This document shows, piece after piece, positions 1-59,302 of a DNA stretch of 59,302 bases (position 1 is the first letter of the stretch; the number at the start of each line of letters is the position of its first letter). The translations under genes and the position numbers were made by a program. The DNA comes from a virus: positions 1-59,302 of IMG/VR virus record IMGVR_UViG_3300046167_000227. One strand, 5' to 3'. The notes under the pieces are model-generated. The model did not search any database and was not told the origin of the DNA. It saw only the letters and a list, made by a program, of their open reading frames with translations.

Positions 1-681
1 ATACATTAGCACCTCTATTAGCAACCTCATTATAGTACAAGCTAGACATTTTCTCAGCTTTCCTATCTGATTTAACTATGTTCTTAATTATTTCTGCAAC
101 ATCTACACCATCTAATTTAATGTTTGCCCATGATTTGTAACTTTTTAGATTTGTGCATAGAAATCTTGTTTAGCATTTTGTAATTCATCTATGAATGTAT
201 CTATGTTAAAATTAGATGTGTTTTTACGTCTAACCTTATCATATTCACCTCTTATCTGACCATTAGTACAAAAGAAATCTATTGCACCAAAAAACACTTG
301 ATTAGACATACTACCATCAACACCATGTAATGCTATGATACGTTCAGCAATGGTAGTTGTATGCTTATCAGTAGTTATTTTAGTAGTAACATTAGGTAAG
401 GTTATATCAGCTATTATTACTGCATTATCTTTAGCAGTAGATACCTTAACTTTAAGCATTTCTAATTCGTATGGTGTCCTATTTTCTTTTATCACATTCT
501 CTACACCATCAATAAAATTCATATGTGATGTTGTATTAAAACTTTTAACCTACTATACCTATTGGAGTATCAGTTAAAGTATTGATTACATATTTTTTGC
601 TAGGTAATCTTGTTTTTCCTCATATGCAATATCAAATTTTAAATTGTCATTTAATTGTATTAATCTATTTGTATCTAACAT
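1..681 (-). pseudogene. DUF932-like protein, left copy, cut by contig edge and frameshifted
   Basis: Second copy of the intact gene at 55343-56191. The ATG is at 681-679 and the reading frame runs off the left end. Extra bases near 130-160, 455-460 and 545-625 break the frame, leaving one clean central piece (145-522). Several differences from the right copy are silent, indicating a real strain variant plus sequencing indels. Confidence 0.75.
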
Positions 682-982
682 TATTTATTCTCCTGTTGTT
701 TATTTAATTTTTCGTATTGTGCTTTTGTTATTTTAAAATCATATTTAGTTTTATCATCTTTAGTTATTTTTTTATAAAATATAGGATTGTTTAGTAATTG
801 TTCTTTTAATGTAATTCCTGTTAATAAAAATTGTCTTTCACTAAGTTTAGGAATTGAAATTCATTTCTTAAATCGTCATCAGTTTTACATTGTCTCATAT
901 CAATTTGAAAGTTAGACAATGGCAATTCCATACTATTTATATTACCTGTTAACTTAGATTTTCTATATATTTTATGTAACAT
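681..982 (-). pseudogene. Small hypothetical protein, left copy, frameshifted
   Basis: Counterpart of 56191-56448. The N-terminal half is recognisably the same (TGNINSMELPLS is shared). The middle is broken by a frameshift, and the 3' part holds about 60 extra bases absent from the right copy. Its stop overlaps the DUF932 start, as in the right copy. Function unknown. Confidence 0.5.
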
Positions 983-1009
983 CTTATATTCTCCTTTTGT
1001 TATTGTTAG

Positions 1010-1219
1010 TTATACAAGTAAAACTACATCATTATAATTTACTTGTAAAGAGTTATTTAATTTATTTTTGTCTTTTAATAATTGTCCTGTTATTGCATCT
1101 CTACTTACATAAAAGTAACCTACATTATGTGAGATAGTACCTTTTTGAGCATACCTACTTGTAGTACGTCTAAAGAAAATGTTTTTATTTCCTATTGGAT
1201 TTTTAATTATGTTTTTCAT
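1010..1219 (-). CDS. Hypothetical protein, 69 aa (left copy, intact)
   Basis: Small basic protein rich in Asn, Lys and Arg, with no recognised domain. This copy is open, whereas the right copy (56473-56686) carries an extra A that shifts its frame. A TTGACA promoter lies upstream at 1266-1294. The last codons overlap an inverted repeat around 1013-1045 (see 56481-56512). Confidence 0.55.
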   Translation of the reverse strand: MKNIIKNPIGNKNIFFRRTTSRYAQKGTISHNVGYFYVSRDAITGQLLKDKNKLNNSLQVNYNDVVLLV

Positions 1220-1265
1220 TGTATTATTCCTTTCATTTTGTTATACAATTATTTTCTATTCTTAT

Positions 1266-1294
1266 GTTATGTCATACAACTAAAAGTATGTCAA
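1266..1294 (-). promoter_or_regulatory. Predicted sigma70-type promoter (left copy)
   Basis: On the minus strand TTGACA is followed after 17 bases by CATAAC, upstream of the 69-aa gene. The same element occurs at 56732-56760. The -10 is one base from the TATAAC used by other promoters of this phage. Confidence 0.45.
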
Positions 1295-1303
1295 TAACTT
1301 TAT

Positions 1304-1450
1304 TTACTTTTTTTTATTATATTCTCTTCTATATTTTTCATTACCTCCTGTTACTGCTTTCATTAATCTATACTTAGTTTCTATTTCAAATTGTCTTAAT
1401 TTACGTCTATCAATTTCTTTTAATAGTTTTAGTTTTATATTGTATTTCAT
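1304..1450 (-). CDS. Basic small protein, 48 aa (left copy)
   Basis: Open frame from ATG 1450 to TAA 1304, encoding a Lys/Arg-rich helical peptide (MKYNIKLKLLKEIDRRKLRQ at the start). Its ATG overlaps the stop of the upstream 63-aa gene (ATGA), a sign of translational coupling. The right copy at 56770-56916 gives the same protein. Confidence 0.55.
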   Translation of the reverse strand: MKYNIKLKLLKEIDRRKLRQFEIETKYRLMKAVTGGNEKYRREYNKKK

Positions 1451-1638
1451 TTTAATAAATCCTTTATATTTGTTTCATTTTCTAATTGTACATCATATCC
1501 CATTGATGCAATAGTATTTAAATTTTCTATTGACAATGTTTTAGTTTTGGCAATATCTGAAAATGATTTAGCTATTTTACATTTAGGATATATTAATTGA
1601 TTACCGTATACATTTTTTATAAATACTTGTATTTTCAT
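1447..1638 (-). CDS. Hypothetical protein, 63 aa (left copy, intact)
   Basis: Small protein without a recognised domain. It is intact here and frameshifted in the right copy (56913-57105) by one extra base. Conservation of the peptide around that indel supports a real gene. Its stop codon overlaps the start of the 48-aa gene downstream. Confidence 0.55.
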   Translation of the reverse strand: MKIQVFIKNVYGNQLIYPKCKIAKSFSDIAKTKTLSIENLNTIASMGYDVQLENETNIKDLLK

Positions 1639-1713
1639 TCTATTAAAATCCTTTTCTATTTAGTTATATAATTAAACTATATTATTATTTTTTAGTTAGT
1701 CAACTATTTATTT

Positions 1714-1936
1714 TTATTTATTTGTTTTTATTGTAGATGGATATTTTAAATTAAATTCATAAACATTGCCAATTTTATATAAACATATAGCTATTAACAT
1801 TGTTAACAAATATAATATAAAGTATTGAAATAATAAATTATTATATCTTAATTCATCTATAAAGAATATAAAACTAATTCCTAAAGTTTAAATTACATAT
1901 TACAGTTATAAAACCTAGTATATGATATTTATTCAT
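1714..1936 (-). CDS. Small two-helix membrane protein, about 73 aa (left copy, one frameshift)
   Basis: Removing one base from the T-run near 1888-1890 opens a single frame from ATG 1936 to TAA 1714. The product would have two hydrophobic segments (about residues 7-27 and 38-55) and a polar tail ending KTNK. Part of the right copy (57179-57408) matches it. This explains an otherwise empty gap in the early block. Function unknown; early phage membrane proteins of this size can be exclusion or inhibitor proteins, but nothing here shows that. Confidence 0.5.
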
Positions 1937-1972
1937 TTTAATTGCCTTTCTATACTACTATCATGTTTTATT

Positions 1973-1998
1973 ATGGTGTGACATTTTTGCCACACCAT
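1973..1998. terminator. Hairpin at cassette boundary (left copy)
   Basis: Eight-base perfect stem (ATGGTGTG / CACACCAT), extendable inward, lying just after the stop of the leftward gene at 2015. On the plus strand it is followed by a T-rich run. The same hairpin is at 57446-57471. Likely a terminator or an mRNA 3'-end structure. Confidence 0.5.
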
Positions 1999-2014
1999 TT
2001 TATATTTATTTAAT

Positions 2015-2730
2015 TTATTTTGCTTTTTCAATAATTGTTTTAACATCATTAAATGTATAACAAACTAAGCAATCTTTACATTTTTGAAAACAATTTATAT
2101 TATTATCCTTATCAAAATTATTTTTATATGTTTTCATAATCATTTTTAATTTTAGTTTTCATATCTCTTGTTATTTCATTCTTATTAAAAAACATTGTAT
2201 GTTGATTATAATATTTTTTGTATGATAACTTAAGCACATTATTAAATGTTTTATCAAAATGTTTTGGTATTTTAGTTAATGGCTTATCTAATATTGGATT
2301 AGAATATATTAATATTAAATTACTAGGTTTATCATTGTTATCAAAAAACTTTTTAATAATATCAAATCTTTTAGACCATAAAGTAAAAGTAGTTTTTGGA
2401 TTTTTCTAGCTATGTTTACATAGTTTTGAATGTTATTTAAATTAATCAATTCCCCATGACTATCAAAACCTAAAATATAAATCAAATATTCTTGGCAAGT
2501 TATCCCATTCAATGATTGAGTTACTTAATAATTTACTATTCTTTTCAAGTAATGCTACCATTGATTTGCGAAAATTTAAGGTAGTAAAAGAATAACATTT
2601 ATTACATATGATATCTTTTTTATCTTTTTGTTTAATGCAATATTCATTTGTTAAAGTATTAGTAGAAATATTATTTATACTTTTCCATTTTGAAAGCACC
2701 TTTTGAAATATGTAAAGTTTGAGTATTCAT
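2015..2730 (-). CDS. Gp88-like Cys-rich protein (frameshifted)
   Basis: Reconstructed across several indels (near 2405-2420, 2475-2500 and 2685-2700) from ATG 2730 to TAA 2015, about 238 aa. Visible pieces fit the mycobacteriophage Gp88-type family (PF17338). The N-terminus reads HISKG then KWKSINNIS. A Cys cluster follows (EYC then IICNKCYS). The middle reads NPKTTFTLWSKRFD, and the C-terminus has a second cluster (CFQKCKDCLVC). Two Cys clusters suggest metal or Fe-S binding; the family's function is not established. This gene has no counterpart in the right copy, where an unrelated-length gene occupies exactly the same slot. Confidence 0.5.
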
Positions 2731-2797
2731 TTTGTTTTAATCCTTTTTAAAATTTAATTGTTAGTAGGTTAATTTATTTATTTGTATAAGTAAAGTT

Positions 2798-2986
2798 TTA
2801 TTTAATGCTATTCCTATTTTATGCATCTTTTCAATTAGTATAGATGTTTTCATTTTTTGTAATTCATCTATATTATATTTATTAAAACATTTACTTTCAA
2901 TTACTGATTGTATTTTGGATTGCCTATTAAATTATTTGTTTCAATAATATAATTTTTATAAAGTTTATTAAATCTTGTTTATTCAT
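2798..2986 (-). pseudogene. 63-aa protein, left copy, frameshifted
   Basis: Counterpart of the intact gene 58567-58758. Missing bases near 2800 and 2915, plus others, break the frame. The leader with its AAAGGATTAA ribosome-binding site is preserved. Confidence 0.5.
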
Positions 2987-3001
2987 TTTGTTTAATCCTT
3001 T

Positions 3002-3254
3002 TTAATTGTTATATTGTTTAGTACTAATATTCATAAATATTAATTAATTGATTAATACTATTATTTAATTTTTTAATTTCATTATCATATTTATTATTAG
3101 TAAAACTATAACCATAAATATTTTTTAACTAAACAAATTTCATTACTATTTATTTTTTTAAACTTTTTAACTTTTAAATAATCAATTTGTTTTCAAGTTT
3201 TTCTATTCTTTTTAATAAACTATTTTTTATTATATAGTAAGTTTGTTTATTCAT
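3002..3254 (-). pseudogene. Coiled-coil protein, about 83 aa, left copy, frameshifted
   Basis: Counterpart of 58774-59026. Start MNKQTYYIIKNSLLKRIEKL; Lys/Asn-rich and strongly helical. Comparing the two copies restores one frame of about 83 codons, because each copy carries its own indel. It is the first gene of the leftward early operon. Confidence 0.5.
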
Positions 3255-3363
3255 TGTATTAAATCCTTTTGTTGTTATTTATTTGTATAACTAAAAACAT
3301 ATATTAAAAACATTGTCAACAGGTATTATTATTTTATTTATATGTATAGCTTTAATGATAGAG

Positions 3364-3382
3364 GTATCAGTTTTTGTGATAC
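3364..3382. promoter_or_regulatory. Operator-like inverted repeat (left copy)
   Basis: GTATCA, a 7-base loop, then TGATAC, followed at once by the palindrome TGATATCA. This gives four TGATA/TATCA half-sites in about 28 bases. The block is conserved in the right copy at 59134-59161. It lies upstream of the first leftward early gene, so it could bind a repressor. Confidence 0.4.
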
Positions 3383-3541
3383 ATGATATCAAAAGATTAT
3401 ATAAAAGAATAACTGTTAATTAATCAGTTTAAACTATGCATATTATACTACCATATATAGCTATAAATTAAATTATTCAGTCTATATATAGCATATAAAT
3501 GTTATTTTATTTCAGATACTTAGCTATTGATGATAGAAAAT

Positions 3542-3659
3542 GGCACTAGGCATGCGACAGGTGGGGGGTATGCGTATACGTACTCAGAGAAATACACAGA
3601 TAGGTATTTTTAAGTGTTAACCACAAGTATAACTGTCAATATACCCATTGCCTAGCACC
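3542..3659. repeat. Imperfect long inverted repeat
   Basis: Left arm 3542-3554 (GGCACTAGGCATG) pairs with right arm 3646-3659 (CATTGCCTAGCACC), with two mismatches and one bulge. The interval contains G6 (3563-3568) and the palindrome CGTATACG (3573-3580), unlike the surrounding AT-rich sequence. Confidence 0.5.
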
Positions 3660-3719
3660 TAATGTGTGACATAAATATCACACTAATTTAACAATCGTAC
3701 ATGAATAAATTAATTGCTA

Positions 3720-3748
3720 TTGACAAGATGTATAAAACCTGTTATAAT
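3720..3748 (+). promoter_or_regulatory. Late-operon promoter, perfect sigma70 consensus
   Basis: TTGACA (3720-3725), a 17-base spacer and TATAAT (3743-3748), both hexamers matching the bacterial consensus exactly. The predicted start falls close to the palindrome CACTTAAGTG at 3764-3773, which could act as an operator. It would drive the rightward genes from 3892. Confidence 0.7.
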
Positions 3749-3763
3749 TAGCTATAACTTAAC

Positions 3764-3844
3764 CACTTAAGTGTAACACTATAATAAAACACTTAAATAA
3801 AAAGATATATACTTGTTAAATACACTTAAATGAACACTTAAGTG
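3764..3844 (+). repeat. CACTTAA iterons
   Basis: Four copies of CACTTAA at 3764, 3790, 3823 and 3835. The first and last are extended to the palindrome CACTTAAGTG. An inverted copy lies at 3610-3616 and another direct copy inside the first late gene near 3968. They are consistent with binding sites for a phage repressor or initiator. Confidence 0.55.
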
Positions 3845-3891
3845 ATATTATTAGAATAAATATCCGTACATATATAAAAATACCCTTGACA

Positions 3892-4098
3892 ATGCGTAAA
3901 AAATCAGTAAAACTATATACACCAGAGAATATGTTAGAAGCATTTTACAGTGCTATCCTAAATAACACACTTAAGAGCTTACATATACCACATAGTTCCG
4001 TGTTTTATGTACGTGCTGCCATTGAAGCTGACACAGGAGTGCGATACACTCTTAAGCATGTAGAGACTGCAATGAAGGCAGAAGGAATGTTAGACTAA
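3892..4098 (+). CDS. Hypothetical protein, 68 aa, first late gene
   Basis: ATG 3892 is preferred over a TTG six bases upstream. The protein begins MRKKSVKLYTPENMLEAFYS and has a compact helical composition. No domain recognised. Its stop overlaps the next start (TAATG). Confidence 0.6.
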   Translation: MRKKSVKLYTPENMLEAFYSAILNNTLKSLHIPHSSVFYVRAAIEADTGVRYTLKHVETAMKAEGMLD

Positions 4099-4319
4099 TG
4101 TTTGAAGCATTTGTACTTGTATGCATGATTGGTAACTCCAATATATGTCATACACTAAAAGATTTGGAAGGTCCATACGAAACTAAACAGGAATGTATAG
4201 TACGTACCTATGAAATGGCTGCTGACCTACCAGACTACATGCCTATGTTCCAAGCATTGAAGTATAAGTGCTTTGAAGATAAAGAATCAGATAAAGTGAG
4301 AATAAATTATGGCACATGA
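4098..4319 (+). CDS. Small Cys-containing protein with hydrophobic N-terminus
   Basis: 73 aa. A short hydrophobic N-terminus (MFEAFVLVCMIG) is followed by a Cys-bearing polar part. The architecture (hydrophobic start, mid-protein Cys, aromatic/Cys end) resembles the protein at 8026-8208, so the two may be paralogues. Overlaps its neighbours on both sides. Function unknown. Confidence 0.6.
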   Translation: MFEAFVLVCMIGNSNICHTLKDLEGPYETKQECIVRTYEMAADLPDYMPMFQALKYKCFEDKESDKVRINYGT

Positions 4320-4602
4320 AAACAGACGAGCAGCGTTGCTCAAGAAACATGGACTCAAGGGTGTGAACAAGCCTAAGAGAACCCCTGACCATAAAACTAA
4401 ATCACATATGGTGTTAGCTGCCGAAGGGCATAACATGAAACTAATTCGCTTTGGGCAACAAGGTGTCAGTGGAGCAGGTAAGAATCCCACTAGTGCTAAA
4501 GATAAAGCACGTAAGAAGAGTTATTATGCAAGGCACAATGCTCAAGGCAAACCCACCACTAAGTTATCAGCTAAATACTGGTCACATAAGGTGAAGTGGT
4601 AA
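4309..4602 (+). CDS. Basic phage protein, possibly DUF6321-like
   Basis: 97 aa, strongly basic. The central KLIRFGQQGVSGAG and the C-terminal SAKYWSHKVKW are typical of a short uncharacterised phage family that I recall as DUF6321; that assignment is from memory. Likely nucleic-acid associated given its charge, but that is inference. Confidence 0.65.
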   Translation: MAHENRRAALLKKHGLKGVNKPKRTPDHKTKSHMVLAAEGHNMKLIRFGQQGVSGAGKNPTSAKDKARKKSYYARHNAQGKPTTKLSAKYWSHKVKW

Positions 4603-4617
4603 CAGGAGAATAGATAA

Positions 4618-5106
4618 ATGAGTGCGAAGAAGATAGCAGACTTTATATTTGAGAATACTGGTAAAGGTGTAAATTATGCCATGAGAAAATTAGGCATAGC
4701 TAAAAGTGAGATAGACGGATTAACACCTAACCAACTTAAATTATATCTTGCAGAAAAGGCAAAGGGTTCTTACAAAGGTAGAACAAAAGCTAGAGATTCG
4801 GATACAGGAAAATTAGTAGTAGGTGGTGGTACATTAGCTACCCTAGCTTCTATATGGAATGAAATTGACCCAACTAAAGTAAAAAGGATGGGAGATGGAA
4901 CATTACGTGCTGAAAATTTAAAGAAGAAAAAGAAGATGGTTAAGAAAAAGGTAGTAAAGAAAACTCCACCTAAAGCTCCACCACCTAAACCTGATTCAGT
5001 TAAGAAGAAAAAGAAACAGCTTATGATGAAAGAGAAGTATACAGGTAAGGACTCAAATGTAAAGTTTAACTCTAGGGGTGGTATGCTCAAGAAGGGGAAG
5101 AAGTAA
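4618..5106 (+). CDS. Lysine-rich protein, 162 aa
   Basis: A globular N-terminal part (about 1-95) is followed by a Lys/Pro-rich tail with KKKKK runs. The end carries an SRGG element (SRGGMLKKGKK), one of several Gly-Gly motifs in this phage. Preceded by AGGAG. Probably a DNA-associated or virion protein; function unknown. Confidence 0.65.
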   Translation: MSAKKIADFIFENTGKGVNYAMRKLGIAKSEIDGLTPNQLKLYLAEKAKGSYKGRTKARDSDTGKLVVGGGTLATLASIWNEIDPTKVKRMGDGTLRAENLKKKKKMVKKKVVKKTPPKAPPPKPDSVKKKKKQLMMKEKYTGKDSNVKFNSRGGMLKKGKK

Positions 5107-5432
5107 TGGCTGAGAATCCACTAGCAAGAATAAAAGCTAAATTAATAGCTAAATATGGTAAAGACAAAGGTATGGATGTATACAGGTCTGCAAGTAAAGA
5201 TATAAGCAATCAGATTGCAGGTGGTGGTGGAGAGATTGAAGGGTCTTCTCTAACACAACTAATGGACCCAGCAGACCAAGTAGAGTTTTATGAATATAAG
5301 TCTGACTTAGCAAAAGGTAAAAACATAGATACGTCAGCTACCAAGAACAGAAAAGGTGCTAACGACTACCGTAAGGGTGGCTACGTGCTCAACACGACTG
5401 ACAATAGAAAGGTCAAGAGAAATGGCAAATAA
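5106..5432 (+). CDS. Hypothetical protein, 108 aa
   Basis: Starts in a TAATG overlap with the upstream gene. Begins MAENPLARIKAKLIAKYGKD, basic, with a Gly-rich stretch (GGGGE) and a C-terminal RKGGYVLN element. No recognised domain. It is placed among small basic proteins ahead of the lysis and packaging genes. Confidence 0.6.
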   Translation: MAENPLARIKAKLIAKYGKDKGMDVYRSASKDISNQIAGGGGEIEGSSLTQLMDPADQVEFYEYKSDLAKGKNIDTSATKNRKGANDYRKGGYVLNTTDNRKVKRNGK

Positions 5433-5643
5433 AAAAGGTAAGGGTGGCATAGCCATAATCATTTCTATGTTAGGTAAGAAACCTAAAGGTAAAATGAAAA
5501 AAGCTGAAATGTCATATGGTGGCAGTGTAGGTGGTAAGAAGCATATGTACTCAGGTGGTGGTTCAGTCACAGATAATGCAGGTTTACTTGCTCTCAAGAA
5601 GGCTAGTCCTGAAGCCTACATGAACATAAAGAAAAATGCCTAG
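5422..5643 (+). CDS. Gly/Lys-rich small protein, 73 aa
   Basis: ATG 5422 gives MANKKGKGGIAIIISMLGKK, better placed than the in-frame ATG at 5356, which would overlap most of the upstream gene. Contains MYSGGGSV, related to the MYSRGG of the 6555 gene. A short hydrophobic patch (IAIIISML) follows the basic N-terminus. Function unknown. Confidence 0.55.
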   Translation: MANKKGKGGIAIIISMLGKKPKGKMKKAEMSYGGSVGGKKHMYSGGGSVTDNAGLLALKKASPEAYMNIKKNA

Positions 5644-5896
5644 TAGAAATTATAAAAAAGAATATGCTAACTACCACTCTAAACCTGCACAGAAGGTGAA
5701 CAGAGCAGGTAGAAACAAAGCACGTAAGATAGTTATGAAAGCAGGTGGAACTGCGAAGGTAGCAGGTAAAGATGTCCACCATAAGAATGGCAATCCAAAG
5801 GATAACAGAACTAGTAATTTAGCTGTAGCATCTAAAACTGCCAATCGTTCTTTCAAGAGAACACGTACTGCTAAAAAACTTACTAGGAGAATATAA
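5636..5896 (+). CDS. HNH-like small protein
   Basis: 86 aa, very basic. Residues around DVHHKNGNPKDNRTSNLAV match the core of HNH homing-type nucleases (His-His, then Asn and the N-x-x-SNL turn). The protein is short and lacks an obvious zinc-binding Cys set, so it may be a minimal HNH nuclease or a DNA-binding relic. HNH proteins near terminase genes often assist packaging in other phages; this one lies about 5 kb upstream. Confidence 0.65.
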   Translation: MPSRNYKKEYANYHSKPAQKVNRAGRNKARKIVMKAGGTAKVAGKDVHHKNGNPKDNRTSNLAVASKTANRSFKRTRTAKKLTRRI

Positions 5897-6555
5897 TGGC
5901 AAAAGAGTACACAGTCAAGATTTTTGGGAAAACAAGAGACTACAAAAAAGTAGGTAATAAGTATTTTCAAATTATGAAAGATGGAAAATTAAATAAAAAT
6001 TCTGCAAGTGGAGCTTGGAGATTGCAACTAGAAAATGCTGCAAACTCTAGATTAGTTACTACCCCTAAAAAGGTGGCTACTTCAATGTTAGCTAGTGTAA
6101 GGTCTGCTGTGTCTAGTTCAAAGAAAAACAAAAGAGGTCAGGCACAAGCATCTACACCTAAAGATGATGGTGGTAGGGCTGCCTATTTGCGAAGTGAAAT
6201 TATAGACAAACTAAAAAAAGATAAGGCACTAGCTACTATAAAAAAAGATACTAGTAACACAAAAACAGATAGAAAAATATCTATGGGTAATAAAAAAACG
6301 GACAAGAAAATAGAGAAAAAGGTAGAAAAGAAAAAAGATATTAAACCTTTACAAAAAACACAGAGTAAGGCAATAAAATCTACTACAACAAAAGCTCTAC
6401 AGAATAAACCTAAACAAAATGTTAAAAAGAAAGTAGAGAAGAAGATTACAAAGAAGCCTGAATCTAAATTGGATTCAAAAGGTAACTATAAAGGCACAAA
6501 CATAAAGCCTACAAAGTTACAATTAGACAGACTAAAGAAAAGAGGACTAGCATAA
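5896..6555 (+). CDS. Lysine-rich repetitive protein, 219 aa
   Basis: An N-terminal domain (about 1-100) is followed by a Lys-dominated tail with many KK/KKK runs and Lys-Pro-rich repeats, comparable in style to histone-H1-like tails. Starts in a TAATG overlap. The charge suggests DNA condensation or virion packing; this is inference, with no domain recognised. Confidence 0.65.
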   Translation: MAKEYTVKIFGKTRDYKKVGNKYFQIMKDGKLNKNSASGAWRLQLENAANSRLVTTPKKVATSMLASVRSAVSSSKKNKRGQAQASTPKDDGGRAAYLRSEIIDKLKKDKALATIKKDTSNTKTDRKISMGNKKTDKKIEKKVEKKKDIKPLQKTQSKAIKSTTTKALQNKPKQNVKKKVEKKITKKPESKLDSKGNYKGTNIKPTKLQLDRLKKRGLA

Positions 6556-6686
6556 TGGTTATGAAGAAGAAAACAAAGTACATGGCTAAAGGTGGAATGA
6601 AGAAGACTAAATACATGGCTAAAGGTGGTGCAGGTATGAAGAAGACTAAGATGTACTCTCGTGGTGGAGCAGCTAAAAAGAAGTAA
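6555..6686 (+). CDS. Tiny KGG-repeat protein, 43 aa
   Basis: Between two TAATG junctions an open frame encodes a peptide built of near-repeats: KKTKYMAKGG twice, then KKTKMYSRGG and AAKKK. It is nearly all basic and Gly/Tyr/Met residues. It shares its [KR]GG element with several virion-type proteins of this phage. Function unknown. Confidence 0.6.
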   Translation: MVMKKKTKYMAKGGMKKTKYMAKGGAGMKKTKMYSRGGAAKKK

Positions 6687-7390
6687 TGTCATATCTTATA
6701 AGTAACGTACCACATTTTAAATGTTGGGTACGTAAGGAGTTCACTTGTAATCATATGAATTATCACGGTGAATACCTACACGCACTAGCTTTCGCAGTTA
6801 ATACCATACCTGATAGGTCACTAAGTTTTCAGGTAGTCTTCACAGGTTGTACAGAAGATGACAATGTACACGGTGGTGCAATGTGGGCAAGGATGCCCAT
6901 ACAGGCACTCGTAGCTGACATACCTGTAGACGAATGGGCAGAGCCAATGGAAGACCACTTATGTCAACCTTGGGATTGTGAATCAAGAAACCATAGTGTT
7001 ATAGTTATGGACAGAGTCAGTTCTAGTCCGTGGTTATGTAAGATAGGCAATGAGTTCTACACAGCTAAGTATATGTTTACTGTTGACTACACAGACAGTG
7101 ACATAGCAGATGACCCTGCACAGCATAAGCAGTCACACGTGATGTACTTGTTGGATGCAGGAAAATGGACAGGCAATATAGTTGCACTGCCAAATAACAG
7201 AGTAAGAGCTACAAGTCCTGCTCTGTGGGTTACAGGAGAAGGTGCTCCAGACTTTGCACCATCACAGTGGACACACTCAGCAGAGTCACACGAATCTTAC
7301 CTAGACCCATTTACTACATTTAACAATTTATATGAGGATAGAGATGGCACTAGCAAAGGCAAAAAGAACAATAAAAAAAGTAGCAAGTAA
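6686..7390 (+). CDS. Conserved uncharacterised phage protein, 234 aa
   Basis: Well-folded composition, rich in Trp, His and Cys, unlike its basic neighbours, ending in a Lys/Ser tail. Starts MSYLISNVPHFKCWVRKEF. I recall similar proteins in marine phages but not a function. TAATG overlap upstream; the next gene starts within its last 50 bases. Confidence 0.65.
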   Translation: MSYLISNVPHFKCWVRKEFTCNHMNYHGEYLHALAFAVNTIPDRSLSFQVVFTGCTEDDNVHGGAMWARMPIQALVADIPVDEWAEPMEDHLCQPWDCESRNHSVIVMDRVSSSPWLCKIGNEFYTAKYMFTVDYTDSDIADDPAQHKQSHVMYLLDAGKWTGNIVALPNNRVRATSPALWVTGEGAPDFAPSQWTHSAESHESYLDPFTTFNNLYEDRDGTSKGKKNNKKSSK

Positions 7391-7631
7391 GTTAAAGAAA
7401 GCTAGTAAAGCACATGCAGGTCAAGCTAAAACATTATCAGCACTTAAATTAAAAAGTGGAGGAAGCACAGTCAATGCTGCAGGGAATTACACCAAACCTA
7501 CACTACGTAAGAACATATTCAACCGTATCAAAGCAGGTGGTAAGGGAGGTGCTCCCGGTCAATGGTCAGCCAGAAAAGCACAGATGGTTGCCAAGGCATA
7601 CAAAGCCAAGGGTGGTGGATATAGAGGATAA
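7344..7631 (+). CDS. DUF5872-domain protein
   Basis: ATG 7344 has GAGG upstream and gives MALAKAKRTIKKVASKLKKA; an in-frame ATG sits at 7332. The C-terminal half reads AGGKGGAPGQWSARKAQM and ends AKGGGYRG, the signature of DUF5872. 95 aa, very basic. Function unknown. Confidence 0.7.
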   Translation: MALAKAKRTIKKVASKLKKASKAHAGQAKTLSALKLKSGGSTVNAAGNYTKPTLRKNIFNRIKAGGKGGAPGQWSARKAQMVAKAYKAKGGGYRG

Positions 7632-7948
7632 TGACAGCAAAGAAGAAAAAGAAAAAGGCAGACCCTAAAGTTGGCACAGGTAAAAAACCGAAAGGTAGTG
7701 ACAGACGATTATACACGGATGAAAACCCTAAAGACACAGTTAGCATCAAGTTTGCCACGGTCACGGATGCCAAAGACACCATTGCAAAAGTTAAAAGAAT
7801 CAATAAACCATATGCGAGAAAGATACAAATACTTACTGTCCTTGAACAACGAGCCAAAGTATCTGGGAAGAGGGAGCAAGCAGCTCTCGCAAAAAGAGCA
7901 AAAGAACAATTAAAAAGGAAACACGAGAATGACAAAAGAAAAGTGTGA
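7631..7948 (+). CDS. Basic phage protein, possibly DUF5824-like
   Basis: 105 aa. An N-terminal Lys run is followed by RRLYTDENPKDTVSIKFATV and a helical segment around RINKPYARKIQILTVLEQRA. This pattern recurs in phage proteins that I associate with DUF5824; the family name is from memory. Function unknown. Confidence 0.65.
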   Translation: MTAKKKKKKADPKVGTGKKPKGSDRRLYTDENPKDTVSIKFATVTDAKDTIAKVKRINKPYARKIQILTVLEQRAKVSGKREQAALAKRAKEQLKRKHENDKRKV

Positions 7949-8033
7949 TACTTGTGAGTGTTACGAATGTGACTATGAAGAATGTAATTGCGAATGTCAC
8001 GAAGATAAGGTAGCAGAAAAAGGTAATGATTGA
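7929..8033 (+). CDS. Cysteine-rich mini-protein, 34 aa
   Basis: ATG 7929 lies inside the end of the previous gene, and the TGA overlaps the next ATG (8026). Seven Cys fall within 18 residues (CDTCECYECDYEECNCECH), with a His and many acidic residues. This resembles a metallothionein-like or compact zinc-binding peptide. Tight packing on both sides supports translation. Confidence 0.55.
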   Translation: MTKEKCDTCECYECDYEECNCECHEDKVAEKGND

Positions 8034-8208
8034 GTTTGTGTTAGTGTTTATGATGGGATTAAGAGTAGTAGACCAAACACAAACCTTTGAAGATATAGAT
8101 AGATGCTTGTACTTTGCAGAGAGATTACACAAGCAACCTTCAGTACCACAGATGGAAGGAGCAAATCTACAGATAACAGCATACTGTAAACCTAGAAGGA
8201 AAAGATAA
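8026..8208 (+). CDS. Small protein with hydrophobic N-terminus, 60 aa
   Basis: Begins MIEFVLVFMMGLRVV and ends in a basic CKPRRKR tail, with one mid-protein Cys and one near the end. Same layout as 4098-4319, suggesting an old duplication. The N-terminus could be a membrane anchor or a core beta-strand. Function unknown. Confidence 0.55.
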   Translation: MIEFVLVFMMGLRVVDQTQTFEDIDRCLYFAERLHKQPSVPQMEGANLQITAYCKPRRKR

Positions 8209-8651
8209 TGTTAGCAGAACTCGCAGCAGCCAATGCAGCCTTCGGTGTAATCAAGAGTTTTATATCTAATGGTAAGGAACTTTCAGGTTGTGCTAAACAA
8301 ATATCAGATTTTGTATTTTCTAAAGAAGCCATAGAGAAAAATCTTAAAAAGAAAAAAGCTAAAGGTATAGGTGGTGGAGACTTAGAAGAGTTCATGGCTC
8401 TTGAGCAGATAAGAGAAAAAGAAGAAGAACTCAAGAAGATGATGATATATCTAGGCAGACCCGGATTGTGGCAGGATTGGCAACAGTTCCAAGCAGAAGC
8501 AAGAAAGTCTAGACGTTATCAAGAAAAGATGGCAGAGAAGCGTAGAGAAGAGATAATGGAATACGTAGGCTATAGTATAGGGTTTATTGTCATTGTATTC
8601 TTTGCAGGACTAGCAGCTTGGTTTGTAGCTAAGTGGACAGGTAGATTATAA
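8208..8651 (+). CDS. Conserved membrane-anchored phage protein, 147 aa
   Basis: An N-terminal amphipathic region (MLAELAAANAAFGVIKSFI) is followed by a charged coiled coil with YLGRPGLWQDWQQFQAEARK, then one C-terminal membrane helix (about 120-143) and a short basic end. Proteins like this are common in marine phages with no assigned role. Its position before the lysis genes makes a spanin- or lysis-associated role possible, but that is inference. Confidence 0.7.
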   Translation: MLAELAAANAAFGVIKSFISNGKELSGCAKQISDFVFSKEAIEKNLKKKKAKGIGGGDLEEFMALEQIREKEEELKKMMIYLGRPGLWQDWQQFQAEARKSRRYQEKMAEKRREEIMEYVGYSIGFIVIVFFAGLAAWFVAKWTGRL

Positions 8652-8797
8652 CCCCATGTATAGGCATCTGCACGTTGCAAGAGAATGTCTGCATAGGATG
8701 CAATAGAACAATAGAAGAGATTAAGGAAGCGTATGAGAGCACCACAAAAGTCACTAGCAAATTGGACAAAGCAAAAGTGGAGAACCAAGAGTGGTAA
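8645..8797 (+). CDS. DUF1289 protein without an ATG start
   Basis: The frame reads TPCIGICTLQENVCIGC then NRTIEEIKEAY, the DUF1289 pattern of four Cys (PCxGxC...CxGCxRTxxEI), and ends at TAA 8795-8797. The frame has a stop at 8642-8644, so the only in-frame starts are ATT 8645 or ATA 8648. One base change (ATA to ATG) would create a normal ATGA overlap with the upstream gene. About 49-50 aa; probably a small metal-binding protein. Confidence 0.65.
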   Translation: MITPCIGICTLQENVCIGCNRTIEEIKEAYESTTKVTSKLDKAKVENQEW

Positions 8798-8978
8798 ACC
8801 TAGTACACAGGGGTCAAAAGCTACAGGCGAACGTTATCTACCTGAAGCGGCGATTAAGGCTCTTAGTTCCAGTGAATACGCCGCCACTTCGGCTGCTAAA
8901 CGCAAAGCAACTAGAGGAAATAGACAAGTATCTAAACAACCCAAAAAGATTGCTAGAAAAACGGCGAGATTTAGATGA
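8733..8978 (+). CDS. Basic conserved phage protein, 81 aa
   Basis: Starts MRAPQKSLANWTKQKWRTK; contains GERYLPEAAIKALSSSEYAA and ends in a KQPKKIARKTARFR tail. This pattern is widespread in marine phages, without known function. It overlaps the DUF1289 gene by 65 bases in another frame and ends in an ATGA overlap with the next gene. Confidence 0.7.
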   Translation: MRAPQKSLANWTKQKWRTKSGKPSTQGSKATGERYLPEAAIKALSSSEYAATSAAKRKATRGNRQVSKQPKKIARKTARFR

Positions 8979-9100
8979 GAAAAGACGAATTGTACTTAAA
9001 CTTGGCGAAGCCGCTGCTGAAGCTAGGAAACTATCTCTTCAACAAGCACGTGAAAGCTCTAAGAAGAAGACAAGAAAAAGAAGGCACTAGGAGACTATAA
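8975..9100 (+). CDS. Hypothetical protein, 41 aa
   Basis: ATGA overlap with the preceding gene and TAATG overlap with the following one. The peptide begins MRKDELYLNLAKPLLKLGNY and is amphipathic and basic. Chosen over a competing longer frame (8791-9090) because of its coupled start and stop. Function unknown. Confidence 0.45.
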   Translation: MRKDELYLNLAKPLLKLGNYLFNKHVKALRRRQEKEGTRRL

Positions 9101-9243
9101 TGGACAACATGATATTAGATGCATGGAATGAACTTAGTTACGTTGAAGGTGTGTTATTCACAGTATGGTTATTTATCTTGTACTATGGTAAGTGTTGGAT
9201 AGATTCAAAGTTTAATAAAGAAACTTGTAATTGTATAAGATGA
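9100..9243 (+). CDS. Small membrane protein, 47 aa
   Basis: One hydrophobic segment (about residues 17-29, GVLFTVWLFILYY), then a polar Cys-containing tail (ETCNCIR). TAATG start and ATGA end couplings. Adjacent to a holin-like protein and the endolysin, so probably part of the lysis set. Confidence 0.55.
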   Translation: MDNMILDAWNELSYVEGVLFTVWLFILYYGKCWIDSKFNKETCNCIR

Positions 9244-9485
9244 GTGTAGAGACGTTTTTAAAATGGAAGATACTTCCTAGATTTATGATGTTGGCTAGTA
9301 CAGTAATGTCATGGAGATGTGCTGAATGGTTTATGGATTTAGATACACCGACTGCAGCACAGTCAGCTTTTGTATCAGTAGTTATGGGTGTGATGACAGG
9401 TGTCTTTGGCATTTGGATGGGTCACGAACATAAAGGAGACAACGATGTTAACAGCATTAATAGGACCAATCGCAAACCTCGCTAG
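9240..9485 (+). CDS. Two-helix holin-like membrane protein
   Basis: 81 aa from ATG 9240. Two hydrophobic segments (about 12-28 and 42-60) with short polar ends. The pattern resembles small holins in marine phages. It lies three genes upstream of the lysozyme. Function inferred from size, topology and position. Confidence 0.6.
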   Translation: MSVETFLKWKILPRFMMLASTVMSWRCAEWFMDLDTPTAAQSAFVSVVMGVMTGVFGIWMGHEHKGDNDVNSINRTNRKPR

Positions 9486-9837
9486 TTCTTGGATGAGCAG
9501 TAAGGTTGAGAAGGTTAAAGCAGATGGTCAGGCTAAAGTAGCACAGGCTAAAGCTAAAGCAGTTGTAGCTGAGAAAGTTGCAGCAGGTGAAGTCGCATGG
9601 GAAAAGTCTATGGCAGACTCAACAGATAATTCGTGGAAAGACGAATTTGCCTTGACAGTTTTACTTTTACCTGCTATACTAGTATTTATACCTAGCATGA
9701 CAGAATATGTACGAACAGGCTTTGAGGTATTGAATACACTTCCTGAGTGGTATCAATATCTTTTGTTTATAGCTATTAGTGCATCCTTTGGTATTAAAGG
9801 TGCAGGTCAAGCTATGAAGATTATGGGGAAGAAATGA
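9445..9837 (+). CDS. Membrane protein of the lysis cluster (possible GTA-type holin)
   Basis: ATG 9445 has a good AAAGGAGA site. An N-terminal hydrophobic and helical Ala/Lys region is followed by a conserved-looking NSWKDEFALTVLLLPAILVF, then two membrane helices (about 78-95 and 107-122). The topology is reminiscent of the three-helix holins associated with gene transfer agents, though I am not certain of the family. Ends with ATGA overlap into the lysozyme gene. Confidence 0.55.
   Translation: MLTALIGPIANLASSWMSSKVEKVKADGQAKVAQAKAKAVVAEKVAAGEVAWEKSMADSTDNSWKDEFALTVLLLPAILVFIPSMTEYVRTGFEVLNTLPEWYQYLLFIAISASFGIKGAGQAMKIMGKK
9652..9680 (+). promoter_or_regulatory. Possible intragenic promoter before lysozyme
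   Basis: TTGACA, 17 bases, TATACT inside the coding sequence of the 9445 gene, about 155 bases before the lysozyme start. Good match, but it falls in membrane-helix codons and may be chance. Confidence 0.3.
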
Positions 9838-10298
9838 ACTTAATAAAACTACAAGATGAATTAGCAGAAGATGAAGGCATAAAGTTTGAGATATATAGAT
9901 GTTCACTTGGGCATTTAACAGGGGGTATAGGACACCTTATTACGGAATGGGATGAGGAGTTTTATGATAAACCTGTAGGAACTAAAATACCACATGACCA
10001 AGTAAACGATTGGTTTGAGAGAGACATTAAAACAACTATAAACGATTGTAACTTACTGTTCTCTCAATTTGATAATCTACCTGAAGATATACAACATGTA
10101 TTAGCTAATATGTGTTTTCAATTAGGTAGACCTAGACTATCTAAGTTTAAGAACATGATTGCTGCCGTAGAAGACTTAGACTGGGAAAGAATGGCAGATG
10201 AGATGGAAGATAGTAATTGGTATAAACAAACACCTAACAGAGCCGATAGATTAATTACTCGTGTTGATAGGCAGTTTGCTAGAGAAAGTATTGCATAA
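9834..10298 (+). CDS. Endolysin, T4-type lysozyme (GH24)
   Basis: 154 aa muramidase that would cut the peptidoglycan glycan chain at lysis. The active-site triad has the family spacing: Glu14, eight residues, Cys23, five residues, Thr29 (EGIKFEIYRCSLGHLTGGIGH region). Cys in place of Asp is the P1 Lyz-type variant. No signal or SAR sequence is evident, so export should depend on the neighbouring holin-like proteins. ATGA-coupled upstream; the next gene overlaps its stop. Confidence 0.85.
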   Translation: MNLIKLQDELAEDEGIKFEIYRCSLGHLTGGIGHLITEWDEEFYDKPVGTKIPHDQVNDWFERDIKTTINDCNLLFSQFDNLPEDIQHVLANMCFQLGRPRLSKFKNMIAAVEDLDWERMADEMEDSNWYKQTPNRADRLITRVDRQFARESIA

Positions 10299-10660
10299 TG
10301 AGTAGAGAACTAACTGAAAGACAACAAAAGTTTCTATCTGTTTTATTTGATGAAGCAGGTGGAGATGTAGTAGCAGCTAAAAAGTTGGCAGGTTATGCTG
10401 AAACATCCAGCACAACAGAGATAGTGAAATCCATGAAGGATGAGATACTAGAAGCTACGCAGTTGTTTATGAGTAGGAACGCACCTAAAGCTGCAATGGC
10501 TATGGTGGGTGGTTTATATGACCCTACTGAGTTAGGTCTCAAAGATAAGATGATGGCAGCTAAAGAATTACTAGACAGGACAGGCTTAGTGAAGACTGAG
10601 AAAATGCAAGTAGAAAGCACTGGTGGTGTTATGCTATTACCTGCAAAGAACGATGGATAG
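10298..10660 (+). CDS. Probable terminase small subunit
   Basis: 120 aa, helical. The N-terminal part (ELTERQQKFLSVLFDEAGGD then AAKKLAGYA) resembles the helix-turn-helix of small terminase subunits, followed by an oligomerisation-like helical part (DPTELGLKDKMMAAKELLDR). It sits one gene before the large subunit. It would recognise the packaging site. Confidence 0.65.
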   Translation: MSRELTERQQKFLSVLFDEAGGDVVAAKKLAGYAETSSTTEIVKSMKDEILEATQLFMSRNAPKAAMAMVGGLYDPTELGLKDKMMAAKELLDRTGLVKTEKMQVESTGGVMLLPAKNDG

Positions 10661-11054
10661 AAGTGTAGGTAAGTGGAAGTTACCACAACCAACAGACTTA
10701 AAAGATGAAGAACAAAAAGAATGGGTACAGATACCTCGCATAGCTAGGACTATTCCATTTGGATACAAGATAAATGAACAAGACCCTGACTTACTTGACC
10801 CAATACCATACGAGTTAGAAGCCATAGAGATGGCAAGAAAGTATGTAAAGCAGTATTCCTATCGTGAAGTAGCTAATTGGATGACTACTAAAACGAATAG
10901 AGTTATATCTCACGTGGGTTTAAGAAAAAGGTTAATGCATGAAAGACAACGTAAGAACACGGCTAGAACTCTCAGAAAGTGGTCTGAGTACGCCGAAAAG
11001 GCGATACAAAAAGCGAAAGCCATTGAAGAAGCAAGAACAGGTGCAAGAGCCTAA
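10653..11054 (+). CDS. Helix-turn-helix packaging-associated protein
   Basis: ATG 10653 (overlapping the previous gene by 8 bases) gives MDRSVGKWKLPQPTDLKDEE. A region around YSYREVANWMTTKTNRVISHVGLRKRL looks like a resolvase-type helix-turn-helix, followed by a basic helix. Overlaps the terminase N-terminus by about 116 bases. It could share the DNA-recognition role with the preceding protein. Confidence 0.55.
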   Translation: MDRSVGKWKLPQPTDLKDEEQKEWVQIPRIARTIPFGYKINEQDPDLLDPIPYELEAIEMARKYVKQYSYREVANWMTTKTNRVISHVGLRKRLMHERQRKNTARTLRKWSEYAEKAIQKAKAIEEARTGARA

Positions 11055-12493
11055 GATACGAGAAGTATCAGACGTAGAAGCAGTACCTGTAGAAGAACAG
11101 AATGTTATCTTCAAACCTAATGTAGGACCTCAGACAGAGTTCCTTGCAGCAGGTGAAAGAGAAGTATTATATGGTGGTTCAGCAGGAGGTGGTAAATCAT
11201 ACGCCATGCTTGCCGACCCTTTACGTTACATGGGTCATCCATCATTTAGTGGGTTGCTACTGCGACACACAACAGAAGAACTTAGAGAACTAATATTTAA
11301 ATCTAAGGAAATGTATCCTCAAATATGGAAGGGTATTAAGTGGTCAGAAAGAAAGATGCAATGGGAAGCACCATCAGGTGCAAGGTTATGGATGTCATAC
11401 CTAGACAGAGACGATGATGTACTTCGTTATCAAGGTTTGGCATTTAGTTGGATAGGGTTTGATGAATTAACTCAGTGGTCTACTCCGTATGCTTGGAACT
11501 ATATGCGTTCACGTTTGCGTTCTACTGCACATGATTTACCTGTGTATATGAGAGCAACAACTAACCCCGGAGGTCCGGGACATCATTGGGTCAAGAAAAT
11601 GTTCATTGACCCTGCACCATACGGAAAACAATTTGATGCCACAGATATTGAATCAGGGAATGTTCTTTCCTATCCAAAAGGACACAGTAAAGCAGGACAA
11701 GCATTATTCAAACGTAGATTTATCCCTGCAAGATTATCGGACAACCCATACTTGTCTGCCCAAGGTGACTATGAAGCAATGCTTCTATCCTTACCTGAAC
11801 ACCAACGTAAGCAGTTGCTTGAAGGTGATTGGGATATTAAAGAAGGTGCTGCTTTTACTGAGTTTGATAGGAATATTCACGTTGTTGAGCCTTTTTCAAT
11901 TCCAAGAAATTGGGTTAAATTTCGTGCATGTGATTATGGTTATGGCTCTTATAGTGGTGTGTTGTGGTTTGCTGTTTCTCCAGACGAGCAGATTATTATA
12001 TATAGAGAGTTGTATTGTAGCAAAGTACTTGCCACAGATTTGGCAGATATGATATTGGATGCTGAAGCCGATGATGGAAATATTAAGTATGGGGTTCTGG
12101 ACAGTTCTCTTTGGCATAAACGTGGGGATACTGGTCCTTCTTTGGCTGAACAGATGATTATGAAGGGATGCCGATTTAGACCTTCAGATAGAAGTAAAGG
12201 CAGTCGTGTATCAGGGAAAGAATGAAATACATAGACGTTTACAAGTAGACGAGTTTACAGAAGAACCAAGATTAGTTTTCTTTAACACTTGTACTAATAT
12301 GGTATCACAATTACCTGCATTACCGTTAGATAAGAAGAATCCAGAAGATGTAGACACAAGAGCAGAAGACCACTTGTATGATGCATTAAGATATGGTATA
12401 ATGTCAAGACCTAGGTTTAGTATATTTGACTACGACCCAATGGGTAGACCTAGTAACAGTATGCCAATGGCAGACTCTACATTTGGATATTAA
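10939..12493 (+). CDS. terL: Terminase large subunit (one frameshift)
   Basis: DNA-packaging ATPase/nuclease. Visible motifs: Walker A GGSAGGGKS (79-87), Walker B ending DE (175-176), coupling motif TTNPGG (207-212), RNase-H-type nuclease Asp332 (CDYGYG) and Asp388 (VLDSS), and a third acidic region after the break (RAEDHLYDALRYG). The frame stops at 12225 and resumes from 12206. One surplus base at about 12216-12221 explains it, restoring GSRVSGKNEIHRRLQ. Total about 517 aa, normal for the family. ATG 10939 is the only Met before Walker A. Confidence 0.85.
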
Positions 12494-12502
12494 GGATATA
12501 AC

Positions 12503-14661
12503 ATGGCAGAAAAAGATGAAGTAACACTAGACGATGATTCCATAGCATTAGAGGATGTAGAGGAAACAGCAGTCGGTGATATAAATGTGAGTGGGATTAT
12601 ACCATTTATTATGGATAGATACCAACGAGCCGAAGACTATCGTAGCAATGATGAAGAACGGTGGTTAAGGTCTTATAGAAATTATAGGGGGTTATACGGA
12701 AGTGATGTTCAATTTACTGAAGCAGAAAAGTCAAGAGTATTTATTAAAGTTACCAAAACAAAAACTCTCGCAGCTTATGGACAGATTGTCGATGTGCTAT
12801 TTGCAGGGAACAAGTTTCCTATTAGCGTTGAGCCGACAGTGTTACCTGAAGGTGTCGCAAGCTGACGTTAGCTTTGACCCAAAGAAGCCTGAACAGCTTA
12901 AGGAGAAACTGAGATGTCTTCGCCTTATGGGTTTAAGGGTGATGGCATGGATTTACCGAAGGGTGCTACTGAAAAAACATTGGCAGAAAGGCTGGGTCCT
13001 TTACAAGACAAGCTGGGAGAAATTGAAGGCTTGGAAGAAGGGGTAGGTAAAACACCTACTGCTGTTACATTTAGTCCTGCTATGGTAGCTGCTAAGTCTA
13101 TGGAAAAACAAATCATGGACCAACTACAAGAGTCAGGTGCAAGTAAGCAATTAAGAAGTACAGCATTTGAGATGGCATTATTCGGAACAGGAGTAATGAA
13201 AGGTCCTTTTGCTGTAGATAAAGAATATCCTAATTGGGATGAGGAAGGTAACTATAGTCCTGTCTTTAAGACTGTACCATCTACATCACACGTATCAGTA
13301 TGGAACTTCTTTCCTGACCCTGATGCTGCCAACATGGATGAAGCACAGTTTGTGATTGAAAGACACAAGATGTCAAGAACACAGCTACGTGGATTAAAGA
13401 AGAGACCTTACTTTCGTGCAAACGTAATTGACGAAGTAGTTGCATCAGGTGAGTCTTATGATAAAAAGTATTGGGAAGATGATTTATCTGACTATGCAGC
13501 AGACCACGGAATAGATAGATTTGAAGTACTAGAATATTGGGGAATGTGTGACGTTGATATGCTTGAGGAAAATGGTGTAGACATACCTAAAGACCTCAAG
13601 GAGTTTGATGAATTACAAGCGAACATATGGATTAGTAATGGTAAGTTAATAAGAATGGTTCTTAATCCTTTCAAACCTGCCACTATACCTTACATGGCAG
13701 CTCCATACGAGTTGAATCCATATTCTTTCTTTGGTGTAGGGTCTAGCTGAAAACATGGATGACACACAGACACTTATGAATGGCTTTATGAGAATGTCTG
13801 TAGACAACGCTGTGTTATCAGGTAACTTACTTATAGAGGTAGATGAAACTAACCTAGTTCCGGGTCAGGACTTATCTGTGTATCCGGGCAAAGTTTTTAG
13901 AAGACAAGGTGGTGCTCCGGGTCAAGCTATCTTCGGTACTAAGTTTCCTAACGTATCAAATGAGAACTTACAACTGTTTGACTAAGGCTAGACAACTTGC
14001 AGACGAGAGCACAGGCTTTCCGTCATTCGCACACGGACAGACAGGTGTACAAGGTGTAGGTAGAACTGCATCAGGTATATCAATGCTTATGAACGCAGCG
14101 GCAGGTAGTATTAAGACTGTTATAAAGAACGTAGACGATTATTTACTCAAGCCATTAGGCGAAGGTATGTTCCGTTTTAATATGCAGTTTAACTTTGACA
14201 AAGAAATCAAAGGTGACTTAGAAGTTGTTGCACGTGGAACAGAAAGTCTTATGGCTAACGAAGTACGTAGTCAGAGATTAATGTCCTTCTTACAAGTGGC
14301 ATCTAATCCTGCACTAGCTCCGTTTGCTAAGTTTCCATATATTATTAGAGAGATAGCTAAGTCTATGGAACTAGACCCTGAAAAGGTAACTAATAATATG
14401 GATGAAGCAGCAGTACAAGCCGAGATACTAAAAGGTATGCAAGGTGCTATGCCACAAGAACAACAACAACCACCACAGGCAGGTCAACCACCTGTAGGTG
14501 CTAACCCACTAGACCCCACAGGAGCAGGTGGTGGTAATGTAGGTACAGGACAAGCACCTGTGCCGGGCGAACAAGGATTTTCAGGAAATGATGGACAAGC
14601 AGGTGCTGCAGCAAATCAAGCCGCTAGTGAACAACCTCAAACTAATGAACAGCTTCAATGA
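12503..14661 (+). CDS. Portal protein (four frameshifts)
   Basis: Head-tail connector subunit at the packaging vertex. Pieces: 12503-12865, a bridging piece in another frame about 12855-12905 (ADVSFDPKKPEQ), 12914-13750, 13755-13985, then the frame of 13909-14661. Joined they give about 719 aa, with the podovirus portal order: N-terminal YRNYRGLYGSD, central GVGKTPTAVTFSPAMVAA and WNFFPDPDA, then AENMDDTQTLMNGFMRMSVD, and a Gln/Pro/Gly-rich C-terminus. Breaks lie near 12860, 12905, 13740 (extra G) and 13978 (extra T). All look like 1-base errors because the downstream frame always continues the expected protein. Confidence 0.75.
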
Positions 14662-14803
14662 TTACATTGATGAATTAATAAAGCAACAACATAAGATACT
14701 AGAACAGTCTAACGACATGATAACTCTACATAGGTCTCAAGGAGCTATAGCAACTTTAAGTAAACTCAAACTATTAAGGGATGAAGTAAATGGCATTAAA
14801 TAA
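14645..14803 (+). CDS. Small coiled-coil protein, 52 aa
   Basis: ATG 14645 overlaps the end of the portal gene. Begins MNSFNDYIDELIKQQHKILE and continues as one amphipathic helix. Conserved placement after the portal suggests a small head-assembly factor, but no family is recognised. Confidence 0.55.
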   Translation: MNSFNDYIDELIKQQHKILEQSNDMITLHRSQGAIATLSKLKLLRDEVNGIK

Positions 14804-16472
14804 ACAAATGGAAATGTTTGAAGATGGTGGTCTCAAAGATGAAGGTGGCATGATTGACGAAGTATCAGGCAATGATGTTCCTCCGGGTTCTACAAGAGAA
14901 GAAGTTAGAGATGACATACCTGCACAGTTAAGTGAAGGAGAGTTTGTATTTCCTGCTGACGTAGTGAGATTCATAGGTCTTGAGAAGTTAATGCAGTTAC
15001 GACAAGAAGCTAAACAAGGACTGAAGCAAATGGAAGCTATGGGTCAGATGGGTAATTCAGATGAAGCTACTATGCCTGATGATTTACCTTTTGATGAAAC
15101 AGACCTTGACATGGAAGACGAATTAGAGTATAATAGAGGTGGAGTAGTTGAAGCAGCTAACGGTACTTATGTAGCACCTACTATTCCAACAGGTAGCCAA
15201 CCACTAGGAACAAATCCAATGGGCAATCCTATGGGAGTACCACAACAAGTAGCAGATGGAGTATCAGGCAGTACGCAGGGAACACCTTATGTACCTAATG
15301 TAGGTAAAATGTATGGAGTAGGAGCAACACCATACGCACCTGTAAGTTATAATCAGTTATTAGGACCTAGTGCAACAGGAGCACCTACGACAGAAACCGT
15401 TAGATACTTTAATGCAGCAACAGGTCAGACACGTATGATACCACATCTAGTAAACGCAGATGGCACAAGAGGTGCAACATTATATCCTGTGCCTGAAGGT
15501 TTTGTTATACAAGAAGAAGCACCTAAAGAGGAAGCTAAGAAGACAACTCAAGTACAATCAACTAAAGTAGCACCTGTAGAATCAGGAGATGGTGGCGATG
15601 GTGGTGCAGGTGGTGGTGCAGTAGACCTTGCAGGAGACCCTTTAAGTTATAGCAGTGTGTTTAGCATGGATGCTTTAGATAAACAAATGGCTAAAATAGG
15701 TGCAATGCAACTTAGTACCCTTGGTAAAGCAGGAGTATTTCAAGGAATTAGTAGTGCCGCAACAGGAAATCCTGAACGAAATCAAATGAAATTAGGTGCT
15801 CTTACACCTCTTTTCACATCTCTTAAAACTCAACTAGGAATTAAAGGTCAGGATTTAGGAAAATTAAAAGGTAAAACACCTGAAGAAATTGCAAAAATTA
15901 GAGGAGTAGTTGCTGCTGATATTGAAAGAGTAACTGCTGCTGTAGACAGATTAACTACTAATATAACATTTTCTAAAGATAAAAACGGAAATACAATTAG
16001 CACAGAATCTAATAAAAGCACAAAAGATACTATAGCTGACGTTAACGCTATGGCAAAACAGTATGGGTTAAAAGAAATTGATACAAAAACTAATGTTAAT
16101 CTCGGTTCTAAAATAGGTCAAAAGATAGCTGAAATAAATCAAGCTATTAAAGAGCAACCTACCTATAGTGAAGACCCAAGCGACACCATAGAAAGCAGAG
16201 ACCCAACAGCAGGTGATGTTTATAGTGATGAAACTCAAACAACGACTGCTGCAGAACAAGCAGCAAATAGAGCTGCTGCAGAGGCTTTTGCGAAGAGTGG
16301 AAGTGATTCTGATAACAACGAATCAAGTAGTGGTTCTGGCTCATCCGTAGATGGTGGTGACTATGGAGTCGGTTCTGAAGCAGGTATGGACTTTAAACAA
16401 GGTGGACTAGCAGGTAAAAAGAAAACACCTAAACCTAAGAAGATGAAGCGAGGTGGATTAGCTTCACGTTAA
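14790..16472 (+). CDS. Virion-associated protein with Gly-Gly motifs, 560 aa
   Basis: Near the N-terminus DDIPAQLSEGEFVFPADVVR, followed by a helical LRQEAKQGLKQMEAMG, matches a recurrent marine-phage virion protein. The middle is low-complexity (Thr/Gly/Pro/Asn). Gly-Gly elements recur (EDGGLKDEGG, YNRGGVVEA, KQGGLAGKK) and the C-terminus is KRGGLASR. Lies between portal and scaffold. Role unknown; probably an internal or portal-associated virion component. Confidence 0.65.
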   Translation: MALNKQMEMFEDGGLKDEGGMIDEVSGNDVPPGSTREEVRDDIPAQLSEGEFVFPADVVRFIGLEKLMQLRQEAKQGLKQMEAMGQMGNSDEATMPDDLPFDETDLDMEDELEYNRGGVVEAANGTYVAPTIPTGSQPLGTNPMGNPMGVPQQVADGVSGSTQGTPYVPNVGKMYGVGATPYAPVSYNQLLGPSATGAPTTETVRYFNAATGQTRMIPHLVNADGTRGATLYPVPEGFVIQEEAPKEEAKKTTQVQSTKVAPVESGDGGDGGAGGGAVDLAGDPLSYSSVFSMDALDKQMAKIGAMQLSTLGKAGVFQGISSAATGNPERNQMKLGALTPLFTSLKTQLGIKGQDLGKLKGKTPEEIAKIRGVVAADIERVTAAVDRLTTNITFSKDKNGNTISTESNKSTKDTIADVNAMAKQYGLKEIDTKTNVNLGSKIGQKIAEINQAIKEQPTYSEDPSDTIESRDPTAGDVYSDETQTTTAAEQAANRAAAEAFAKSGSDSDNNESSSGSGSSVDGGDYGVGSEAGMDFKQGGLAGKKKTPKPKKMKRGGLASR

Positions 16473-16541
16473 TAATCCACAATAATAGGCTACTTATCCC
16501 CCAACAATAACTGGCTACGATAACCCCCAAGGAGAAGACAA

Positions 16542-17426
16542 ATGGCTGAAGAAGCTACTAAAGTAATGGTGGAAGATGCTACACCTAAAAAAGCAATGTT
16601 TATGAATAGACCTTATTCTCAGGAAGAAAGAGTAAAGCGAGATGAAGAAGAACTTGCAAGGCTCGTTGAGGAGCAAAAAGGTACAGAAGAGACTAGCGAG
16701 GAGGAAACTCCTAGTGAAGAAGAACCGACTAACGCAGAAGAGAAAACTTTTAAAAAGAGATATGGAGATTTAAGAAGGCATACTCAGGAGAAAGAGAAGC
16801 AGTTTCAAAAACAGCTAGATGATATGAAAGAGCAACTAGCTAAAGCAACTAAGAAAGAAATGAAGTTGCCTAAGTCTGATGAAGACATAGAAGCATGGGC
16901 AACAGAGTACCCAGACGTAGCTAAGATTGTTGAAACTATTGCTATGAAGAAAGCAAGAGAGCAATCACTTGAGCTAGAAAGTAGAATACAGAAGATAGAT
17001 GAAATGTCTGTTGAAGCTAAGAAAGAGAAAGCTGAAGCAGAACTAATGAAACTTCATCCTGACTTTAATGATATTAGAGATAGTGATGAGTTTCACGATT
17101 GGGCAGATGAACAGCCAAAATGGGTACAGGATGCACTTTATGAAAACGACAATGATGCTAGGTCAGCAGCAAGAGCTATTGACTTATACAAAGCCGATAA
17201 GGGAATCGGTAAGGAAACTAAGACAAAGAGTAATAAGAGTGCTGCTATGGAAGTTGGCACGAAATCTACAAAGACTAAAGTTGATACTACAGAAGCAGGT
17301 AAAAAGATACTTGAGTCTGCTGTTCAAAAGATGTCCTCTGCACAGTATGAAAAACAGGCTGACACAATAATGGAAGCTATTAGGTCAGGCAACTTTGTAT
17401 ATGACATATCAGGTTCAGCTAGATAA
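16542..17426 (+). CDS. Capsid scaffolding protein
   Basis: 294 aa, acidic and Lys-rich, nearly all helix/coiled coil (about 65-170), with a basic C-terminal region. Composition, size and place directly before the major capsid gene fit podovirus scaffolds, which guide procapsid assembly and then leave. Preceded by a good AAGGAGA site. Confidence 0.75.
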   Translation: MAEEATKVMVEDATPKKAMFMNRPYSQEERVKRDEEELARLVEEQKGTEETSEEETPSEEEPTNAEEKTFKKRYGDLRRHTQEKEKQFQKQLDDMKEQLAKATKKEMKLPKSDEDIEAWATEYPDVAKIVETIAMKKAREQSLELESRIQKIDEMSVEAKKEKAEAELMKLHPDFNDIRDSDEFHDWADEQPKWVQDALYENDNDARSAARAIDLYKADKGIGKETKTKSNKSAAMEVGTKSTKTKVDTTEAGKKILESAVQKMSSAQYEKQADTIMEAIRSGNFVYDISGSAR

Positions 17427-17439
17427 ATAAAAAATAATG

Positions 17440-17467
17440 TTGACAAACAAGAATTTATGTATATAAC
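17440..17467 (+). promoter_or_regulatory. Capsid-gene promoter
   Basis: TTGACA (17440-17445), 16-base spacer, TATAAC (17462-17467), followed by TATACATAACTAG. It lies right after the scaffold stop and about 220 bases before the capsid start, so capsid mRNA can be made independently of the long late transcript. Confidence 0.65.
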
Positions 17468-17480
17468 TATACATAACTAG

Positions 17481-17529
17481 AAGTGTAACACAACCTCACG
17501 TTCCCAAACTGAATACTTGTGTTGCACTT
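17481..17529 (+). promoter_or_regulatory. Long hairpin in capsid mRNA leader
   Basis: Arms AAGTGTAACACAA (17481-17493) and TTGTGTTGCACTT (17517-17529) pair over 13 bases with a single G-U, around a 23-base loop. It would sit close to the 5' end of the transcript from 17440, a typical position for an RNA-stabilising structure. Confidence 0.5.
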
Positions 17530-17641
17530 TAAACGACACTTTAGAGATTACCCAATTATGTGAGCCTACACAGGAATAGCTATCCTACGTACAACCTCAA
17601 CGCATGAATGGTCCTTATAAAGTAAAATGACTAAAACTATA

Positions 17642-17658
17642 GTACACATTCCGTGTAC
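17642..17658 (+). promoter_or_regulatory. Short hairpin before capsid ribosome-binding site
   Basis: Perfect six-base stem GTACAC / GTGTAC with a five-base loop, about 15 bases before the AAGGAGA site of the capsid gene. It may keep the start region open or stop ribosome interference. Confidence 0.35.
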
Positions 17659-17687
17659 ATATGATAAATGTTTAAGGAGATTTAAAA

Positions 17688-18746
17688 ATGGCATTTACAG
17701 CAGCAGCTGGTTATGGTAATCTTCCTAACGGTAATTTTAGTCCTATTATTTACAGCAAACAGGTGCAACTTGCGTTCCGTAAGTCATCTATCGTTGATGC
17801 AATCACTAATAATGATTACTTCGGTGAGATTGCTAATATGGGCGATTCCGTTAAGGTTATCAAAGAACCAGAAATAACAGTCAAGGCATATTCTAGAGGA
17901 ACTACAATAACTCCTCAAGACCTTGATGACGAAGAATTTTCACTTAATATTGACAAAGCTAATTACTTTGCATTTAAAGTGGATGATATTGAGGAAGCTC
18001 ATTCACACGTTAACTTTCAACAGTTAGCATCTGATAGAGCAGCCTATAGACTAGCCGACCAATTTGACCAAGATGTACTTGGTTATATGTCAGGTTACAA
18101 GCAATCATCTATACATGGTGCTCCAGACACAGCTAATACAACTACTAATGGTAGTGTAGCTGTTTCAACAGCTGGTTCTGACGAACTCTTATCTTCAATG
18201 AAAATTGATGCTGAAGACTTCGGTGGTTCTGCTGGAGATGCTGTGGCTATCTTACCAAGAACAGGTGGAGCTACTACTGCTGCTCCTGCTAATGGAGATA
18301 GAAACCCATTGACAGTGATTGCTAGAATGTCAAGACTACTAGACCAACAGAATGTTGATACTAACGGAAGATGGTTAGTGTTAGACCCTGTATTTATTGA
18401 AGTACTAAAGGATGAGGACACAAGATTGTTTGATGCAGACTTTGGTGGTTCAGGACTACAGAATGGTTTAGTTCTTAATAATCTACACGGATTTAAGGTG
18501 TATCAGTCAAATAACCTTCCAAGTTTAGGAACAGGACCATCTAATACAGGTGCGAACAGTTCTACAAACTTTGGTATTATTGTTGCTGGTCACTCTTCAT
18601 CAATAGCTACTGCTGAGCAAATCAACAAGACAGAGACTTATAGAGACCCTGATTCTTTTGCTGATATTGTTCGTGGTATGCATTTATATGGTAGAAAGAT
18701 TCTTCGCCCTGAAGCAATCTGTACTGCCGCTTACCACTTAGCATAG
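17688..18746 (+). CDS. Major capsid protein
   Basis: 352 aa. Start MAFTAAAGYGNLPNGNFSP; N-arm, then YSKQVQLAFRKSSIVDAITNN and the DSVKVIKEPEITVKAYSRGT region, typical of HK97-fold capsid subunits of marine podoviruses. It follows the scaffold gene and has its own promoter, leader hairpins and a strong AAGGAGA site, as expected for the most abundant virion protein. Confidence 0.85.
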   Translation: MAFTAAAGYGNLPNGNFSPIIYSKQVQLAFRKSSIVDAITNNDYFGEIANMGDSVKVIKEPEITVKAYSRGTTITPQDLDDEEFSLNIDKANYFAFKVDDIEEAHSHVNFQQLASDRAAYRLADQFDQDVLGYMSGYKQSSIHGAPDTANTTTNGSVAVSTAGSDELLSSMKIDAEDFGGSAGDAVAILPRTGGATTAAPANGDRNPLTVIARMSRLLDQQNVDTNGRWLVLDPVFIEVLKDEDTRLFDADFGGSGLQNGLVLNNLHGFKVYQSNNLPSLGTGPSNTGANSSTNFGIIVAGHSSSIATAEQINKTETYRDPDSFADIVRGMHLYGRKILRPEAICTAAYHLA

Positions 18747-18758
18747 GGAGATTGAATT

Positions 18759-19241
18759 ATGGCGAATATTACTGCTGTTCTTAAAGCCGCTTCTGGCAAC
18801 TCCCAGAGAGGTAGGAACGTATACTACATGGATAATGTTATTGACTTAACTGCTAATAGCATTAATCCAAACGGTGATACTATTCAAGCTATCACAGTTC
18901 CAGCTAATACTCTTATCGTAGCTGCAGGTCTTCAGGTTGTAGAAAGTGCAACTCAGAATACTGGCACAGATGCAACTGCATCACTTGGTTTCACAGGTGG
19001 TGACGTTGATGAGTTTGTTGCAACTTTTGATATTGATGGTGCTGCCGATGGTGCTTATGCTCCTCAGATTGCAATCACAGGTTTGACTGCTTCTACTTCT
19101 GCTGACACTATTGACGTGTTATTAGCAGGTGGTGGTGCATCATTTACTGCTGGTAAAATACGTGTGTATGCAATGATGATGGATATAAGTGACCAAGGTG
19201 ACATGTCTGCTGACGAAGTTGACAGAGACACTTTAGCTTAA
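18759..19241 (+). CDS. Probable capsid decoration protein, 160 aa
   Basis: Beta-rich, with Ala/Thr/Asp-rich low complexity and no Lys-rich region. Begins MANITAVLKAASGNSQRGRN. Position directly after the capsid gene, small size and shared transcription unit (terminator-like hairpin follows) suggest an abundant head decoration protein. No named family recognised. Confidence 0.55.
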   Translation: MANITAVLKAASGNSQRGRNVYYMDNVIDLTANSINPNGDTIQAITVPANTLIVAAGLQVVESATQNTGTDATASLGFTGGDVDEFVATFDIDGAADGAYAPQIAITGLTASTSADTIDVLLAGGGASFTAGKIRVYAMMMDISDQGDMSADEVDRDTLA

Positions 19242-19250
19242 ATCATATAT

Positions 19251-19276
19251 AAGGGAGCAGGGCAACTTGCTCTCTT
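19251..19276 (+). terminator. Predicted terminator after capsid unit
   Basis: Stem AAGGGAGCA / TGCTCTCTT (one G-U pair), eight-base loop, followed by ATCTTTAT. It closes the two-gene capsid unit before the tail adaptor gene. The U-tract is weak, so it may be partial. Confidence 0.55.
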
Positions 19277-19294
19277 ATCTTTATAGGAATTACT

Positions 19295-20218
19295 ATGGCA
19301 GAGACTTACCTAACAATAACAAATAAAGTAATAGCAAGGTTGAATGAGGTTGCATTAACTTCAGCGACCTTTTCTAGTGCTAGGGGTATACAAGTTCAAT
19401 GCCAAAACGCAGTTAATGAATCTATACGTTTTATTAATCAGCGAGAGTTTAACTATCCCTTTAATCATGCTACTGCTACTCAGACACTGACAGCAGGTGT
19501 GGTTAGGTATAGTTTACCTGCTTCTACTAAGACAGTAGATTACAATACATTTAGAATAGTCAAGGATAGTGACTTAGGTAATAGTGGGTATAAATTAAAT
19601 CTACTTGATTATAATGACTACATAAATAGAGTTATAAATCAAGAAGATGAAATAAATACTACAACAACTAGTACAATACACACAGATAGTGTAACAACTA
19701 TAACTGTAGCAAGCACTACAGGATTTGATAGTGCAGGTACAATAGTCATAGGTAATGAGACAATTACTTACACAGGAGTAACTAGTACTACATTTACAGG
19801 TTGTACAAGAGGTGCAAGTAGCACAACAGCTGCTTCAATAGCTAGTGGTATCACAGTAGCACAGTTTGACAGAGGTGGTGTTCCTGAATATGTAGTGAGA
19901 ACACCTGATAATAATTATCTTCTATACCCATTTCCAAATAAAGCATATGCAATAAAGTTTGATTACTACACATTCCCAAGTGACTTATCAGCACATGGAG
20001 ATACTACAACTATACCTGATAGATTTGCACCTGTAATTGTAGATGGTGCTACAGCATTTGTGTATCAGTATAGAGGTGAGACACAACAGTATCAACTTAA
20101 TATGCAGAGATTTGAACAAGGCATTAAGAATATGCAAACACTATTAGTAAATAAATTCTCATACCTACGTTCAACCTTTATAGCTAGAACAGGTAGTGCA
20201 GACATTAGGGCATTATAA
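19295..20218 (+). CDS. Head-tail adaptor / tail tubular protein A-like
   Basis: 307 aa. The N-terminal helical part (NEVALTSATF then AVNESIRFINQREFNYPFNH) and C-terminal part (FAPVIVDGATAFVYQYRGET) fit gp4/tubular-A-type adaptors. Residues about 120-190 hold an inserted Ser/Thr-rich beta domain (GTIVIGNETITYTGVTSTTF) found in many phage structural proteins. It would sit under the portal and start tail assembly. Confidence 0.65.
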   Translation: MAETYLTITNKVIARLNEVALTSATFSSARGIQVQCQNAVNESIRFINQREFNYPFNHATATQTLTAGVVRYSLPASTKTVDYNTFRIVKDSDLGNSGYKLNLLDYNDYINRVINQEDEINTTTTSTIHTDSVTTITVASTTGFDSAGTIVIGNETITYTGVTSTTFTGCTRGASSTTAASIASGITVAQFDRGGVPEYVVRTPDNNYLLYPFPNKAYAIKFDYYTFPSDLSAHGDTTTIPDRFAPVIVDGATAFVYQYRGETQQYQLNMQRFEQGIKNMQTLLVNKFSYLRSTFIARTGSADIRAL

Positions 20219-21732
20219 TGGCAGACCAATCTCAAACAGTACCTTCAGCATTTACTTGTGAAGGTGGGTTAGTACTAAACAAATCTACCTTTATGATGCA
20301 ACCGGGTGAAGCATTAGAGTTAGAGAACTTTGAGCCTGACATAACAGGTGGCTACAGAAGAATAAATGGATATTCTAAGTATGTAACAGCAGTTGTACCA
20401 CAGACAGCATCTGCTACAGAAAAAGTACTTATGGTTGCAACCTTTGGTAGTGTCGTGTTAGCTGCTAGAGGTACTAGTATATATAGTGCAACTCCGGGTG
20501 GTTCATCGTGGACTAGCAGAGATAGTGGCAGAACAGGTGCTTTAAAGTATAGGTTTGAGAGATATAACTATGATAACACAGATAAGATTATAGTTGTTGA
20601 TGGTGCTAATGCACCGACTATATTTAACTCTTCCCTAGCAGCTTCAGATGTTTCAGAGTCTGCTGTTGCAGGAGCTAAACACGTAGCATCATTTAGAGAC
20701 CACATGTTTTATTCAGGCATGTCAGGTACTCCACAGGAATTAGTGTTTAGTAAACCGTTTGATGAAGATAACTTCTCTAGTGGTTCAGGTTCAGGCAGTA
20801 TCAAGGTTGATGATACCATAACAGGCATTAAAGTTTTCCGTGATAACTTGTTTGTGTTTTGTGAGAATAGAATCTTTAAATTAGCAGGTTCGTCTGTAAC
20901 TGACTTTGCGATGACCGACATAACAAGAGACATAGGATGTATCAACGGTGATACAATCCAAGAATTTGCAGGTGACCTTATATTCTTAGGTCCTGATGGT
21001 TTAAGAACCATTGCAGGTACAGCAAGAATTGGTGACGTGGAATTGGGAACTATAAGTTCTAATGTGCAGTCTATATTTAATGAGAATATAGCTAGTGCAT
21101 CAGAGTTTGACAGTATAGTTATACCTGATAAGACACAATATAGAATATTCTTTACTAAAAGTGGTACTGTAGATAATCAAACTAAAGGTATCATATGTTC
21201 ACTTAGAGGACAGAAGTTTGAGTTTGCAGAGATTAGAGGAATAAAACCTGCTAGTACTGACCACTTCGTAGATGACGGTGATGTTATTGTTTTACATGGT
21301 GGATACGCAGATGGTTTTATATATAGGCAAGAAGTAGGCAATACATTTAATGGTGTTAATATAGCAGGTAAATATAGAAGTCCTGACTTAACATTTAATG
21401 ACCCCGGAATAAGAAAGCATATGCAAAGGGTTATTATAAACTATAAGCCTGAAGCAGCAATAGATGCAGACTTATTTTTAAGATATGACTACGAGGATAA
21501 AGATGCACCGAGACCTGCAGCATATCCACTAGATTCAGAAGATGTTGTTGCTATATATGGTACATCAGTTTATGGAGTACCTACATATGGTGGAGCATCA
21601 CAACCTTTAGTTAGGCAAGCAGTAGAAGGTTCAGGATTTGCTGTTGCTTTAAGAGTTACGGATGGCACAGGAAGTGCACCTTATTCACTTAAAGGTTTTC
21701 AATTAGAATATCAACTAGGAGCTAGACGTTAA
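20218..21732 (+). CDS. Tail nozzle / tubular protein B-like
   Basis: 504 aa, beta-rich. The opening ...GGLVLNKSTFMMQPGEALEL is typical of podovirus tail nozzle proteins. Repeated blade-like strands (KIIVVDGANAPTIFNSS; DNLFVFCENRIFKLAGSSV) suggest a beta-propeller. TAATG-coupled to both neighbours. It would form the distal tail tube. Confidence 0.65.
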   Translation: MADQSQTVPSAFTCEGGLVLNKSTFMMQPGEALELENFEPDITGGYRRINGYSKYVTAVVPQTASATEKVLMVATFGSVVLAARGTSIYSATPGGSSWTSRDSGRTGALKYRFERYNYDNTDKIIVVDGANAPTIFNSSLAASDVSESAVAGAKHVASFRDHMFYSGMSGTPQELVFSKPFDEDNFSSGSGSGSIKVDDTITGIKVFRDNLFVFCENRIFKLAGSSVTDFAMTDITRDIGCINGDTIQEFAGDLIFLGPDGLRTIAGTARIGDVELGTISSNVQSIFNENIASASEFDSIVIPDKTQYRIFFTKSGTVDNQTKGIICSLRGQKFEFAEIRGIKPASTDHFVDDGDVIVLHGGYADGFIYRQEVGNTFNGVNIAGKYRSPDLTFNDPGIRKHMQRVIINYKPEAAIDADLFLRYDYEDKDAPRPAAYPLDSEDVVAIYGTSVYGVPTYGGASQPLVRQAVEGSGFAVALRVTDGTGSAPYSLKGFQLEYQLGARR

Positions 21733-24005
21733 TGGGAGCTACATATACAAGACAGTCCTCGTACACAGATGGAGACGTAATAACTGCTGCTCATACCAAT
21801 GATGAGTTTAATCAGATATTAGCTGCCTTTGCTGCAGGAACAGGACACACACATGATGGCACAGCAGGTGAAGGTGGTCCTATTACTAGCCTACTAGGTA
21901 ATACACTTAGCTTTGGTGATGGTTCAACAGATGCTGATATAGTCATTACATTTAATGCAAATGGCAATGACGGTGTAATGAAATGGATGGAAGACGAGGA
22001 TTATTTTGAATTTAGTGATGACATACTTATTGCTTCTACAGAGAAGTTACAATTCAGAGACACAGCTATATACATCAATTCAAGTACGGATGGACAACTT
22101 GACATTGTCGCAGACACAGAAGTACAAATAGCCACAACCACTGTTGACATAAATGGTGCAGTAGATATATCAGGCAACTTAACTGTAGGTGGCAGTGTTG
22201 TCATAGGTGGTAATACTTTATCTTCTACAGAACTACTATATTTAGATGGTGTAACAGCAGGTACAGTAACAGCAAGTAAAGCACTTGTAGTTGATAGCAA
22301 CAAAGATATATCAAGTCTACGTAACATTACATTGACAGGTGAGCTTGATGCAGGTTCATTGGATGTATCAGGTGATGCAGACATTGACGGTACATTAGAG
22401 ACAGATGCCTTATCTATAGATGGTACAGCCGTTAGTGCTACAGCAGCAGAACTCAACTACAATGACACAGGTGCATCTGTAGGTACAGTTGTTGCAAGTA
22501 AAACAGTTACAGTAGATGCAAATAAAGATGTATCCTCATTTAGAAATATAACTCTATCAGGTGAATTAGATGCAGGGTCACTAGACGTTAGTGGTGATGC
22601 AGATATAGATGGTACATTAGAAGCTGATGCTATTACAGTTAATGGTACAGCATTAGCTACAGTGATAGCAGGAACAACAGTTACAACAGCAACAAATGCA
22701 AATCATGTTAGTGTTGCTGATAATGAGAATACAAATGAAGAAAACTTAATACCATTCATAGAAGATGCTTCTGCAACAGGTAATGTTGGTTTAGAATCTG
22801 ATGGTGACTTTGCCTATAACCCAAGTACAGGTACAGTAAGTGCTACTATATTTAAAGGTAACATAGATGCTGTAGATGGTGACTTTGATGGAACACTAGA
22901 AGCAGATGCTATAACAGTCGGTGGAGTAGCTTTAGCTGAAGTTATATCAGATACAGCAGGAGCTATGTTCTCAGGTAATACTGAATCAGGTGTTACTGTT
23001 ACATATCAAGATGCTGACAATACAATAGATGTTGAAATAGATGCAGCACAGACAGGTATTACATCTTTACTTGCAACAGATATAAAGATTGGTGAAGATG
23101 ACGAAACAAAGATAGACTTTGAAACAGTCAACGAGATACACTTCTATGCTGCTAATGCTGAACAAGTATATGTAGCTGATGGTATCTTTGGTCCTCAAAC
23201 AGATAGTGATGTAGACTTAGGTAGTGATTCTGTACGTTGGAAAGATGCTTATATAGATACCGTTACTACGACAGGTGCAGTGACTGTGGGTGGCGATTTA
23301 ACAGTCAATGGTACTACCACTACCGTGAACAGTACAACAATTACTGTAGATGACCCTGTGTTCACTCTAGGGGGTGATACTGCTCCGGGGTCTGATGACA
23401 ACAAAGATAGAGGTATTGAGTTTAGATACCACACAGGTTCTGCAGCTAAAGTAGGTTTCTTTGGATTTGATGACAGTGCAGGTAAGTTTACATTCATACC
23501 TGATGCAACTAATTCCTCAGAAGTATTCTCAGGTACAGCAGGTACAATCGTAGCTAATGTTGAAGGTGCAGTCACAGGTGATGTGACAGGTAACGTGAGT
23601 GGTACAGCTGCTACAGTTACAGGTGCAGCTCAATCTAACATAACATCATTAGGCACACTAACTACATTAACAGTAGACAATGTCATAGTTAATGGCACGA
23701 CAATAGGTCACACAGATGATACAGACCTAATTACACTAGCTGATGGTGTTGTCACAGTAGCAGGTGAAGTCTCTATGACTACACTTGATATAGGTGGTAC
23801 TAATGTAGGTTCTACTGCAGCAGAATTAAACTTACTAGATGGTTCAGCTAAATCTACATCGTCTATTACAGTGGATGATGCAGATGCTTTCATAGTAATA
23901 GATGGAACAACTACAAAGCAGATACCTGCTTCTGACTTAAAAACATATGCCGCAGGAAGCTCGGCAAGTAAAGGCTTTGCTACAGCTATGGCAATAGCAT
24001 TATAA
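21732..24005 (+). CDS. Repetitive tail fibre, 757 aa
   Basis: An N-terminal part with HTHDGTAGEGGPI is followed by Thr/Asp/Val/Gly-rich beta repeats. Two long repeats share TGELDAGSLDVSGDADIDG-like segments (about residues 195-225 and 270-300), with a shorter relic near 385. The C-terminus has AAELNLLDGSA and TTTKQIPASDLKTYA, common in marine phage fibres. Protein repeats are more alike than their DNA, so the duplication is old and selected. Likely the main fibre shaft to which downstream modules attach. Confidence 0.7.
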   Translation: MGATYTRQSSYTDGDVITAAHTNDEFNQILAAFAAGTGHTHDGTAGEGGPITSLLGNTLSFGDGSTDADIVITFNANGNDGVMKWMEDEDYFEFSDDILIASTEKLQFRDTAIYINSSTDGQLDIVADTEVQIATTTVDINGAVDISGNLTVGGSVVIGGNTLSSTELLYLDGVTAGTVTASKALVVDSNKDISSLRNITLTGELDAGSLDVSGDADIDGTLETDALSIDGTAVSATAAELNYNDTGASVGTVVASKTVTVDANKDVSSFRNITLSGELDAGSLDVSGDADIDGTLEADAITVNGTALATVIAGTTVTTATNANHVSVADNENTNEENLIPFIEDASATGNVGLESDGDFAYNPSTGTVSATIFKGNIDAVDGDFDGTLEADAITVGGVALAEVISDTAGAMFSGNTESGVTVTYQDADNTIDVEIDAAQTGITSLLATDIKIGEDDETKIDFETVNEIHFYAANAEQVYVADGIFGPQTDSDVDLGSDSVRWKDAYIDTVTTTGAVTVGGDLTVNGTTTTVNSTTITVDDPVFTLGGDTAPGSDDNKDRGIEFRYHTGSAAKVGFFGFDDSAGKFTFIPDATNSSEVFSGTAGTIVANVEGAVTGDVTGNVSGTAATVTGAAQSNITSLGTLTTLTVDNVIVNGTTIGHTDDTDLITLADGVVTVAGEVSMTTLDIGGTNVGSTAAELNLLDGSAKSTSSITVDDADAFIVIDGTTTKQIPASDLKTYAAGSSASKGFATAMAIAL

Positions 24006-24016
24006 TCAGATTTTAC

Positions 24017-24045
24017 TTGACAAATAAGGCAATACCGAGTATAAT
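24017..24045 (+). promoter_or_regulatory. Promoter of fibre-module cluster, perfect sigma70 consensus
   Basis: TTGACA (24017-24022), 17-base spacer, TATAAT (24040-24045), just after the fibre stop and about 20 bases before ATG 24065. It allows separate expression of the downstream fibre-module genes. Confidence 0.65.
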
Positions 24046-24064
24046 TATATAAAAGGAAAAAGAA

Positions 24065-24400
24065 ATGGCACAAGACTTTGAAAGAACCCTTACAGCTAAC
24101 ATAGATACTGCTCTTGCAGATATAAGAGCTACATCAAACAGTGATGATGCAATAGTTGGTATAAGGATGGCTAACATACATACATCACAGATAACTGTAG
24201 ACGTAGCTATTACTGACAATAGTAATAACGTAACAGCTTACCTAATTAAATCTGCACCTATACCTGTTGGTGGTGCTTTAGAATTAATAGATGGTGGTTC
24301 AAAGATAATATTACAATCAGGTGATAAACTAAGAGCAAAGTCAAGTGTAACAAATTCACTTGATGTTGTTGTCTCAGCAGTTGATACTATTAGTGAATAG
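24065..24400 (+). CDS. Small virion-type beta protein, 111 aa
   Basis: Begins MAQDFERTLTANIDTALADI, all-beta composition, no domain named. First gene after the 24017 promoter, preceded by AAAAGGAAA. Similar small proteins occur in marine phage tail regions; likely a fibre or baseplate accessory. Confidence 0.55.
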   Translation: MAQDFERTLTANIDTALADIRATSNSDDAIVGIRMANIHTSQITVDVAITDNSNNVTAYLIKSAPIPVGGALELIDGGSKIILQSGDKLRAKSSVTNSLDVVVSAVDTISE

Positions 24401-24408
24401 GAGATAGA

Positions 24409-24858
24409 ATGGCATACTTAGGAAATGTAGTACCTGCTAACTTCCAAGCACCACCTGCTGTCGTAAGATTTAATGGTGATGGTTCTGATACAACCTTTGC
24501 ACTTGGAAGAACAGTAGGTTCAGTACAAGAGATACTTGTAAGTGTTGATGGTGTTGTGCAAGATAGTGCAGCTTACACTGTACCTGATGGCTCAACATTA
24601 ACATTTAGTGCAGCACCCTCAAGTGGTACAGGCAATATCTTTGTATACTTTCTTGAGTTATCAGCAGGTAGTGTAACACCTTCAGCAGAGTTCAAGGGTA
24701 ACTTCAAAGGTGGTGGTTTGTTTAGAACTAATGCACAGACTTTAACTGCTGACACAACAATACTAGCCACAGAAAACGCACAAGTTACTGGAACATTTAC
24801 AGTAGATAGTGGTGTGACATTGACAGTGAATAGTGGTGGAAGGTTGGTGATATCGTGA
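24409..24858 (+). CDS. Fibre-module protein, 149 aa
   Basis: Starts MAYLGNVVPANFQAPPAVVR; the pattern VSVDGVVQDSAAYTVPDGS is the hallmark of a small phage fibre domain. The C-terminal FTVDSGVTLTVNSGGRLVIS is beta-solenoid-like. Paralogous to 27901-28359 (same opening and DxxYT pattern). Its last 4 bases overlap the next start. Confidence 0.65.
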   Translation: MAYLGNVVPANFQAPPAVVRFNGDGSDTTFALGRTVGSVQEILVSVDGVVQDSAAYTVPDGSTLTFSAAPSSGTGNIFVYFLELSAGSVTPSAEFKGNFKGGGLFRTNAQTLTADTTILATENAQVTGTFTVDSGVTLTVNSGGRLVIS

Positions 24859-25406
24859 GTACAATCAAAGTAGATACAATTACGGATACAAGTGGCAACA
24901 GTATTCCTTACATGAAGGGTGCTGTGTTACAAGTTCAATATACACAATACACTGGAACATTTTCACAAAGTTTAAGTGCTAATACAAGTACGATTTTAGG
25001 TAGTTCAGTTTTGACACTTAATATTACACCTAAAAGCACATCATCTATAATTAAATTAGATTGTCATGTATTCCATGAGTGGTCAAATCAAGCATATGCA
25101 ACTGAAGCTGTTTGGTTTTTTTATAGAGATTCAACTTTATTAAGAGCACCTACTGAAGGTAACAGAGCCTGTGGTATATCTATGTCAAGATTATCACATC
25201 ATACTGATGATGCTACTAGCACACCTGAAATGGTTTACTATACTTATTTTGATGCTCCTTCAACCACTAGTCAAATAACTTATAAAGTAGGAGTTCGTGT
25301 TTATGCTGGTAGCACTCTTCATGTTAATAAGACAGTTAATGATACTAACAACACTCAAGCAGAGAGAGGTATTAGTTTTATCTCAGCAACTGAGATAGGA
25401 GGATAG
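24855..25406 (+). CDS. Fibre-module protein, 183 aa
   Basis: GTG start overlapping the previous stop. Starts STIKVDTITDTSGNSIPYM; the core contains LTLNITPKSTSSIIKLDCHV, a jelly-roll-like segment also present in 27131-27628. The end (AERGISFISATEIGG) is typical of receptor-binding tips in marine phages. No GDLA ending. Confidence 0.6.
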   Translation: MSTIKVDTITDTSGNSIPYMKGAVLQVQYTQYTGTFSQSLSANTSTILGSSVLTLNITPKSTSSIIKLDCHVFHEWSNQAYATEAVWFFYRDSTLLRAPTEGNRACGISMSRLSHHTDDATSTPEMVYYTYFDAPSTTSQITYKVGVRVYAGSTLHVNKTVNDTNNTQAERGISFISATEIGG

Positions 25407-25407
25407 C

Positions 25408-25845
25408 ATGAGTACAGTAATATTAGACACAATCACAGGCAAGTCCACTGCAACAACCATAACTATTGGCTCAACACCTGTAATTAGTACAAGTGCAAAC
25501 TCTATGACTATTAGAGGTGAAGGTACTGCACATACAAGTATTCAACAAGGGTTGGCAAAAACTCTGGTTAGATTTAATCAAACTGGAACACCCTCTATAA
25601 ATGCTAGTTTTAATATTGCTAGTATTGTTGATGGCGGCACTGGTGATACAACTCTTACAATAACGAATGATTATGCTAATGTAAATTATACTATTAATGC
25701 TCAAAATGATGATAACGCTGTTACTACTCAGATAGTACAAGCAGATGTTTTTGTTGGCTCTTATAGACAAAGAACAGTAGATGGAAATAATTCCTTAGTA
25801 GATGCTCCAATAAATTATACTATAACACATGGAGACCTCGCATAA
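25408..25845 (+). CDS. Fibre-module protein with GDLA end, 145 aa
   Basis: Starts MSTVILDTITGKSTATTITI. The core QQGLAKTLVRFNQTGTPSIN then NYTINAQ matches the modules at 28356, 28793 and 29242. It ends in HGDLA, whose codons (GGAGACCTCGCATAATGG) supply the ribosome-binding site and TAATG start of the next gene. Confidence 0.65.
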   Translation: MSTVILDTITGKSTATTITIGSTPVISTSANSMTIRGEGTAHTSIQQGLAKTLVRFNQTGTPSINASFNIASIVDGGTGDTTLTITNDYANVNYTINAQNDDNAVTTQIVQADVFVGSYRQRTVDGNNSLVDAPINYTITHGDLA

Positions 25846-26249
25846 TGGCAAACGGAACAATAGCATTTGATACATTATCAACAAGTGGACAGATAACAGG
25901 CACAGCTAAGTCTTTGGATACAGATTATGTTGTGAATGGTAGTGCGAAGGCATGGGCTTTTATCACTCAGTCAGATGCAACTATAGAGTCTAGTTTTAAT
26001 GTTACTTCTGCTACTGATGGTGGCACAGGATTAACTTCTATTACACTTACAAATGCTTTTTCTTCTGCAAACATAAGTGGTACTTTTGGTCATGGAAATA
26101 AATCAACTAGCAATCCCGGTCAGAATTTACAAGTTATGTGTGGAACTGATGCTAGTAATACTTATGGAATAGAAGTGGAAAGAAGTGATACTAGTGCTAA
26201 TGCTGATGCAGCTGCAATATCATTACATTTGATGGGAGACTTAGCATGA
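25845..26249 (+). CDS. Fibre-module protein with GDLA end, 134 aa
   Basis: More diverged member: VNGSAKAWAFITQSDATIES and SATDGGTGLTSITLTNAFSS align with the AK-W...SFN...TDxGTG pattern of the family. Ends LMGDLA, with GGAGAC preceding the next ATG. Confidence 0.6.
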   Translation: MANGTIAFDTLSTSGQITGTAKSLDTDYVVNGSAKAWAFITQSDATIESSFNVTSATDGGTGLTSITLTNAFSSANISGTFGHGNKSTSNPGQNLQVMCGTDASNTYGIEVERSDTSANADAAAISLHLMGDLA

Positions 26250-26737
26250 CAATAACCACACCAGAATTTCAAGGCACACATCTTTGGGATAGACTGTGTT
26301 GGGCAAAAGAAAAGCTAGAGCCACACAGAACAGAATACTGTGTCGTATGGGAAGACCCAGAGACACCAGATGAACCTGCAAAGATTACACATCCTGACCC
26401 AAATTGGATGGCTTGTGCATTGCAAGGTGGCATACTTCCCCCTGTAGAAGCCTATTGGGAACTCAAGAAGGATGAAGAAAAGCCTGACTTTGTAAAGCAT
26501 ACAAGAGGTTACTTGTTACACAACACTAAACCTATTGAAGCTATGACAGAAGAAAGGGCAATAGAATATCTTATTATGAAGGACCTACCGAGACATGTAT
26601 GGCAAGACTATGACAAAGCCAACAAACCTCGTATGCTCATTTGTACTAAGTCACAGTTACCAAGCACTAGAGTGTGGCGAAATGCTTGGAAGATTAATGA
26701 AGACATAAACACCACGCATAATGAAGAAGCTGCTTAA
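26246..26737 (+). CDS. Conserved phage protein in fibre cluster, 163 aa
   Basis: Mixed alpha/beta, not fibre-like. Near the C-terminus MTEERAIEYLIMKDLPRHVW then the RVWRNAWKI pattern recurs in marine phages. It shares the R-x-WRxAW ending with tail-fibre assembly proteins, so a chaperone role is plausible. Function not established. Confidence 0.6.
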   Translation: MTITTPEFQGTHLWDRLCWAKEKLEPHRTEYCVVWEDPETPDEPAKITHPDPNWMACALQGGILPPVEAYWELKKDEEKPDFVKHTRGYLLHNTKPIEAMTEERAIEYLIMKDLPRHVWQDYDKANKPRMLICTKSQLPSTRVWRNAWKINEDINTTHNEEAA

Positions 26738-26748
26738 AGGAGAAACCA

Positions 26749-27120
26749 ATGGCAACAACTAACATCGTAGACAAAGATGGTAACAGTATATCTGCTTCAG
26801 ATGCTACTGTTCCTTCAGACAGGCACTTCAGAGGTGCATGGTCATTATCAGGTACAACCATAACAGAAGATTTGGCTGTAGCTAAAACTATATTCAAGGA
26901 TAAAGTAAGGGAAGCAAGAGGTCCTCTACTTGATGCTGAAGATGTAATCTATATGAAAGCATTAGAAGCTGATGATGCAGATGCAAAGACTGCAAGTGTA
27001 GCAAAGAAGAAAGCATTAAGAGATGCTCCTGCTGCAAGTGCAATATCAAGTGCAGACACTATAGCTAAACTTAAAGCTGCTTGGGATACAAGCACATTAG
27101 GTGACAGTCCATACGCATAA
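26749..27120 (+). CDS. Probable tail-fibre assembly protein, 123 aa
   Basis: VPSDRHFRGAWSLSGTTITE followed by KDKVREARGPLLDAED fits the small phage tail-fibre assembly proteins that often read R-x-F-R-x-AW. Helical C-terminus. Located in the middle of the fibre-module array, as expected for a folding helper. Confidence 0.65.
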   Translation: MATTNIVDKDGNSISASDATVPSDRHFRGAWSLSGTTITEDLAVAKTIFKDKVREARGPLLDAEDVIYMKALEADDADAKTASVAKKKALRDAPAASAISSADTIAKLKAAWDTSTLGDSPYA

Positions 27121-27130
27121 GGAGTAGTTA

Positions 27131-27628
27131 ATGGCTTTAACAAAAGTAACAGGCAGTGGGATTGGAACTGTAACCAATCAGTTTGCTGATGCTAATATGT
27201 CGGCAGGAAGTGTGTTGCAAGTATTACAAGCCACATCTTCAACACAAGTAAACATGAACAGTACTAGCTATGCCACAACTGGTTTAACACTTGCTATAAC
27301 ACCAAGTTCAACTTCATCTAAAATATTGATTAACTTTAATACTTGTACTTACAATAATGCTACAACCACATTTGGTGTTTTTGATATATTTAGAGGAACA
27401 GTAAGTGGAACTAGTTTAAGTGGTGGAGCAAATTATGGGTTGGCACAAAATTTTTCTGCTGATGGTGCTATATTAACAACTGTAAATGGTATGGTTTTAG
27501 ATTCTCCTAATACAACAAATGCAACTACATATACAGTAGGTATGAAAAGAGCAGGTACTTCTGCTGTTGTATCTGCTCAAGAAAACAATTCTTTAGGAAC
27601 AATTACACTTATAGAGGTTGGAGCATGA
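27131..27628 (+). CDS. Fibre-module protein, 165 aa
   Basis: Starts MALTKVTGSGIGTVTNQFAD. The core TTGLTLAITPSSTSSKILIN pairs it with the 24855 module. Thr/Ser/Asn-rich beta sandwich, with aromatic ring residues few. Likely a receptor-binding or shaft module. Overlaps the next start by 4 bases. Confidence 0.6.
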   Translation: MALTKVTGSGIGTVTNQFADANMSAGSVLQVLQATSSTQVNMNSTSYATTGLTLAITPSSTSSKILINFNTCTYNNATTTFGVFDIFRGTVSGTSLSGGANYGLAQNFSADGAILTTVNGMVLDSPNTTNATTYTVGMKRAGTSAVVSAQENNSLGTITLIEVGA

Positions 27629-27897
27629 TAGGCGAAGCAATATTAAAAATTAATCCAAATGCCATATATGTTATCAGAGGTAACGATATTGATACTTGTG
27701 AAATAGAATGGTTAGAAGGCACAGCAGAAATATCTAGAGCCGATATAAAAGCTAAAATGACATCAATGGAATATATACCAAAAAGAAAATTAGAATATCC
27801 ATCAATGGCAGACCAACTAGATGACATATATCACAATGGTATAGATGCTTGGAAAGCTACCATTAAAGCTGTTAAAGATAAGTACCCAAAGGAGTAA
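27625..27897 (+). CDS. Small fibre-cluster protein, XkdW-like, 90 aa
   Basis: An N-terminal beta part (NAIYVIRGNDIDTCEIEWLE) is followed by a C-terminal EYPSMADQLDDIYHNGIDAW helix. The YPSxxDQLDxxYH pattern is common in small phage proteins near fibre genes (XkdW-type). Role not established; probably fibre assembly. Confidence 0.6.
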   Translation: MIGEAILKINPNAIYVIRGNDIDTCEIEWLEGTAEISRADIKAKMTSMEYIPKRKLEYPSMADQLDDIYHNGIDAWKATIKAVKDKYPKE

Positions 27898-27900
27898 CGA

Positions 27901-28359
27901 ATGGCATACATAGGCAAATCTCCTTCACAGGGAGTACGTAACAGATTCCAATACCAAGCTACGGCAGGGCAAACATCTTTCAGTGGTTCTGATGCAAACT
28001 CATTAACACTTACCTACACAGATAGTTTGTACCTAGACGTATATCAGAATGGTATATTGCTTGTTCCGGGAGATGACTACACAGCAACTACAGGTACAAC
28101 TGTGGTGCTTGTACAAGGTGCATCACTTAATGACATCATTGAGATGGTAGCCTATGATGTGTTCTCAGTTAACGAGACATACACTAAGACTGAATCAGAT
28201 AACAGATACCCATTCAAAGGTAACAACTCAATCATCAGATTAAATGGACAGACAATAAGTGCAGATATTACAATAGATAGTGATGAGAATGGTGTATCAG
28301 GTGGTCCTATAACGCAAAGTGCAACAGTCACTGTTAATGGATATTGGAGTATAGTATGA
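27901..28359 (+). CDS. Fibre-module protein, 152 aa
   Basis: Starts MAYIGKSPSQGVRNRFQYQA, with the pattern LDVYQNGILLVPGDDYTATTG; clear paralogue of 24409-24858. The C-terminal TQSATVTVNGYWSIV replaces the longer end of that paralogue. ATGA overlap into the next module. Confidence 0.65.
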   Translation: MAYIGKSPSQGVRNRFQYQATAGQTSFSGSDANSLTLTYTDSLYLDVYQNGILLVPGDDYTATTGTTVVLVQGASLNDIIEMVAYDVFSVNETYTKTESDNRYPFKGNNSIIRLNGQTISADITIDSDENGVSGGPITQSATVTVNGYWSIV

Positions 28360-28793
28360 CAAGTCAATTAAATGTAGACACCATTGTAGATAAAGCAGGG
28401 TCAGGTGGCACGAATGTAAAGATAGGTAATACCTCAACGTATGTATCTGATGGTGGTGCAGTTACGCAGAATACTGTGCAAAGTTTAGCAAAGTCTTGGG
28501 TTAACTGGAATGGTCAAGGCACTGTTGCTGTACAAGACAGTATAAATCATAGTAGTCTTACGGACAATGGAACAGGTGATTATACAATCACAATAGCATC
28601 TGCTATGAGTAATGCAAATTATTGTAGACTAGGAATGTGTGGAATGGCTGCTAACAGTCAAGAATGTTTAAGTCAAGCTCAAGCTAGTTACGTTGCAACA
28701 ACCACTCAAGGTAGATACGTTGCAGCTTACGCCAACACTTCAAACGAAGATGTTCCGTACGCAGGTGTTTCTTTACTTGGAGACTTAGCATAA
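28356..28793 (+). CDS. Fibre-module protein with GDLA end, 145 aa
   Basis: ATG 28356 preferred over 28344 because it makes the ATGA overlap. Starts MTSQLNVDTIVDKAGSGGTN; core AKSWVNWNGQGTVAVQDSIN then SSLTDNGTGDYTITIASAMS. Ends LLGDLA, then TAATGG. Closest to the 29242 module (AKSW-NxNGxGT, HSSLTD, ASAM). Confidence 0.65.
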   Translation: MTSQLNVDTIVDKAGSGGTNVKIGNTSTYVSDGGAVTQNTVQSLAKSWVNWNGQGTVAVQDSINHSSLTDNGTGDYTITIASAMSNANYCRLGMCGMAANSQECLSQAQASYVATTTQGRYVAAYANTSNEDVPYAGVSLLGDLA

Positions 28794-29242
28794 TGGCATC
28801 ACAATTAAAAGTAGATACACTCACAGGTGTAACCACAGCAGGTAGCATAGTCGTTACAGGTGAAGGCAATAGTACAACAACTAATCTGCAACAAGGGTTA
28901 GGTAAGTGTTGGATAAATGCTAAGATTATAAGCACTTATGCCACAAGAGATAGTTTTAACTGTTCTGTTACAACCGACCACGGAGCAGGAGAGGTAACTT
29001 ATACTTACACAAATAATTTTTCTAACAATGATTATGTCATATCACATATGAGTAAACAAACGGGTGCTAATGTAGGGGGAATTGGTTTTCCTGCAGTAAG
29101 TTCTGGTGGGTCTGATGCAGATGATGCAGAAAATGCAATGACAACATCAACTTGTAGATGGCAATATAGAAATCAAGATTCAAGCCCTGCTTTTAGAGAC
29201 CAAGAGATTGCAGGTCATATTTGGATGGGAGACCTCGCATAA
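28793..29242 (+). CDS. Fibre-module protein with GDLA end, 149 aa
   Basis: Starts MASQLKVDTLTGVTTAGSIV; core LQQGLGKCWINAKIISTYAT then RDSFNCSVTTDHGAGEVTYT. Ends WMGDLA, followed by TAATGG. The variable half (about residues 85-135) differs from its neighbours, while both ends are conserved. Confidence 0.65.
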   Translation: MASQLKVDTLTGVTTAGSIVVTGEGNSTTTNLQQGLGKCWINAKIISTYATRDSFNCSVTTDHGAGEVTYTYTNNFSNNDYVISHMSKQTGANVGGIGFPAVSSGGSDADDAENAMTTSTCRWQYRNQDSSPAFRDQEIAGHIWMGDLA

Positions 29243-29661
29243 TGGCTAGTATATTAAGAGTAAACACATTAACAGATGCAAGTAGTAATAATTCTACTGC
29301 AATGAGTACAATCAATCAGGGTACAGCAAAGTCTTGGCTTAACTTTAATGGCAGAGGAACTATTGCTGCTCGTGATAGCTTTAATCACAGTAGTTTAACA
29401 GATGTTTCGGCAGGTAATTATACAGTTACTATGGCTAGTGCTATGGGTAATGTAAATTATTCTTTTAGTGGTAATGCAGCAGAAAATAACGCATCATCGG
29501 CAAGTAGAGTAATTAATTTTGGTAGTAATTTTGATTCGGATACTCTTGACCCTAATTTCACTACTACTGCTTTTTCTGTAAATGGATTTTTCTGTAATTC
29601 TGATGGTCAAGAATTTGATATTACTTTTATAACTACACAAATATTTGGAGACTTAGCATGA
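29242..29661 (+). CDS. Fibre-module protein with GDLA end, 139 aa
   Basis: ATG 29242 in TAATG overlap. Starts MASILRVNTLTDASSNNSTA; core AKSWLNFNGRGTIAARDSFN then HSSLTDVSAGNYTVTMASAM. Ends IFGDLA and overlaps the next start (CATGAC). Confidence 0.65.
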   Translation: MASILRVNTLTDASSNNSTAMSTINQGTAKSWLNFNGRGTIAARDSFNHSSLTDVSAGNYTVTMASAMGNVNYSFSGNAAENNASSASRVINFGSNFDSDTLDPNFTTTAFSVNGFFCNSDGQEFDITFITTQIFGDLA

Positions 29662-30671
29662 CCAAAGCAGCAGAATTAGCAAAGATGGGTGAAGTCCTAA
29701 CCAATAGTCAGATTGGTGGGCGAAGGAATATTGCCATAAATGGTGCAATGCAAGTGGCACAGAGGAGTACGTCAGTTACAGGAATAGGTGCATCAAGTGG
29801 TTATTTTACTTTAGATAGATGGTATCTAGAAGCAGGAGATACAGCAGGTAGATTAACTATGACACAAACTGCTGATGGACCTGTTGGATTTGCTAACTGT
29901 ATGAAATTAGATTGCACAACTGCTGATACATCTATTGCAGCAGGTGAAATATTAATTTTACGACAGCATTTTGAAGGTCAAGATGTACAAGCAATAGGCA
30001 AAGGTGTTAGTGGAGCAAAACAAATCACACTTAGCTTTTATGTAAAAGCAAACGCTGTGTTTAATTTTGTTGCAGAACTACAAGACCAAGATAATGATAG
30101 AACAAATGGAAAATTATTTGCTACTACAACAGATTGGGTAAGACATGAGATAACATTTGAAGCAGATGCAGATGATGGCTCAAGTCCATTTGATGATGAT
30201 AACGCTAAGAGTCTTACAATAAATTTTTGGTTGCATGGTGGCTCTTCATTTACTAGTGGCACACTAGCTTCTGGTTGGGAAAATAAAACAAATGCTAACA
30301 GAGCAGATGGTATAAGTAGTTTTTACAGCAGTACAGATAATAACTTTTTTATAACTGGAGTACAACTAGAAGTAGGCTCACAAGCCACACCATTTGAGCA
30401 TAGGTCAGTTGGGGAAGAGTTTTTGTTGTGTTCAAGGTACTATTTCAAAAACTTAGCTCCTGTTTATACAACGCAATATGGGTCAAATGCTATTGCTACT
30501 GTAGAGTTTCCAGTTCCAATGAGAAACACACCTGCTTTGAGTGTTGTATCAGGTACTGCACCAACTTCTTTTGCTGGAAATAATGCTGTTCCTTATGCAT
30601 CTATGTATGTTTATCATCAAAGCAATACTGGTGATGCAATCGCTAATTATCAAGCAGATTCGGAGTTATAG
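29658..30671 (+). CDS. Tail fibre tip / carbohydrate-binding-like protein, 337 aa
   Basis: Begins with TKAAELAKMGEVLTNSQIGG and RRNIAINGAMQVAQRSTS, the start of many phage receptor-binding fibres. The middle has a sandwich-like domain (LDRWYLEAGDT; QITLSFYVKANA; FFITGVQLEVGSQATPFEHR) resembling carbohydrate-binding tips. Ends with an extra C-terminal beta domain. Probably the host-recognition tip; closes the module array. Confidence 0.7.
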   Translation: MTKAAELAKMGEVLTNSQIGGRRNIAINGAMQVAQRSTSVTGIGASSGYFTLDRWYLEAGDTAGRLTMTQTADGPVGFANCMKLDCTTADTSIAAGEILILRQHFEGQDVQAIGKGVSGAKQITLSFYVKANAVFNFVAELQDQDNDRTNGKLFATTTDWVRHEITFEADADDGSSPFDDDNAKSLTINFWLHGGSSFTSGTLASGWENKTNANRADGISSFYSSTDNNFFITGVQLEVGSQATPFEHRSVGEEFLLCSRYYFKNLAPVYTTQYGSNAIATVEFPVPMRNTPALSVVSGTAPTSFAGNNAVPYASMYVYHQSNTGDAIANYQADSEL

Positions 30672-30673
30672 AT

Positions 30674-30838
30674 ATGGATATTGCATCAGCTAAATACAAC
30701 GAAGTTCTTGGTATTAGAAATATCAAGGCTATAATAGATGGCACGGAATGGTCTGTACCAATAGACCCTGCTAACAGACACTACCAAGCAATCCAAGAAT
30801 GGGTAGCTGAAGGCAACACAATAGCTGATGCAGACTAG
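30674..30838 (+). CDS. Small fibre-associated protein, 54 aa
   Basis: ATG 30674 to TAG 30838. Begins MDIASAKYNEVLGIRNIKAI and contains WSVPIDPANRHYQAIQEWVA, a pattern common in tiny phage proteins beside fibre genes. Likely a fibre accessory; function unknown. Confidence 0.6.
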   Translation: MDIASAKYNEVLGIRNIKAIIDGTEWSVPIDPANRHYQAIQEWVAEGNTIADAD

Positions 30839-30840
30839 GT

Positions 30841-31035
30841 ATGAAAATGAGTATGCAACCTGAACTAAAAGTACAACTAGAGCTTGATGCACACGAGAAA
30901 GAATGTGCTATCAGGTATCAGATGGTCAATGATAAACTAGAAGGTTTAGACAAAAGAATGTGGCGAATAGAAGCTATGTCTATGGTGGGAACTTTAGGTG
31001 TGGTAGCTTTGGTTGTCGCAATAGTAATGAAATAG
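30841..31035 (+). CDS. Small membrane protein, 64 aa
   Basis: An amphipathic charged N-terminal two thirds (coiled coil) is followed by a C-terminal membrane helix (about 46-62). Resembles phage tail-anchored proteins of the hemolysin XhlA type in layout (helix, then C-terminal membrane segment), so it might assist lysis. Start at 30841 or in-frame ATG 30847. Confidence 0.55.
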   Translation: MKMSMQPELKVQLELDAHEKECAIRYQMVNDKLEGLDKRMWRIEAMSMVGTLGVVALVVAIVMK

Positions 31036-31046
31036 GATAAGAATAC

Positions 31047-33023
31047 ATGGCAATGTTTAAAGGCTTTAAGCCACAGGGATTACAGAAGATAGCCACACGT
31101 ATGGGTTATGCAGGTAGTATGGAAAAGTTTGATGACTACTTGAAGCAGAACCCTGACAAAGAACGTGAGATGATTGTGTACAGAAGTAAGGCACAAGAGA
31201 TGGCTAAAGGTGGTGTAGTTAAATTGCAAACAGGTGGTGCTCCAACACAGTCTACCCCTTCTACTACACCTATACAACAAGCATACGTACCCACATTAGG
31301 TGAAGCAGAAGGACAAGTACCTGCCTATGGCACAGCTACTGACCCAAAGACTATAACAGATGCAAGTGCTACACTCGCACAGACAGGTGCAATACCTGTA
31401 GGTGCTGTAACACAGCCTGAACTAACACCTGTAATGCAAGAGCAAATCATTACTCCTACTACAGGACAACTAACAAGCACACCTGTAGCACCTACATATG
31501 GTGCAGAGACAGCACAGGCAAGTGCTCCAACAACTGTTACCTCAACTGCTATGACTGCTGACCAAGCTAGTGATGACGTACAAAATGCATTACAGGCTAA
31601 TACAGCAGCTCAGACCGATGCATCAGATACTAAGGCACAAGTTGTAGCAGCTCAACAGACAGCTACAAGTGTAGCCAATGTAACTGCCGCACAAGGTAGT
31701 GCAATCACATTAAACAATCCTACTACTAGACAAATACAAACAGGCGAGTTAATAGATGGTGTAGCTGATGCAGAGAAAGCTAAGGCATTTACTGAGCAGG
31801 TTGAAGCTGCCACATCTACTCCTAGTGAACAGGCAACTGTAGCAGGACAACTAGCTAGTTTAACTGCTAACTTTGATGCAACCAATCCACCTGCATGGGC
31901 AGCAGGAGCACTTAGAGGTGTTCAGGCTATGATGCAACAAAGAGGTATAGGTGCATCTAGTATGGCAGGACAGGCAATGGTTCAGGCAGCATTAGAGTCT
32001 GCACTTCCTATTGCTAATGCAGATGCTCAGACAGTAAGAACATTTGAATTACAAAACTTATCTAATAGACAACAGAGAGCCATGTTAGCGGCACAACAAC
32101 GTGCAACATTCTTAGGCTTAGAGTTTGACCAAGACTTTCAGGCAAGGGTACAGAACTCTGCTAAGATAGCTGACATAGCTAATAGAAACTTTACTGCTGA
32201 ACAGGCTATAGCATTAGAGAATAGTAGAACAGCTAATACAGTTAATCTAAACAACCTATCTAACAGACAAGGTGTAGTGATGGCTGAAGCATCGGCACTT
32301 GCACAGATGGATAGTGCTAACTTAAATGCTAGACAACAGGCAGCAGTACAAAATGCTAACAACTTCTTGCAGTTAGATATGGCTAACTTGACTAATGAAC
32401 AGCAGACTTCTCTATTTAATGCACAGGCAATCAATCAGTCGTTGTTAACAGACCAAGCTGCCGTAAATGCGGCAAGACAATTTAATGCTACATCAGATAA
32501 TCAGACAAATCAGTTTATGGCTAGTTTAGCAAATCAAGTATCTCAGTTTAACTCTACACAGACTAATGCACAGAATCAGTTTAATGCAGGTGAGTTAAAC
32601 ACACTATCAAGATTTAATGCAGAGGTAGCTAATCAACGTGACCAATTCAATGCACAGAATCAATTAGCTATTGCACAGAACAATGCAGTGTGGAGAAGAG
32701 AGATTGCTACAGCAGATACTGCAAGTATTAATCGTGCTAACGAATTAAATGCTAAAGCAGTACTAGACATATCTACACAACAATATGATAACTTATGGAC
32801 CTTTTATGCTGACACTATGGAGTGGGCATGGAAAAGTGCAGAGAATGAACAGGACAGAATTAAAGAACTTGCAGTAGCTAACATCAGTGCTGATGCTAGA
32901 ACAGAAGCACAGAGACTATCTGCTAGTGCTTCTGGGTCAACTGCCATAGGTAATTTAGTAGGACAACTAGGAGCTGCTTATATAGGCACATTAAATCCTG
33001 CTAAATCAATTTTAGGAGGTTAA
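31047..33023 (+). CDS. Helical internal virion protein, 658 aa
   Basis: N-terminal KPQGLQKIATRMGYAGSMEK and MAKGGVVKLQTGG (Gly-Gly motif), a Thr/Pro/Ala-rich linker (about 70-190), then a long Gln/Ala/Asn-rich helical array with recurring LSNRQ and QFNA elements (about 290-560). Ends with a small hydrophobic patch. Composition and place suit an internal head or ejection protein. No enzyme motif seen. Confidence 0.6.
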   Translation: MAMFKGFKPQGLQKIATRMGYAGSMEKFDDYLKQNPDKEREMIVYRSKAQEMAKGGVVKLQTGGAPTQSTPSTTPIQQAYVPTLGEAEGQVPAYGTATDPKTITDASATLAQTGAIPVGAVTQPELTPVMQEQIITPTTGQLTSTPVAPTYGAETAQASAPTTVTSTAMTADQASDDVQNALQANTAAQTDASDTKAQVVAAQQTATSVANVTAAQGSAITLNNPTTRQIQTGELIDGVADAEKAKAFTEQVEAATSTPSEQATVAGQLASLTANFDATNPPAWAAGALRGVQAMMQQRGIGASSMAGQAMVQAALESALPIANADAQTVRTFELQNLSNRQQRAMLAAQQRATFLGLEFDQDFQARVQNSAKIADIANRNFTAEQAIALENSRTANTVNLNNLSNRQGVVMAEASALAQMDSANLNARQQAAVQNANNFLQLDMANLTNEQQTSLFNAQAINQSLLTDQAAVNAARQFNATSDNQTNQFMASLANQVSQFNSTQTNAQNQFNAGELNTLSRFNAEVANQRDQFNAQNQLAIAQNNAVWRREIATADTASINRANELNAKAVLDISTQQYDNLWTFYADTMEWAWKSAENEQDRIKELAVANISADARTEAQRLSASASGSTAIGNLVGQLGAAYIGTLNPAKSILGG

Positions 33024-33024
33024 T

Positions 33025-33249
33025 ATGTTTAATCCAGCATTTAGTATTTCACAGGAAGTTGATGCTTTTATAAAGCAAAGAAAGAATATAAAAAAACCTG
33101 TTGCTAAAAATAGTGGGTTGTTAAAAAGAAACTCTATGGGTATTGATACGCAAGACAGTGGTGCAAAACAACCTATAGAAACTATAGCAGACATAGTAGA
33201 ATCACTCAGAGCAGAGCAACAAAACATTAAGGAATTAAAAGATGCCTAA
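33025..33249 (+). CDS. Small virion-region protein, 74 aa
   Basis: Begins MFNPAFSISQEVDAFIKQRK, with a basic middle and a helical acidic C-terminus (LRAEQQNIKELKDA). No recognised domain. Overlaps the next gene by 8 bases. Confidence 0.55.
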   Translation: MFNPAFSISQEVDAFIKQRKNIKKPVAKNSGLLKRNSMGIDTQDSGAKQPIETIADIVESLRAEQQNIKELKDA

Positions 33250-33751
33250 TAGAAATGAACCATTGATAGATGCTCCTATTCCGGGAATGTCAATGACACA
33301 CGAGTTAGGTGCTAGACCGTGGCAACAACCTGCAAAGTACACAACGGTTGAGGATGCTTCTAAGTATTATATTACTAGGATGCAAGATAAACAGTTTACA
33401 GAGACATTAGTAAATGTTTTAGAAATGGGTGTTCCTATAACAACATTAGCTAATACAATACAGCTATCTAGTGTTATGCAAGGTTTGCATAGCATAGATG
33501 TAGGAATGTTGGTATTACCTGTTATTATGGAGACCATAAAATTAGTTGCAGATAGTGCTGATATAGAGTATAATACAGGATTAGATGCCGATGATTCTGT
33601 CAAAATAGGTAGTAATACAAGTGATATTGACGTTACGATAGGTAAACTAAGTGATTTAGTTGACGATGATGAAGATGAATTACCTATGGATACGCAAGAA
33701 ACTGCTACAGAAGAGGAAGAACCTCAAATGGGATTAATGGCTAGGAGATAA
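33242..33751 (+). CDS. Virion-region protein ending GLMARR, 169 aa
   Basis: Begins MPNRNEPLIDAPIPGMSMTH, with a hydrophobic central helix (VGMLVLPVIMETIKLVADSA), then a very acidic linker and the C-terminal tag MGLMARR. The tag resembles GGLASR (ends 16472) and GGLMART (ends 39591). Possible membrane-active ejection component. Confidence 0.6.
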   Translation: MPNRNEPLIDAPIPGMSMTHELGARPWQQPAKYTTVEDASKYYITRMQDKQFTETLVNVLEMGVPITTLANTIQLSSVMQGLHSIDVGMLVLPVIMETIKLVADSADIEYNTGLDADDSVKIGSNTSDIDVTIGKLSDLVDDDEDELPMDTQETATEEEEPQMGLMARR

Positions 33752-33753
33752 GA

Positions 33754-34923
33754 TTGGGTTTATTTGGTAGTAATACTATGAGTTTTTTAGGTGGTGTAGC
33801 TGAAGGTGCATCTAAGGAAATAGCTCGTCAGCAATCTAGTATAGATGCTCTTATTAAAGATGCATCACAAGTTATAATGGCAGATAGATTGGCTACAAGA
33901 AAAAGAAGACAGACTAGAATGTCAGACTTAGGTGATAAATACAATGTATTGCGAAACAAAGGACTAAACAATTCGTCTATAAAAGTTGTATTAGAACAAG
34001 ATTTATATGATGATGTAATTAAAATATCAAAGAAACCCGGGATTACAAAAGACAAACTAAATAGTTTTGTTAGTGTTACAGGTGATACAGACGTTAATGT
34101 AGATAAATCTTCCTTACTTAATTATTTAACTAGAGATATTGTAGACACAGATTTATCAGGCATGAAATTTACAGGTGGTGGTGTAGATACTTTGGCTGCG
34201 TTAGGTTTGCGTAGACCTGTAGGAGAAACTATAAAGGCTAAAACTGATTTAGTTACACCTAAAAGAACTATAGAAGTAGATGATGACATTTCTAAAATAG
34301 GTGGTGGTTTTACTGCTAGTGCTCAAAGAGCTTTAGATACTAGAACTAAAATGTCAAGTGCTGCTTTCAATAGAAGTGCTGCGTCTGTTTTAGCTGACCA
34401 AGCTGGAATTAAGTTAGATTTTAAATATAATTCAAGTACAGGTGGTTTTGATATAGAAACAGACGAGGAAAAAGGAGAGAAAACAAATGAGATATTGCAA
34501 AGGGCATCTGAATTAACCAAGCAATATGATAAAATTGTATTTCAAGATTTTTCAATGGATGATACAGTGGCTTATGATTATTTACTTTTTCCTCAAGGTA
34601 AGTTAACTACAGTTGATACGTCAGATAGTAACCCTAAAAAAGGTGGGGATAAAACTAGTGACAGCAATAAAGTTGGAGACCTTTCTGAAAAACCAAAAAT
34701 AAAGGTAAAAGAAGAAAATGAAGAAGTTAAAGTTCCTACTTTGTTACAAGCTATTACAAGCGAACTAGAAAAAGGTTCTACAAAGTTTCCTCCTGATTTA
34801 AAACAAAATTATATTAAACGTAGAACTCAAGAACTAATTGATGAGGGTAAAGATGTGTTAGATGCTCGTAGTATAGCACAAGCTGAAGTAAGAAAAGTTA
34901 TAAAAGAAAGTGGTCTTCAATAA
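33754..34923 (+). CDS. Internal virion protein, 389 aa (TTG start)
   Basis: TTG 33754 with AGGAG six bases upstream is favoured; ATG 33778 is an alternative. Mostly helical (FLGGVAEGASKEIARQQSSI near the start), with a Lys/Asp/Ser linker (about 285-330) and a charged helical end. Lies in the block of large head/ejection proteins. No family recognised. Confidence 0.6.
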   Translation: MGLFGSNTMSFLGGVAEGASKEIARQQSSIDALIKDASQVIMADRLATRKRRQTRMSDLGDKYNVLRNKGLNNSSIKVVLEQDLYDDVIKISKKPGITKDKLNSFVSVTGDTDVNVDKSSLLNYLTRDIVDTDLSGMKFTGGGVDTLAALGLRRPVGETIKAKTDLVTPKRTIEVDDDISKIGGGFTASAQRALDTRTKMSSAAFNRSAASVLADQAGIKLDFKYNSSTGGFDIETDEEKGEKTNEILQRASELTKQYDKIVFQDFSMDDTVAYDYLLFPQGKLTTVDTSDSNPKKGGDKTSDSNKVGDLSEKPKIKVKEENEEVKVPTLLQAITSELEKGSTKFPPDLKQNYIKRRTQELIDEGKDVLDARSIAQAEVRKVIKESGLQ

Positions 34924-37900
34924 TGTATAAAGATTATAATTTTTATGATAGCAATGATATGAATAAAGAGGTCTTGACAAAAGACCTTTCTTTTCTTGAG
35001 GATGCTGCTACTCTTTTAGAGGAACGAGCAGGTTTTAATGATGATGAATTAGATACCCCTGAAAAGATATATGAAACTTACATGGAACACTTTCGTATTT
35101 CAGATGTTAATGAGGTTACAGCAGTAAAAGACTTACGTCATGTAATGACAGGCACAACTGAACAAAAAGCTAGATATGGTAGATTATTAGATTTATATGA
35201 AAGGTCTGAAGGAGAGAGTTTCTTTGAGGATGTGGATACAGGTGTAAGGAAACTAGGCGATTATGCACAAGGTCTTGCAACTGCACCTTCTACTATTGCT
35301 AGTGTTTTTACAGGTGGATTTAGTAAGATTGCTGCACAAGGAGGTGTACAAGCTAGTAAATTAGGCATTAAAAAAATACTAAAAGAAGTTATGAAAGCAG
35401 GTGCTAAAGGTGCTGCTATTGAAGGTGGAATTGGTTTAGGTCAAGGTGTTGTAAAAGAAAGCACTAGAGTTGCTTCAGGCATAAAAGGAGAGAAGGGTTT
35501 TGAGATTGAAAGACCTTTAACTGAAACAGCACTTGCAGCTACAGGTGGATTTTTACTTACAGGTATTGCTAGAGCTGCTACATTACCTTCAGAGTTAAAA
35601 ACATTAAAGTTAGAAGAAAGAGCATCATCTGCTATAAAACTTCGTGAAGCAAAAGCTAAAGCTAAAACAGATGAGGTTTTAAAGAGTGCAGATAAAGATA
35701 CTATAAGTAAGATAGATGAAAATTTAGTAGAAGTAACTAAGCCAAAAAAGGGAGACATTGATGTTGATAAAGCACCTCTTGACCCTAAAAAAGTAGCAGA
35801 AGGAATACAATTAAAAAAGGATAAATCTACTTCTGAAACTATGACATCTACCTTGTCAGAAGAAGTTAGAAATAATATTACTGCGGCAGTATTGCGTGTT
35901 GGTAAAGATGTAGTTAATCAAAAGCCGGGAGAAAGAATAACAGCAGCTATATACAGAGCTATTGTTAGAGGAGATGTTCCTATAGATAATATAACTAAAG
36001 TATTAGATGAGCACAATATAACTTTAGACCAATTCTCTCTAATATATAAAGCTGACGTATCAGAAGCAGGTAGGTTACTTGGGCAAAAGGGTTTAATTAG
36101 CAGAACATTTGGTGGTAAAGCTAGTAAAAAAGACAAGCAAGCTGTTAAAGATTTACTAGACCAAGTTGATGGTTTAGATAAAGCAGGTGTATCTAAAGTA
36201 TCTGCTAAAGAAACAGCAGAAACGTTAAAAGAAAATCCATTGTTATTAGGATGGAGATTGTTTCAAGATATAGACCAAGCTAGAATATCATTTATGACGG
36301 TTCAACCTAAAACAGCAGGTAGAAATACAGCTAACGGTGGTTTTAGAGTAATGACAGATGCTATGACTCGTGCTATGGACAATGTAATATATAATACAGG
36401 TCAGCTTAGATACGGTCTAAAAGGCAATTACAGAATTAATCCTTTTGATGGAACTTATGATGTAGCCAAATTTATGTTTAATCCATATGAAGGTGACTTA
36501 ATAAAAAAAGTATTCTCAGAATCTTTTCCAAATGAATCTCGTAGATTGTTTTTTAAAAATGCTGACATTGAAGCTAGGGCAGGTGGAGATGGTATACTAA
36601 CTACTATAGGTAGAAAGTTAAACTTTTTAAATACAGCATCTGATAATATATTTAAACGTGCAGTATTAGGTGCATCTTTAAAACGAAGCATAAAAGATGC
36701 AAACATTCCTATATCTGCTGATGCTAAGAAAACAATTATACAACAGAGAGTTGCACAAATACTAGGACCTGATTATAGAACATCTCCAGATTACACAAAG
36801 ACAGTTACTGCTGTTACAAAACAAGTTAATAAACAAAAGAATCATACTATATTTACAGCCTACGAATCAGGTGAATTTTCTAAGATAGCAACAGATGATA
36901 TGTTTACAAAGGCAACTAAAGATGCTTATGATTTTGCTTATCAAACTCAATTTAAGGAGTATGGTAAACTTGGTTCTGATGCAGCTAGAGGATTAATAAC
37001 AGCAGTTAGAAAAATACCTTTTCTTTTATCTAGTGCTATACCTTTTCCTAAATTTGTGGCATCACAATTAAAGTTTATATATCAACACGCACCTGTCATA
37101 GGCATGATACCATTAGAAAAAATACCTAATCCACTAAGTCCAATTAAAGCTAAAAAAGTTAGATATGATTTTAAAGACAGGCTTTCAAAAACTCTTACTG
37201 GTGGTGTCTTAACATCCGTAGCATATGCATGGAGAGCTAGACAAGGTGATACAAACCATTGGTATGAGTATAAAAATAATGAAGGCAAATTAGTAGATGG
37301 AAGACCTTTATATGGTCCTTTCTCTATGTTTATGTTATATGCTGATTTAATTTACAGATACAAAAGAGACCAATTACCTACTAAGAGTTGGGGAAGGTAT
37401 GCTAAAGATGTATTACAAGCAGTAGCAGGTTCTACATTTAGAACAGGTTTAGGCTTATACACATTAGATAAACTACTAACTGATTTAAGTAACACAGAGG
37501 GTGAAGGTAGTGAAGTCAAAGACAGAATTGTTGGAGAGGTTGTTGGTAATCTAGTTAAGACAGTTACTATACCTATTGCTCCATTTAGAGATTTGTATGC
37601 TCAATTTGATATTAAGTCTTCATACGTACCTGAAAGTAGGACAGGAGAGACTAATCTATTTGATATTATTGATGCTAGAGGAACATCTAACTTAATTGAT
37701 TTCGGTGAAGATACTCCGTTTATAGGCAAGGAAGGTTTTGCTAGTATACCATCTTTAGCTAGTAAGTTAAATTTAGAGTATGATAAACCTGCACGTTCTG
37801 CATTTCAAACAGGACCTATAATAGCACAAGACCCTCTTGTTAGTCAGATAACTACAGAAACTACTAGACCTGCTAAAAATGCATATCAGCAAGAATTAGG

Positions 37901-38402
37901 TCGTTTAAATATGCAAAACTTTCAAATATATAAAAGACATCCTAACGAAAAAGTAGATAGATTAACACGTTTTTATCTAAGTGAAGAAGGAAGTGATACT
38001 AATTTAAATGAGGTTATGGCTAGGGTAATAAGAAAAGACCAATATAAACAAATGTCTTATAAAGAAAAAAGAGAAGCTATTTATGTTGATTCAATGAAAA
38101 TTATAGGTAGAGCTAGAAAAAAAGCACTAGGAGAAATAAAAACTGTGGAGGGTTCAAAGGCAGGTGCTAAGTACACTACTATTGACTCTCAAAAGTGGCA
38201 ATCTCTAAATCAAAGAACCAAAGAAGCCGTCAATGAATTATTAAAAAGAGAATTACCTAAATATTCTTTTAATGATTTTACTAGTGTTAACGCAGATAAA
38301 GATAGAATGGTTAGAATAAGAGACAAAGAAATAAGTATATTAAATTTAGCAATAAAAGCAATACCTAAAGTAAGGAAAGGAATTATAAGTGGAACTAGAT
38401 AA
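34923..38402 (+). CDS. Giant internal virion / DNA-ejection protein, 1159 aa
   Basis: Largest gene. An N-terminal acidic part is followed by Gly/Ala-rich hydrophobic segments (about 110-225; FTGGFSKIAAQGGVQASKLG, TALAATGGFLLTGIARA) that could insert in membranes, then a long Lys-rich helical body with a conserved-looking WRLFQDIDQARISFMTVQPK. Size, hydrophobic segments and place match podovirus proteins ejected with the DNA to build a conduit across the envelope. No enzymatic motif spotted. TAATG start. Confidence 0.65.
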   Translation: MYKDYNFYDSNDMNKEVLTKDLSFLEDAATLLEERAGFNDDELDTPEKIYETYMEHFRISDVNEVTAVKDLRHVMTGTTEQKARYGRLLDLYERSEGESFFEDVDTGVRKLGDYAQGLATAPSTIASVFTGGFSKIAAQGGVQASKLGIKKILKEVMKAGAKGAAIEGGIGLGQGVVKESTRVASGIKGEKGFEIERPLTETALAATGGFLLTGIARAATLPSELKTLKLEERASSAIKLREAKAKAKTDEVLKSADKDTISKIDENLVEVTKPKKGDIDVDKAPLDPKKVAEGIQLKKDKSTSETMTSTLSEEVRNNITAAVLRVGKDVVNQKPGERITAAIYRAIVRGDVPIDNITKVLDEHNITLDQFSLIYKADVSEAGRLLGQKGLISRTFGGKASKKDKQAVKDLLDQVDGLDKAGVSKVSAKETAETLKENPLLLGWRLFQDIDQARISFMTVQPKTAGRNTANGGFRVMTDAMTRAMDNVIYNTGQLRYGLKGNYRINPFDGTYDVAKFMFNPYEGDLIKKVFSESFPNESRRLFFKNADIEARAGGDGILTTIGRKLNFLNTASDNIFKRAVLGASLKRSIKDANIPISADAKKTIIQQRVAQILGPDYRTSPDYTKTVTAVTKQVNKQKNHTIFTAYESGEFSKIATDDMFTKATKDAYDFAYQTQFKEYGKLGSDAARGLITAVRKIPFLLSSAIPFPKFVASQLKFIYQHAPVIGMIPLEKIPNPLSPIKAKKVRYDFKDRLSKTLTGGVLTSVAYAWRARQGDTNHWYEYKNNEGKLVDGRPLYGPFSMFMLYADLIYRYKRDQLPTKSWGRYAKDVLQAVAGSTFRTGLGLYTLDKLLTDLSNTEGEGSEVKDRIVGEVVGNLVKTVTIPIAPFRDLYAQFDIKSSYVPESRTGETNLFDIIDARGTSNLIDFGEDTPFIGKEGFASIPSLASKLNLEYDKPARSAFQTGPIIAQDPLVSQITTETTRPAKNAYQQELGRLNMQNFQIYKRHPNEKVDRLTRFYLSEEGSDTNLNEVMARVIRKDQYKQMSYKEKREAIYVDSMKIIGRARKKALGEIKTVEGSKAGAKYTTIDSQKWQSLNQRTKEAVNELLKRELPKYSFNDFTSVNADKDRMVRIRDKEISILNLAIKAIPKVRKGIISGTR
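34969..34987 (+). other. Terminator-like hairpin inside start of giant gene
   Basis: AGGTCTT, five-base loop, AAGACCT, then TTTCTTTTCTT. It sits about 45 bases into the 1159-aa gene. Could act as an attenuator or be a codon coincidence. Confidence 0.3.
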
Positions 38403-39591
38403 CGAAACTTTAAAACAAATTTCTGAAATAGATGACAGAATAGACAATCAGACATCTCCTAAATATAAAAGTGTAGGTGAGGCGTTAGAAGGTATAGGAA
38501 CAACGGTAGCAGGTATGGCTTCAGGTGCTGTTAGTGCTACATTAGGACTACCAACAGATGTTGTTGCTGCAGGAGTAGGTATAAAAGATGCTATATTTGC
38601 AGATGACGGTGAAAGAATGGATGCTTTTAGTAAGGGATTTACTGAAGTGTCTAAAGAAAACATGGGTTCAGAATACTATAAAGAAAACTTTAGTACCTTA
38701 CTAGATTCTTTAATTGATAATCCTGTGTTAAAGGAAGATGCTAAATCAGGTTTTAGTGCAGGTGAGTTTGCTGGTGTTGGTGGAGTTGTTGCTAAAGCAC
38801 CTAAGATAGCTAAAAATGTTATTGCACAAAAAGAAACAGCAAGAGAAATATTATCATCTATAGGACTATCCTCTAAAGCTATGAAAAATATAAATGTTGA
38901 TAATATGAGTATTGATGGTGCAGTAAATTTAGCTAAAAAGTTAAAGGTAGCTAGAGCTAAACTGTATGGTACAGATGAACAAGGTAATGTAGGTAATGCT
39001 GTAATGGCTATGACTGCTAAACGTGAACCATCTCCTGTGAAACAAATGACTGAAGCAGACCAAATGATTTCTGTGTTCCCAAAACCTGAAAGAATGTTTC
39101 CTAAAGGTGAAGCACCTAAAGGTGGTGACTATTTAAATCCTAAGACAGGAGATATATTAACCGATAGAAACGTATCTTCTGCAAACATAAAGATTAACCC
39201 AAATGGTAAACCTTCATTTAATGTTTCAAATGATAACGTGGATAATGTTGGAACTTTAGGTAAAGGGAACTCTCAAATAAAGACTAATTTATTTAAAAAG
39301 AAAGCAGGTTGGAAGTGGACAGATACTCCATCAGGAATGGATAATGTGGAAACATTAGTATCTGTCACACATAAAGGTAAACATTTTTACACAATAGAAA
39401 CTGATTTTACCAAAGGTGTTAATCTGAAGAAATATCCTAATCAGAAAACAGAACCAAAACTAAGACCAACTGTTGTGGGTCAGATAGAATTGGGAGAACC
39501 TATTGGTGAAATATCAGTAAGAGGTAATCCACATAAAGTGTATAATAAAATTAAAACATTCAATAGAGGTGGATTAATGGCACGTACTTAA
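38389..39591 (+). CDS. Virion protein ending RGGLMART, 400 aa (GTG start)
   Basis: GTG 38389 with AAGGAAAGG upstream. Contains a Gly/Ala hydrophobic stretch (GIGTTVAGMASGAVSATLGL and on, about 32-62), and a C-terminal beta domain with HKGKHFYTIETDF. Ends RGGLMART, the Gly-Gly-Leu tag seen on other virion proteins. Its stop codon shares bases with the stop of the opposing MazG gene. Probably an internal or ejected protein. Confidence 0.6.
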   Translation: MELDNETLKQISEIDDRIDNQTSPKYKSVGEALEGIGTTVAGMASGAVSATLGLPTDVVAAGVGIKDAIFADDGERMDAFSKGFTEVSKENMGSEYYKENFSTLLDSLIDNPVLKEDAKSGFSAGEFAGVGGVVAKAPKIAKNVIAQKETAREILSSIGLSSKAMKNINVDNMSIDGAVNLAKKLKVARAKLYGTDEQGNVGNAVMAMTAKREPSPVKQMTEADQMISVFPKPERMFPKGEAPKGGDYLNPKTGDILTDRNVSSANIKINPNGKPSFNVSNDNVDNVGTLGKGNSQIKTNLFKKKAGWKWTDTPSGMDNVETLVSVTHKGKHFYTIETDFTKGVNLKKYPNQKTEPKLRPTVVGQIELGEPIGEISVRGNPHKVYNKIKTFNRGGLMART

Positions 39592-39977
39592 CGGTCATCA
39601 CCTGAGCCATGCAGTTTTCCACGTTCTTTCCTATCATGTAACTTTCTCAAGTTCTCTTGCATAATTGTATTCAAGGGAACTCCAACTTCCTTTGCCATCA
39701 TAGCACAATACCAAAGTACGTCACCTATCTCTGATGCTATGGCAAGTTTCTTTACTTCAAAGTCTTCCTTATCAGCACCATCACGTATAAGTTTCTTTAC
39801 CTTACCTGCTACCTCACCTGCTTCACTTGTCATACCTAATGCTAAGTACTCTAGTGCTTTGTCTTCAGGAAAGATAGCAGTCCATCCTGCTAGTTTTTCA
39901 TATAAGTCAGGTGTAATAACCTCTTGAATAAACAATTTATCTTGCATGTACTTCCTCGCTTCTTCTTCTATTTTCAT
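39588..39977 (-). CDS. MazG-like nucleotide pyrophosphohydrolase
   Basis: 129 aa. Metal-binding EXXE...EXXD motif: Glu52/Glu55 (SEAGEVAGKVKKLIRD) and Glu83/Asp86 (ASEIGDVLWYC), ending LHGSGDDR, typical of phage MazG proteins. Would hydrolyse nucleotide triphosphates, possibly (p)ppGpp or non-canonical dNTPs. Last gene of the leftward operon, convergent with the late operon. Start overlaps the upstream gene by about 41 bases. Confidence 0.8.
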   Translation of the reverse strand: MKIEEEARKYMQDKLFIQEVITPDLYEKLAGWTAIFPEDKALEYLALGMTSEAGEVAGKVKKLIRDGADKEDFEVKKLAIASEIGDVLWYCAMMAKEVGVPLNTIMQENLRKLHDRKERGKLHGSGDDR

Positions 39978-40179
39978 CTTTTTTTACTCTCTCTAACTTT
40001 TGGTAGAATGAGGTGTTAAAACCTCTAAGCCACTCACGTGACTGCATACTATTCGCATGATATGGATTAGTAACTTTACCTCTCTTGAAGTCTGTCATAC
40101 CCTTAGTAAACTGTATCTTTAAGGGTGCATCATACTTACTTAGATTTGGATTCCTTTTTCTGCTCTTCAATGGCTTCAT
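39937..40179 (-). CDS. RMF/CrpP-like small protein, 80 aa
   Basis: The core KGMTDFKRGKVTNPYHANSM then REWLRGFNTSFYQKL resembles the ribosome modulation factor/CrpP fold (G-x-x-x-NPY...W-x-x-GF). Basic N-terminus. Such a protein could bind ribosomes or nucleic acid, but family membership is by eye. Overlaps genes on both sides. Confidence 0.55.
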   Translation of the reverse strand: MKPLKSRKRNPNLSKYDAPLKIQFTKGMTDFKRGKVTNPYHANSMQSREWLRGFNTSFYQKLERVKKDENRRRSEEVHAR

Positions 40180-40387
40180 TTTGATTCCTTTCTAAATACT
40201 TTACTAAAACATTTAATTTACCATTCTCACTATCTAAGGCTGCTAACTCTTTTTCTATAGTATCTATTATAGTAGGATGGTCTCCAACACCAACAGGATT
40301 AGTCATCATAACTTCTATGTTAGCTATATGACTATTCATCTGTCCTAGCATTTTAGTTTTAAGTGCTCCAATTATCATATCTCTCAT
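40136..40387 (-). CDS. Conserved small phage protein, 83 aa
   Basis: Begins MRDMIIGALKTKMLGQMNSH, with MMTNPVGVGDHPTIIDTIEK in the middle, a pattern familiar from marine phages, and a Lys-rich end. Helical. Its ATG overlaps the stop of the upstream membrane peptide (ATGA). Function unknown. Confidence 0.6.
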   Translation of the reverse strand: MRDMIIGALKTKMLGQMNSHIANIEVMMTNPVGVGDHPTIIDTIEKELAALDSENGKLNVLVKYLERNQNEAIEEQKKESKSK

Positions 40388-40542
40388 TTTATACTCCGTT
40401 TAGGTTTAGGTTTCAAATGTAAAAACTCTCGTATGTGTAGCTTCCTACCACGAAAGAAAACTATTAAGTTTATTGTAGTGTTGATGGAAATGGCGATTAA
40501 TAACCACCACTGCCACCATAATAGTTCATTCCCCTCTATCAT
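40384..40542 (-). CDS. Small membrane protein, 52 aa
   Basis: ATG 40542 in TAATG overlap with the ribonucleotide reductase stop; TGA overlaps the next ATG. Trp-rich start (MIEGNELLWWQWWLLIAISI), one membrane helix, then a basic tail (FFRGRKLHIREFLHLKPKPK). Function unknown. Confidence 0.55.
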   Translation of the reverse strand: MIEGNELLWWQWWLLIAISINTTINLIVFFRGRKLHIREFLHLKPKPKRSIK

Positions 40543-42455
40543 TAACTAGCTTCTATATCAACGAACTCACATGAATCAGCAGTACAAGCAAGTTCTCTAC
40601 CACCTGTAGTAGTATCTTCCTTCTCATAGTCTGCTAACTTAGACCAATCAATAGACTTAGGCATTACTTGTTTTAGCTCTAAGTACTCTTCTCTTTCTAT
40701 ATCTTGATAGGGTGCTTGAGCATATGTATGGTCACTAAAAGGTAAGAATGATATACCTGATACTTCATCAAAGTTATCATATACCCATGCTCCCACTTTC
40801 ATCCACTCATCTTCCTTAACAGATACAGTAACAGAAGGCTTGTGCTCACACCAATGTCTTTGGAACATGAGCCAATACTCTAACTGTTCTATAGCAGACA
40901 TCTCTGTCCTAGTCGTAGCACCATCAGGTGACTTCATAGGAAAGCTAAACACAGTTGTACTGTCAGGCTTCATGGCACATGGCTCACTTGGTATGCCATT
41001 ATCTTTCATAAACTGTGTGAGTGGGTCTTTGTTATCACCACGTACAGTTCTGATGTAATAGTCATTGTGTCTAGCATGAATACCTGAAGCACTGTCAACT
41101 AATTGACTAACTGTACCACTAGGTTTAACACAAGTGATTGCAGTTGACTGTGGAATACCTAAATCTTTAGCCATCTTCTTGTTAGTTTCTACTGCTACAT
41201 CTCTTAATATCTCTAAGATTTCAGGTGTCCATATAGGACAGTCAAGAATACCTGTTAGGGAAACTCCTAATAGTCTTTCTTCTTCTGTGTTATCCTTCCA
41301 TATCTTACGTAAGTATTTAAAATTAGTAAGAGTTGATTGGAATGTACCTAAGATTGTAGCCATACGTACCTTTTCTTTTAAAGATACTAAGTCATCTGTG
41401 GCTCTACACACTACCTCTGTAAGATTACAGAACTGATATGGTCTAAGTATAATCTCACTACATGGATTACAACCAAAGTAATGGTCAGTTTCTCGTCTAC
41501 CATTCTCAGATGCTTTAACTTGGGCAGCTTGTCTATTAAAGATACCACGTTCACCTGACTTAGATTCATATAATGATGTCCATTCTCGCATGAATGTACC
41601 CATCTCAGGCTTACCTTTAAATGCTACAGAGTTATTAGCTAATGCCCTCTGCCCTTCATTCTCCCACCATTGACCTGACTTAGCATGTCTCATTTGGTCA
41701 TCACCTAAGTTAGACAATGATATAAGAGCAGAACGTCTGACACCACCAACAACTACAACTTCACCAATCTTGCACATCAAGTCGTGGCACTCAATAGGAA
41801 ACAATCGTCTGCCTTTAGCACCCTTGAACTTTTGTATGCAGAACTGAAATAATTCAACTAATGGTGCAGGTCCTGATGCTCTACCACCAAATGTTTTAAG
41901 TCTTGCACCTGCCTGTCTCACTTGTGACACATCCCATGTAGGTACTTGTCCTACATATAACATAGCAATAAGTTCTCTCAATGCTTTTGCCCAACCCGGT
42001 CTGCTGTCACCAACAGTTATGATAGTAGTGCTGTCCTCAAAGTGCTCATTGACTATGGGTAGCTTATCTACATTCTCACGTTCAACAGAGAATCCAACAC
42101 CTGTACCACACATGAGTATATACATACATTCATCAAAGGAACGTGGACTATCTACAGGTATATAACTACAGTTGTAACCACCCACATGACACCTATCTAA
42201 TGCAGGTCCTGATGTCATCAAGGCTCTCATACTAGGCATGACACCTAAGTTCATTATCTGAGTGTTTAGCTTTTCTTTTAATGCTTTTGTCAAATCATAT
42301 TTATGATTATCTTTAAGATGCTTAGTCATGTAACTAAAGTATCTGTCTACTGTCTCACCCCAATTCTCTCTGCGTTGTTCATCGTCTTTCCATCTTGCAT
42401 AGCGAGAGAGTGCTATAAAGTTTTGGTAATCTGTTGGTAGGTAGTTGCTTATCAT
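40542..42455 (-). CDS. Class II (B12-dependent) ribonucleotide reductase
   Basis: 637 aa monomeric adenosylcobalamin-dependent reductase of the RtpR type; converts ribonucleotides to deoxyribonucleotides for phage DNA synthesis. Catalytic layout: redox Cys96 (GGYNCSY), the N330-P-C332-S-E334 loop with thiyl Cys332, partner Cys343 (QFCNLTE), and the C-terminal shuttle pair Cys624/Cys629 (CTADSC). Spacing fits the L. leichmannii enzyme. B12 dependence means the host must supply or import cobalamin. Confidence 0.9.
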   Translation of the reverse strand: MISNYLPTDYQNFIALSRYARWKDDEQRRENWGETVDRYFSYMTKHLKDNHKYDLTKALKEKLNTQIMNLGVMPSMRALMTSGPALDRCHVGGYNCSYIPVDSPRSFDECMYILMCGTGVGFSVERENVDKLPIVNEHFEDSTTIITVGDSRPGWAKALRELIAMLYVGQVPTWDVSQVRQAGARLKTFGGRASGPAPLVELFQFCIQKFKGAKGRRLFPIECHDLMCKIGEVVVVGGVRRSALISLSNLGDDQMRHAKSGQWWENEGQRALANNSVAFKGKPEMGTFMREWTSLYESKSGERGIFNRQAAQVKASENGRRETDHYFGCNPCSEIILRPYQFCNLTEVVCRATDDLVSLKEKVRMATILGTFQSTLTNFKYLRKIWKDNTEEERLLGVSLTGILDCPIWTPEILEILRDVAVETNKKMAKDLGIPQSTAITCVKPSGTVSQLVDSASGIHARHNDYYIRTVRGDNKDPLTQFMKDNGIPSEPCAMKPDSTTVFSFPMKSPDGATTRTEMSAIEQLEYWLMFQRHWCEHKPSVTVSVKEDEWMKVGAWVYDNFDEVSGISFLPFSDHTYAQAPYQDIEREEYLELKQVMPKSIDWSKLADYEKEDTTTGGRELACTADSCEFVDIEAS

Positions 42456-42458
42456 CTT

Positions 42459-42617
42459 TTACTCCGTTAGTACTTTAATATGGGATATTTTTACACCCTC
42501 TAAATCGTGAAATAACTCACGCATATAATCTTCAAAATCTTCTGTTACATCGCCATCTGAAGGAACAGGGTACTCATCAGGGTCAACTGAGAGAGTTACC
42601 ATAATCTTAACTTTCAT
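42459..42617 (-). CDS. Small conserved protein, 52 aa
   Basis: ATG 42617 overlaps the end of the DUF3310 gene; TAA 42459 is just before the reductase start. Begins MKVKIMVTLSVDPDEYPVPS and contains VTEDFEDYMRELFHDLEGVK. Familiar from HMO-2011-like phages; no function known. Confidence 0.6.
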   Translation of the reverse strand: MKVKIMVTLSVDPDEYPVPSDGDVTEDFEDYMRELFHDLEGVKISHIKVLTE

Positions 42618-42864
42618 CAATAACTCCTATTAACTTATTTAAGTACCACTGTGCTTTCTTTAAGTCTTCTGAACCATTCTTATACTTATATCTCCATAGA
42701 TACTTAACAATGTTTCCTTGCAAGTAAGACTCAAAACCATCGCCTAACATAGCTTCTAATGCATCTATACATTCAATGCCTGATTCATTATAATGTTTAG
42801 GGTGATTAACCATGTCTTGTTCTTTGTCTGCCATCATCTTCATGTACTCCATATGTCTTAGCAT
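42607..42864 (-). CDS. DUF3310 protein
   Basis: 85 aa. VNHPKHYNESGIECIDALEA, then GNIVKYLWRYKYKNG and EDLKKAQWYLNKLI, is the DUF3310 signature, often labelled 'nucleotide kinase-like' in phages without proof. In the replication/nucleotide cluster, overlapping both neighbours slightly. Confidence 0.8.
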   Translation of the reverse strand: MLRHMEYMKMMADKEQDMVNHPKHYNESGIECIDALEAMLGDGFESYLQGNIVKYLWRYKYKNGSEDLKKAQWYLNKLIGVIDES

Positions 42865-43196
42865 TTTTTGTTATCATTGTCTGATTCAAAAGACAGTACC
42901 ACAACATTGTCCTTTTTGTCAACAACTTTCAGCTTAGGTTGAGGTTTTTCTTCATTGTATTCTGCTTCTTTTATTAGTCTTTGTCTTAGGTCTTCATCTC
43001 GTTCCATAAGAGGTACACTTGCACACATAGTTCTACAAAAATCTAGTACACCATAATAATCAGCATCATCTAATGGATTCTCAGGAGATGTCATTATAGA
43101 TATGTTTACTCCACCTGTCCACTTATCATGCTTATCAATCTCAGGTCTTACATCTATTATAAAATCTTCATTGAATACTTTACTTAGTATACTCAC
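42858..43196 (-). CDS. Hypothetical protein, 112 aa
   Basis: Begins MSILSKVFNEDFIIDVRPEI; mixed alpha/beta then a Lys/Asp-rich C-terminus. No domain recognised. Coupled by overlaps of a few bases to DUF3310 and endonuclease I. Confidence 0.6.
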   Translation of the reverse strand: MSILSKVFNEDFIIDVRPEIDKHDKWTGGVNISIMTSPENPLDDADYYGVLDFCRTMCASVPLMERDEDLRQRLIKEAEYNEEKPQPKLKVVDKKDNVVVLSFESDNDNKKC

Positions 43197-43651
43197 TTGG
43201 GTCTCCTTAATTTAATACCCTTAAACTTTATGAACTTAGGGTGTTTATCTTTACCCTTTTCCTTTAACCAATCTTCAGGTATTATTCTATCGTAGTATCT
43301 AAATCCGTATTTATCACACCATTGACCATAAGAGGACTTAGCACCTTTCTGTAACTTACTTCTACTATTAGTAAATACAAATCTTATATCTAAATCAGGA
43401 TGTTGTTTCTTAATAGCTATGTGTTTCTTTCTATCTGCTGATAAGAACCTACCCTTAGTTTCTATTATTATACCATTCTTTAATATAAAGTCAGGGGTAT
43501 AGGTGCGATAAGTTAAATCTTCCCACTCAATCTTCATAGCTTCGTACTTGTATCTGTACTTCAACTCTGTTAGATAAATTGATATGGTGTGTTCTAACCC
43601 ACTCCTATACCCATGCTTTATGGCATCTCGTCTTATCTTATGAGGAGACAT
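43193..43651 (-). CDS. Endonuclease I, Holliday-junction resolvase (T7 gp3-like)
   Basis: 152 aa, same length class as T7 gp3. Catalytic residues at near-identical positions: Glu20 (YRSGLEHTI), Asp54 (TPDFIL), Glu64 and Lys66 (IIIETKGRF). Resolves branched DNA before packaging and degrades host DNA in T7. Adjacent to the Cas4-like nuclease. Confidence 0.88.
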   Translation of the reverse strand: MSPHKIRRDAIKHGYRSGLEHTISIYLTELKYRYKYEAMKIEWEDLTYRTYTPDFILKNGIIIETKGRFLSADRKKHIAIKKQHPDLDIRFVFTNSRSKLQKGAKSSYGQWCDKYGFRYYDRIIPEDWLKEKGKDKHPKFIKFKGIKLRRPK

Positions 43652-44500
43652 CTATGCTCCCTTAAGACTTACATACTGAACCATCTTAGGTTCTTTTGCT
43701 TTAGACATTTGTGCAGGAAGCTCTATTAGATTCTCCCAACAGGCATTTCTATATGAGCAAAATGTACAGTTTTTATTAAGAACAATGTTACCTGTCTCTT
43801 TACCTCTAAATGTTTCAGGTTCAGGTTCAAAACATCTGACTAGTTCCTTTGATTCAGTTGCCTTGATGTTCTTCTTTATTTTATCAAGCTCCTTGTCCAT
43901 GTCAATGTGAGCACGAACATACTTGAACAGACCATTGGCTTTATTAAGTACCCACCAACCACCTGCTTTCTTACCTAGTGCCTTAGCATAACCTGCTAGT
44001 TGTCCAACATAACCAAAGCTATCACCTGAATGTAAAGATTCATATGAATCAAACTTATACTTGTATGACCAATCAGATGCAGACTTAATATCATCAACTG
44101 AATCATTCATAACTAAGTCATAAGAGCCTGATATTTTAGTATTCTCATCAAGTTCAAGTGTTACATTGTCTGTGTCTTCAAACTTAACATTAGCTTCTCT
44201 TAGTACTGCCTTAAATACTGCTTCAACTATGTCACCAATCATCATGTTCATTACGAAGGTAGTAGGTTTAGGTAACGCAGTCTCAGGTTTATTCTTCTCA
44301 AACCAAAGTTGGCATGAGGGTCTACCTATATTAGACATACGTAACCTAAACTTATCTTCTCGCTTCGTGTTGAACTGACGATTCAATGCATCTTTAATGT
44401 CTGTAGCTACTTGCTCAATATTATCTTGGCTCATAGCAGACTTACCACTTGTGGCATTTTCAAGATACTGATGAATCATCATTTCAGCAGGATGGTTCAC
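43652..44500 (-). CDS. Cas4/RecB-type Fe-S exonuclease
   Basis: 282 aa. PD-(D/E)XK core: Asp128 (SGSYDLV) and Asp137-x-Lys139 (VDDIKSAS). Four likely cluster Cys: Cys63 (RPSCQLW) plus Cys245, Cys248 and Cys254 (CTFCSYRNAC), the arrangement of Cas4 and AddB-type nucleases. No cas genes nearby, so a recombination/replication exonuclease role is likely. Confidence 0.8.
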   Translation of the reverse strand: MNHPAEMMIHQYLENATSGKSAMSQDNIEQVATDIKDALNRQFNTKREDKFRLRMSNIGRPSCQLWFEKNKPETALPKPTTFVMNMMIGDIVEAVFKAVLREANVKFEDTDNVTLELDENTKISGSYDLVMNDSVDDIKSASDWSYKYKFDSYESLHSGDSFGYVGQLAGYAKALGKKAGGWWVLNKANGLFKYVRAHIDMDKELDKIKKNIKATESKELVRCFEPEPETFRGKETGNIVLNKNCTFCSYRNACWENLIELPAQMSKAKEPKMVQYVSLKGA

Positions 44501-45420
44501 TATGCTACCTCTTCTTCAACATCAACATCAATGAAATCATTCACAATGTCTTTGTCCTCTTGACTAACAGGTGCTTTAGCTTTCATCTCCCACTCATTAA
44601 ATATATAACTGTTGTAGTTATCTATCCATGCCATGAAATTAATGAAAGTATTTTGGTCTTCATCTGTTACTTGAACAGTCTTCTGTAAGTCTAGAGAATA
44701 GTTAGGTAAGTAAAAAGATGAACCACTAGGTAACTGTCTCTCTTCACTAGTCAACTGAATATAATGCTGAACAGGAAGCCTTTTAGTTTGATTAAACTTA
44801 TTAAAAGGTTCTCCTATTGTTTTAAATGCATCACGATTATCAATCTCCCATATGAATGGAGTGTTGTCATCTAACGATACTTTATTACCTTTCTCGTCAG
44901 TAGCATTAGGCATATCAATTAGACCAAAGATTACTCTTACTCTTTTAATCTGCTTGATAACTTCCTGTGTCGCAACAGGTAGTGCTTTAAAATCTTTGAT
45001 ATACCCTGAAGGTTTACCACAGTTAAAGCTACCTTGATTGTCCTTAAGGTCTGAGTTAAGGTTATCTGCCATAAGTGTCTTATGGTAAGTACCCATAGGC
45101 TCACCCTTTTTAGCAGACATATTTTTAACGAACCTCTTATACATGAACCTTTGTATAAAAGGTCTTATCTCAACAGTTGGAGCATAAACAACAGGCATAT
45201 CAGGTCGTTCTAGCTTAAACGAACCACCCTTAACGACTACTGCTTCTACACTTTCGTCTCCAACTTTCTTCATGCCCATAATATTATTATGATGCAATCT
45301 CATTCTAGGTAAAGGGTTTGCTTTACTTGTATCAGCAGAACCTGTTTCACCTGCGATACCCATAGCTTTTGCCATATCTGCGTAGTTATTGGTATCTATT
45401 GTCGTAACTTCATTAACCAT
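44500..45420 (-). CDS. Probable ssDNA-binding protein, 306 aa
   Basis: Lies between polymerase and recombination nuclease, first gene after the strong 45449-45477 promoter. A beta-rich middle is followed by a very acidic C-terminus (DFIDVDVEEEVA) like the tails by which phage SSBs contact partners. No motif proves it; the function is inferred from position, tail and promoter strength. Confidence 0.5.
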   Translation of the reverse strand: MVNEVTTIDTNNYADMAKAMGIAGETGSADTSKANPLPRMRLHHNNIMGMKKVGDESVEAVVVKGGSFKLERPDMPVVYAPTVEIRPFIQRFMYKRFVKNMSAKKGEPMGTYHKTLMADNLNSDLKDNQGSFNCGKPSGYIKDFKALPVATQEVIKQIKRVRVIFGLIDMPNATDEKGNKVSLDDNTPFIWEIDNRDAFKTIGEPFNKFNQTKRLPVQHYIQLTSEERQLPSGSSFYLPNYSLDLQKTVQVTDEDQNTFINFMAWIDNYNSYIFNEWEMKAKAPVSQEDKDIVNDFIDVDVEEEVA

Positions 45421-45448
45421 ACTTTTTCCTTTCTATCAAAGTTTCTCA

Positions 45449-45477
45449 GTTATATCACATAACGTCTTTTGTGTCAA
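45449..45477 (-). promoter_or_regulatory. Strong promoter at 3' end of polymerase gene
   Basis: Minus strand TTGACA (45477-45472), 17 bases, TATAAC (45454-45449). It lies in the polymerase stop region and fires into the acidic-tail protein and the downstream nucleotide genes. Confidence 0.65.
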
Positions 45478-47481
45478 GCCAATTATTACCTATTTTTGCT
45501 TCTAATAATAATGGAACATTGAACTCTAATGCAAACTCACTATTAATTAAATTAATCATTTTACTATTGACTATTTTAATAACATGAATCACTTTTTGTA
45601 TCTCTTCAGGATGTATGTCTATGACTATAGAATCATGCACACTGTTTACAATACAAGACTTTAAGTTTACTAATTCATTCTCTATGTTTATTAGTATAAG
45701 AGGAACTATATCAGCAGTAGCAAACGACTGAACAGGATAGTTCTTTATCTGTGTAAAGTGAGACACCTTACCATAAGAGTTTCTTCTAACGTCAGGGAAT
45801 GAGAACTGTCTACCTGATGGTGTAGTTATCTTTCTAGTACTTATAACTTCTTTAGCCAATTTGGAGTGCCATAATGCGATTCCTTCGTACTTTTCCGTGA
45901 AGTGTTTATAATATGTAGCCTGAGCAGGTGTCCTTCCAAACCCTGTTGCTCCATATAGTGGTGCAAAGGTATGAGCCTTTGCTTCTTGGCGAGATGTCTT
46001 CTCACCTGCATCACTAATAACACTAGCAGTATAACTATGAACGTCAAAACCATCGCAACCTCCTCAATAGCGACTTTATCTTGTGATAAATATGCCGCAG
46101 CTCTAAACTCAAGTTGTGCAAAATCTGCCTCCAATATCTTTCCATTATCCCAACGTGATACAAACACTTTCTTCACAGGAAACGTACCACCTCTAGGCAT
46201 GTTCTGCATGTTAGGGTCTGCACCACTAAACCTACCAGTAGATGTTCTATGTTGTAACAATCTTACATGTAACTTACCATCAGGTTTTACGTATGTCTTT
46301 ATGCCTTGTACAAAGGATGACAAGTAAGTATCTAATGCAGACAGTCTTTGTAAGTCTGATAAGAAACTCATTGCCTCTGACATATTTAATTTCTTAGCAC
46401 CATCATGTAATATATCAAGAAACTTTTTATTAACACTAAAACCATTTGCACTTACCCATTTAGCTGATGGTGCAGAGAACTTTAATCCTGCTATCTTGTT
46501 GCTATTAGTAAAAGTGTAGCCAGTACCAGTGCAAGTATTACATTTGGGTTGCTTAACATAAGGGTTTCCATCTTTTCTAACCTTTCTCATTGAACCTGAT
46601 CCATAACAATCCTTACATTTTACAGCTATAGTTTTGTACACTATATCTGATGTCTCGCTAACTACTTCTTTGTAATTAGATGTCTTCATGTATGAATCAA
46701 AGTTGTGTGTCCAAGTAGTTTTATCTTTAGGCTTTCTACTATATATAACCCAAGACATCTGCTCTGGACTATTTAAGTTGATAGGTGTGTCACCCATTAA
46801 GTTTTTAACTTGAATCTTTAGACGTTTCTCTATGTCTTGTTTCTCTGTCTCAAACTCAACTCTAACTTCCTCAAGCTTATTTAAATCTACTGCAAATCCT
46901 TTTTGATATATGTTTGCTAGTGTTAAAGCAACCTTGTTAGTTAGTATAACTGTATCCATCAACTCGCTATATTCAACCGTATTTAGTTTTCTATATATTT
47001 CATCAGATAACTGCTGTGTTGCATGTAAGTCAGCAGACAAGTACTCAGATAATTCTTCAGGTGGTATGTCAGCAACTGAAAAACCTTTCTTGAAGTATTC
47101 TTTTAAGGTATCTTGTTTCTGTGTAGCTAACTCATATCTCTCAGCACATGCCTCAAGAGACAATGCTTTTTTGACACCACGTTGTAGGACATACTCACCT
47201 AACATAGTATCAAACACAGGACCTGTATAGGTTAGACCACATTCCCATATCCACATCAAGTCGTGTACTATGTTATGTCCAATAAGTATTGTACAAGCAT
47301 CTAGTAACTCTTGTATCTTCTGATGTGCATCTGTGTCTGTTGACATTCTAAACAGATATTCTTCTTTTGTGTCTGTTAAACACCCAACCATAATCAACTC
47401 ATTATCTGTTTCAAATGGATCAAGGTGTAACTTACCATCTCTAGTTGTGACTGTATTCTCTACGTCAAGTGTCAGTTTCAT
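45455..47481 (-). CDS. DNA polymerase A with DnaJ-like zinc insert (one frameshift)
   Basis: Replicative polymerase. A 3'-5' exonuclease domain comes first (Asp6-x-Glu8; GHNIVHDL 68-75; Asp151). Then an insert (about 285-325) with two CxxCxGxG-type knuckles (Cys289/292 and Cys314/317), the DnaJ-like element of HMO-2011-type polymerases. The polymerase domain has motif A DFAQLEFR (Asp453), motif B RQEAKAHTFAPLYGATGFG and motif C VHDSIV. The frame breaks at about 46050: one missing base after EEVA shifts it, and restoring it gives NGFDVHSYTAS. Full length about 675 aa. Confidence 0.88.
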
Positions 47482-47908
47482 TTAAACTCTCCTTATGTTT
47501 CTTTAAATACTTAACTGCTCTTTTTACTTTTGTCAAGTCATCTTTAAATCCACCTAGTCCTGAATTACAATGATGGCATATCCAACCTCTGAATGTTAGA
47601 GTGTCGTGGCAATGGTCTAGTACCCACTTATTTAATTTTACTTGTCCATACTTACCTACTTCTTGTATGTCTCTTTGACATATTGGACAACAGTAATCTT
47701 CGTCAGGATACTTATTTTCCTTACGTAACTTCTTTAATGTGTGGTAGTGACCTTTTATACACGATGAACACGTTCTCTTTACCTCTCCTGTAGGTATAAG
47801 TTGAAAGTTTGAAGCAGGTTGTTCTATGTGGCACTTGATACACGTATAGGCATCACCAACGACTGTTGTAGGTTTAGTATAACCAAATAAATCAGGGAAA
47901 TCATTCAT
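47465..47908 (-). CDS. Endonuclease VII (T4 gp49-like)
   Basis: 147 aa His-Me finger nuclease that resolves branched DNA. Active-site core WVLDHCHDTLTFRGWICHHC (Asp98, His99, His101) with a structural zinc site from Cys74, Cys77, Cys111, Cys114. An extra N-terminal Cys set (CIKC, CSSC) precedes it. It is the second junction-cutting enzyme besides endonuclease I. Confidence 0.85.
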   Translation of the reverse strand: MNDFPDLFGYTKPTTVVGDAYTCIKCHIEQPASNFQLIPTGEVKRTCSSCIKGHYHTLKKLRKENKYPDEDYCCPICQRDIQEVGKYGQVKLNKWVLDHCHDTLTFRGWICHHCNSGLGGFKDDLTKVKRAVKYLKKHKESLNETDT

Positions 47909-49131
47909 GCTTCATATCTACCAACTTGATAATCAAGCTGACAAGTTATAACTCCATGCCACCCAGACAACTTATTCTTAACAATATTAAGATGTCTCTG
48001 CAAATCCTCTTCGTCACCATCTTCTTGCTTTGGTGGATTCTTTGCAATCAGTATCATTAAGTCAGCCTCTGCTGCTTTACCAGTTCTACTGCCTTCCATC
48101 ATAGATTGGTTCAGTAATATCTTACCCTCTGCATCAGCAGATAATTGAGACATGTAGAATACTGCACACTCATGTTGCTTGGCAATCATACGAGCATGTA
48201 TAGCATTAGCTTTGAGTGCCTCATCAGGTCTAGCAAAGCCACCACTTCTAGCAAACTTGTCTCCCATATCAAGTAGTACAACATCAGGCTTGTATGATTT
48301 ACACACACTCTCAACCCAAGACATATCACGACCCGTAGCATCCTTTATCTTTATCTTATCTTTGACAGGTGCATACAAGTCTCTTGCTCTGCTTGGATTA
48401 GACTTGATCTGTTTCATAGTCATGCCAGTAGATGCAGTTAGATATCTAGCACCAACTCTGTGACTACCCTCTTCATTACACAAGACAATGCAGTTAGCAC
48501 CTTGATGTGCAAATCCTCCCGGAGATGCAATCATACTTGCATGAAAAGATGTCTTACCAGTATTAGGTCTAGCACCTACCTCAATCAAGTGACCAGCATT
48601 TATACCCTCAAGTTGTCGTGTCAAAGCAGGTATGTTAAAGTTCCAACGTGCCTCAAGGTCATTCTTAGCTAATAGTGTATCTATGTCTAAGTCATCCCAC
48701 TCAACATTTAGGTCTGGTGTGAAGTCATCATTGTATTGCTCTAGTAACATACGTAAAGGTTCTAGACTAGTCTGTTGTCCGTTGACATAATCAAAGCCAA
48801 GATTAGCAATGTCTTCTCCAACAACTTGCTGAAACAATTTAGACAGAACCTCTTGTGCAACATCTGAACCTAGTGGTTGCTCATTCTTAATAGACTTAAA
48901 CAAGGCTAGGTAAGCTTGTTTCTGTGCAGTAGACATTGATGGGTTACTTGATATGAACAAAGCCTCAATCTCATCAGGTGTGACTGTACGTTCATATCTG
49001 TCCATAGCTTGATCTATTGCTTGTTTAATCTTCCTAGCATCTTTGCTGAACAGTCTGTCTGGACATCTAGCACCACGATGCTCTTTGTAGAACTCTCTGT
49101 CCATTAAACTTCTTAGTAGTGAATTTTCCAT
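47905..49131 (-). CDS. Replicative DNA helicase, DnaB-like
   Basis: 408 aa RecA-fold helicase. Walker A GARPNTGKT (186-194), Walker B VVLLDMGD (Asp288), then MSQLSADAEG and RTGKAAEADLMILIAKNP, and an arginine-finger-like VGRY near the end. The N-terminal 150 residues are helical. Unlike T7, primase and helicase are separate genes, four bases apart. Confidence 0.85.
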   Translation of the reverse strand: MENSLLRSLMDREFYKEHRGARCPDRLFSKDARKIKQAIDQAMDRYERTVTPDEIEALFISSNPSMSTAQKQAYLALFKSIKNEQPLGSDVAQEVLSKLFQQVVGEDIANLGFDYVNGQQTSLEPLRMLLEQYNDDFTPDLNVEWDDLDIDTLLAKNDLEARWNFNIPALTRQLEGINAGHLIEVGARPNTGKTSFHASMIASPGGFAHQGANCIVLCNEEGSHRVGARYLTASTGMTMKQIKSNPSRARDLYAPVKDKIKIKDATGRDMSWVESVCKSYKPDVVLLDMGDKFARSGGFARPDEALKANAIHARMIAKQHECAVFYMSQLSADAEGKILLNQSMMEGSRTGKAAEADLMILIAKNPPKQEDGDEEDLQRHLNIVKNKLSGWHGVITCQLDYQVGRYEA

Positions 49132-49134
49132 GTA

Positions 49135-49908
49135 TTACTCCTTTGGGGTTAATTTATACAAGTTGTAAATATCTTCTTCGTTTCTATACTTCAAGTCATC
49201 TTTAAGCCTAAGAACACGTACATCCGGGGTATAAGCACGTAACTCTCTAGCAAATTGTAGTATCTTAGGTAGTGCATCAGGGTCTAATGCAACAATAGCA
49301 GTTGAGAATTGTGATAAGTATTTCTTGTGGTCTTCTGATAAAGAAGTTCCAAGTATAGCCACCCCCGTGTGTATATTACTATTTGAAACACAAGCACTCA
49401 CACAATCCTCAACGACTAAAGCGACCTTACCACAACCATATGTGTATGGCAAGGGGTTATTCCCATATCTTTTCCATTTAGGTAGAAGTTTACCCAATGA
49501 CCTACCAGTTGCATCAACTAACTTACCATTATGTTCTATGGGAAACACTACTCGGTCATCCTTCACGTCATATTGTAAGTTTAATTCGTCTGCATCTAGT
49601 TTCCACCTCTCACAGAAAGATACGAGGTTATTCCTATTGTTATGTGGTACAATGTATTCAGGCATCTCAAATGTATCATCTGTAGTGACTTCTTTCCTTG
49701 CACTCACAGACTTGATATCATCTACAGATAACCTAACACGAGCAGTACCACTTAAACTACAGGAAATCTTGTAACAGTTCCACACTAATGAACCCATATT
49801 ATTTGTGGCAGTAAATGTTTTATAAGAATTACAAACCGGACAATTTAATCTACGTGTTTCATCCATAGGTATGTTTAAATCTTTAACAAATTCTAATATA
49901 TTATACAT
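49135..49908 (-). CDS. DNA primase (TOPRIM)
   Basis: 257 aa. N-terminal zinc ribbon Cys23, Cys26, Cys45, Cys50; TOPRIM metal residues Glu167 (VVEDCVSA) and Asp209/Asp211 (ALDPDAL). Short form comparable to the T7 gp4 primase half. Makes primers for lagging-strand synthesis together with the adjacent helicase. Confidence 0.85.
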   Translation of the reverse strand: MYNILEFVKDLNIPMDETRRLNCPVCNSYKTFTATNNMGSLVWNCYKISCSLSGTARVRLSVDDIKSVSARKEVTTDDTFEMPEYIVPHNNRNNLVSFCERWKLDADELNLQYDVKDDRVVFPIEHNGKLVDATGRSLGKLLPKWKRYGNNPLPYTYGCGKVALVVEDCVSACVSNSNIHTGVAILGTSLSEDHKKYLSQFSTAIVALDPDALPKILQFARELRAYTPDVRVLRLKDDLKYRNEEDIYNLYKLTPKE

Positions 49909-49953
49909 TATATATGTTCCTTATATATATATGGGTTCGGACAATATAAATGT

Positions 49954-49982
49954 CTTGTAACATGGATATTTCATACTGTCAA
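49954..49982 (-). promoter_or_regulatory. Possible primase-operon promoter
   Basis: Minus strand TTGACA, 17 bases, TACAAG (four of six in the -10), overlapping the integrase 3' end and about 50 bases upstream of the primase ATG. Confidence 0.4.
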
Positions 49983-50857
49983 ATTTTTTCTTGTACTTAA
50001 TGCTAAATTAGCAGAAGCAAAGGTATTCTTCATGTAAGGCTTAACACTTTGTGGGTTTGCATGTCCTGTGACAGACATTATTTGCCCATTGACACACCAG
50101 CTTCTACCATCTCAGTCGTACCTGTTCTTCTTAAGTCTGCAATCGTAAGCTCTTTAGACAGTCCTGCAGAGTCCATAATCTTTCTGCCTACTATGGATAG
50201 CCTAGTGATGGTGTAAGGCTTGTACGCCTCTCTCTAGAGCGAGGGCGAGGGTGCTACATATTCTTGGAAACCAAAGTCTTCTTTCTGTTGTGTAAGCATT
50301 TAGTTAATCCATCACTTATAGGCAGATGAACTGTTGCACCTCGTCTTGGATTGCTCTAAGTTGAGTATCCTTTTGTCATAATCTATGCTATCAAACTGTA
50401 GCAATCTCATATCTCCTATCCTTTGACACCATTCATATGCCATTTGTACAATTAAACCTAGACTACGATATTGAAAATCTGCATAACAGAAATCTAATAA
50501 CTGCATAATCTGTTCTTTTGTCCATGTAACTTTTCTAGGCTTAGTAACTTTACACTTGAATGTAGAGAATGGATTAGTCTCAGCATAACCCATCTCCATT
50601 CCAAATGAATAAACTTTCCTAGAGGTAGCACATATATGGTTTGCCATATAAATGCCACGTTTTAGCCACACTTCATATGATTGTCTAGCAACTGCACCTG
50701 TCAATTTATTGACCTTAGTTGTATAAACAAACTTATCATCTATCTTAGTGTTCAACATTACAGATAAACAATTTGAATAATCTACTTTAGTTTTATCTGC
50801 TAACATATTGAAATCACTAGACAAATAGTACTTGTCTACTAAGCTATTTATATTCAT
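49971..50857 (-). pseudogene. int: Tyrosine-recombinase integrase, multiply broken
   Basis: ATG 50857 (MNINSLVDKYYLSSDFNMLA) is preferred to 50893 because of GGAG upstream. The frame is open to about 50312. The rest survives in fragments: ATVHLPISDGLTK, MLTQQKEDFGFQEYVAP, KPYTITRLSIVGRKIMDSAG, then DLRRTGTTEMVEAGVSM, IMSVTGHANPQSVKPYMKNT. Catalytic signatures DLRRT, TGH and the Tyr of KPYMK are visible. At least four disruptions (two frameshifts near 50312-50340, an in-frame TAG near 50235, a frameshift near 50085) are denser than elsewhere, so real decay is possible besides sequencing error. Confidence 0.75.
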
Positions 50858-51101
50858 AAGACCCACTCCATCTTGTATAGTGTCCATGTTCACACTCTAC
50901 CTTAGCACCTACTATGTCAGCAAGTTGATGTTCCATGCCATCTAACTTACAGATTTGTTCATAGTCTAATGGACACTTATCGTCTGTTACTGCATTAATA
51001 TTTCTTAATGTTTCTAACATCTCTAAGATTTGTCTTGACTGTTGTTGTGTCAAATTTAAAATTTTATTTATGTCTTTAAATACTATTTTCTTTTTAGTCA
51101 T
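50844..51101 (-). CDS. Hypothetical protein, 85 aa
   Basis: Helical N-terminus (TKKKIVFKDINKILNLTQQQ), three Cys and a C-terminal CEHGHYTRWSGSYEYK. No domain recognised. Overlaps the integrase start by 14 bases. Confidence 0.55.
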   Translation of the reverse strand: MTKKKIVFKDINKILNLTQQQSRQILEMLETLRNINAVTDDKCPLDYEQICKLDGMEHQLADIVGAKVECEHGHYTRWSGSYEYK

Positions 51102-51105
51102 ATAA

Positions 51106-51225
51106 CTATACCTCCAATGCTATATAAATACATAATGCTATTATTAATAGTTTACCATAGTCTAAGTCATACTTAGTACTCTCTCCATACTTATCTTCAA
51201 AGTGTGTTATTATTCTATGCCACAT
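51106..51225 (-). CDS. Small membrane peptide, 39 aa
   Basis: ATG 51225 to TAG 51106. Begins MWHRIITHFEDKYGESTKYD and ends in a hydrophobic helix (GKLLIIALCIYIALEV). Placed exactly between two genes with four-base gaps, supporting reality. Function unknown. Confidence 0.45.
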   Translation of the reverse strand: MWHRIITHFEDKYGESTKYDLDYGKLLIIALCIYIALEV

Positions 51226-51226
51226 T

Positions 51227-51421
51227 TTATTCTCCTTTCTTTCTAAGTTTTTCTAACATATTAATTGTGTTTCTAATAAGGTTGATATTACTTTTTAACT
51301 GTTCAAAATACCAACCATCTTTCTTTCTTACTGCTTCTCTTCTTAACTCATCGTGCTTATGATAATATAGTTTAACTAATACTCTTAAAGCAGAACCTAT
51401 TTCTTTATTATTTAATATCAA
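51227..51421 (-). CDS. Hypothetical protein, 64 aa
   Basis: Helical basic protein starting MILNNKEIGSALRVLVKLYY, with a coiled-coil-like C-terminus (NTINMLEKLRKKGE). Overlaps the upstream gene by 14 bases. No function recognised. Confidence 0.55.
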   Translation of the reverse strand: MILNNKEIGSALRVLVKLYYHKHDELRREAVRKKDGWYFEQLKSNINLIRNTINMLEKLRKKGE

Positions 51422-51917
51422 TGTAAATTCTCATGTGTGTTGATTCAGCCTTGCTCTGACCCCAATAGGTAGCACCTGTACCTCTTAACTCAGGCTTTAT
51501 GTGTTGTCCACGTACTCGCATCTTATATGTCTTCTTGTTGAAGTACTTCTTCATAGTGTCAACAAACTCTTGACCATATGTGTCATTAGGTATCTCGCTG
51601 AACATGTAACCACATCCTTTAGGTTGATTGTTATAATAAGAATCTTTCCAAAACTCAGCTTTACTTACCTCTTTCTCATACCTTTCTTTCCATATGTCAG
51701 AAGTTTCACTATCGTTAACAGATGATATGAAGTTATCTTCTGCAAGTTTCTTGTAATACTTATACTGTTTATCCAAATCTTCATATGTACTTTTCTCAAT
51801 CATGTTCATGGCTTTCTCTTGCCACTCATCACGTTGTTTAGCTAACCTAACTATCTTATGACTTAACTCTTCTATAGTTATATCACTAAACAATTTATCA
51901 TATCCTCGTTCTTTCAT
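51408..51917 (-). CDS. Hypothetical protein, 169 aa
   Basis: ATG 51917 (MKERGYDKLFSDITIEELSH) makes an ATGA overlap with the reconstructed upstream gene; an in-frame ATG lies at 51938. Coiled-coil N-terminal half, then GCGYMFSEIPNDTYG and a basic beta end. No domain recognised. Promoter 51956-51984 lies just upstream. Confidence 0.6.
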   Translation of the reverse strand: MKERGYDKLFSDITIEELSHKIVRLAKQRDEWQEKAMNMIEKSTYEDLDKQYKYYKKLAEDNFISSVNDSETSDIWKERYEKEVSKAEFWKDSYYNNQPKGCGYMFSEIPNDTYGQEFVDTMKKYFNKKTYKMRVRGQHIKPELRGTGATYWGQSKAESTHMRIYIDIK

Positions 51918-52425
51918 GCCACTTCTCCTGTCATCCATTGTGGTTTAGTTGTATAGTTATACCTTGCGAATCTTGACTTGTCAACTATATAAAACTTTCT
52001 ATATGCTTCAATAGGAAAGAACTCTTTTGTCTTCAAGTCATCATGTCCACTAAAAACATTGTGGATGTTTAGTTATACCACCTGCTCTTGACCAAGGCAT
52101 AAGCCACCTAGCTTGTAATAGAACATCTTTATGTTTACTAGCACCATGAATTTTTACCATACCTATTAGTATATTCATTTAGCATTTCGTTGTACAACTG
52201 CCATGCAAATGTATAGTTTGACCTATTACGTTGTGCCCATAATGTACAAGGATGTTTTTGATGTACAGGTTTATATAAATTATGTTCTTCTGCATATCTA
52301 GGTCTATGATGCCATACGGCAGTACATAACATCTGTGCTTCTTCTAATGGCATCTTAACTATGTGTTGGTCACATAAAGACTTAGCAATATCACGTGGTC
52401 TTTCTTCTATAATAAATCTATTCAT
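51914..52425 (-). CDS. Conserved phage protein, about 170 aa (two homopolymer frameshifts)
   Basis: MNRFIIEERPRDIAKSLCDQ...HHRPRYAEEHNLYKPVHQKH is a familiar phage protein of unknown function. The frame stops after NRYGK, but removing one T from T5 at 52151-52155 restores IHGASKHKDVLLQARWLMPW. Removing one A from A5 at 52052-52056 restores FSGHDDLKTKEFFPIEAYRK, ending KPQWMTGEVA at TGA 51914. Both breaks are homopolymer insertions, good evidence for long-read error. Confidence 0.65.
51956..51984 (-). promoter_or_regulatory. Strong promoter in 3' end of conserved gene
   Basis: Minus strand TTGACA (51984-51979), 17 bases, TATAAC (51961-51956), followed by TATACAACTAA. The same downstream sequence style appears at 17462. 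Lies within the last codons of the upstream gene and points to 51917. Confidence 0.6.
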
Positions 52426-52434
52426 CTGTGTCTC

Positions 52435-52560
52435 CTATTCAAATGTTTGTTCTATGTGTACTATAACTCCATCAATCATATCTATGATTTGTTGAGAATC
52501 ATAAGCCTTTATATAGATATAAAAAGTTCCATAGTCTTCTTTACCTCTTGGACTTTCCAT
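52435..52560 (-). CDS. Small protein, 41 aa (possibly a 5'-truncated 48-aa gene)
   Basis: ATG 52560 gives MESPRGKEDYGTFYIYIKAY, ending IVHIEQTFE at TAG 52435. An upstream ATG at 52580 (MNRYYVEWKVQE) overlaps the hydrolase stop and would join this frame with one indel, which is likely the true start. Function unknown. Confidence 0.45.
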   Translation of the reverse strand: MESPRGKEDYGTFYIYIKAYDSQQIIDMIDGVIVHIEQTFE

Positions 52561-52572
52561 TCTACATAATAT

Positions 52573-53004
52573 CTATTCATCTTTAATCTCCCATCTATAA
52601 AATATGTGGTCATCTATTCGTGTTACATACGTCTTAGTATCTGCCCAACTAGGATTGACATAGTGTGCATGGTAGTGTGTAGCACCCTCAACAAAGTCAT
52701 CTAGGTGTCCATTGTATACACCATTAGCAATGTGCATAGCCGTTCTCCATGCCTTATGTTCTCTAGGCTTGTCACTCTTGCCATCACAGTACCAACTGAA
52801 CTGACACCTATTCTTGATAGGAAAGTCAGGCTTCCATTTGTATGTTGCACCTTGTTTAACTACGTCACATACTGTGTTAGGGTATCGTGTATCCTTTACC
52901 CTATTCATCACAACTTGTGCGACTGCTACTTGCCCTATGAAACTTTGATTCTTAGCTTCATGGTACACGTTGAGTGCTAGGCATATCATTGATTCCATTA
53001 GCAT
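52573..53004 (-). CDS. SleB-like cell-wall hydrolase
   Basis: 143 aa from ATG 53004 (GGAG upstream, one base after the previous stop); longer in-frame starts overlap that gene. Hydrolase_2 pattern: LALNVYHEAKNQSFIGQVAV with catalytic Glu16, VVMNRVKDTRYPNTVCDVVK, CQFSWYCDGKSDKP, and GATHYHAHYVNPSWA. It would cleave peptidoglycan. No signal peptide. A second wall enzyme besides the lysozyme, in the leftward (early) region. Confidence 0.8.
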   Translation of the reverse strand: MLMESMICLALNVYHEAKNQSFIGQVAVAQVVMNRVKDTRYPNTVCDVVKQGATYKWKPDFPIKNRCQFSWYCDGKSDKPREHKAWRTAMHIANGVYNGHLDDFVEGATHYHAHYVNPSWADTKTYVTRIDDHIFYRWEIKDE

Positions 53005-53005
53005 T

Positions 53006-53212
53006 CTATACAGTCTCCTCTCCATTCTCACTCATTATAAATAAGAACCCACCACTATTGCCCTCAGGGTCAGAACTTACTGCTATCTTAACATCTTCAT
53101 ACTTAGGTTTAGTTAGTATAAACTCAGGGAATCCTTCTGCATCTATGCCTAAGAATTTCTTTATCTTGAATCCTTCTAACTGCTTGTAGTATCTGTCTTT
53201 AAATTCTCCCAT
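53006..53212 (-). CDS. Hypothetical protein, 68 aa
   Basis: ATG 53212 in TAATG overlap gives MGEFKDRYYKQLEGFKIKKF. Beta-rich, with KYEDVKIAVSSDPEGNSGGF. No domain recognised. Confidence 0.55.
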   Translation of the reverse strand: MGEFKDRYYKQLEGFKIKKFLGIDAEGFPEFILTKPKYEDVKIAVSSDPEGNSGGFLFIMSENGEETV

Positions 53213-53454
53213 TATACACACTCCCTTTTAAATACTGTGTTCCAAGTCTCTTCAATCTCATCATCAAGATTTTCATCCTCAATAAATTCTAGTTGGTTTT
53301 GTACATATAGAATACGACATTGTTCAAGTGTCCACTTATCTGTAAGTTCTTCATCAAAGAATAATACAGGTTGGAGTTCTTCCTTGCTCATATTTAATGC
53401 TTGGTAATATAATATATTAACCAATGCTTTTTTATATCGTGTCTCGTTTGTCAT
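53212..53454 (-). CDS. Hypothetical acidic protein, 80 aa
   Basis: Begins MTNETRYKKALVNILYYQAL and becomes strongly acidic (FIEDENLDDEIEETW). ATGA overlap with the methyltransferase stop. An acidic protein beside a methyltransferase could be a DNA mimic, but nothing specific supports it. Confidence 0.55.
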   Translation of the reverse strand: MTNETRYKKALVNILYYQALNMSKEELQPVLFFDEELTDKWTLEQCRILYVQNQLEFIEDENLDDEIEETWNTVFKRECV

Positions 53455-54473
53455 ACTAACTCCTTGTTGTTGTTATACATTTCATGCCATGTGTCATCTA
53501 ACTGTATACCCTTGAGTATATGTGCAATCACATCAACTGTCCACCCATTACCAATCATCTTGTATCGCTGACTATTTGATACATGATTGGTGTAGTTGTC
53601 AGGTAGCGTTTGTAAGCGTTCGCATTCTAAGCAACTTAATTTTCTCCACATATCTTTTGATACTGCAACCTTTGGTTCTCTGTGTCCACCTTGCATGGTA
53701 GTAAGAGTAGGTGCTTTGCCTTCTTGTGCATACACTCGCTTGATAGAGTCATGCCCTTTAAGGTCAGCAGTACCAACCCTAATCAATCCATCTTTAGACA
53801 TGGTAGGGTTATCTTTCAGTACCATAGTACGTTGTTTTCTTTCAATGCTATTCCACCATACTGCACCATTATATCTAGCAGTAAGACAATGAGATTTACC
53901 ATCAGCATTAGTCATCTCTTCAGTAGCATAACCATCTTCTAATATGTCTTGCATAACTATTCCTTTATCAATCATATCAGCAATACGTATTTGCTCATAC
54001 TTACCATTGACTAGTACACCAAACCAATACAACCTATATCTATTTTGTGCAGATAGTTTACTAGAATTTAATGCTTGACATTCAAATCCCATGTATTCTG
54101 ATATAACATCTTGAGATTGTTTAGACATTCTAACATTCTCTAACAGTATATACTTAGGTTTTAGTTCATCTCTTAATCTAATAAACTCAAAGAATAATTT
54201 ACTACGTTCATCATTAAAGTTTAATTGTTTTCCTGCAAATGAAAATCCTTGACATGGACTACCTCCCATTAGGATATCAACATCATGATTGAAACTACTA
54301 GCATCAACTTTAGTTACATCTCCTATTGGTATTGCATCAGGAAAGTTAGCATCCATTACTATGTTAGCATACTTATCTATCTCAGAATAATAATACTTAG
54401 TTATAGGTATATTTGCTTTTATACTAGCTAACATACCACCACCATATCCATTAAAAATACTAGCTATTACCAT
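53451..54473 (-). CDS. DNA cytosine-5 methyltransferase
   Basis: 340 aa. Motif I region SIFNGYGGGMLA, motif IV GGSPCQGFSFAG with catalytic Cys74, motif VI ENV (112-114), motif VIII QNRYRLYWFG, a target-recognition region (about 155-270) and motifs IX-X ending MIGNGWTVDVIAHIL. No cognate restriction enzyme nearby, so it likely protects phage DNA or regulates. Confidence 0.88.
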   Translation of the reverse strand: MVIASIFNGYGGGMLASIKANIPITKYYYSEIDKYANIVMDANFPDAIPIGDVTKVDASSFNHDVDILMGGSPCQGFSFAGKQLNFNDERSKLFFEFIRLRDELKPKYILLENVRMSKQSQDVISEYMGFECQALNSSKLSAQNRYRLYWFGVLVNGKYEQIRIADMIDKGIVMQDILEDGYATEEMTNADGKSHCLTARYNGAVWWNSIERKQRTMVLKDNPTMSKDGLIRVGTADLKGHDSIKRVYAQEGKAPTLTTMQGGHREPKVAVSKDMWRKLSCLECERLQTLPDNYTNHVSNSQRYKMIGNGWTVDVIAHILKGIQLDDTWHEMYNNNKELV

Positions 54474-54573
54474 TGTCTTTATCTCCTATTGGTATTTCTT
54501 CGTTAGGTAAAAATTGTTTCTCTATCTCATTCATCGTATCTTCAAATAAGTTATATAACTCTTCTTCATCCAT
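54460..54573 (-). CDS. Acidic peptide, 37 aa
   Basis: ATG 54573 to TAG 54460, overlapping the methyltransferase start by 14 bases. MDEEELYNLFEDTMNEIEKQ, very acidic and helical. Fills the gap between methyltransferase and nucleotidase. Function unknown. Confidence 0.45.
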   Translation of the reverse strand: MDEEELYNLFEDTMNEIEKQFLPNEEIPIGDKDNGNS

Positions 54574-54578
54574 GTCAA

Positions 54579-55083
54579 CTACTCCTTGTAATATTTTTCT
54601 AATCTGTCATACAAGTAGTCTAAGCTATCTTGATTAGCTTGGTATAGTATACCTATCCCACCTTTATCAATCCATTTCTGAATGTTCTTAGGCTTGTCAT
54701 CAATTAAGATGTTACCTTTAGTGTATGCTCTATTAACTGCATACTTTTCTTTCCTACCCTGTAAAGATAGCATCACTTGGATTATAGTTATGTTTATCTA
54801 ACCAATGTCTTTTCCAAAATGCTGAGTTCTTATTGTCATATCTTAATGGAGATGAAAGTATAATCCATTCTCCTTTAGTTAGTTTATCTATATGACTAAT
54901 CAGCTTATCACTTGTTTCAAACTTAGGTATTGTTCCAAAGAAATCAGTACCTTTTAATTCTGATATTGATTGTGCTATGTTTATGTCTTTCCAATGTTGT
55001 ACACCATACTTTATTTCTAATGCTTTAAAGAAATCAGCTATAACACCATCCATGTCTACATAAACTTTTCTTTTAACTGTCAT
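54579..55083 (-). CDS. HAD-family 5'(3')-nucleotidase (one frameshift)
   Basis: N-terminal VYVDMDGVIADFF carries the HAD DxDxV/T motif I; LSSP is motif II. The second piece has motif IV-like ILIDDKPKNIQKW. Pieces 54754-55083 and 54579-54776 join if one base is removed from GGG at 54757-54759, giving DAIFTGRKEKYAVN. About 167 aa, normal for phage deoxyribonucleotidases, which adjust nucleotide pools. Confidence 0.75.
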
Positions 55084-55276
55084 TGTTCTTTTCCTTTTCT
55101 TTTAATAATCTTTGGTCTAACTTATCCATTAATTGTTTTGTTTCTTCATACAACTTTCTATCGTATTCATCTTCATCTTTATCTCCAACAAAACTTTCTT
55201 GTATATGTAATTCTGAATCCAAGCTATCTACAAGAATATCTAATTCATTTAATGTTAATTCTAATTTAATTGTCAT
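55073..55276 (-). CDS. Hypothetical acidic helical protein, 67 aa
   Basis: MTIKLELTLNELDILVDSLD, then a charged helix to KEKEKNNDS. No domain. First gene after the palindromic promoter-like element at 55301-55332. Confidence 0.55.
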   Translation of the reverse strand: MTIKLELTLNELDILVDSLDSELHIQESFVGDKDEDEYDRKLYEETKQLMDKLDQRLLKEKEKNNDS

Positions 55277-55300
55277 TTTATTTTCCTTTCATTTAGTTAT

Positions 55301-55332
55301 ACAAGTAGACTATCCCATTATAATCTACTTGT
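55301..55332 (-). promoter_or_regulatory. Palindromic promoter/operator element
   Basis: Perfect nine-base arms ACAAGTAGA / TCTACTTGT flank a 14-base centre containing TATAAT on the minus strand; TTGACA overlaps the upstream arm. The same design recurs at 56481-56512 and near 1013-1045. It precedes the 67-aa gene in a true intergenic gap. Confidence 0.5.
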
Positions 55333-55342
55333 CAAGTGTTAG

Positions 55343-56191
55343 TTATGCAACTAATTCAAGTTTCTTAAACTCATTAGATGATATCCATTTGCTTACCTCT
55401 TGTTCTCTATTCCACATAGATAAACTTTCAGTATCATTGCCCATATTCTTTAGGCTAAATCCATTTCTTTCATCAGCATAGCTAGAGTAGTTAGTAAATG
55501 CTGAGTATAAAGAGAATACATTAGCACCTCTATTAGCAACCTCATTATAGTACAAGCTAGACATTTTCTCAGCTTTCCTATCTGATTTAACTATGTTCTT
55601 AATGATTTCTGCGACATCTACACCATCTAATTTAATGTTTGCCCATGATTGTAACTTTTTAGATTGTGCATAGAAATCTTGTTTAGCATTTTGTAATTCA
55701 TCTATGAATGTATCTATGTTAAAATTAGATGTATTCTTACGTCTAACTTTATCATATTCACCTCTTATCTGACCATTAGTACAAAAGAAATCTATTGCAC
55801 CAAAAAATACTTGATTAGACATACTACCATCAACTCCATGTAATGCTATGATACGTTCAGCAATGGTAGTTGTATGCTTATCAGTAGTTATTTTAGTAGT
55901 AACATTAGGTAAGGTTATATCAGCTATTATTACTGCATTATCTTTAGCAGTAGATACCTTAACTTTAGCATTTTCTAATTCGTGAGATGTTCTATTTTCT
56001 TTTATAACATTCTCTACACCATCAATGAAATTCATATGAGATGTTGTATTAAAACTTTTACCTACTATACCTATTGGAGTATCAGTTAAAGTATTGATTA
56101 CATATTTCTTGCTAGGTAATCTTGTCTTTTCATATGCAATATCAAATTTTAAATTGTCATTTAATTGTATTAATCTATTTGTATCTAACAT
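55343..56191 (-). CDS. DUF932-family protein, 282 aa
   Basis: Intact copy. INTLTDTPIGIVGKSFNTTS, then ADITLPNVTTKITTD, ALHGVDGSMSNQVFFGAIDF and FCTNGQIRGEYDKVRRKNTS follow the DUF932 layout found in phages and plasmids; function unproven. The C-terminal 90 residues are helical. Its ATG overlaps the stop of the preceding small gene. A frameshifted partial copy is at 1-681. Confidence 0.75.
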   Translation of the reverse strand: MLDTNRLIQLNDNLKFDIAYEKTRLPSKKYVINTLTDTPIGIVGKSFNTTSHMNFIDGVENVIKENRTSHELENAKVKVSTAKDNAVIIADITLPNVTTKITTDKHTTTIAERIIALHGVDGSMSNQVFFGAIDFFCTNGQIRGEYDKVRRKNTSNFNIDTFIDELQNAKQDFYAQSKKLQSWANIKLDGVDVAEIIKNIVKSDRKAEKMSSLYYNEVANRGANVFSLYSAFTNYSSYADERNGFSLKNMGNDTESLSMWNREQEVSKWISSNEFKKLELVA

Positions 56192-56448
56192 TATTTATTC
56201 TCCTGTTGTTTATTTAATTTTCTATTGTGTATATCTTCGTCTAATGTAATTCCTGTTAATAAAAATTGCCTTTCACTAAAGTTTAGGAATTGAAATTCAC
56301 TTCTTAAATCTATATTTGGATTATCATTAATTCTATTTATATCTACAAATGACAATGGTAATTCCATACTATTTATATTACCTGTTAAATCAGATTTTCT
56401 AGATATCATATTAAATTTATGTAACTTATGTTTTTTTAATGTAAGCAT
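56191..56448 (-). CDS. Hypothetical protein, 85 aa
   Basis: Begins MLTLKKHKLHKFNMISRKSD, basic at the N-terminus; FLNFSERQFLLTGITLDEDI near the end. AGGAGAA ribosome-binding site. The left copy (681-982) differs in its 3' part. Function unknown. Confidence 0.55.
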   Translation of the reverse strand: MLTLKKHKLHKFNMISRKSDLTGNINSMELPLSFVDINRINDNPNIDLRSEFQFLNFSERQFLLTGITLDEDIHNRKLNKQQENK

Positions 56449-56472
56449 TTTGTATTCTCCTTTTGTTATTGG

Positions 56473-56686
56473 TTAGTTATATAAGTAAACTACACCATTA
56501 TAATTTACTTGTAAAGAGTTATTTAATTTATTTTTGTCTTTTAATAAATTGTCCTGTTACTGCACATCTACTAACATAAAAGTAACCTACGTTATGGGAA
56601 ATTGTACCTTTTTGAGCATACCTACTTGTAGTACGTCTAAAGAAAATGTTTTTATTTCCTATTGGATTTTTAATTATGTTTTTCAT
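56473..56686 (-). pseudogene. 69-aa protein, right copy, frameshifted
   Basis: Counterpart of intact 1010-1219. An extra A in the run near 56545 shifts the frame after residue 46. The 3' end overlaps the palindromic element 56481-56512. Confidence 0.5.
56481..56512 (-). promoter_or_regulatory. Second palindromic TATAAT element
   Basis: Arms ACAAGTAAA / TTTACTTAT around TTATAATGG...TAG, with arm length, spacing and core matching 55301-55332. It sits at the 3' end of the 69-aa gene and before the 85-aa gene. A shared regulator is likely. Confidence 0.45.
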
Positions 56687-56731
56687 TGTATTATCCTTTC
56701 ATTTTGTTATACAATTATTTTCTATTCTTAT

Positions 56732-56760
56732 GTTATGTCATACAACTAAAAGTATGTCAA
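56732..56760 (-). promoter_or_regulatory. Predicted sigma70-type promoter (right copy)
   Basis: TTGACA, 17 bases, CATAAC on the minus strand, between the 48-aa and 69-aa genes. Conserved in the left copy (1266-1294). Confidence 0.45.
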
Positions 56761-56769
56761 TAACTTTAT

Positions 56770-56916
56770 TTACTTTTTTTTATTATATTCACGTCTATAT
56801 TTTTCATTACCTCCTGTTACTGCTTTCATTAATCTATATTTAGTTTCTATTTCAAATTGTCTTAATTTACGTCTATCAATTTCTTTTAATAGTTTTAGTT
56901 TTATATTGTATTTCAT
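56770..56916 (-). CDS. Basic small protein, 48 aa (right copy)
   Basis: Same product as 1304-1450, with mainly silent DNA differences (for example CGT for AGA), which supports coding. Its ATG overlaps the stop of the upstream gene. Confidence 0.55.
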   Translation of the reverse strand: MKYNIKLKLLKEIDRRKLRQFEIETKYRLMKAVTGGNEKYRREYNKKK

Positions 56917-57105
56917 TTTAATAATTCCTTTATATCTACTTCATTTTCTAATTGTACATCATATCCCATTGATGTAATAGTATTTAAAGTTTCTATTGAC
57001 AATGTTTTAGTTTTGGCAATATCTGAAAATGATTTAGCTATTTTACATTTAGGATATATTAACTTGATTACCGTATACATTTTTTATAAATACTTGTATT
57101 TTCAT
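56913..57105 (-). pseudogene. 63-aa protein, right copy, frameshifted
   Basis: Counterpart of intact 1447-1638. One extra base near 57062-57066 breaks the frame after GNQ. The remainder matches (PKCKIAKSFSDIAKTKTLSI). Confidence 0.5.
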
Positions 57106-57178
57106 TCTATTATTTCCTTTTCTATTTAGTTATATAATTAAAGTATATTATTATTTTTAGTTAGTCAATTAATTATTT

Positions 57179-57408
57179 TTATTTATTTGTTTTTATTGTA
57201 GATGGATATTTTACTATTAAACTCTTTAACTTTCAGCCTATTTTATGTAAACATATAGCTATTAAACATTGTTAACAAATATAATAAGAAATAGTGTAAC
57301 ATTAAATTATTATATCTTTAATATCGTCTAATATAGAATATTAAACTAATTCCTAAAGTTAAATTACATATTACAGTTATATAACACTAGTATATGATAT
57401 ACTATTCA
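57179..57408 (-). pseudogene. Small two-helix membrane protein, right copy, several frameshifts
   Basis: Counterpart of 1714-1936. Collinear DNA with ATG 57408 and TAA 57179, but at least three indels and a diverged centre. The gap 57110-57440 otherwise holds nothing. Confidence 0.35.
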
Positions 57409-57445
57409 TTTTAATTGCCTTTCTATACTACTATCATGTTTTATT

Positions 57446-57471
57446 ATGGTGTGACATTTTTGCCACACCAT
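57446..57471. terminator. Hairpin at cassette boundary (right copy)
   Basis: ATGGTGTG / CACACCAT stem, identical to 1973-1998, eight bases past the stop of the leftward gene. On the plus strand it is followed by TTTTATATTTATTT. It marks the exact point where the two terminal copies stop matching. Confidence 0.5.
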
Positions 57472-57478
57472 TTTATAT

Positions 57479-58500
57479 TTATTTGTTTAAACTTGCTATC
57501 TTTACAAATCCACTTAATATTGCTTTATTTAATTCAATTAATCTTTTATCCTTTTTATCCTTAGCTTTATATTTAAATCTTAATCCAATTATACATTGTT
57601 CTTTATGTTGTGGTAAGTAATCGTGTAAATCTCCGTCAATAACTTTAAATATTTTGTTATTAACTTTATATGTTTTAGGTAAATCTTTATTTCTTTTTGT
57701 ATCAAATACCATAGCTAAACTTAAACCATTATTAATAGCTATTTTAGTTTTATTAGTATCATTATCACTTACTGAATAAACAAACTTATAATCTTTATTA
57801 GCTATTCTATTAAAGTTTTTAGTATAATCATAATTTTTTAATATAATATCTTTATCATTATCTATTTTAGTTTGTTGTATTATTTCATTAGCTATATTAG
57901 AAAATGTATTTACTTTATTATTATAAACAATATTAATATTTTCATATTCAATATCACTTGAAATATTAAAACGTATAGATAATAAAAGACTATTTCTTAA
58001 ACAGTAATTAGCTTTTAATTGTATATATCTAATATACATAGCTAAAAATAACATAGGATTATTTAATAATAACTTTTTACGTTTTAACATAGCTTTTTGT
58101 TTAGCATCTATATAAGCAGGATTGCCACTATAAAAGATAACGCAATTACTTTTACAAGATGTTGTTGCATTGTTACAAACTGTTGTAATAACTTTATCTA
58201 ATCCATTATAATTTAAATAATCTAATATATCTTTATGATAATCATTATTATTAAAATCTTTTATTAATTCGTATGGTGCAATAGCAATACCTATTGAATA
58301 CATATTTAATTCTTTTAAGTTTTTAGCTAGTTTAGTTTGTGATTTGCTTTCACTTAAAAACGTAGTAAATCCATAATCCTTACATACGTTTTTTTAATTG
58401 GTTTAAATTCATATCTAAAACTTTAATGTTAATTATAAGTAACATTATCTAAGTTAAAAGTTTTACTAGTTAAATATTTATTTATATCTAATTTAATCAT
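57479..58500 (-). CDS. DUF7227-like Cys-containing protein, about 340 aa (frameshifts near 5' end)
   Basis: Open from 58303. An upstream frame (ATG 58500, MIKLDINKYLTSKTFNLDNV) joins it through indels near 58430 and 58393, giving TTFLSESKSQTKLAKNLKEL before MYSIGIAIAPYEL. Features: CNNATTSCKSNCVIFYSGNP (Cys cluster), KRKKLLLNNP, IRFNISSDIEYENI, NYDYTKNFNR, IDGDLHDYLPQ and IIGLRFKYKAKDKK, all fitting a phage family I recall as DUF7227, sometimes labelled replication initiator. Function unproven. Absent from the left copy. Confidence 0.6.
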
Positions 58501-58566
58501 TTTGTTTAATCCTTTTTAAAATTTAATTGTTAATAGGTTAATTTATTTATTTGTATAAGTAAAGTT

Positions 58567-58758
58567 TTATTTTAATGCTATTCCTATTTTATGCATCTTT
58601 TCAATTAGTATAGATGTTTTCATTTTTTGTAATTCATCTATATTATATTTATTAAAACATTTACTTTCAATTACTGATTGTATTTTTGGATTGCCTATTA
58701 AATTATTTGTTTCAATAATATAATTTTTTATAAAGTTTATTAAATCTTGTTTATTCAT
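58567..58758 (-). CDS. Hypothetical helical protein, 63 aa
   Basis: MNKQDLINFIKNYIIETNNL; Lys/Asn/Ile-rich. Intact here, broken in the left copy (2798-2986). AAAAGGATT ribosome-binding site. Function unknown. Confidence 0.55.
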   Translation of the reverse strand: MNKQDLINFIKNYIIETNNLIGNPKIQSVIESKCFNKYNIDELQKMKTSILIEKMHKIGIALK

Positions 58759-58773
58759 TTTGTTTAATCCTTT

Positions 58774-59026
58774 TTAATTGTTATATTGTTTAGTACTAAT
58801 ATCATAAATATTAATTAATTGATTAATACTATTATTTAATTTTTTAATTTCATTATCATATTTATTATTAGTAAAAACTATAACCATAAATATTTTTAAC
58901 TAAACAAATTTCATTACTATTTATTTTTTTAAACTTTTTAACTTTTAAATAATCAATTTGTTTTTCAAGTTTTTCTATTCTTTTTAATAAACTATTTTTT
59001 ATTATATAGTAAGTTTGTTTATTCAT
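58774..59026 (-). CDS. Coiled-coil protein, about 83 aa (one frameshift)
   Basis: ATG 59026; removing one base near 58875 gives a single frame ending STKQYNN at TAA 58774. First gene of the leftward operon, downstream of the operator-like block. Lys-rich coiled coil; no function recognised. Confidence 0.5.
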
Positions 59027-59133
59027 TGTATTAAATCCTTTTGTTGTTATTTATTTGTATAACTAAAACATATATTAAAAACATTGTCAACAGGTATTAT
59101 TATTTTATTTATATGTATAACTTTATGATATAG

Positions 59134-59161
59134 GTATCAGTTTTTGTGATACATGATATCA
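59134..59161. promoter_or_regulatory. Operator-like repeats (right copy)
   Basis: GTATCA-loop-TGATAC followed by TGATATCA, identical to the left copy (from 3364). About 110 bases upstream of the first leftward ATG. A TTGACA occurs at 59092-59097 (minus strand) without a clear -10. Confidence 0.4.
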
Positions 59162-59302
59162 AAAGATTATATTAAAGATAACTGTTAATAAATCAGTTTT
59201 AAACTATTCATATTAACTACCATATATAGCTATAAATTAAATTATTCAGTCTATATATAGCATATAAATGTTATTTTATTTCAGATACTTAGCTATTGAT
59301 GA

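Follow-up and report, generated by a model that had tools for sequence, protein, structure and literature searches.

T4-type phages carry mobile regulatory cassettes termed promoter early stem-loops (PeSLs; Arbiol et al. 2010; Comeau et al. 2014, cited in PMC4503421). They are placed between small accessory genes of a plastic genome region, in which close relatives shuffle genes across conserved intergenic segments. In lambdoid and other phages, mosaicism arises through short conserved boundary sequences; in most phages such sequences are not seen (reviewed in PMC3029335). The window analysed here, a stretch of 59,302 nucleotides that makes up the virus record IMGVR_UViG_3300046167_000227 of IMG/VR, contains a locus with features of both systems. 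Like boundary-sequence mosaics, it has an entire gene replaced within conserved flanks (between the left and right ends of the window, between the relatives L008 and L014, and between L009 and L251, the latter with leader and shared 3' tag), but it differs from them in that several independent pairs affect the same slot, with three gene types. Phage mosaicism is of a known kind and is unusually clean in this case. What is new is the slot itself, the three types of gene that it holds, and the finding that two GP88 branches exclude each other in the records searched.

The window fits the HMO-2011 group by its polymerase, class II RNR, helicase and DUF932 genes (compared with PMC9038755), and the protein encoded at positions 14790-16472 matches HMO-2011 and the Roseobacter CRP phages. 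Genome size, the class II RNR, a DUF932 gene located upstream of the replication genes and, possibly, a family A polymerase with a DnaJ-like insert are features shared with HMO-2011-type phages (PMC9038755). In the Pfam search, a single ORF matches both DNA_pol_A (E-value 3.6e-20) and DnaJ_CXXCXGXG (4.9e-5; 24.0 bits, below the cut-off of 32.7). The window differs from HMO-2011-type phages by an AT-rich accessory block of about 21% GC, and its DUF932 protein is only about 51-55% identical to those of HMO-2011, CRP-1 and CRP-345. The DUF932 gene (55343-56191, minus strand; Pfam DUF932, 1.8e-7) is the syntenic anchor downstream of the slot and served as query for the survey of relatives. The gene for the family A DNA polymerase (45455-47481) is broken up into two ORFs that overlap, for which a sequencing indel is the probable cause, and positions 50312-50893 hold a fragment with a weak match to tyrosine integrases (1.7e-5, below cut-off), where HMO-2011 has an integrase gene.

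The two ends of the window, 1-3533 (haplotype 1) and 55516-59302 (haplotype 2), are two copies of one locus, which are 94-99% identical outside gaps in a global alignment. They diverge exactly from the ATG to the stop codon of one gene, with near-identity on either side of this slot (not counting gaps, identity is 99.0% in its 5' flank and 93.9% in its 3' flank). The inserts, 2015-2730 in the left copy (716 nt) and 57479-58500 in the right copy (1022 nt), lie on the minus strand and are unrelated DNA. At the 5' junction, the ribosome-binding leader TTAAAAAGGATTAAACAAA-ATG (2731-2751 and 58501-58519, minus strand) is identical in both copies, except for a single A within a homopolymer. The 3' junction coincides with the stop codon and is followed by the hairpin ATGGTGTGACATTTTTGCCACACCAT, which has perfect 8-bp arms and is identical at 1973-1998 and 57446-57471. 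The leader motif has three matches in the window versus 0.01 expected, and it occurs a second time in front of the next upstream gene (2984-3005 in the left copy and 58756-58777 in the right copy, minus strand). The 3' motif of the window, ATGATAGTAGTATAGAAAGG, was absent from all other viral contigs searched. The slot is real and chance is excluded. The proposal of a first-pass annotation, which had described a one-gene cassette swap at a variable locus with fixed leader and 3' flank, is thus borne out by the alignment, including the cassette sizes of 716 and 1022 bases.

The same annotation placed both copies in one genome. Their position at the very ends of the contig would agree with a single virion genome that has real, long direct terminal repeats, each with a different cassette. 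Replication should leave such repeats identical, but the copies differ by point changes, by the slot gene and by a second, smaller allele difference that affects one small gene (about 690-985 / 56191-56448). Furthermore, the HMO-2011 reference record is circular (55,282 bp), and in the relatives L006, L007, L008 and L013 the locus is present once per contig at an internal position, between window-left and window-right sequence. Therefore, the window shows one locus twice, in two haplotypes; terminal repeats are extremely improbable and the idea of two copies within one genome is not supported. The window represents a circular genome of the HMO-2011 type (~55.77 kb) whose assembly was over-closed and overran its own start, and the two window ends are two co-occurring haplotypes. 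The assembly would have continued past its starting point, with the two overlapping ends presumably derived from two co-occurring strains. When two strains are assembled into an over-closed circle, the result can be mistaken for terminal repeats that are not identical. L006 and L007 appear to be one phage recovered from two samples, and the contig of L014 stops just beyond the slot.

Frameshifts and the split polymerase mark the window as an error-prone contig, and in a related scaffold (G005) an N gap coincides exactly with the slot. Both observations would be compatible with an assembly chimera, in which the assembler joined one gene to flanks where this gene never occurs. Independent contigs, however, link branch A (L013, L014) and branch B (L006, L008) of the slot genes to homologous flanks, and the exact junctions are repeated in L008 and L014. 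A chimera is thus very unlikely, and the corresponding objection, already raised in the first-pass annotation, is answered by contigs that connect either allele to its flanks. When the flanks of the two end copies are compared, 31 of the 33 gap events concern a single base, and frameshifts are present in both window copies; the broken frames are taken to reflect sequencing indels and not pseudogenes.

Among 47 other records examined with both profiles, many of which are fragments, 40 carry branch A, seven carry branch B and none carries both. Relatives with the two genes in series, which would have contradicted the swap, are thus missing from this set, and no record searched with the Pfam model contains two GP88 matches. 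L008 (B) and L014 (A) have in common a leader of roughly 90 bp with a palindrome as well as the 3' flank, while they differ in the slot gene and in the gene upstream. The suggested survey of related genomes for other slot genes yielded a third type: in other relatives, a gene for a DUF7178 protein (Pfam PF23802, E-value 4.5e-35) is located behind the same leader and in front of the same 3' tag. The slot holds one gene of at least three types, GP88 A, GP88 B or DUF7178. The 18-nt 3' tag, which was defined from the relatives, is present in 12 viral contigs, nine from relatives and three unrelated; in the nine relatives it always follows the slot gene (three with B, one with A and five with DUF7178, three of these five contigs looking like the same phage).

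Another replacement is seen between L103 (DUF7178) and L135 (B), which are 100% identical over 9,061 bp starting in the final bases of the slot gene, and a common palindromic leader precedes the slot genes of L009 (B) and L251 (DUF7178). For a group of marine phages that is abundant and mostly uncultured, the locus offers a clean natural example of the replacement of a single gene, seen in several independent pairs, one of them identical over 9 kb beside the swap. In the L010/L135 scaffold, ten Ns are located exactly at the 5' side of the slot and the sequence to the left of the Ns resembles the arrangement of L103. In this public IMG/VR scaffold (L256, contig of L010), the N gap lies at bases 493-502 and joins two different slot arrangements. 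The contig of L009 stops 22 bp beyond the slot and that of L014 79 bp beyond it. The N gap and these contig ends are suggestive of alleles coexisting in a sample. L006 is a mosaic: its GP88 gene is of the type found in the right copy of the window (97.2% identity), but its neighbouring small gene, at the site of the second allele difference, is of the left-copy type (99% identity, versus 83-85% for the right copy). Within a few hundred bases, genes have different histories, a pattern that small exchanges would produce if they recur.

The left slot gene belongs to GP88 branch A and contains several frameshifts in the window, despite which it is matched by the profile of its relatives (A1) with an E-value of 1.1e-59; the intact proteins of L013 and L014 comprise 237 aa. 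The right slot gene belongs to branch B and is frameshifted near the N-terminus, leaving an ORF of 274 aa at 57479-58303, while intact relatives in L006 and L008 encode 336 aa. It is matched by the profile of its own branch, with a source alignment that excludes the window, at 9.2e-156. In Pfam, the right gene scores 42 bits with GP88 (PF17338; E-value 1.3e-10), above the curated cut-off of 24.4 bits, and so does the intact left-type relative L014 (32.5 bits, 1e-7), while the broken left copy of the window is not called by this model. The DUF7227 label given to the right gene in the first-pass annotation does not stand: no DUF7227 match was found in Pfam for this gene at E-values up to 1 or for relatives up to 5, and a DUF7227-named model is only a weak structural match (2.7e-3, versus 5.5e-18 for GP88).

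Direct profile comparison revealed no link between branches A and B. AlphaFold models of the two (pLDDT 88 and 82) find their best named GP88 matches in BFVD at 1.6e-7 (A) and 5.5e-18 (B), and they have the targets A0A6J5TA47, A0A3Q8I2K9 and A0A088FWV7 in common, together with the weaker DUF7227-named A0A6J5RX07. By our reading, the motifs occur in the same order, with three cysteines after the first strand, an R strand that ends in GE (branch A) or SD (branch B), a W/Y-S/T-K motif and then a serine. Because of the shared Pfam family, the shared structural matches and the colinear motifs, A and B are likely homologous, deeply diverged branches of GP88. Within this family, A carries an additional C-terminal cluster of four cysteines, which B does not have. 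Both genes are under purifying selection, with dN/dS values of 0.06 (A) and 0.14 (B). Relevant work on GP88 or DUF7227 was not found in the literature searched, sequence searches found no solved structure for A, B or DUF7178, and no NCBIfam name was found for the proteins of the slot region.

The first-pass annotation also suspected that the two products are functionally analogous, which is plausible, as both are GP88-family proteins with a three-cysteine cluster after the first strand. The solved structures closest to the A and B models are radical SAM enzymes, with Z-scores of only 5.1 and 6.0, which are within the range of common arrangements; a Foldseek search of branch A against the PDB gave nothing significant. 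The canonical CX3CX2C motif of radical SAM enzymes is absent, A having C-X10-C-X2-C and B having C-X6-C-X3-C. Radical SAM chemistry of the two proteins is at this point a guess from predicted models. Both forms might be radical-SAM-like enzymes with a cysteine cluster that perform the same kind of accessory job. A description of DUF5131 as a radical SAM family was not found in the literature searched. PADLOC returned no match for six proteins of the slot region, leaving a role in defence unsupported. Two protein branches that replace each other probably share one job, which provides a testable hypothesis for the uncharacterised GP88 family.

In 16 of the 24 intergenic gaps of the array, an inverted repeat is present that is reached by at most 2 of 60 shuffles. 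The sequence of these palindromes varies between relatives but their pairing is preserved, for example in front of DUF932 (TACAAGTAAG/CTTACTTGTA, TACAAGTAGA/TCTACTTGTA and ACTAACACA/TGTGTTAGT). Gene-specific palindromes are observed in most AT-rich array gaps, namely in both window ends (1-3533 and 55516-59302), in L006 (5371-9314), and in L008, L013 and L102; they could act as operators, as RNA hairpins or as boundaries for recombination. Within the window stretch no palindrome has a canonical terminator, and the one detected in L006 is near chance. The likeness to PeSLs, as cited in PMC4503421, consists of stem-loops in the intergenic regions of a shuffled array of small accessory genes and of close relatives exchanging genes across conserved intergenic segments. 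The differences are that the window is HMO-2011-like and not T4-type, that the stem-loop sequences vary between relatives, and that one gene is kept per slot. PeSLs join an early promoter to the stem-loop; promoter-like sites at the palindromes are not above shuffles in this AT-rich DNA.

By analogy with PeSLs (cited in PMC4503421) and with boundary sequences (PMC3029335), the leaders and palindromes would be suitable boundaries for homologous exchange. Whole coding sequences, from start to stop codon, are swapped between related phages at a slot in the AT-rich array of small genes, probably by homologous recombination at conserved intergenic segments during co-infection. The boundaries would be the ribosome-binding leader upstream, and the palindrome together with the leader of the next gene downstream. 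The window encodes endonuclease I, endonuclease VII and a possible PD-(D/E)XK nuclease, and such phage nucleases may help the exchange. A homing endonuclease or transposon as carrier was rejected, since the cassette holds only one gene.

Although the slot gene of L006 and that of the right copy are nearly the same, their leaders hardly align, and therefore conserved boundaries are not needed in every exchange. This pair is in line with illegitimate recombination whose breakpoints are random, with selection then retaining intact genes, or with rapid replacement of intergenic regulatory elements around stable genes. So is a near copy of the post-slot hairpin of the window (TATTATGGTGTGA..TCACACTATAATA), which is found in L006 one gene further along (7111-7259), as though its place among the genes had shifted. 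The combination of identical leaders with different genes in the two window copies, in L008/L014 and in L009/L251 is, however, what is expected if leaders are used; such processes are unlikely as the main cause, albeit a serious contender, and they may act in addition to exchange at boundaries. An over-extended circle of two strains, with a one-gene slot swapped at conserved boundaries, is the best explanation of the whole and can be held with good confidence. A more far-reaching version, in which the slot is a dedicated allele-exchange site where accessory enzymes of a new radical-SAM-like family (GP88 A/B) and DUF7178 take one another's place under selection driven by host or defence, and in which intergenic elements with dyads have evolved into boundaries for recombination in a non-T4 phage group, is improbable. 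Beside the ribosome-binding site of the next gene (1954-1964 and 57427-57437), the window has the motif ATGATAGTAGT, and several relatives have its reverse complement ACTACTATCAT, as if a short element had been inverted.

Follow-up and report, generated by a model that had tools for sequence, protein, structure and literature searches.

We consider it highly probable that the genes at 24409-30671 of the window, by which we mean the whole 59,302-nucleotide stretch of virus DNA that was analysed, make up the split tail-fibre array of an HMO-2011-like marine podovirus, in which exchangeable heads carry the translation signal of the next gene and the number and order of genes stay fixed. In the explanation we propose, a stand-alone adapter gene is followed by three short fibre genes, twice over, with one module between the two sets and a terminal fibre gene last. 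Each short gene encodes an N-terminal tag of ~25-45 residues, bound to its slot, through which the protein probably docks at one set site on the fibre, and a C-terminal body of ~100-150 residues that is probably the receptor-contacting head. The last codons of the body would double as the ribosome-binding site of the following gene, so that a body would bring a working translation signal to any next gene and tips could be swapped between slots without disturbing translation. Bodies are exchanged among phages and slots with breakpoints at the AKxW block and the GGAGAY..GCAT junction, presumably by recombination between co-infecting phages.

Gene families and probable fibre identity

The nine small genes that an initial annotation had described here are all present (Table 1), and the three paralogue sets into which it had sorted them are real: taken singly, each of the five AKxW modules matches the PHROG 11355 "tail fiber protein" profile (E 9e-10 to 8e-18), the 24409/27901 pair is joined by BLASTP at E 1e-5, and the 24855/27131 pair at E 3e-6, with both members matching PHROG 6942. 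Searching related phages with a profile built from the five AKxW modules reached convergence at 492 ORFs. Pfam Phage_T7_tail (PF03906) scores 20.8 bits (E 3e-4) on adapter 1 and 23.7 bits on its HMO-2011 equivalent, gp41, both under the curated cut-off of 25.2. The slot 1 jelly-roll body was modelled at pLDDT 88, with Foldseek matches to the trimeric Pgp3 and a TNF-like lectin, and has a profile match to the C-terminal part of PDB 9efk orf22; HMO-2011 carries a C1q body. Against the PDB, the AKxW profile gave no match and the AKxW body model no significant Foldseek match to a solved structure. The PHROG matches, the S74-type adapter and the TNF-like and C1q bodies suggest that the modules are phage tail fibre proteins, presumably located in the virion, and a role in receptor-binding diversity, as the initial annotation had proposed, is likely on grounds of homology.

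Table 1. Genes and junctions of the array, with positions in the window
Feature	Coordinates	Strand	Evidence and remarks
Adapter 1, stand-alone N-terminal fibre domain	24409..24858	+	PHROG 18673 tail fiber protein, E 1e-34; equivalent to HMO-2011 gp41
Slot 1 module, tag MSTIKVDTI and TNF-like jelly-roll body	24855..25406	+	PHROG 6942; GTG start codon
Slot 2 module, AKxW body	25408..25845	+	PHROG 11355; slot assignment
Junction GGAGACCTCGCATAATG (GDLA, stop and next start)	25831..25847	+	
Slot 3 module, AKxW body	25845..26249	+	PHROG 11355; slot assignment
Junction GGAGACTTAGCATG	26235..26248	+	
Conserved gene, TPEFQGTHL type, function unknown, closes first triplet	26246..26737	+	103 related ORFs, same place in loci; no PHROG or Pfam match
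Conserved small gene, weak likeness to fibre assembly proteins	26749..27120	+	PHROG 20196, E 5e-31; PHROG 4912 tail fiber assembly, E 0.008
Slot 4 module, jelly-roll body	27131..27628	+	PHROG 6942
Small accessory gene after jelly-roll body	27625..27897	+	PHROG 9114 (unknown function)
Adapter 2, stand-alone N-terminal fibre domain	27901..28359	+	49% identity to N-terminus of the 803-aa Peptidase_S74 fibre in related locus L069
Slot 5 module, AKxW body	28356..28793	+	PHROG 11355, E 8e-18
Junction GGAGACTTAGCATAATG	28779..28795	+	
Slot 6 module, AKxW body	28793..29242	+	PHROG 11355; body 98% identical to slot 2 body of related locus L073
Junction GGAGACCTCGCATAATG, second copy	29228..29244	+	
Slot 7 module, AKxW body	29242..29661	+	PHROG 11355, E 6e-16; structure model pLDDT 87
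Junction GGAGACTTAGCATG, second copy	29647..29660	+	
Terminal fibre gene	29658..30671	+	PHROG 4492 tail fiber protein, E 2e-47; weak CBM_4_9 match below cut-off

Layout and module number

By its core structural genes, which are homologous and syntenic, the window belongs to an HMO-2011-like phage; nucleotide identity to HMO-2011 is 73% at the portal region, and the fibre region, bounded by the gp42-like gene and the terminal gene, is syntenic. Across related loci, gathered by three routes (amidase, terminal gene and junction pattern), and in the isolate HMO-2011 itself the order is fixed: an adapter and three modules, two conserved genes, one module, an adapter and three modules, and the terminal fibre gene. 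First arrays hold exactly three modules in 55 of 59 cases, and three modules follow the adapter in 24 of the 25 second arrays that bear any. The initial annotation had envisaged cassettes gained, lost or shuffled in frame at identical junctions. Because module number hardly varies, gain and loss of whole genes are not the usual mode, and on these counts we reject that part of the proposal; exchange of bodies at the junctions, in contrast, is borne out.

Slot 4 holds a jelly roll in the window and an AKxW or C1q body in relatives, so one slot can hold different folds across phages, and triplets mix folds (jelly roll, AKxW and AKxW; AKxW, C1q and AKxW). This mixture bears on the reading in which each triplet yields a single heterotrimeric fibre, to which every slot contributes one chain, as opposed to three separate homotrimeric or monomeric heads. 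Such a fibre would suit the exactly three slot-specific tags after each adapter and the three-fold symmetry usual in fibres, but bodies of mixed fold could not trimerise as heads, although the tags alone could; a heterotrimer of heads is therefore unlikely, and we give the heterotrimeric reading as a whole a small chance.

Junctions and the coded ribosome-binding site

As first annotated, all five AKxW modules end in GDLA, encoded GGAGAC(CTC/TTA)GCA. Adjoining genes overlap as ATGA or TAATG, and the GGAG precedes the following ATG by 7 to 10 nt, which is ribosome-binding distance. The sequence GGAGACYTMGCAT occurs five times in the 59-kb window, exclusively at the five module ends, against 0.02 occurrences expected from shuffles. 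The end of the slot 1 jelly-roll gene codes GGAGG, which serves the next gene as ribosome-binding site. A junction scan of the genome collection returned only three metagenome-assembled contigs.

These ends could instead be kept as a protein motif, a contact at the trimer tip, with a chaperone or in docking, with the ribosome-binding overlap a by-product of genome compactness. Consistent with this alternative, GDLA ends 110 of the 124 modules in loci retrieved by routes other than the junction pattern, and Asp-Leu-Ala is retained beyond the needs of GGAG. The DNA argues against it: the terminal Gly codon is GGA in 419/427 module ends (98%) as against 26% for internal Gly, the variants GELA, GSLA and GVLA mostly retain GGAG, and the motif is lost where an end (SDLA, TAVP, AAFD) is uncoupled from any overlapping start. 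Moreover, the jelly-roll family, unrelated to the AKxW bodies, has a different end peptide yet carries the same signal, with GGAG ends in 30 of 34 coupled cases compared with 104 of 424 other overlapping ORF pairs, a baseline that takes in spurious ORFs; the ribosome-binding sequence is thus conserved in two non-homologous body families. The codon bias at module ends and the retention of GGAG in most variants lead us to reject a protein motif as the sole explanation, and we judge that alternative improbable, slightly more so than the heterotrimer. Since Asp-Leu-Ala is conserved beyond the ribosome-binding need, some function in the protein, or shared ancestry of the junctions, contributes too. 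The view that the junctions look like ribosome-binding sites within coding sequence is supported.

Exchange of bodies between phages and slots

Conserved ends and variable middles, which the initial annotation had noted within the window, are seen far more strikingly among relatives. Genes do not travel there as wholes: the stretch exchanged is the C-terminal body, which lies between the AKxW codons and the junction, and the N-terminal part remains with the slot. Tag identity predicts slot in 989 of 1,035 pairs (96%), and bodies mostly do not follow slot. Where two modules have near-identical tags (1,114 pairs), a common body is found in just 9. In the 1,105 pairs with the same tag and different bodies, identity is ~0.9 up to AKxW, falls to 0.37 across the body (random, 0.35), and recovers to 0.91 across the junction and 0.86 over the start of the next gene. 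Ten pairs display the mirror pattern, a shared body under different tags. In one related locus (L003), all five bodies differ at the random level despite 98.7% identity over the adjoining upstream 5.9 kb, and the body of the window's slot 6 module recurs in another slot (Table 1) with base-level breakpoints. Sequence comparison demonstrates both this exchange of bodies and the overlap of coding with ribosome-binding sequence.

Could bodies merely evolve fast under host pressure, descending vertically in their slots while purifying selection for docking and translation holds the ends? The bodies do retain a weak common core between conserved ends, and where bodies are most alike, exchange within a slot outnumbers exchange across slots (11/20). 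However, of 55 pairs of body relatives at 50-80% identity, 42 span two slots, and neither near-identical bodies that differ in tag and slot, nor random-level bodies beside nearly identical flanks, nor different folds in one slot fit descent without exchange. The cross-slot pairs rule out divergence as the sole process, unless all of them are assembly chimeras, and we consider it very improbable. Nearly all relatives are metagenomic contigs, so individual swap pairs could in principle be such chimeras; the isolate HMO-2011 has the same layout and junctions, counter to this worry.

Equally improbable is a dedicated system that moves the bodies (a site-specific recombinase acting on the junction, a shufflon or a diversity-generating retroelement), which could account for the short conserved blocks flanking every exchanged body and to which an integrase-like ORF at 50312-50893 might belong, but the integrase match is short and under the curated cut-off, silent body copies are absent from the same contig, codons and the ribosome-binding site explain the motif with its Leu codon free to vary, and jelly-roll bodies have another end sequence. 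Positions 24.0-31.1 kb contain no near-identical copies in direct or inverted orientation, and on this ground we reject a shufflon. The array contains no pair of template and variable repeats, and no reverse transcriptase was found among the proteins scanned, which covered part of the window's ORFs.

Relation to known systems and meaning

The closest known array is that of the Puniceispirillum phage HMO-2011 (NC_021864), whose tail fibre genes gp28-gp41 share the layout, tags, junctions and body types of the window, with 5/5 AKxW modules ending GGAGAC..GCA. HMO-2011 differs in having other bodies, its slots 2 and 6 holding jelly-roll and C1q bodies with accessory genes. Its genes are annotated as tail fibre only, and we did not find a slot system described in the literature searched.

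In the exchange of T4-type gp37/gp38 adhesins, short conserved motifs likewise border variable tips as the point of exchange, with one adhesin per fibre and no multi-slot array known. The particles of Ackermannviridae each bear branched tail-spike complexes in which conserved N-terminal domains position several receptor-binding proteins, whose C-terminal receptor-binding parts are exchanged (PMC11414711). The array, which likewise pairs conserved N-termini with exchanged C-terminal parts in multiple proteins, may work like such a branched complex. Whereas Ackermannviridae have large spikes with XD/TD domains, the genes of the window encode 130-180 residues, their tags are short, the adapter is a gene of its own, and the border of exchange coincides with an encoded ribosome-binding site; Pfam and PHROG scans found no gp10-like XD docking domain, and the tags span only 25-45 residues. 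In the host recognition modules of Alteromonas phages A5 and V22, a marine fibre and a small downstream chaperone are transferred between unrelated phages as entire units, and fixed slots or shared junctions are not described in the parts of that account considered here (PMC10579305). Domain mosaicism with ongoing shuffling of protein fragments in phage receptor-binding proteins follows the same general principle, and the sections of that survey drawn on here mention neither slots with tags nor translation signals at borders (PMC10684548).

With confidence and doubt in about equal measure, we extend the proposal to a widespread group of marine phages that would share a standardised multi-slot fibre platform with slot address tags, in which at least two unrelated head families would independently have gained a C-terminus doubling as ribosome-binding site, so that heads would fit any slot and be drawn from a shared population-wide pool. 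As the exchange unit, its borders and the slots are explicit in the array, turnover of probable receptor-binding parts becomes directly countable in metagenomes, and since the heads are small self-contained domains, binding tests are practical. Our findings suggest that a translation signal may act as a standard connector: the constraint imposed by expression of the next gene would keep a short matching sequence exactly where heads join, linking translational coupling to evolvability.

The array also holds three small genes beyond the nine first noted (26246, 26749 and 27625). Accessory genes like 27625 come after jelly-roll or C1q bodies in related loci and in HMO-2011, and we would guess that 27625 possibly encodes a chaperone.

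Fixed slots with exchangeable heads

The fibre array is a fixed set of slots whose N-terminal tags stay in place and whose heads are exchangeable, rather than a cassette array of variable length; the cassette reading in the initial annotation is partly right and can be sharpened, as bodies (the C-terminal parts) are swapped with tags and junctions kept, and module number hardly varies. The gene families underlying that reading are real: the five AKxW modules are united by alignment and by separate profile matches to PHROG 11355 'tail fiber protein', and the 24409/27901 and 24855/27131 pairs are also paralogous, though distant. Mapping the window and its array-bearing relatives with one profile per gene type revealed a common order: a gp42-like gene, adapter 1 (a stand-alone N-terminal fibre domain), slots 1-3, the 26246 and 26749 genes, slot 4, an optional small accessory gene, adapter 2, slots 5-7 and a terminal fibre gene. 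Exactly three module genes separate the adapter from the 26246-type gene in 55 of 59 distinct arrays, and three separate the adapter from the terminal gene in 24 of the 25 AKxW-bearing arrays; module number is therefore nearly fixed. The relatives are nearly all metagenomic contigs, many of them short, and every swap pair is based on assembled contigs; layout and junctions are borne out in the isolate HMO-2011, whose layout is the same and whose bodies are AKxW in slots 1, 3, 4, 5 and 7, jelly-roll in slot 2 and C1q in slot 6. In about 100 loci the 26246 gene keeps this position, always closing the first triplet, and a search for PHROG and Pfam matches to it found none.

Features of the window
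Feature	Position	Strand
Coat protein, amidase, fibre region (site of the module array)		+
Replication genes: DNA polymerase, primase, DnaB-like helicase, Cas4-type exonuclease, endonuclease VII, ribonucleotide reductase		-
Adapters 1 and 2	24409; 27901	+
Jelly-roll bodies	24855-25406; 27131-27628	+
AKxW modules	25408; 25845; 28356; 28793; 29242	+
Conserved non-module genes	26246-26737; 26749	+
Integrase-like ORF	50312-50893	-
Window ends	1-4000; 56000-59302	

Tags stay with slots and bodies move

We cut 454 distinct AKxW modules into tag and body at the lysine of the AKxW motif. Pairs with tags at least 85% identical share a body in just 9 of 1,114 cases, and those with tags at least 95% identical in 6 of 301, while 989 of 1,035 same-tag pairs occupy the same slot. 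Bodies 50-80% identical in protein sit in the same slot in 13 of 55 pairs (16% expected at random) and bodies at least 90% identical in 11 of 20: body relatives of recent origin tend to be found in a common slot, and for older ones the slot is close to random. Exchange is plainest in the window's 28793 body, 98% identical to the slot 2 body of the related locus L073, where the surrounding tag and downstream gene are of slot 2 type. Another relative, L003, shares 98.7% identity with the window across the 5.9 kb immediately upstream, yet its five AKxW bodies all differ from the window's at random level (0.53-0.58; random 0.55), with tags (0.77-0.99) and junctions plus the next gene's start (0.84-0.99) kept. 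The HMO-2011 tags match 14 environmental modules and, among the matches listed, share a body in 0 of 12 pairs. A search of the few same-contig pairs found no bodies at least 50% identical, which suggests that the donors were probably other phages.

Followed position by position, identity changes in sharp steps at two places, the AKxW codons and the gene's last 15 bases; same-tag pairs step one way and same-body pairs the other. The TAATG or TGA context mostly goes with the slot, and the codons used for Asp-Leu-Ala differ even within one slot and depend on it only weakly (entropy 3.13 bits overall, 2.37 given slot, 2.63 shuffled). From the steps, the slot-bound context and this codon variation, we infer that many crossovers lie inside or adjoining GGAGAYYTNGCAT. 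The 5' block is kept mainly at the protein level, its third bases being variable.

Junctions and translation

As first annotated, all five window members end in GDLA. The DNA there reads GGAGAC(CTC/TTA)GCAT, a pattern found five times in the window (0.02 expected) and nowhere else in it. GGAG-type sites precede nearly every array gene start, lying within the preceding gene where genes overlap; the weakest is that of the GTG start at 24855. The terminal glycine codon is GGA in 419 of 427 GDLA ends, against 26% of internal glycines. Among modules not fetched by the junction pattern, 110 of 124 end in GDLA, with GGA in 109 of the 110, so the bias is no sampling effect. Other ends mostly retain GGAG (GGAGAA, GGGAGT, GGAGTC), a few having only a purine-rich stretch; after SDLA, TAVP and AAFD ends, which lack GGAG, the next start lies further downstream. 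In the jelly-roll bodies, which belong to an unrelated family, the protein ends in (Q/M)EIA(G/Q), with GGAGAT similarly spaced from the next ATG. In coupled cases GGAG is present in 30/34 jelly-roll and 349/362 AKxW ends, against 104/424 for overlapping ORF pairs of other kinds; spurious ORFs are among this comparison set. What these two mobile body families have in common thus appears to be a translation signal. Conservation of Asp-Leu-Ala exceeds what such a signal needs, and the excess could reflect junctions inherited from a common ancestor or a minor function of these residues in the protein. Three metagenome-assembled bacterial genomes (L282-L284; Hyphomicrobiaceae, Candidatus Aegiribacteria and Rhodobiaceae bins) also carry a single copy each of the GDLA/TAATG junction GGAGACYTNGCATAATGGC, possibly in prophages or mis-binned phage contigs.

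We propose that each body carries the ribosome-binding site of the following gene, and because it does, its replacement would not disturb translation downstream, whichever gene follows; the slot-bound tag ahead of the body probably sets where the protein attaches. Exchange would most likely proceed by ordinary recombination of co-infecting phages at short shared blocks, or by crossovers at random sites, with selection then retaining only products whose tag and junction are intact, and the data fit both alike. Phage-encoded nucleases that could take part are present; a search for an annealing recombinase among the phage genes found no clear one. Tail-fibre shuffling in general is already known; the slots are undescribed in the HMO-2011-group papers searched in the open-licence literature, which is weak evidence of novelty. 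Here sequence shows what unit is exchanged, where its borders lie and why, plausibly, they are conserved.

Adapters and body folds

In four relatives without module arrays (L069, L022, L079 and L049), the adapter-2 domain forms the N-terminus of a longer fibre (window adapter 2 is 49% identical to the beginning of the L069 protein, of 803 residues), and the three of these fibres scanned (L069, L079, L049) score above the curated cut-off for a Peptidase_S74 chaperone domain. Given this placement of the domain, the array resembles an ordinary fibre broken up into several genes, one for the attachment part and others for the distal parts. These four loci (L069 at 13618-19636) are close by core genes, yet long single-chain fibres replace the module arrays; in some such fibres, too, the final codons ahead of the following start contain GGAG, as in GGAGAACGCATAATG.

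The slot 1 body, predicted with good confidence, resembles trimeric TNF-like proteins. The family to which it belongs aligns with the C-terminal 170 residues of PDB 9efk orf22, a solved chain of 658 residues that is present in 18 copies and is presumably a fibre. The predicted fold of the jelly-roll bodies is common to Chlamydia Pgp3 and a Photorhabdus TNF-like lectin. The AKxW module is all-beta in its predicted model (mean pLDDT 87), which gave no significant match against the PDB; it matches predicted phage proteins, including one domain in the tail fibre of Syn5. From homology, the array proteins are predicted to be part of the virion, to dock there and to bind receptors, and their oligomeric state is likewise a prediction.

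Genome setting

The window is an HMO-2011-like podovirus contig of 59,302 bases, matching the HMO-2011 portal region at 73% of nucleotides. G+C is 21-23% at its ends and 33-41% elsewhere; the ends hold short ORFs only, plus DUF932- and GP88-like genes, and a search there for tRNA found none. An ORF of 193 aa aligns with the N-terminal portion of Phage_integrase just under the curated cut-off (E 2e-5); it lacks the catalytic C-terminal portion, so an integrase gene may have been truncated or frameshifted here.
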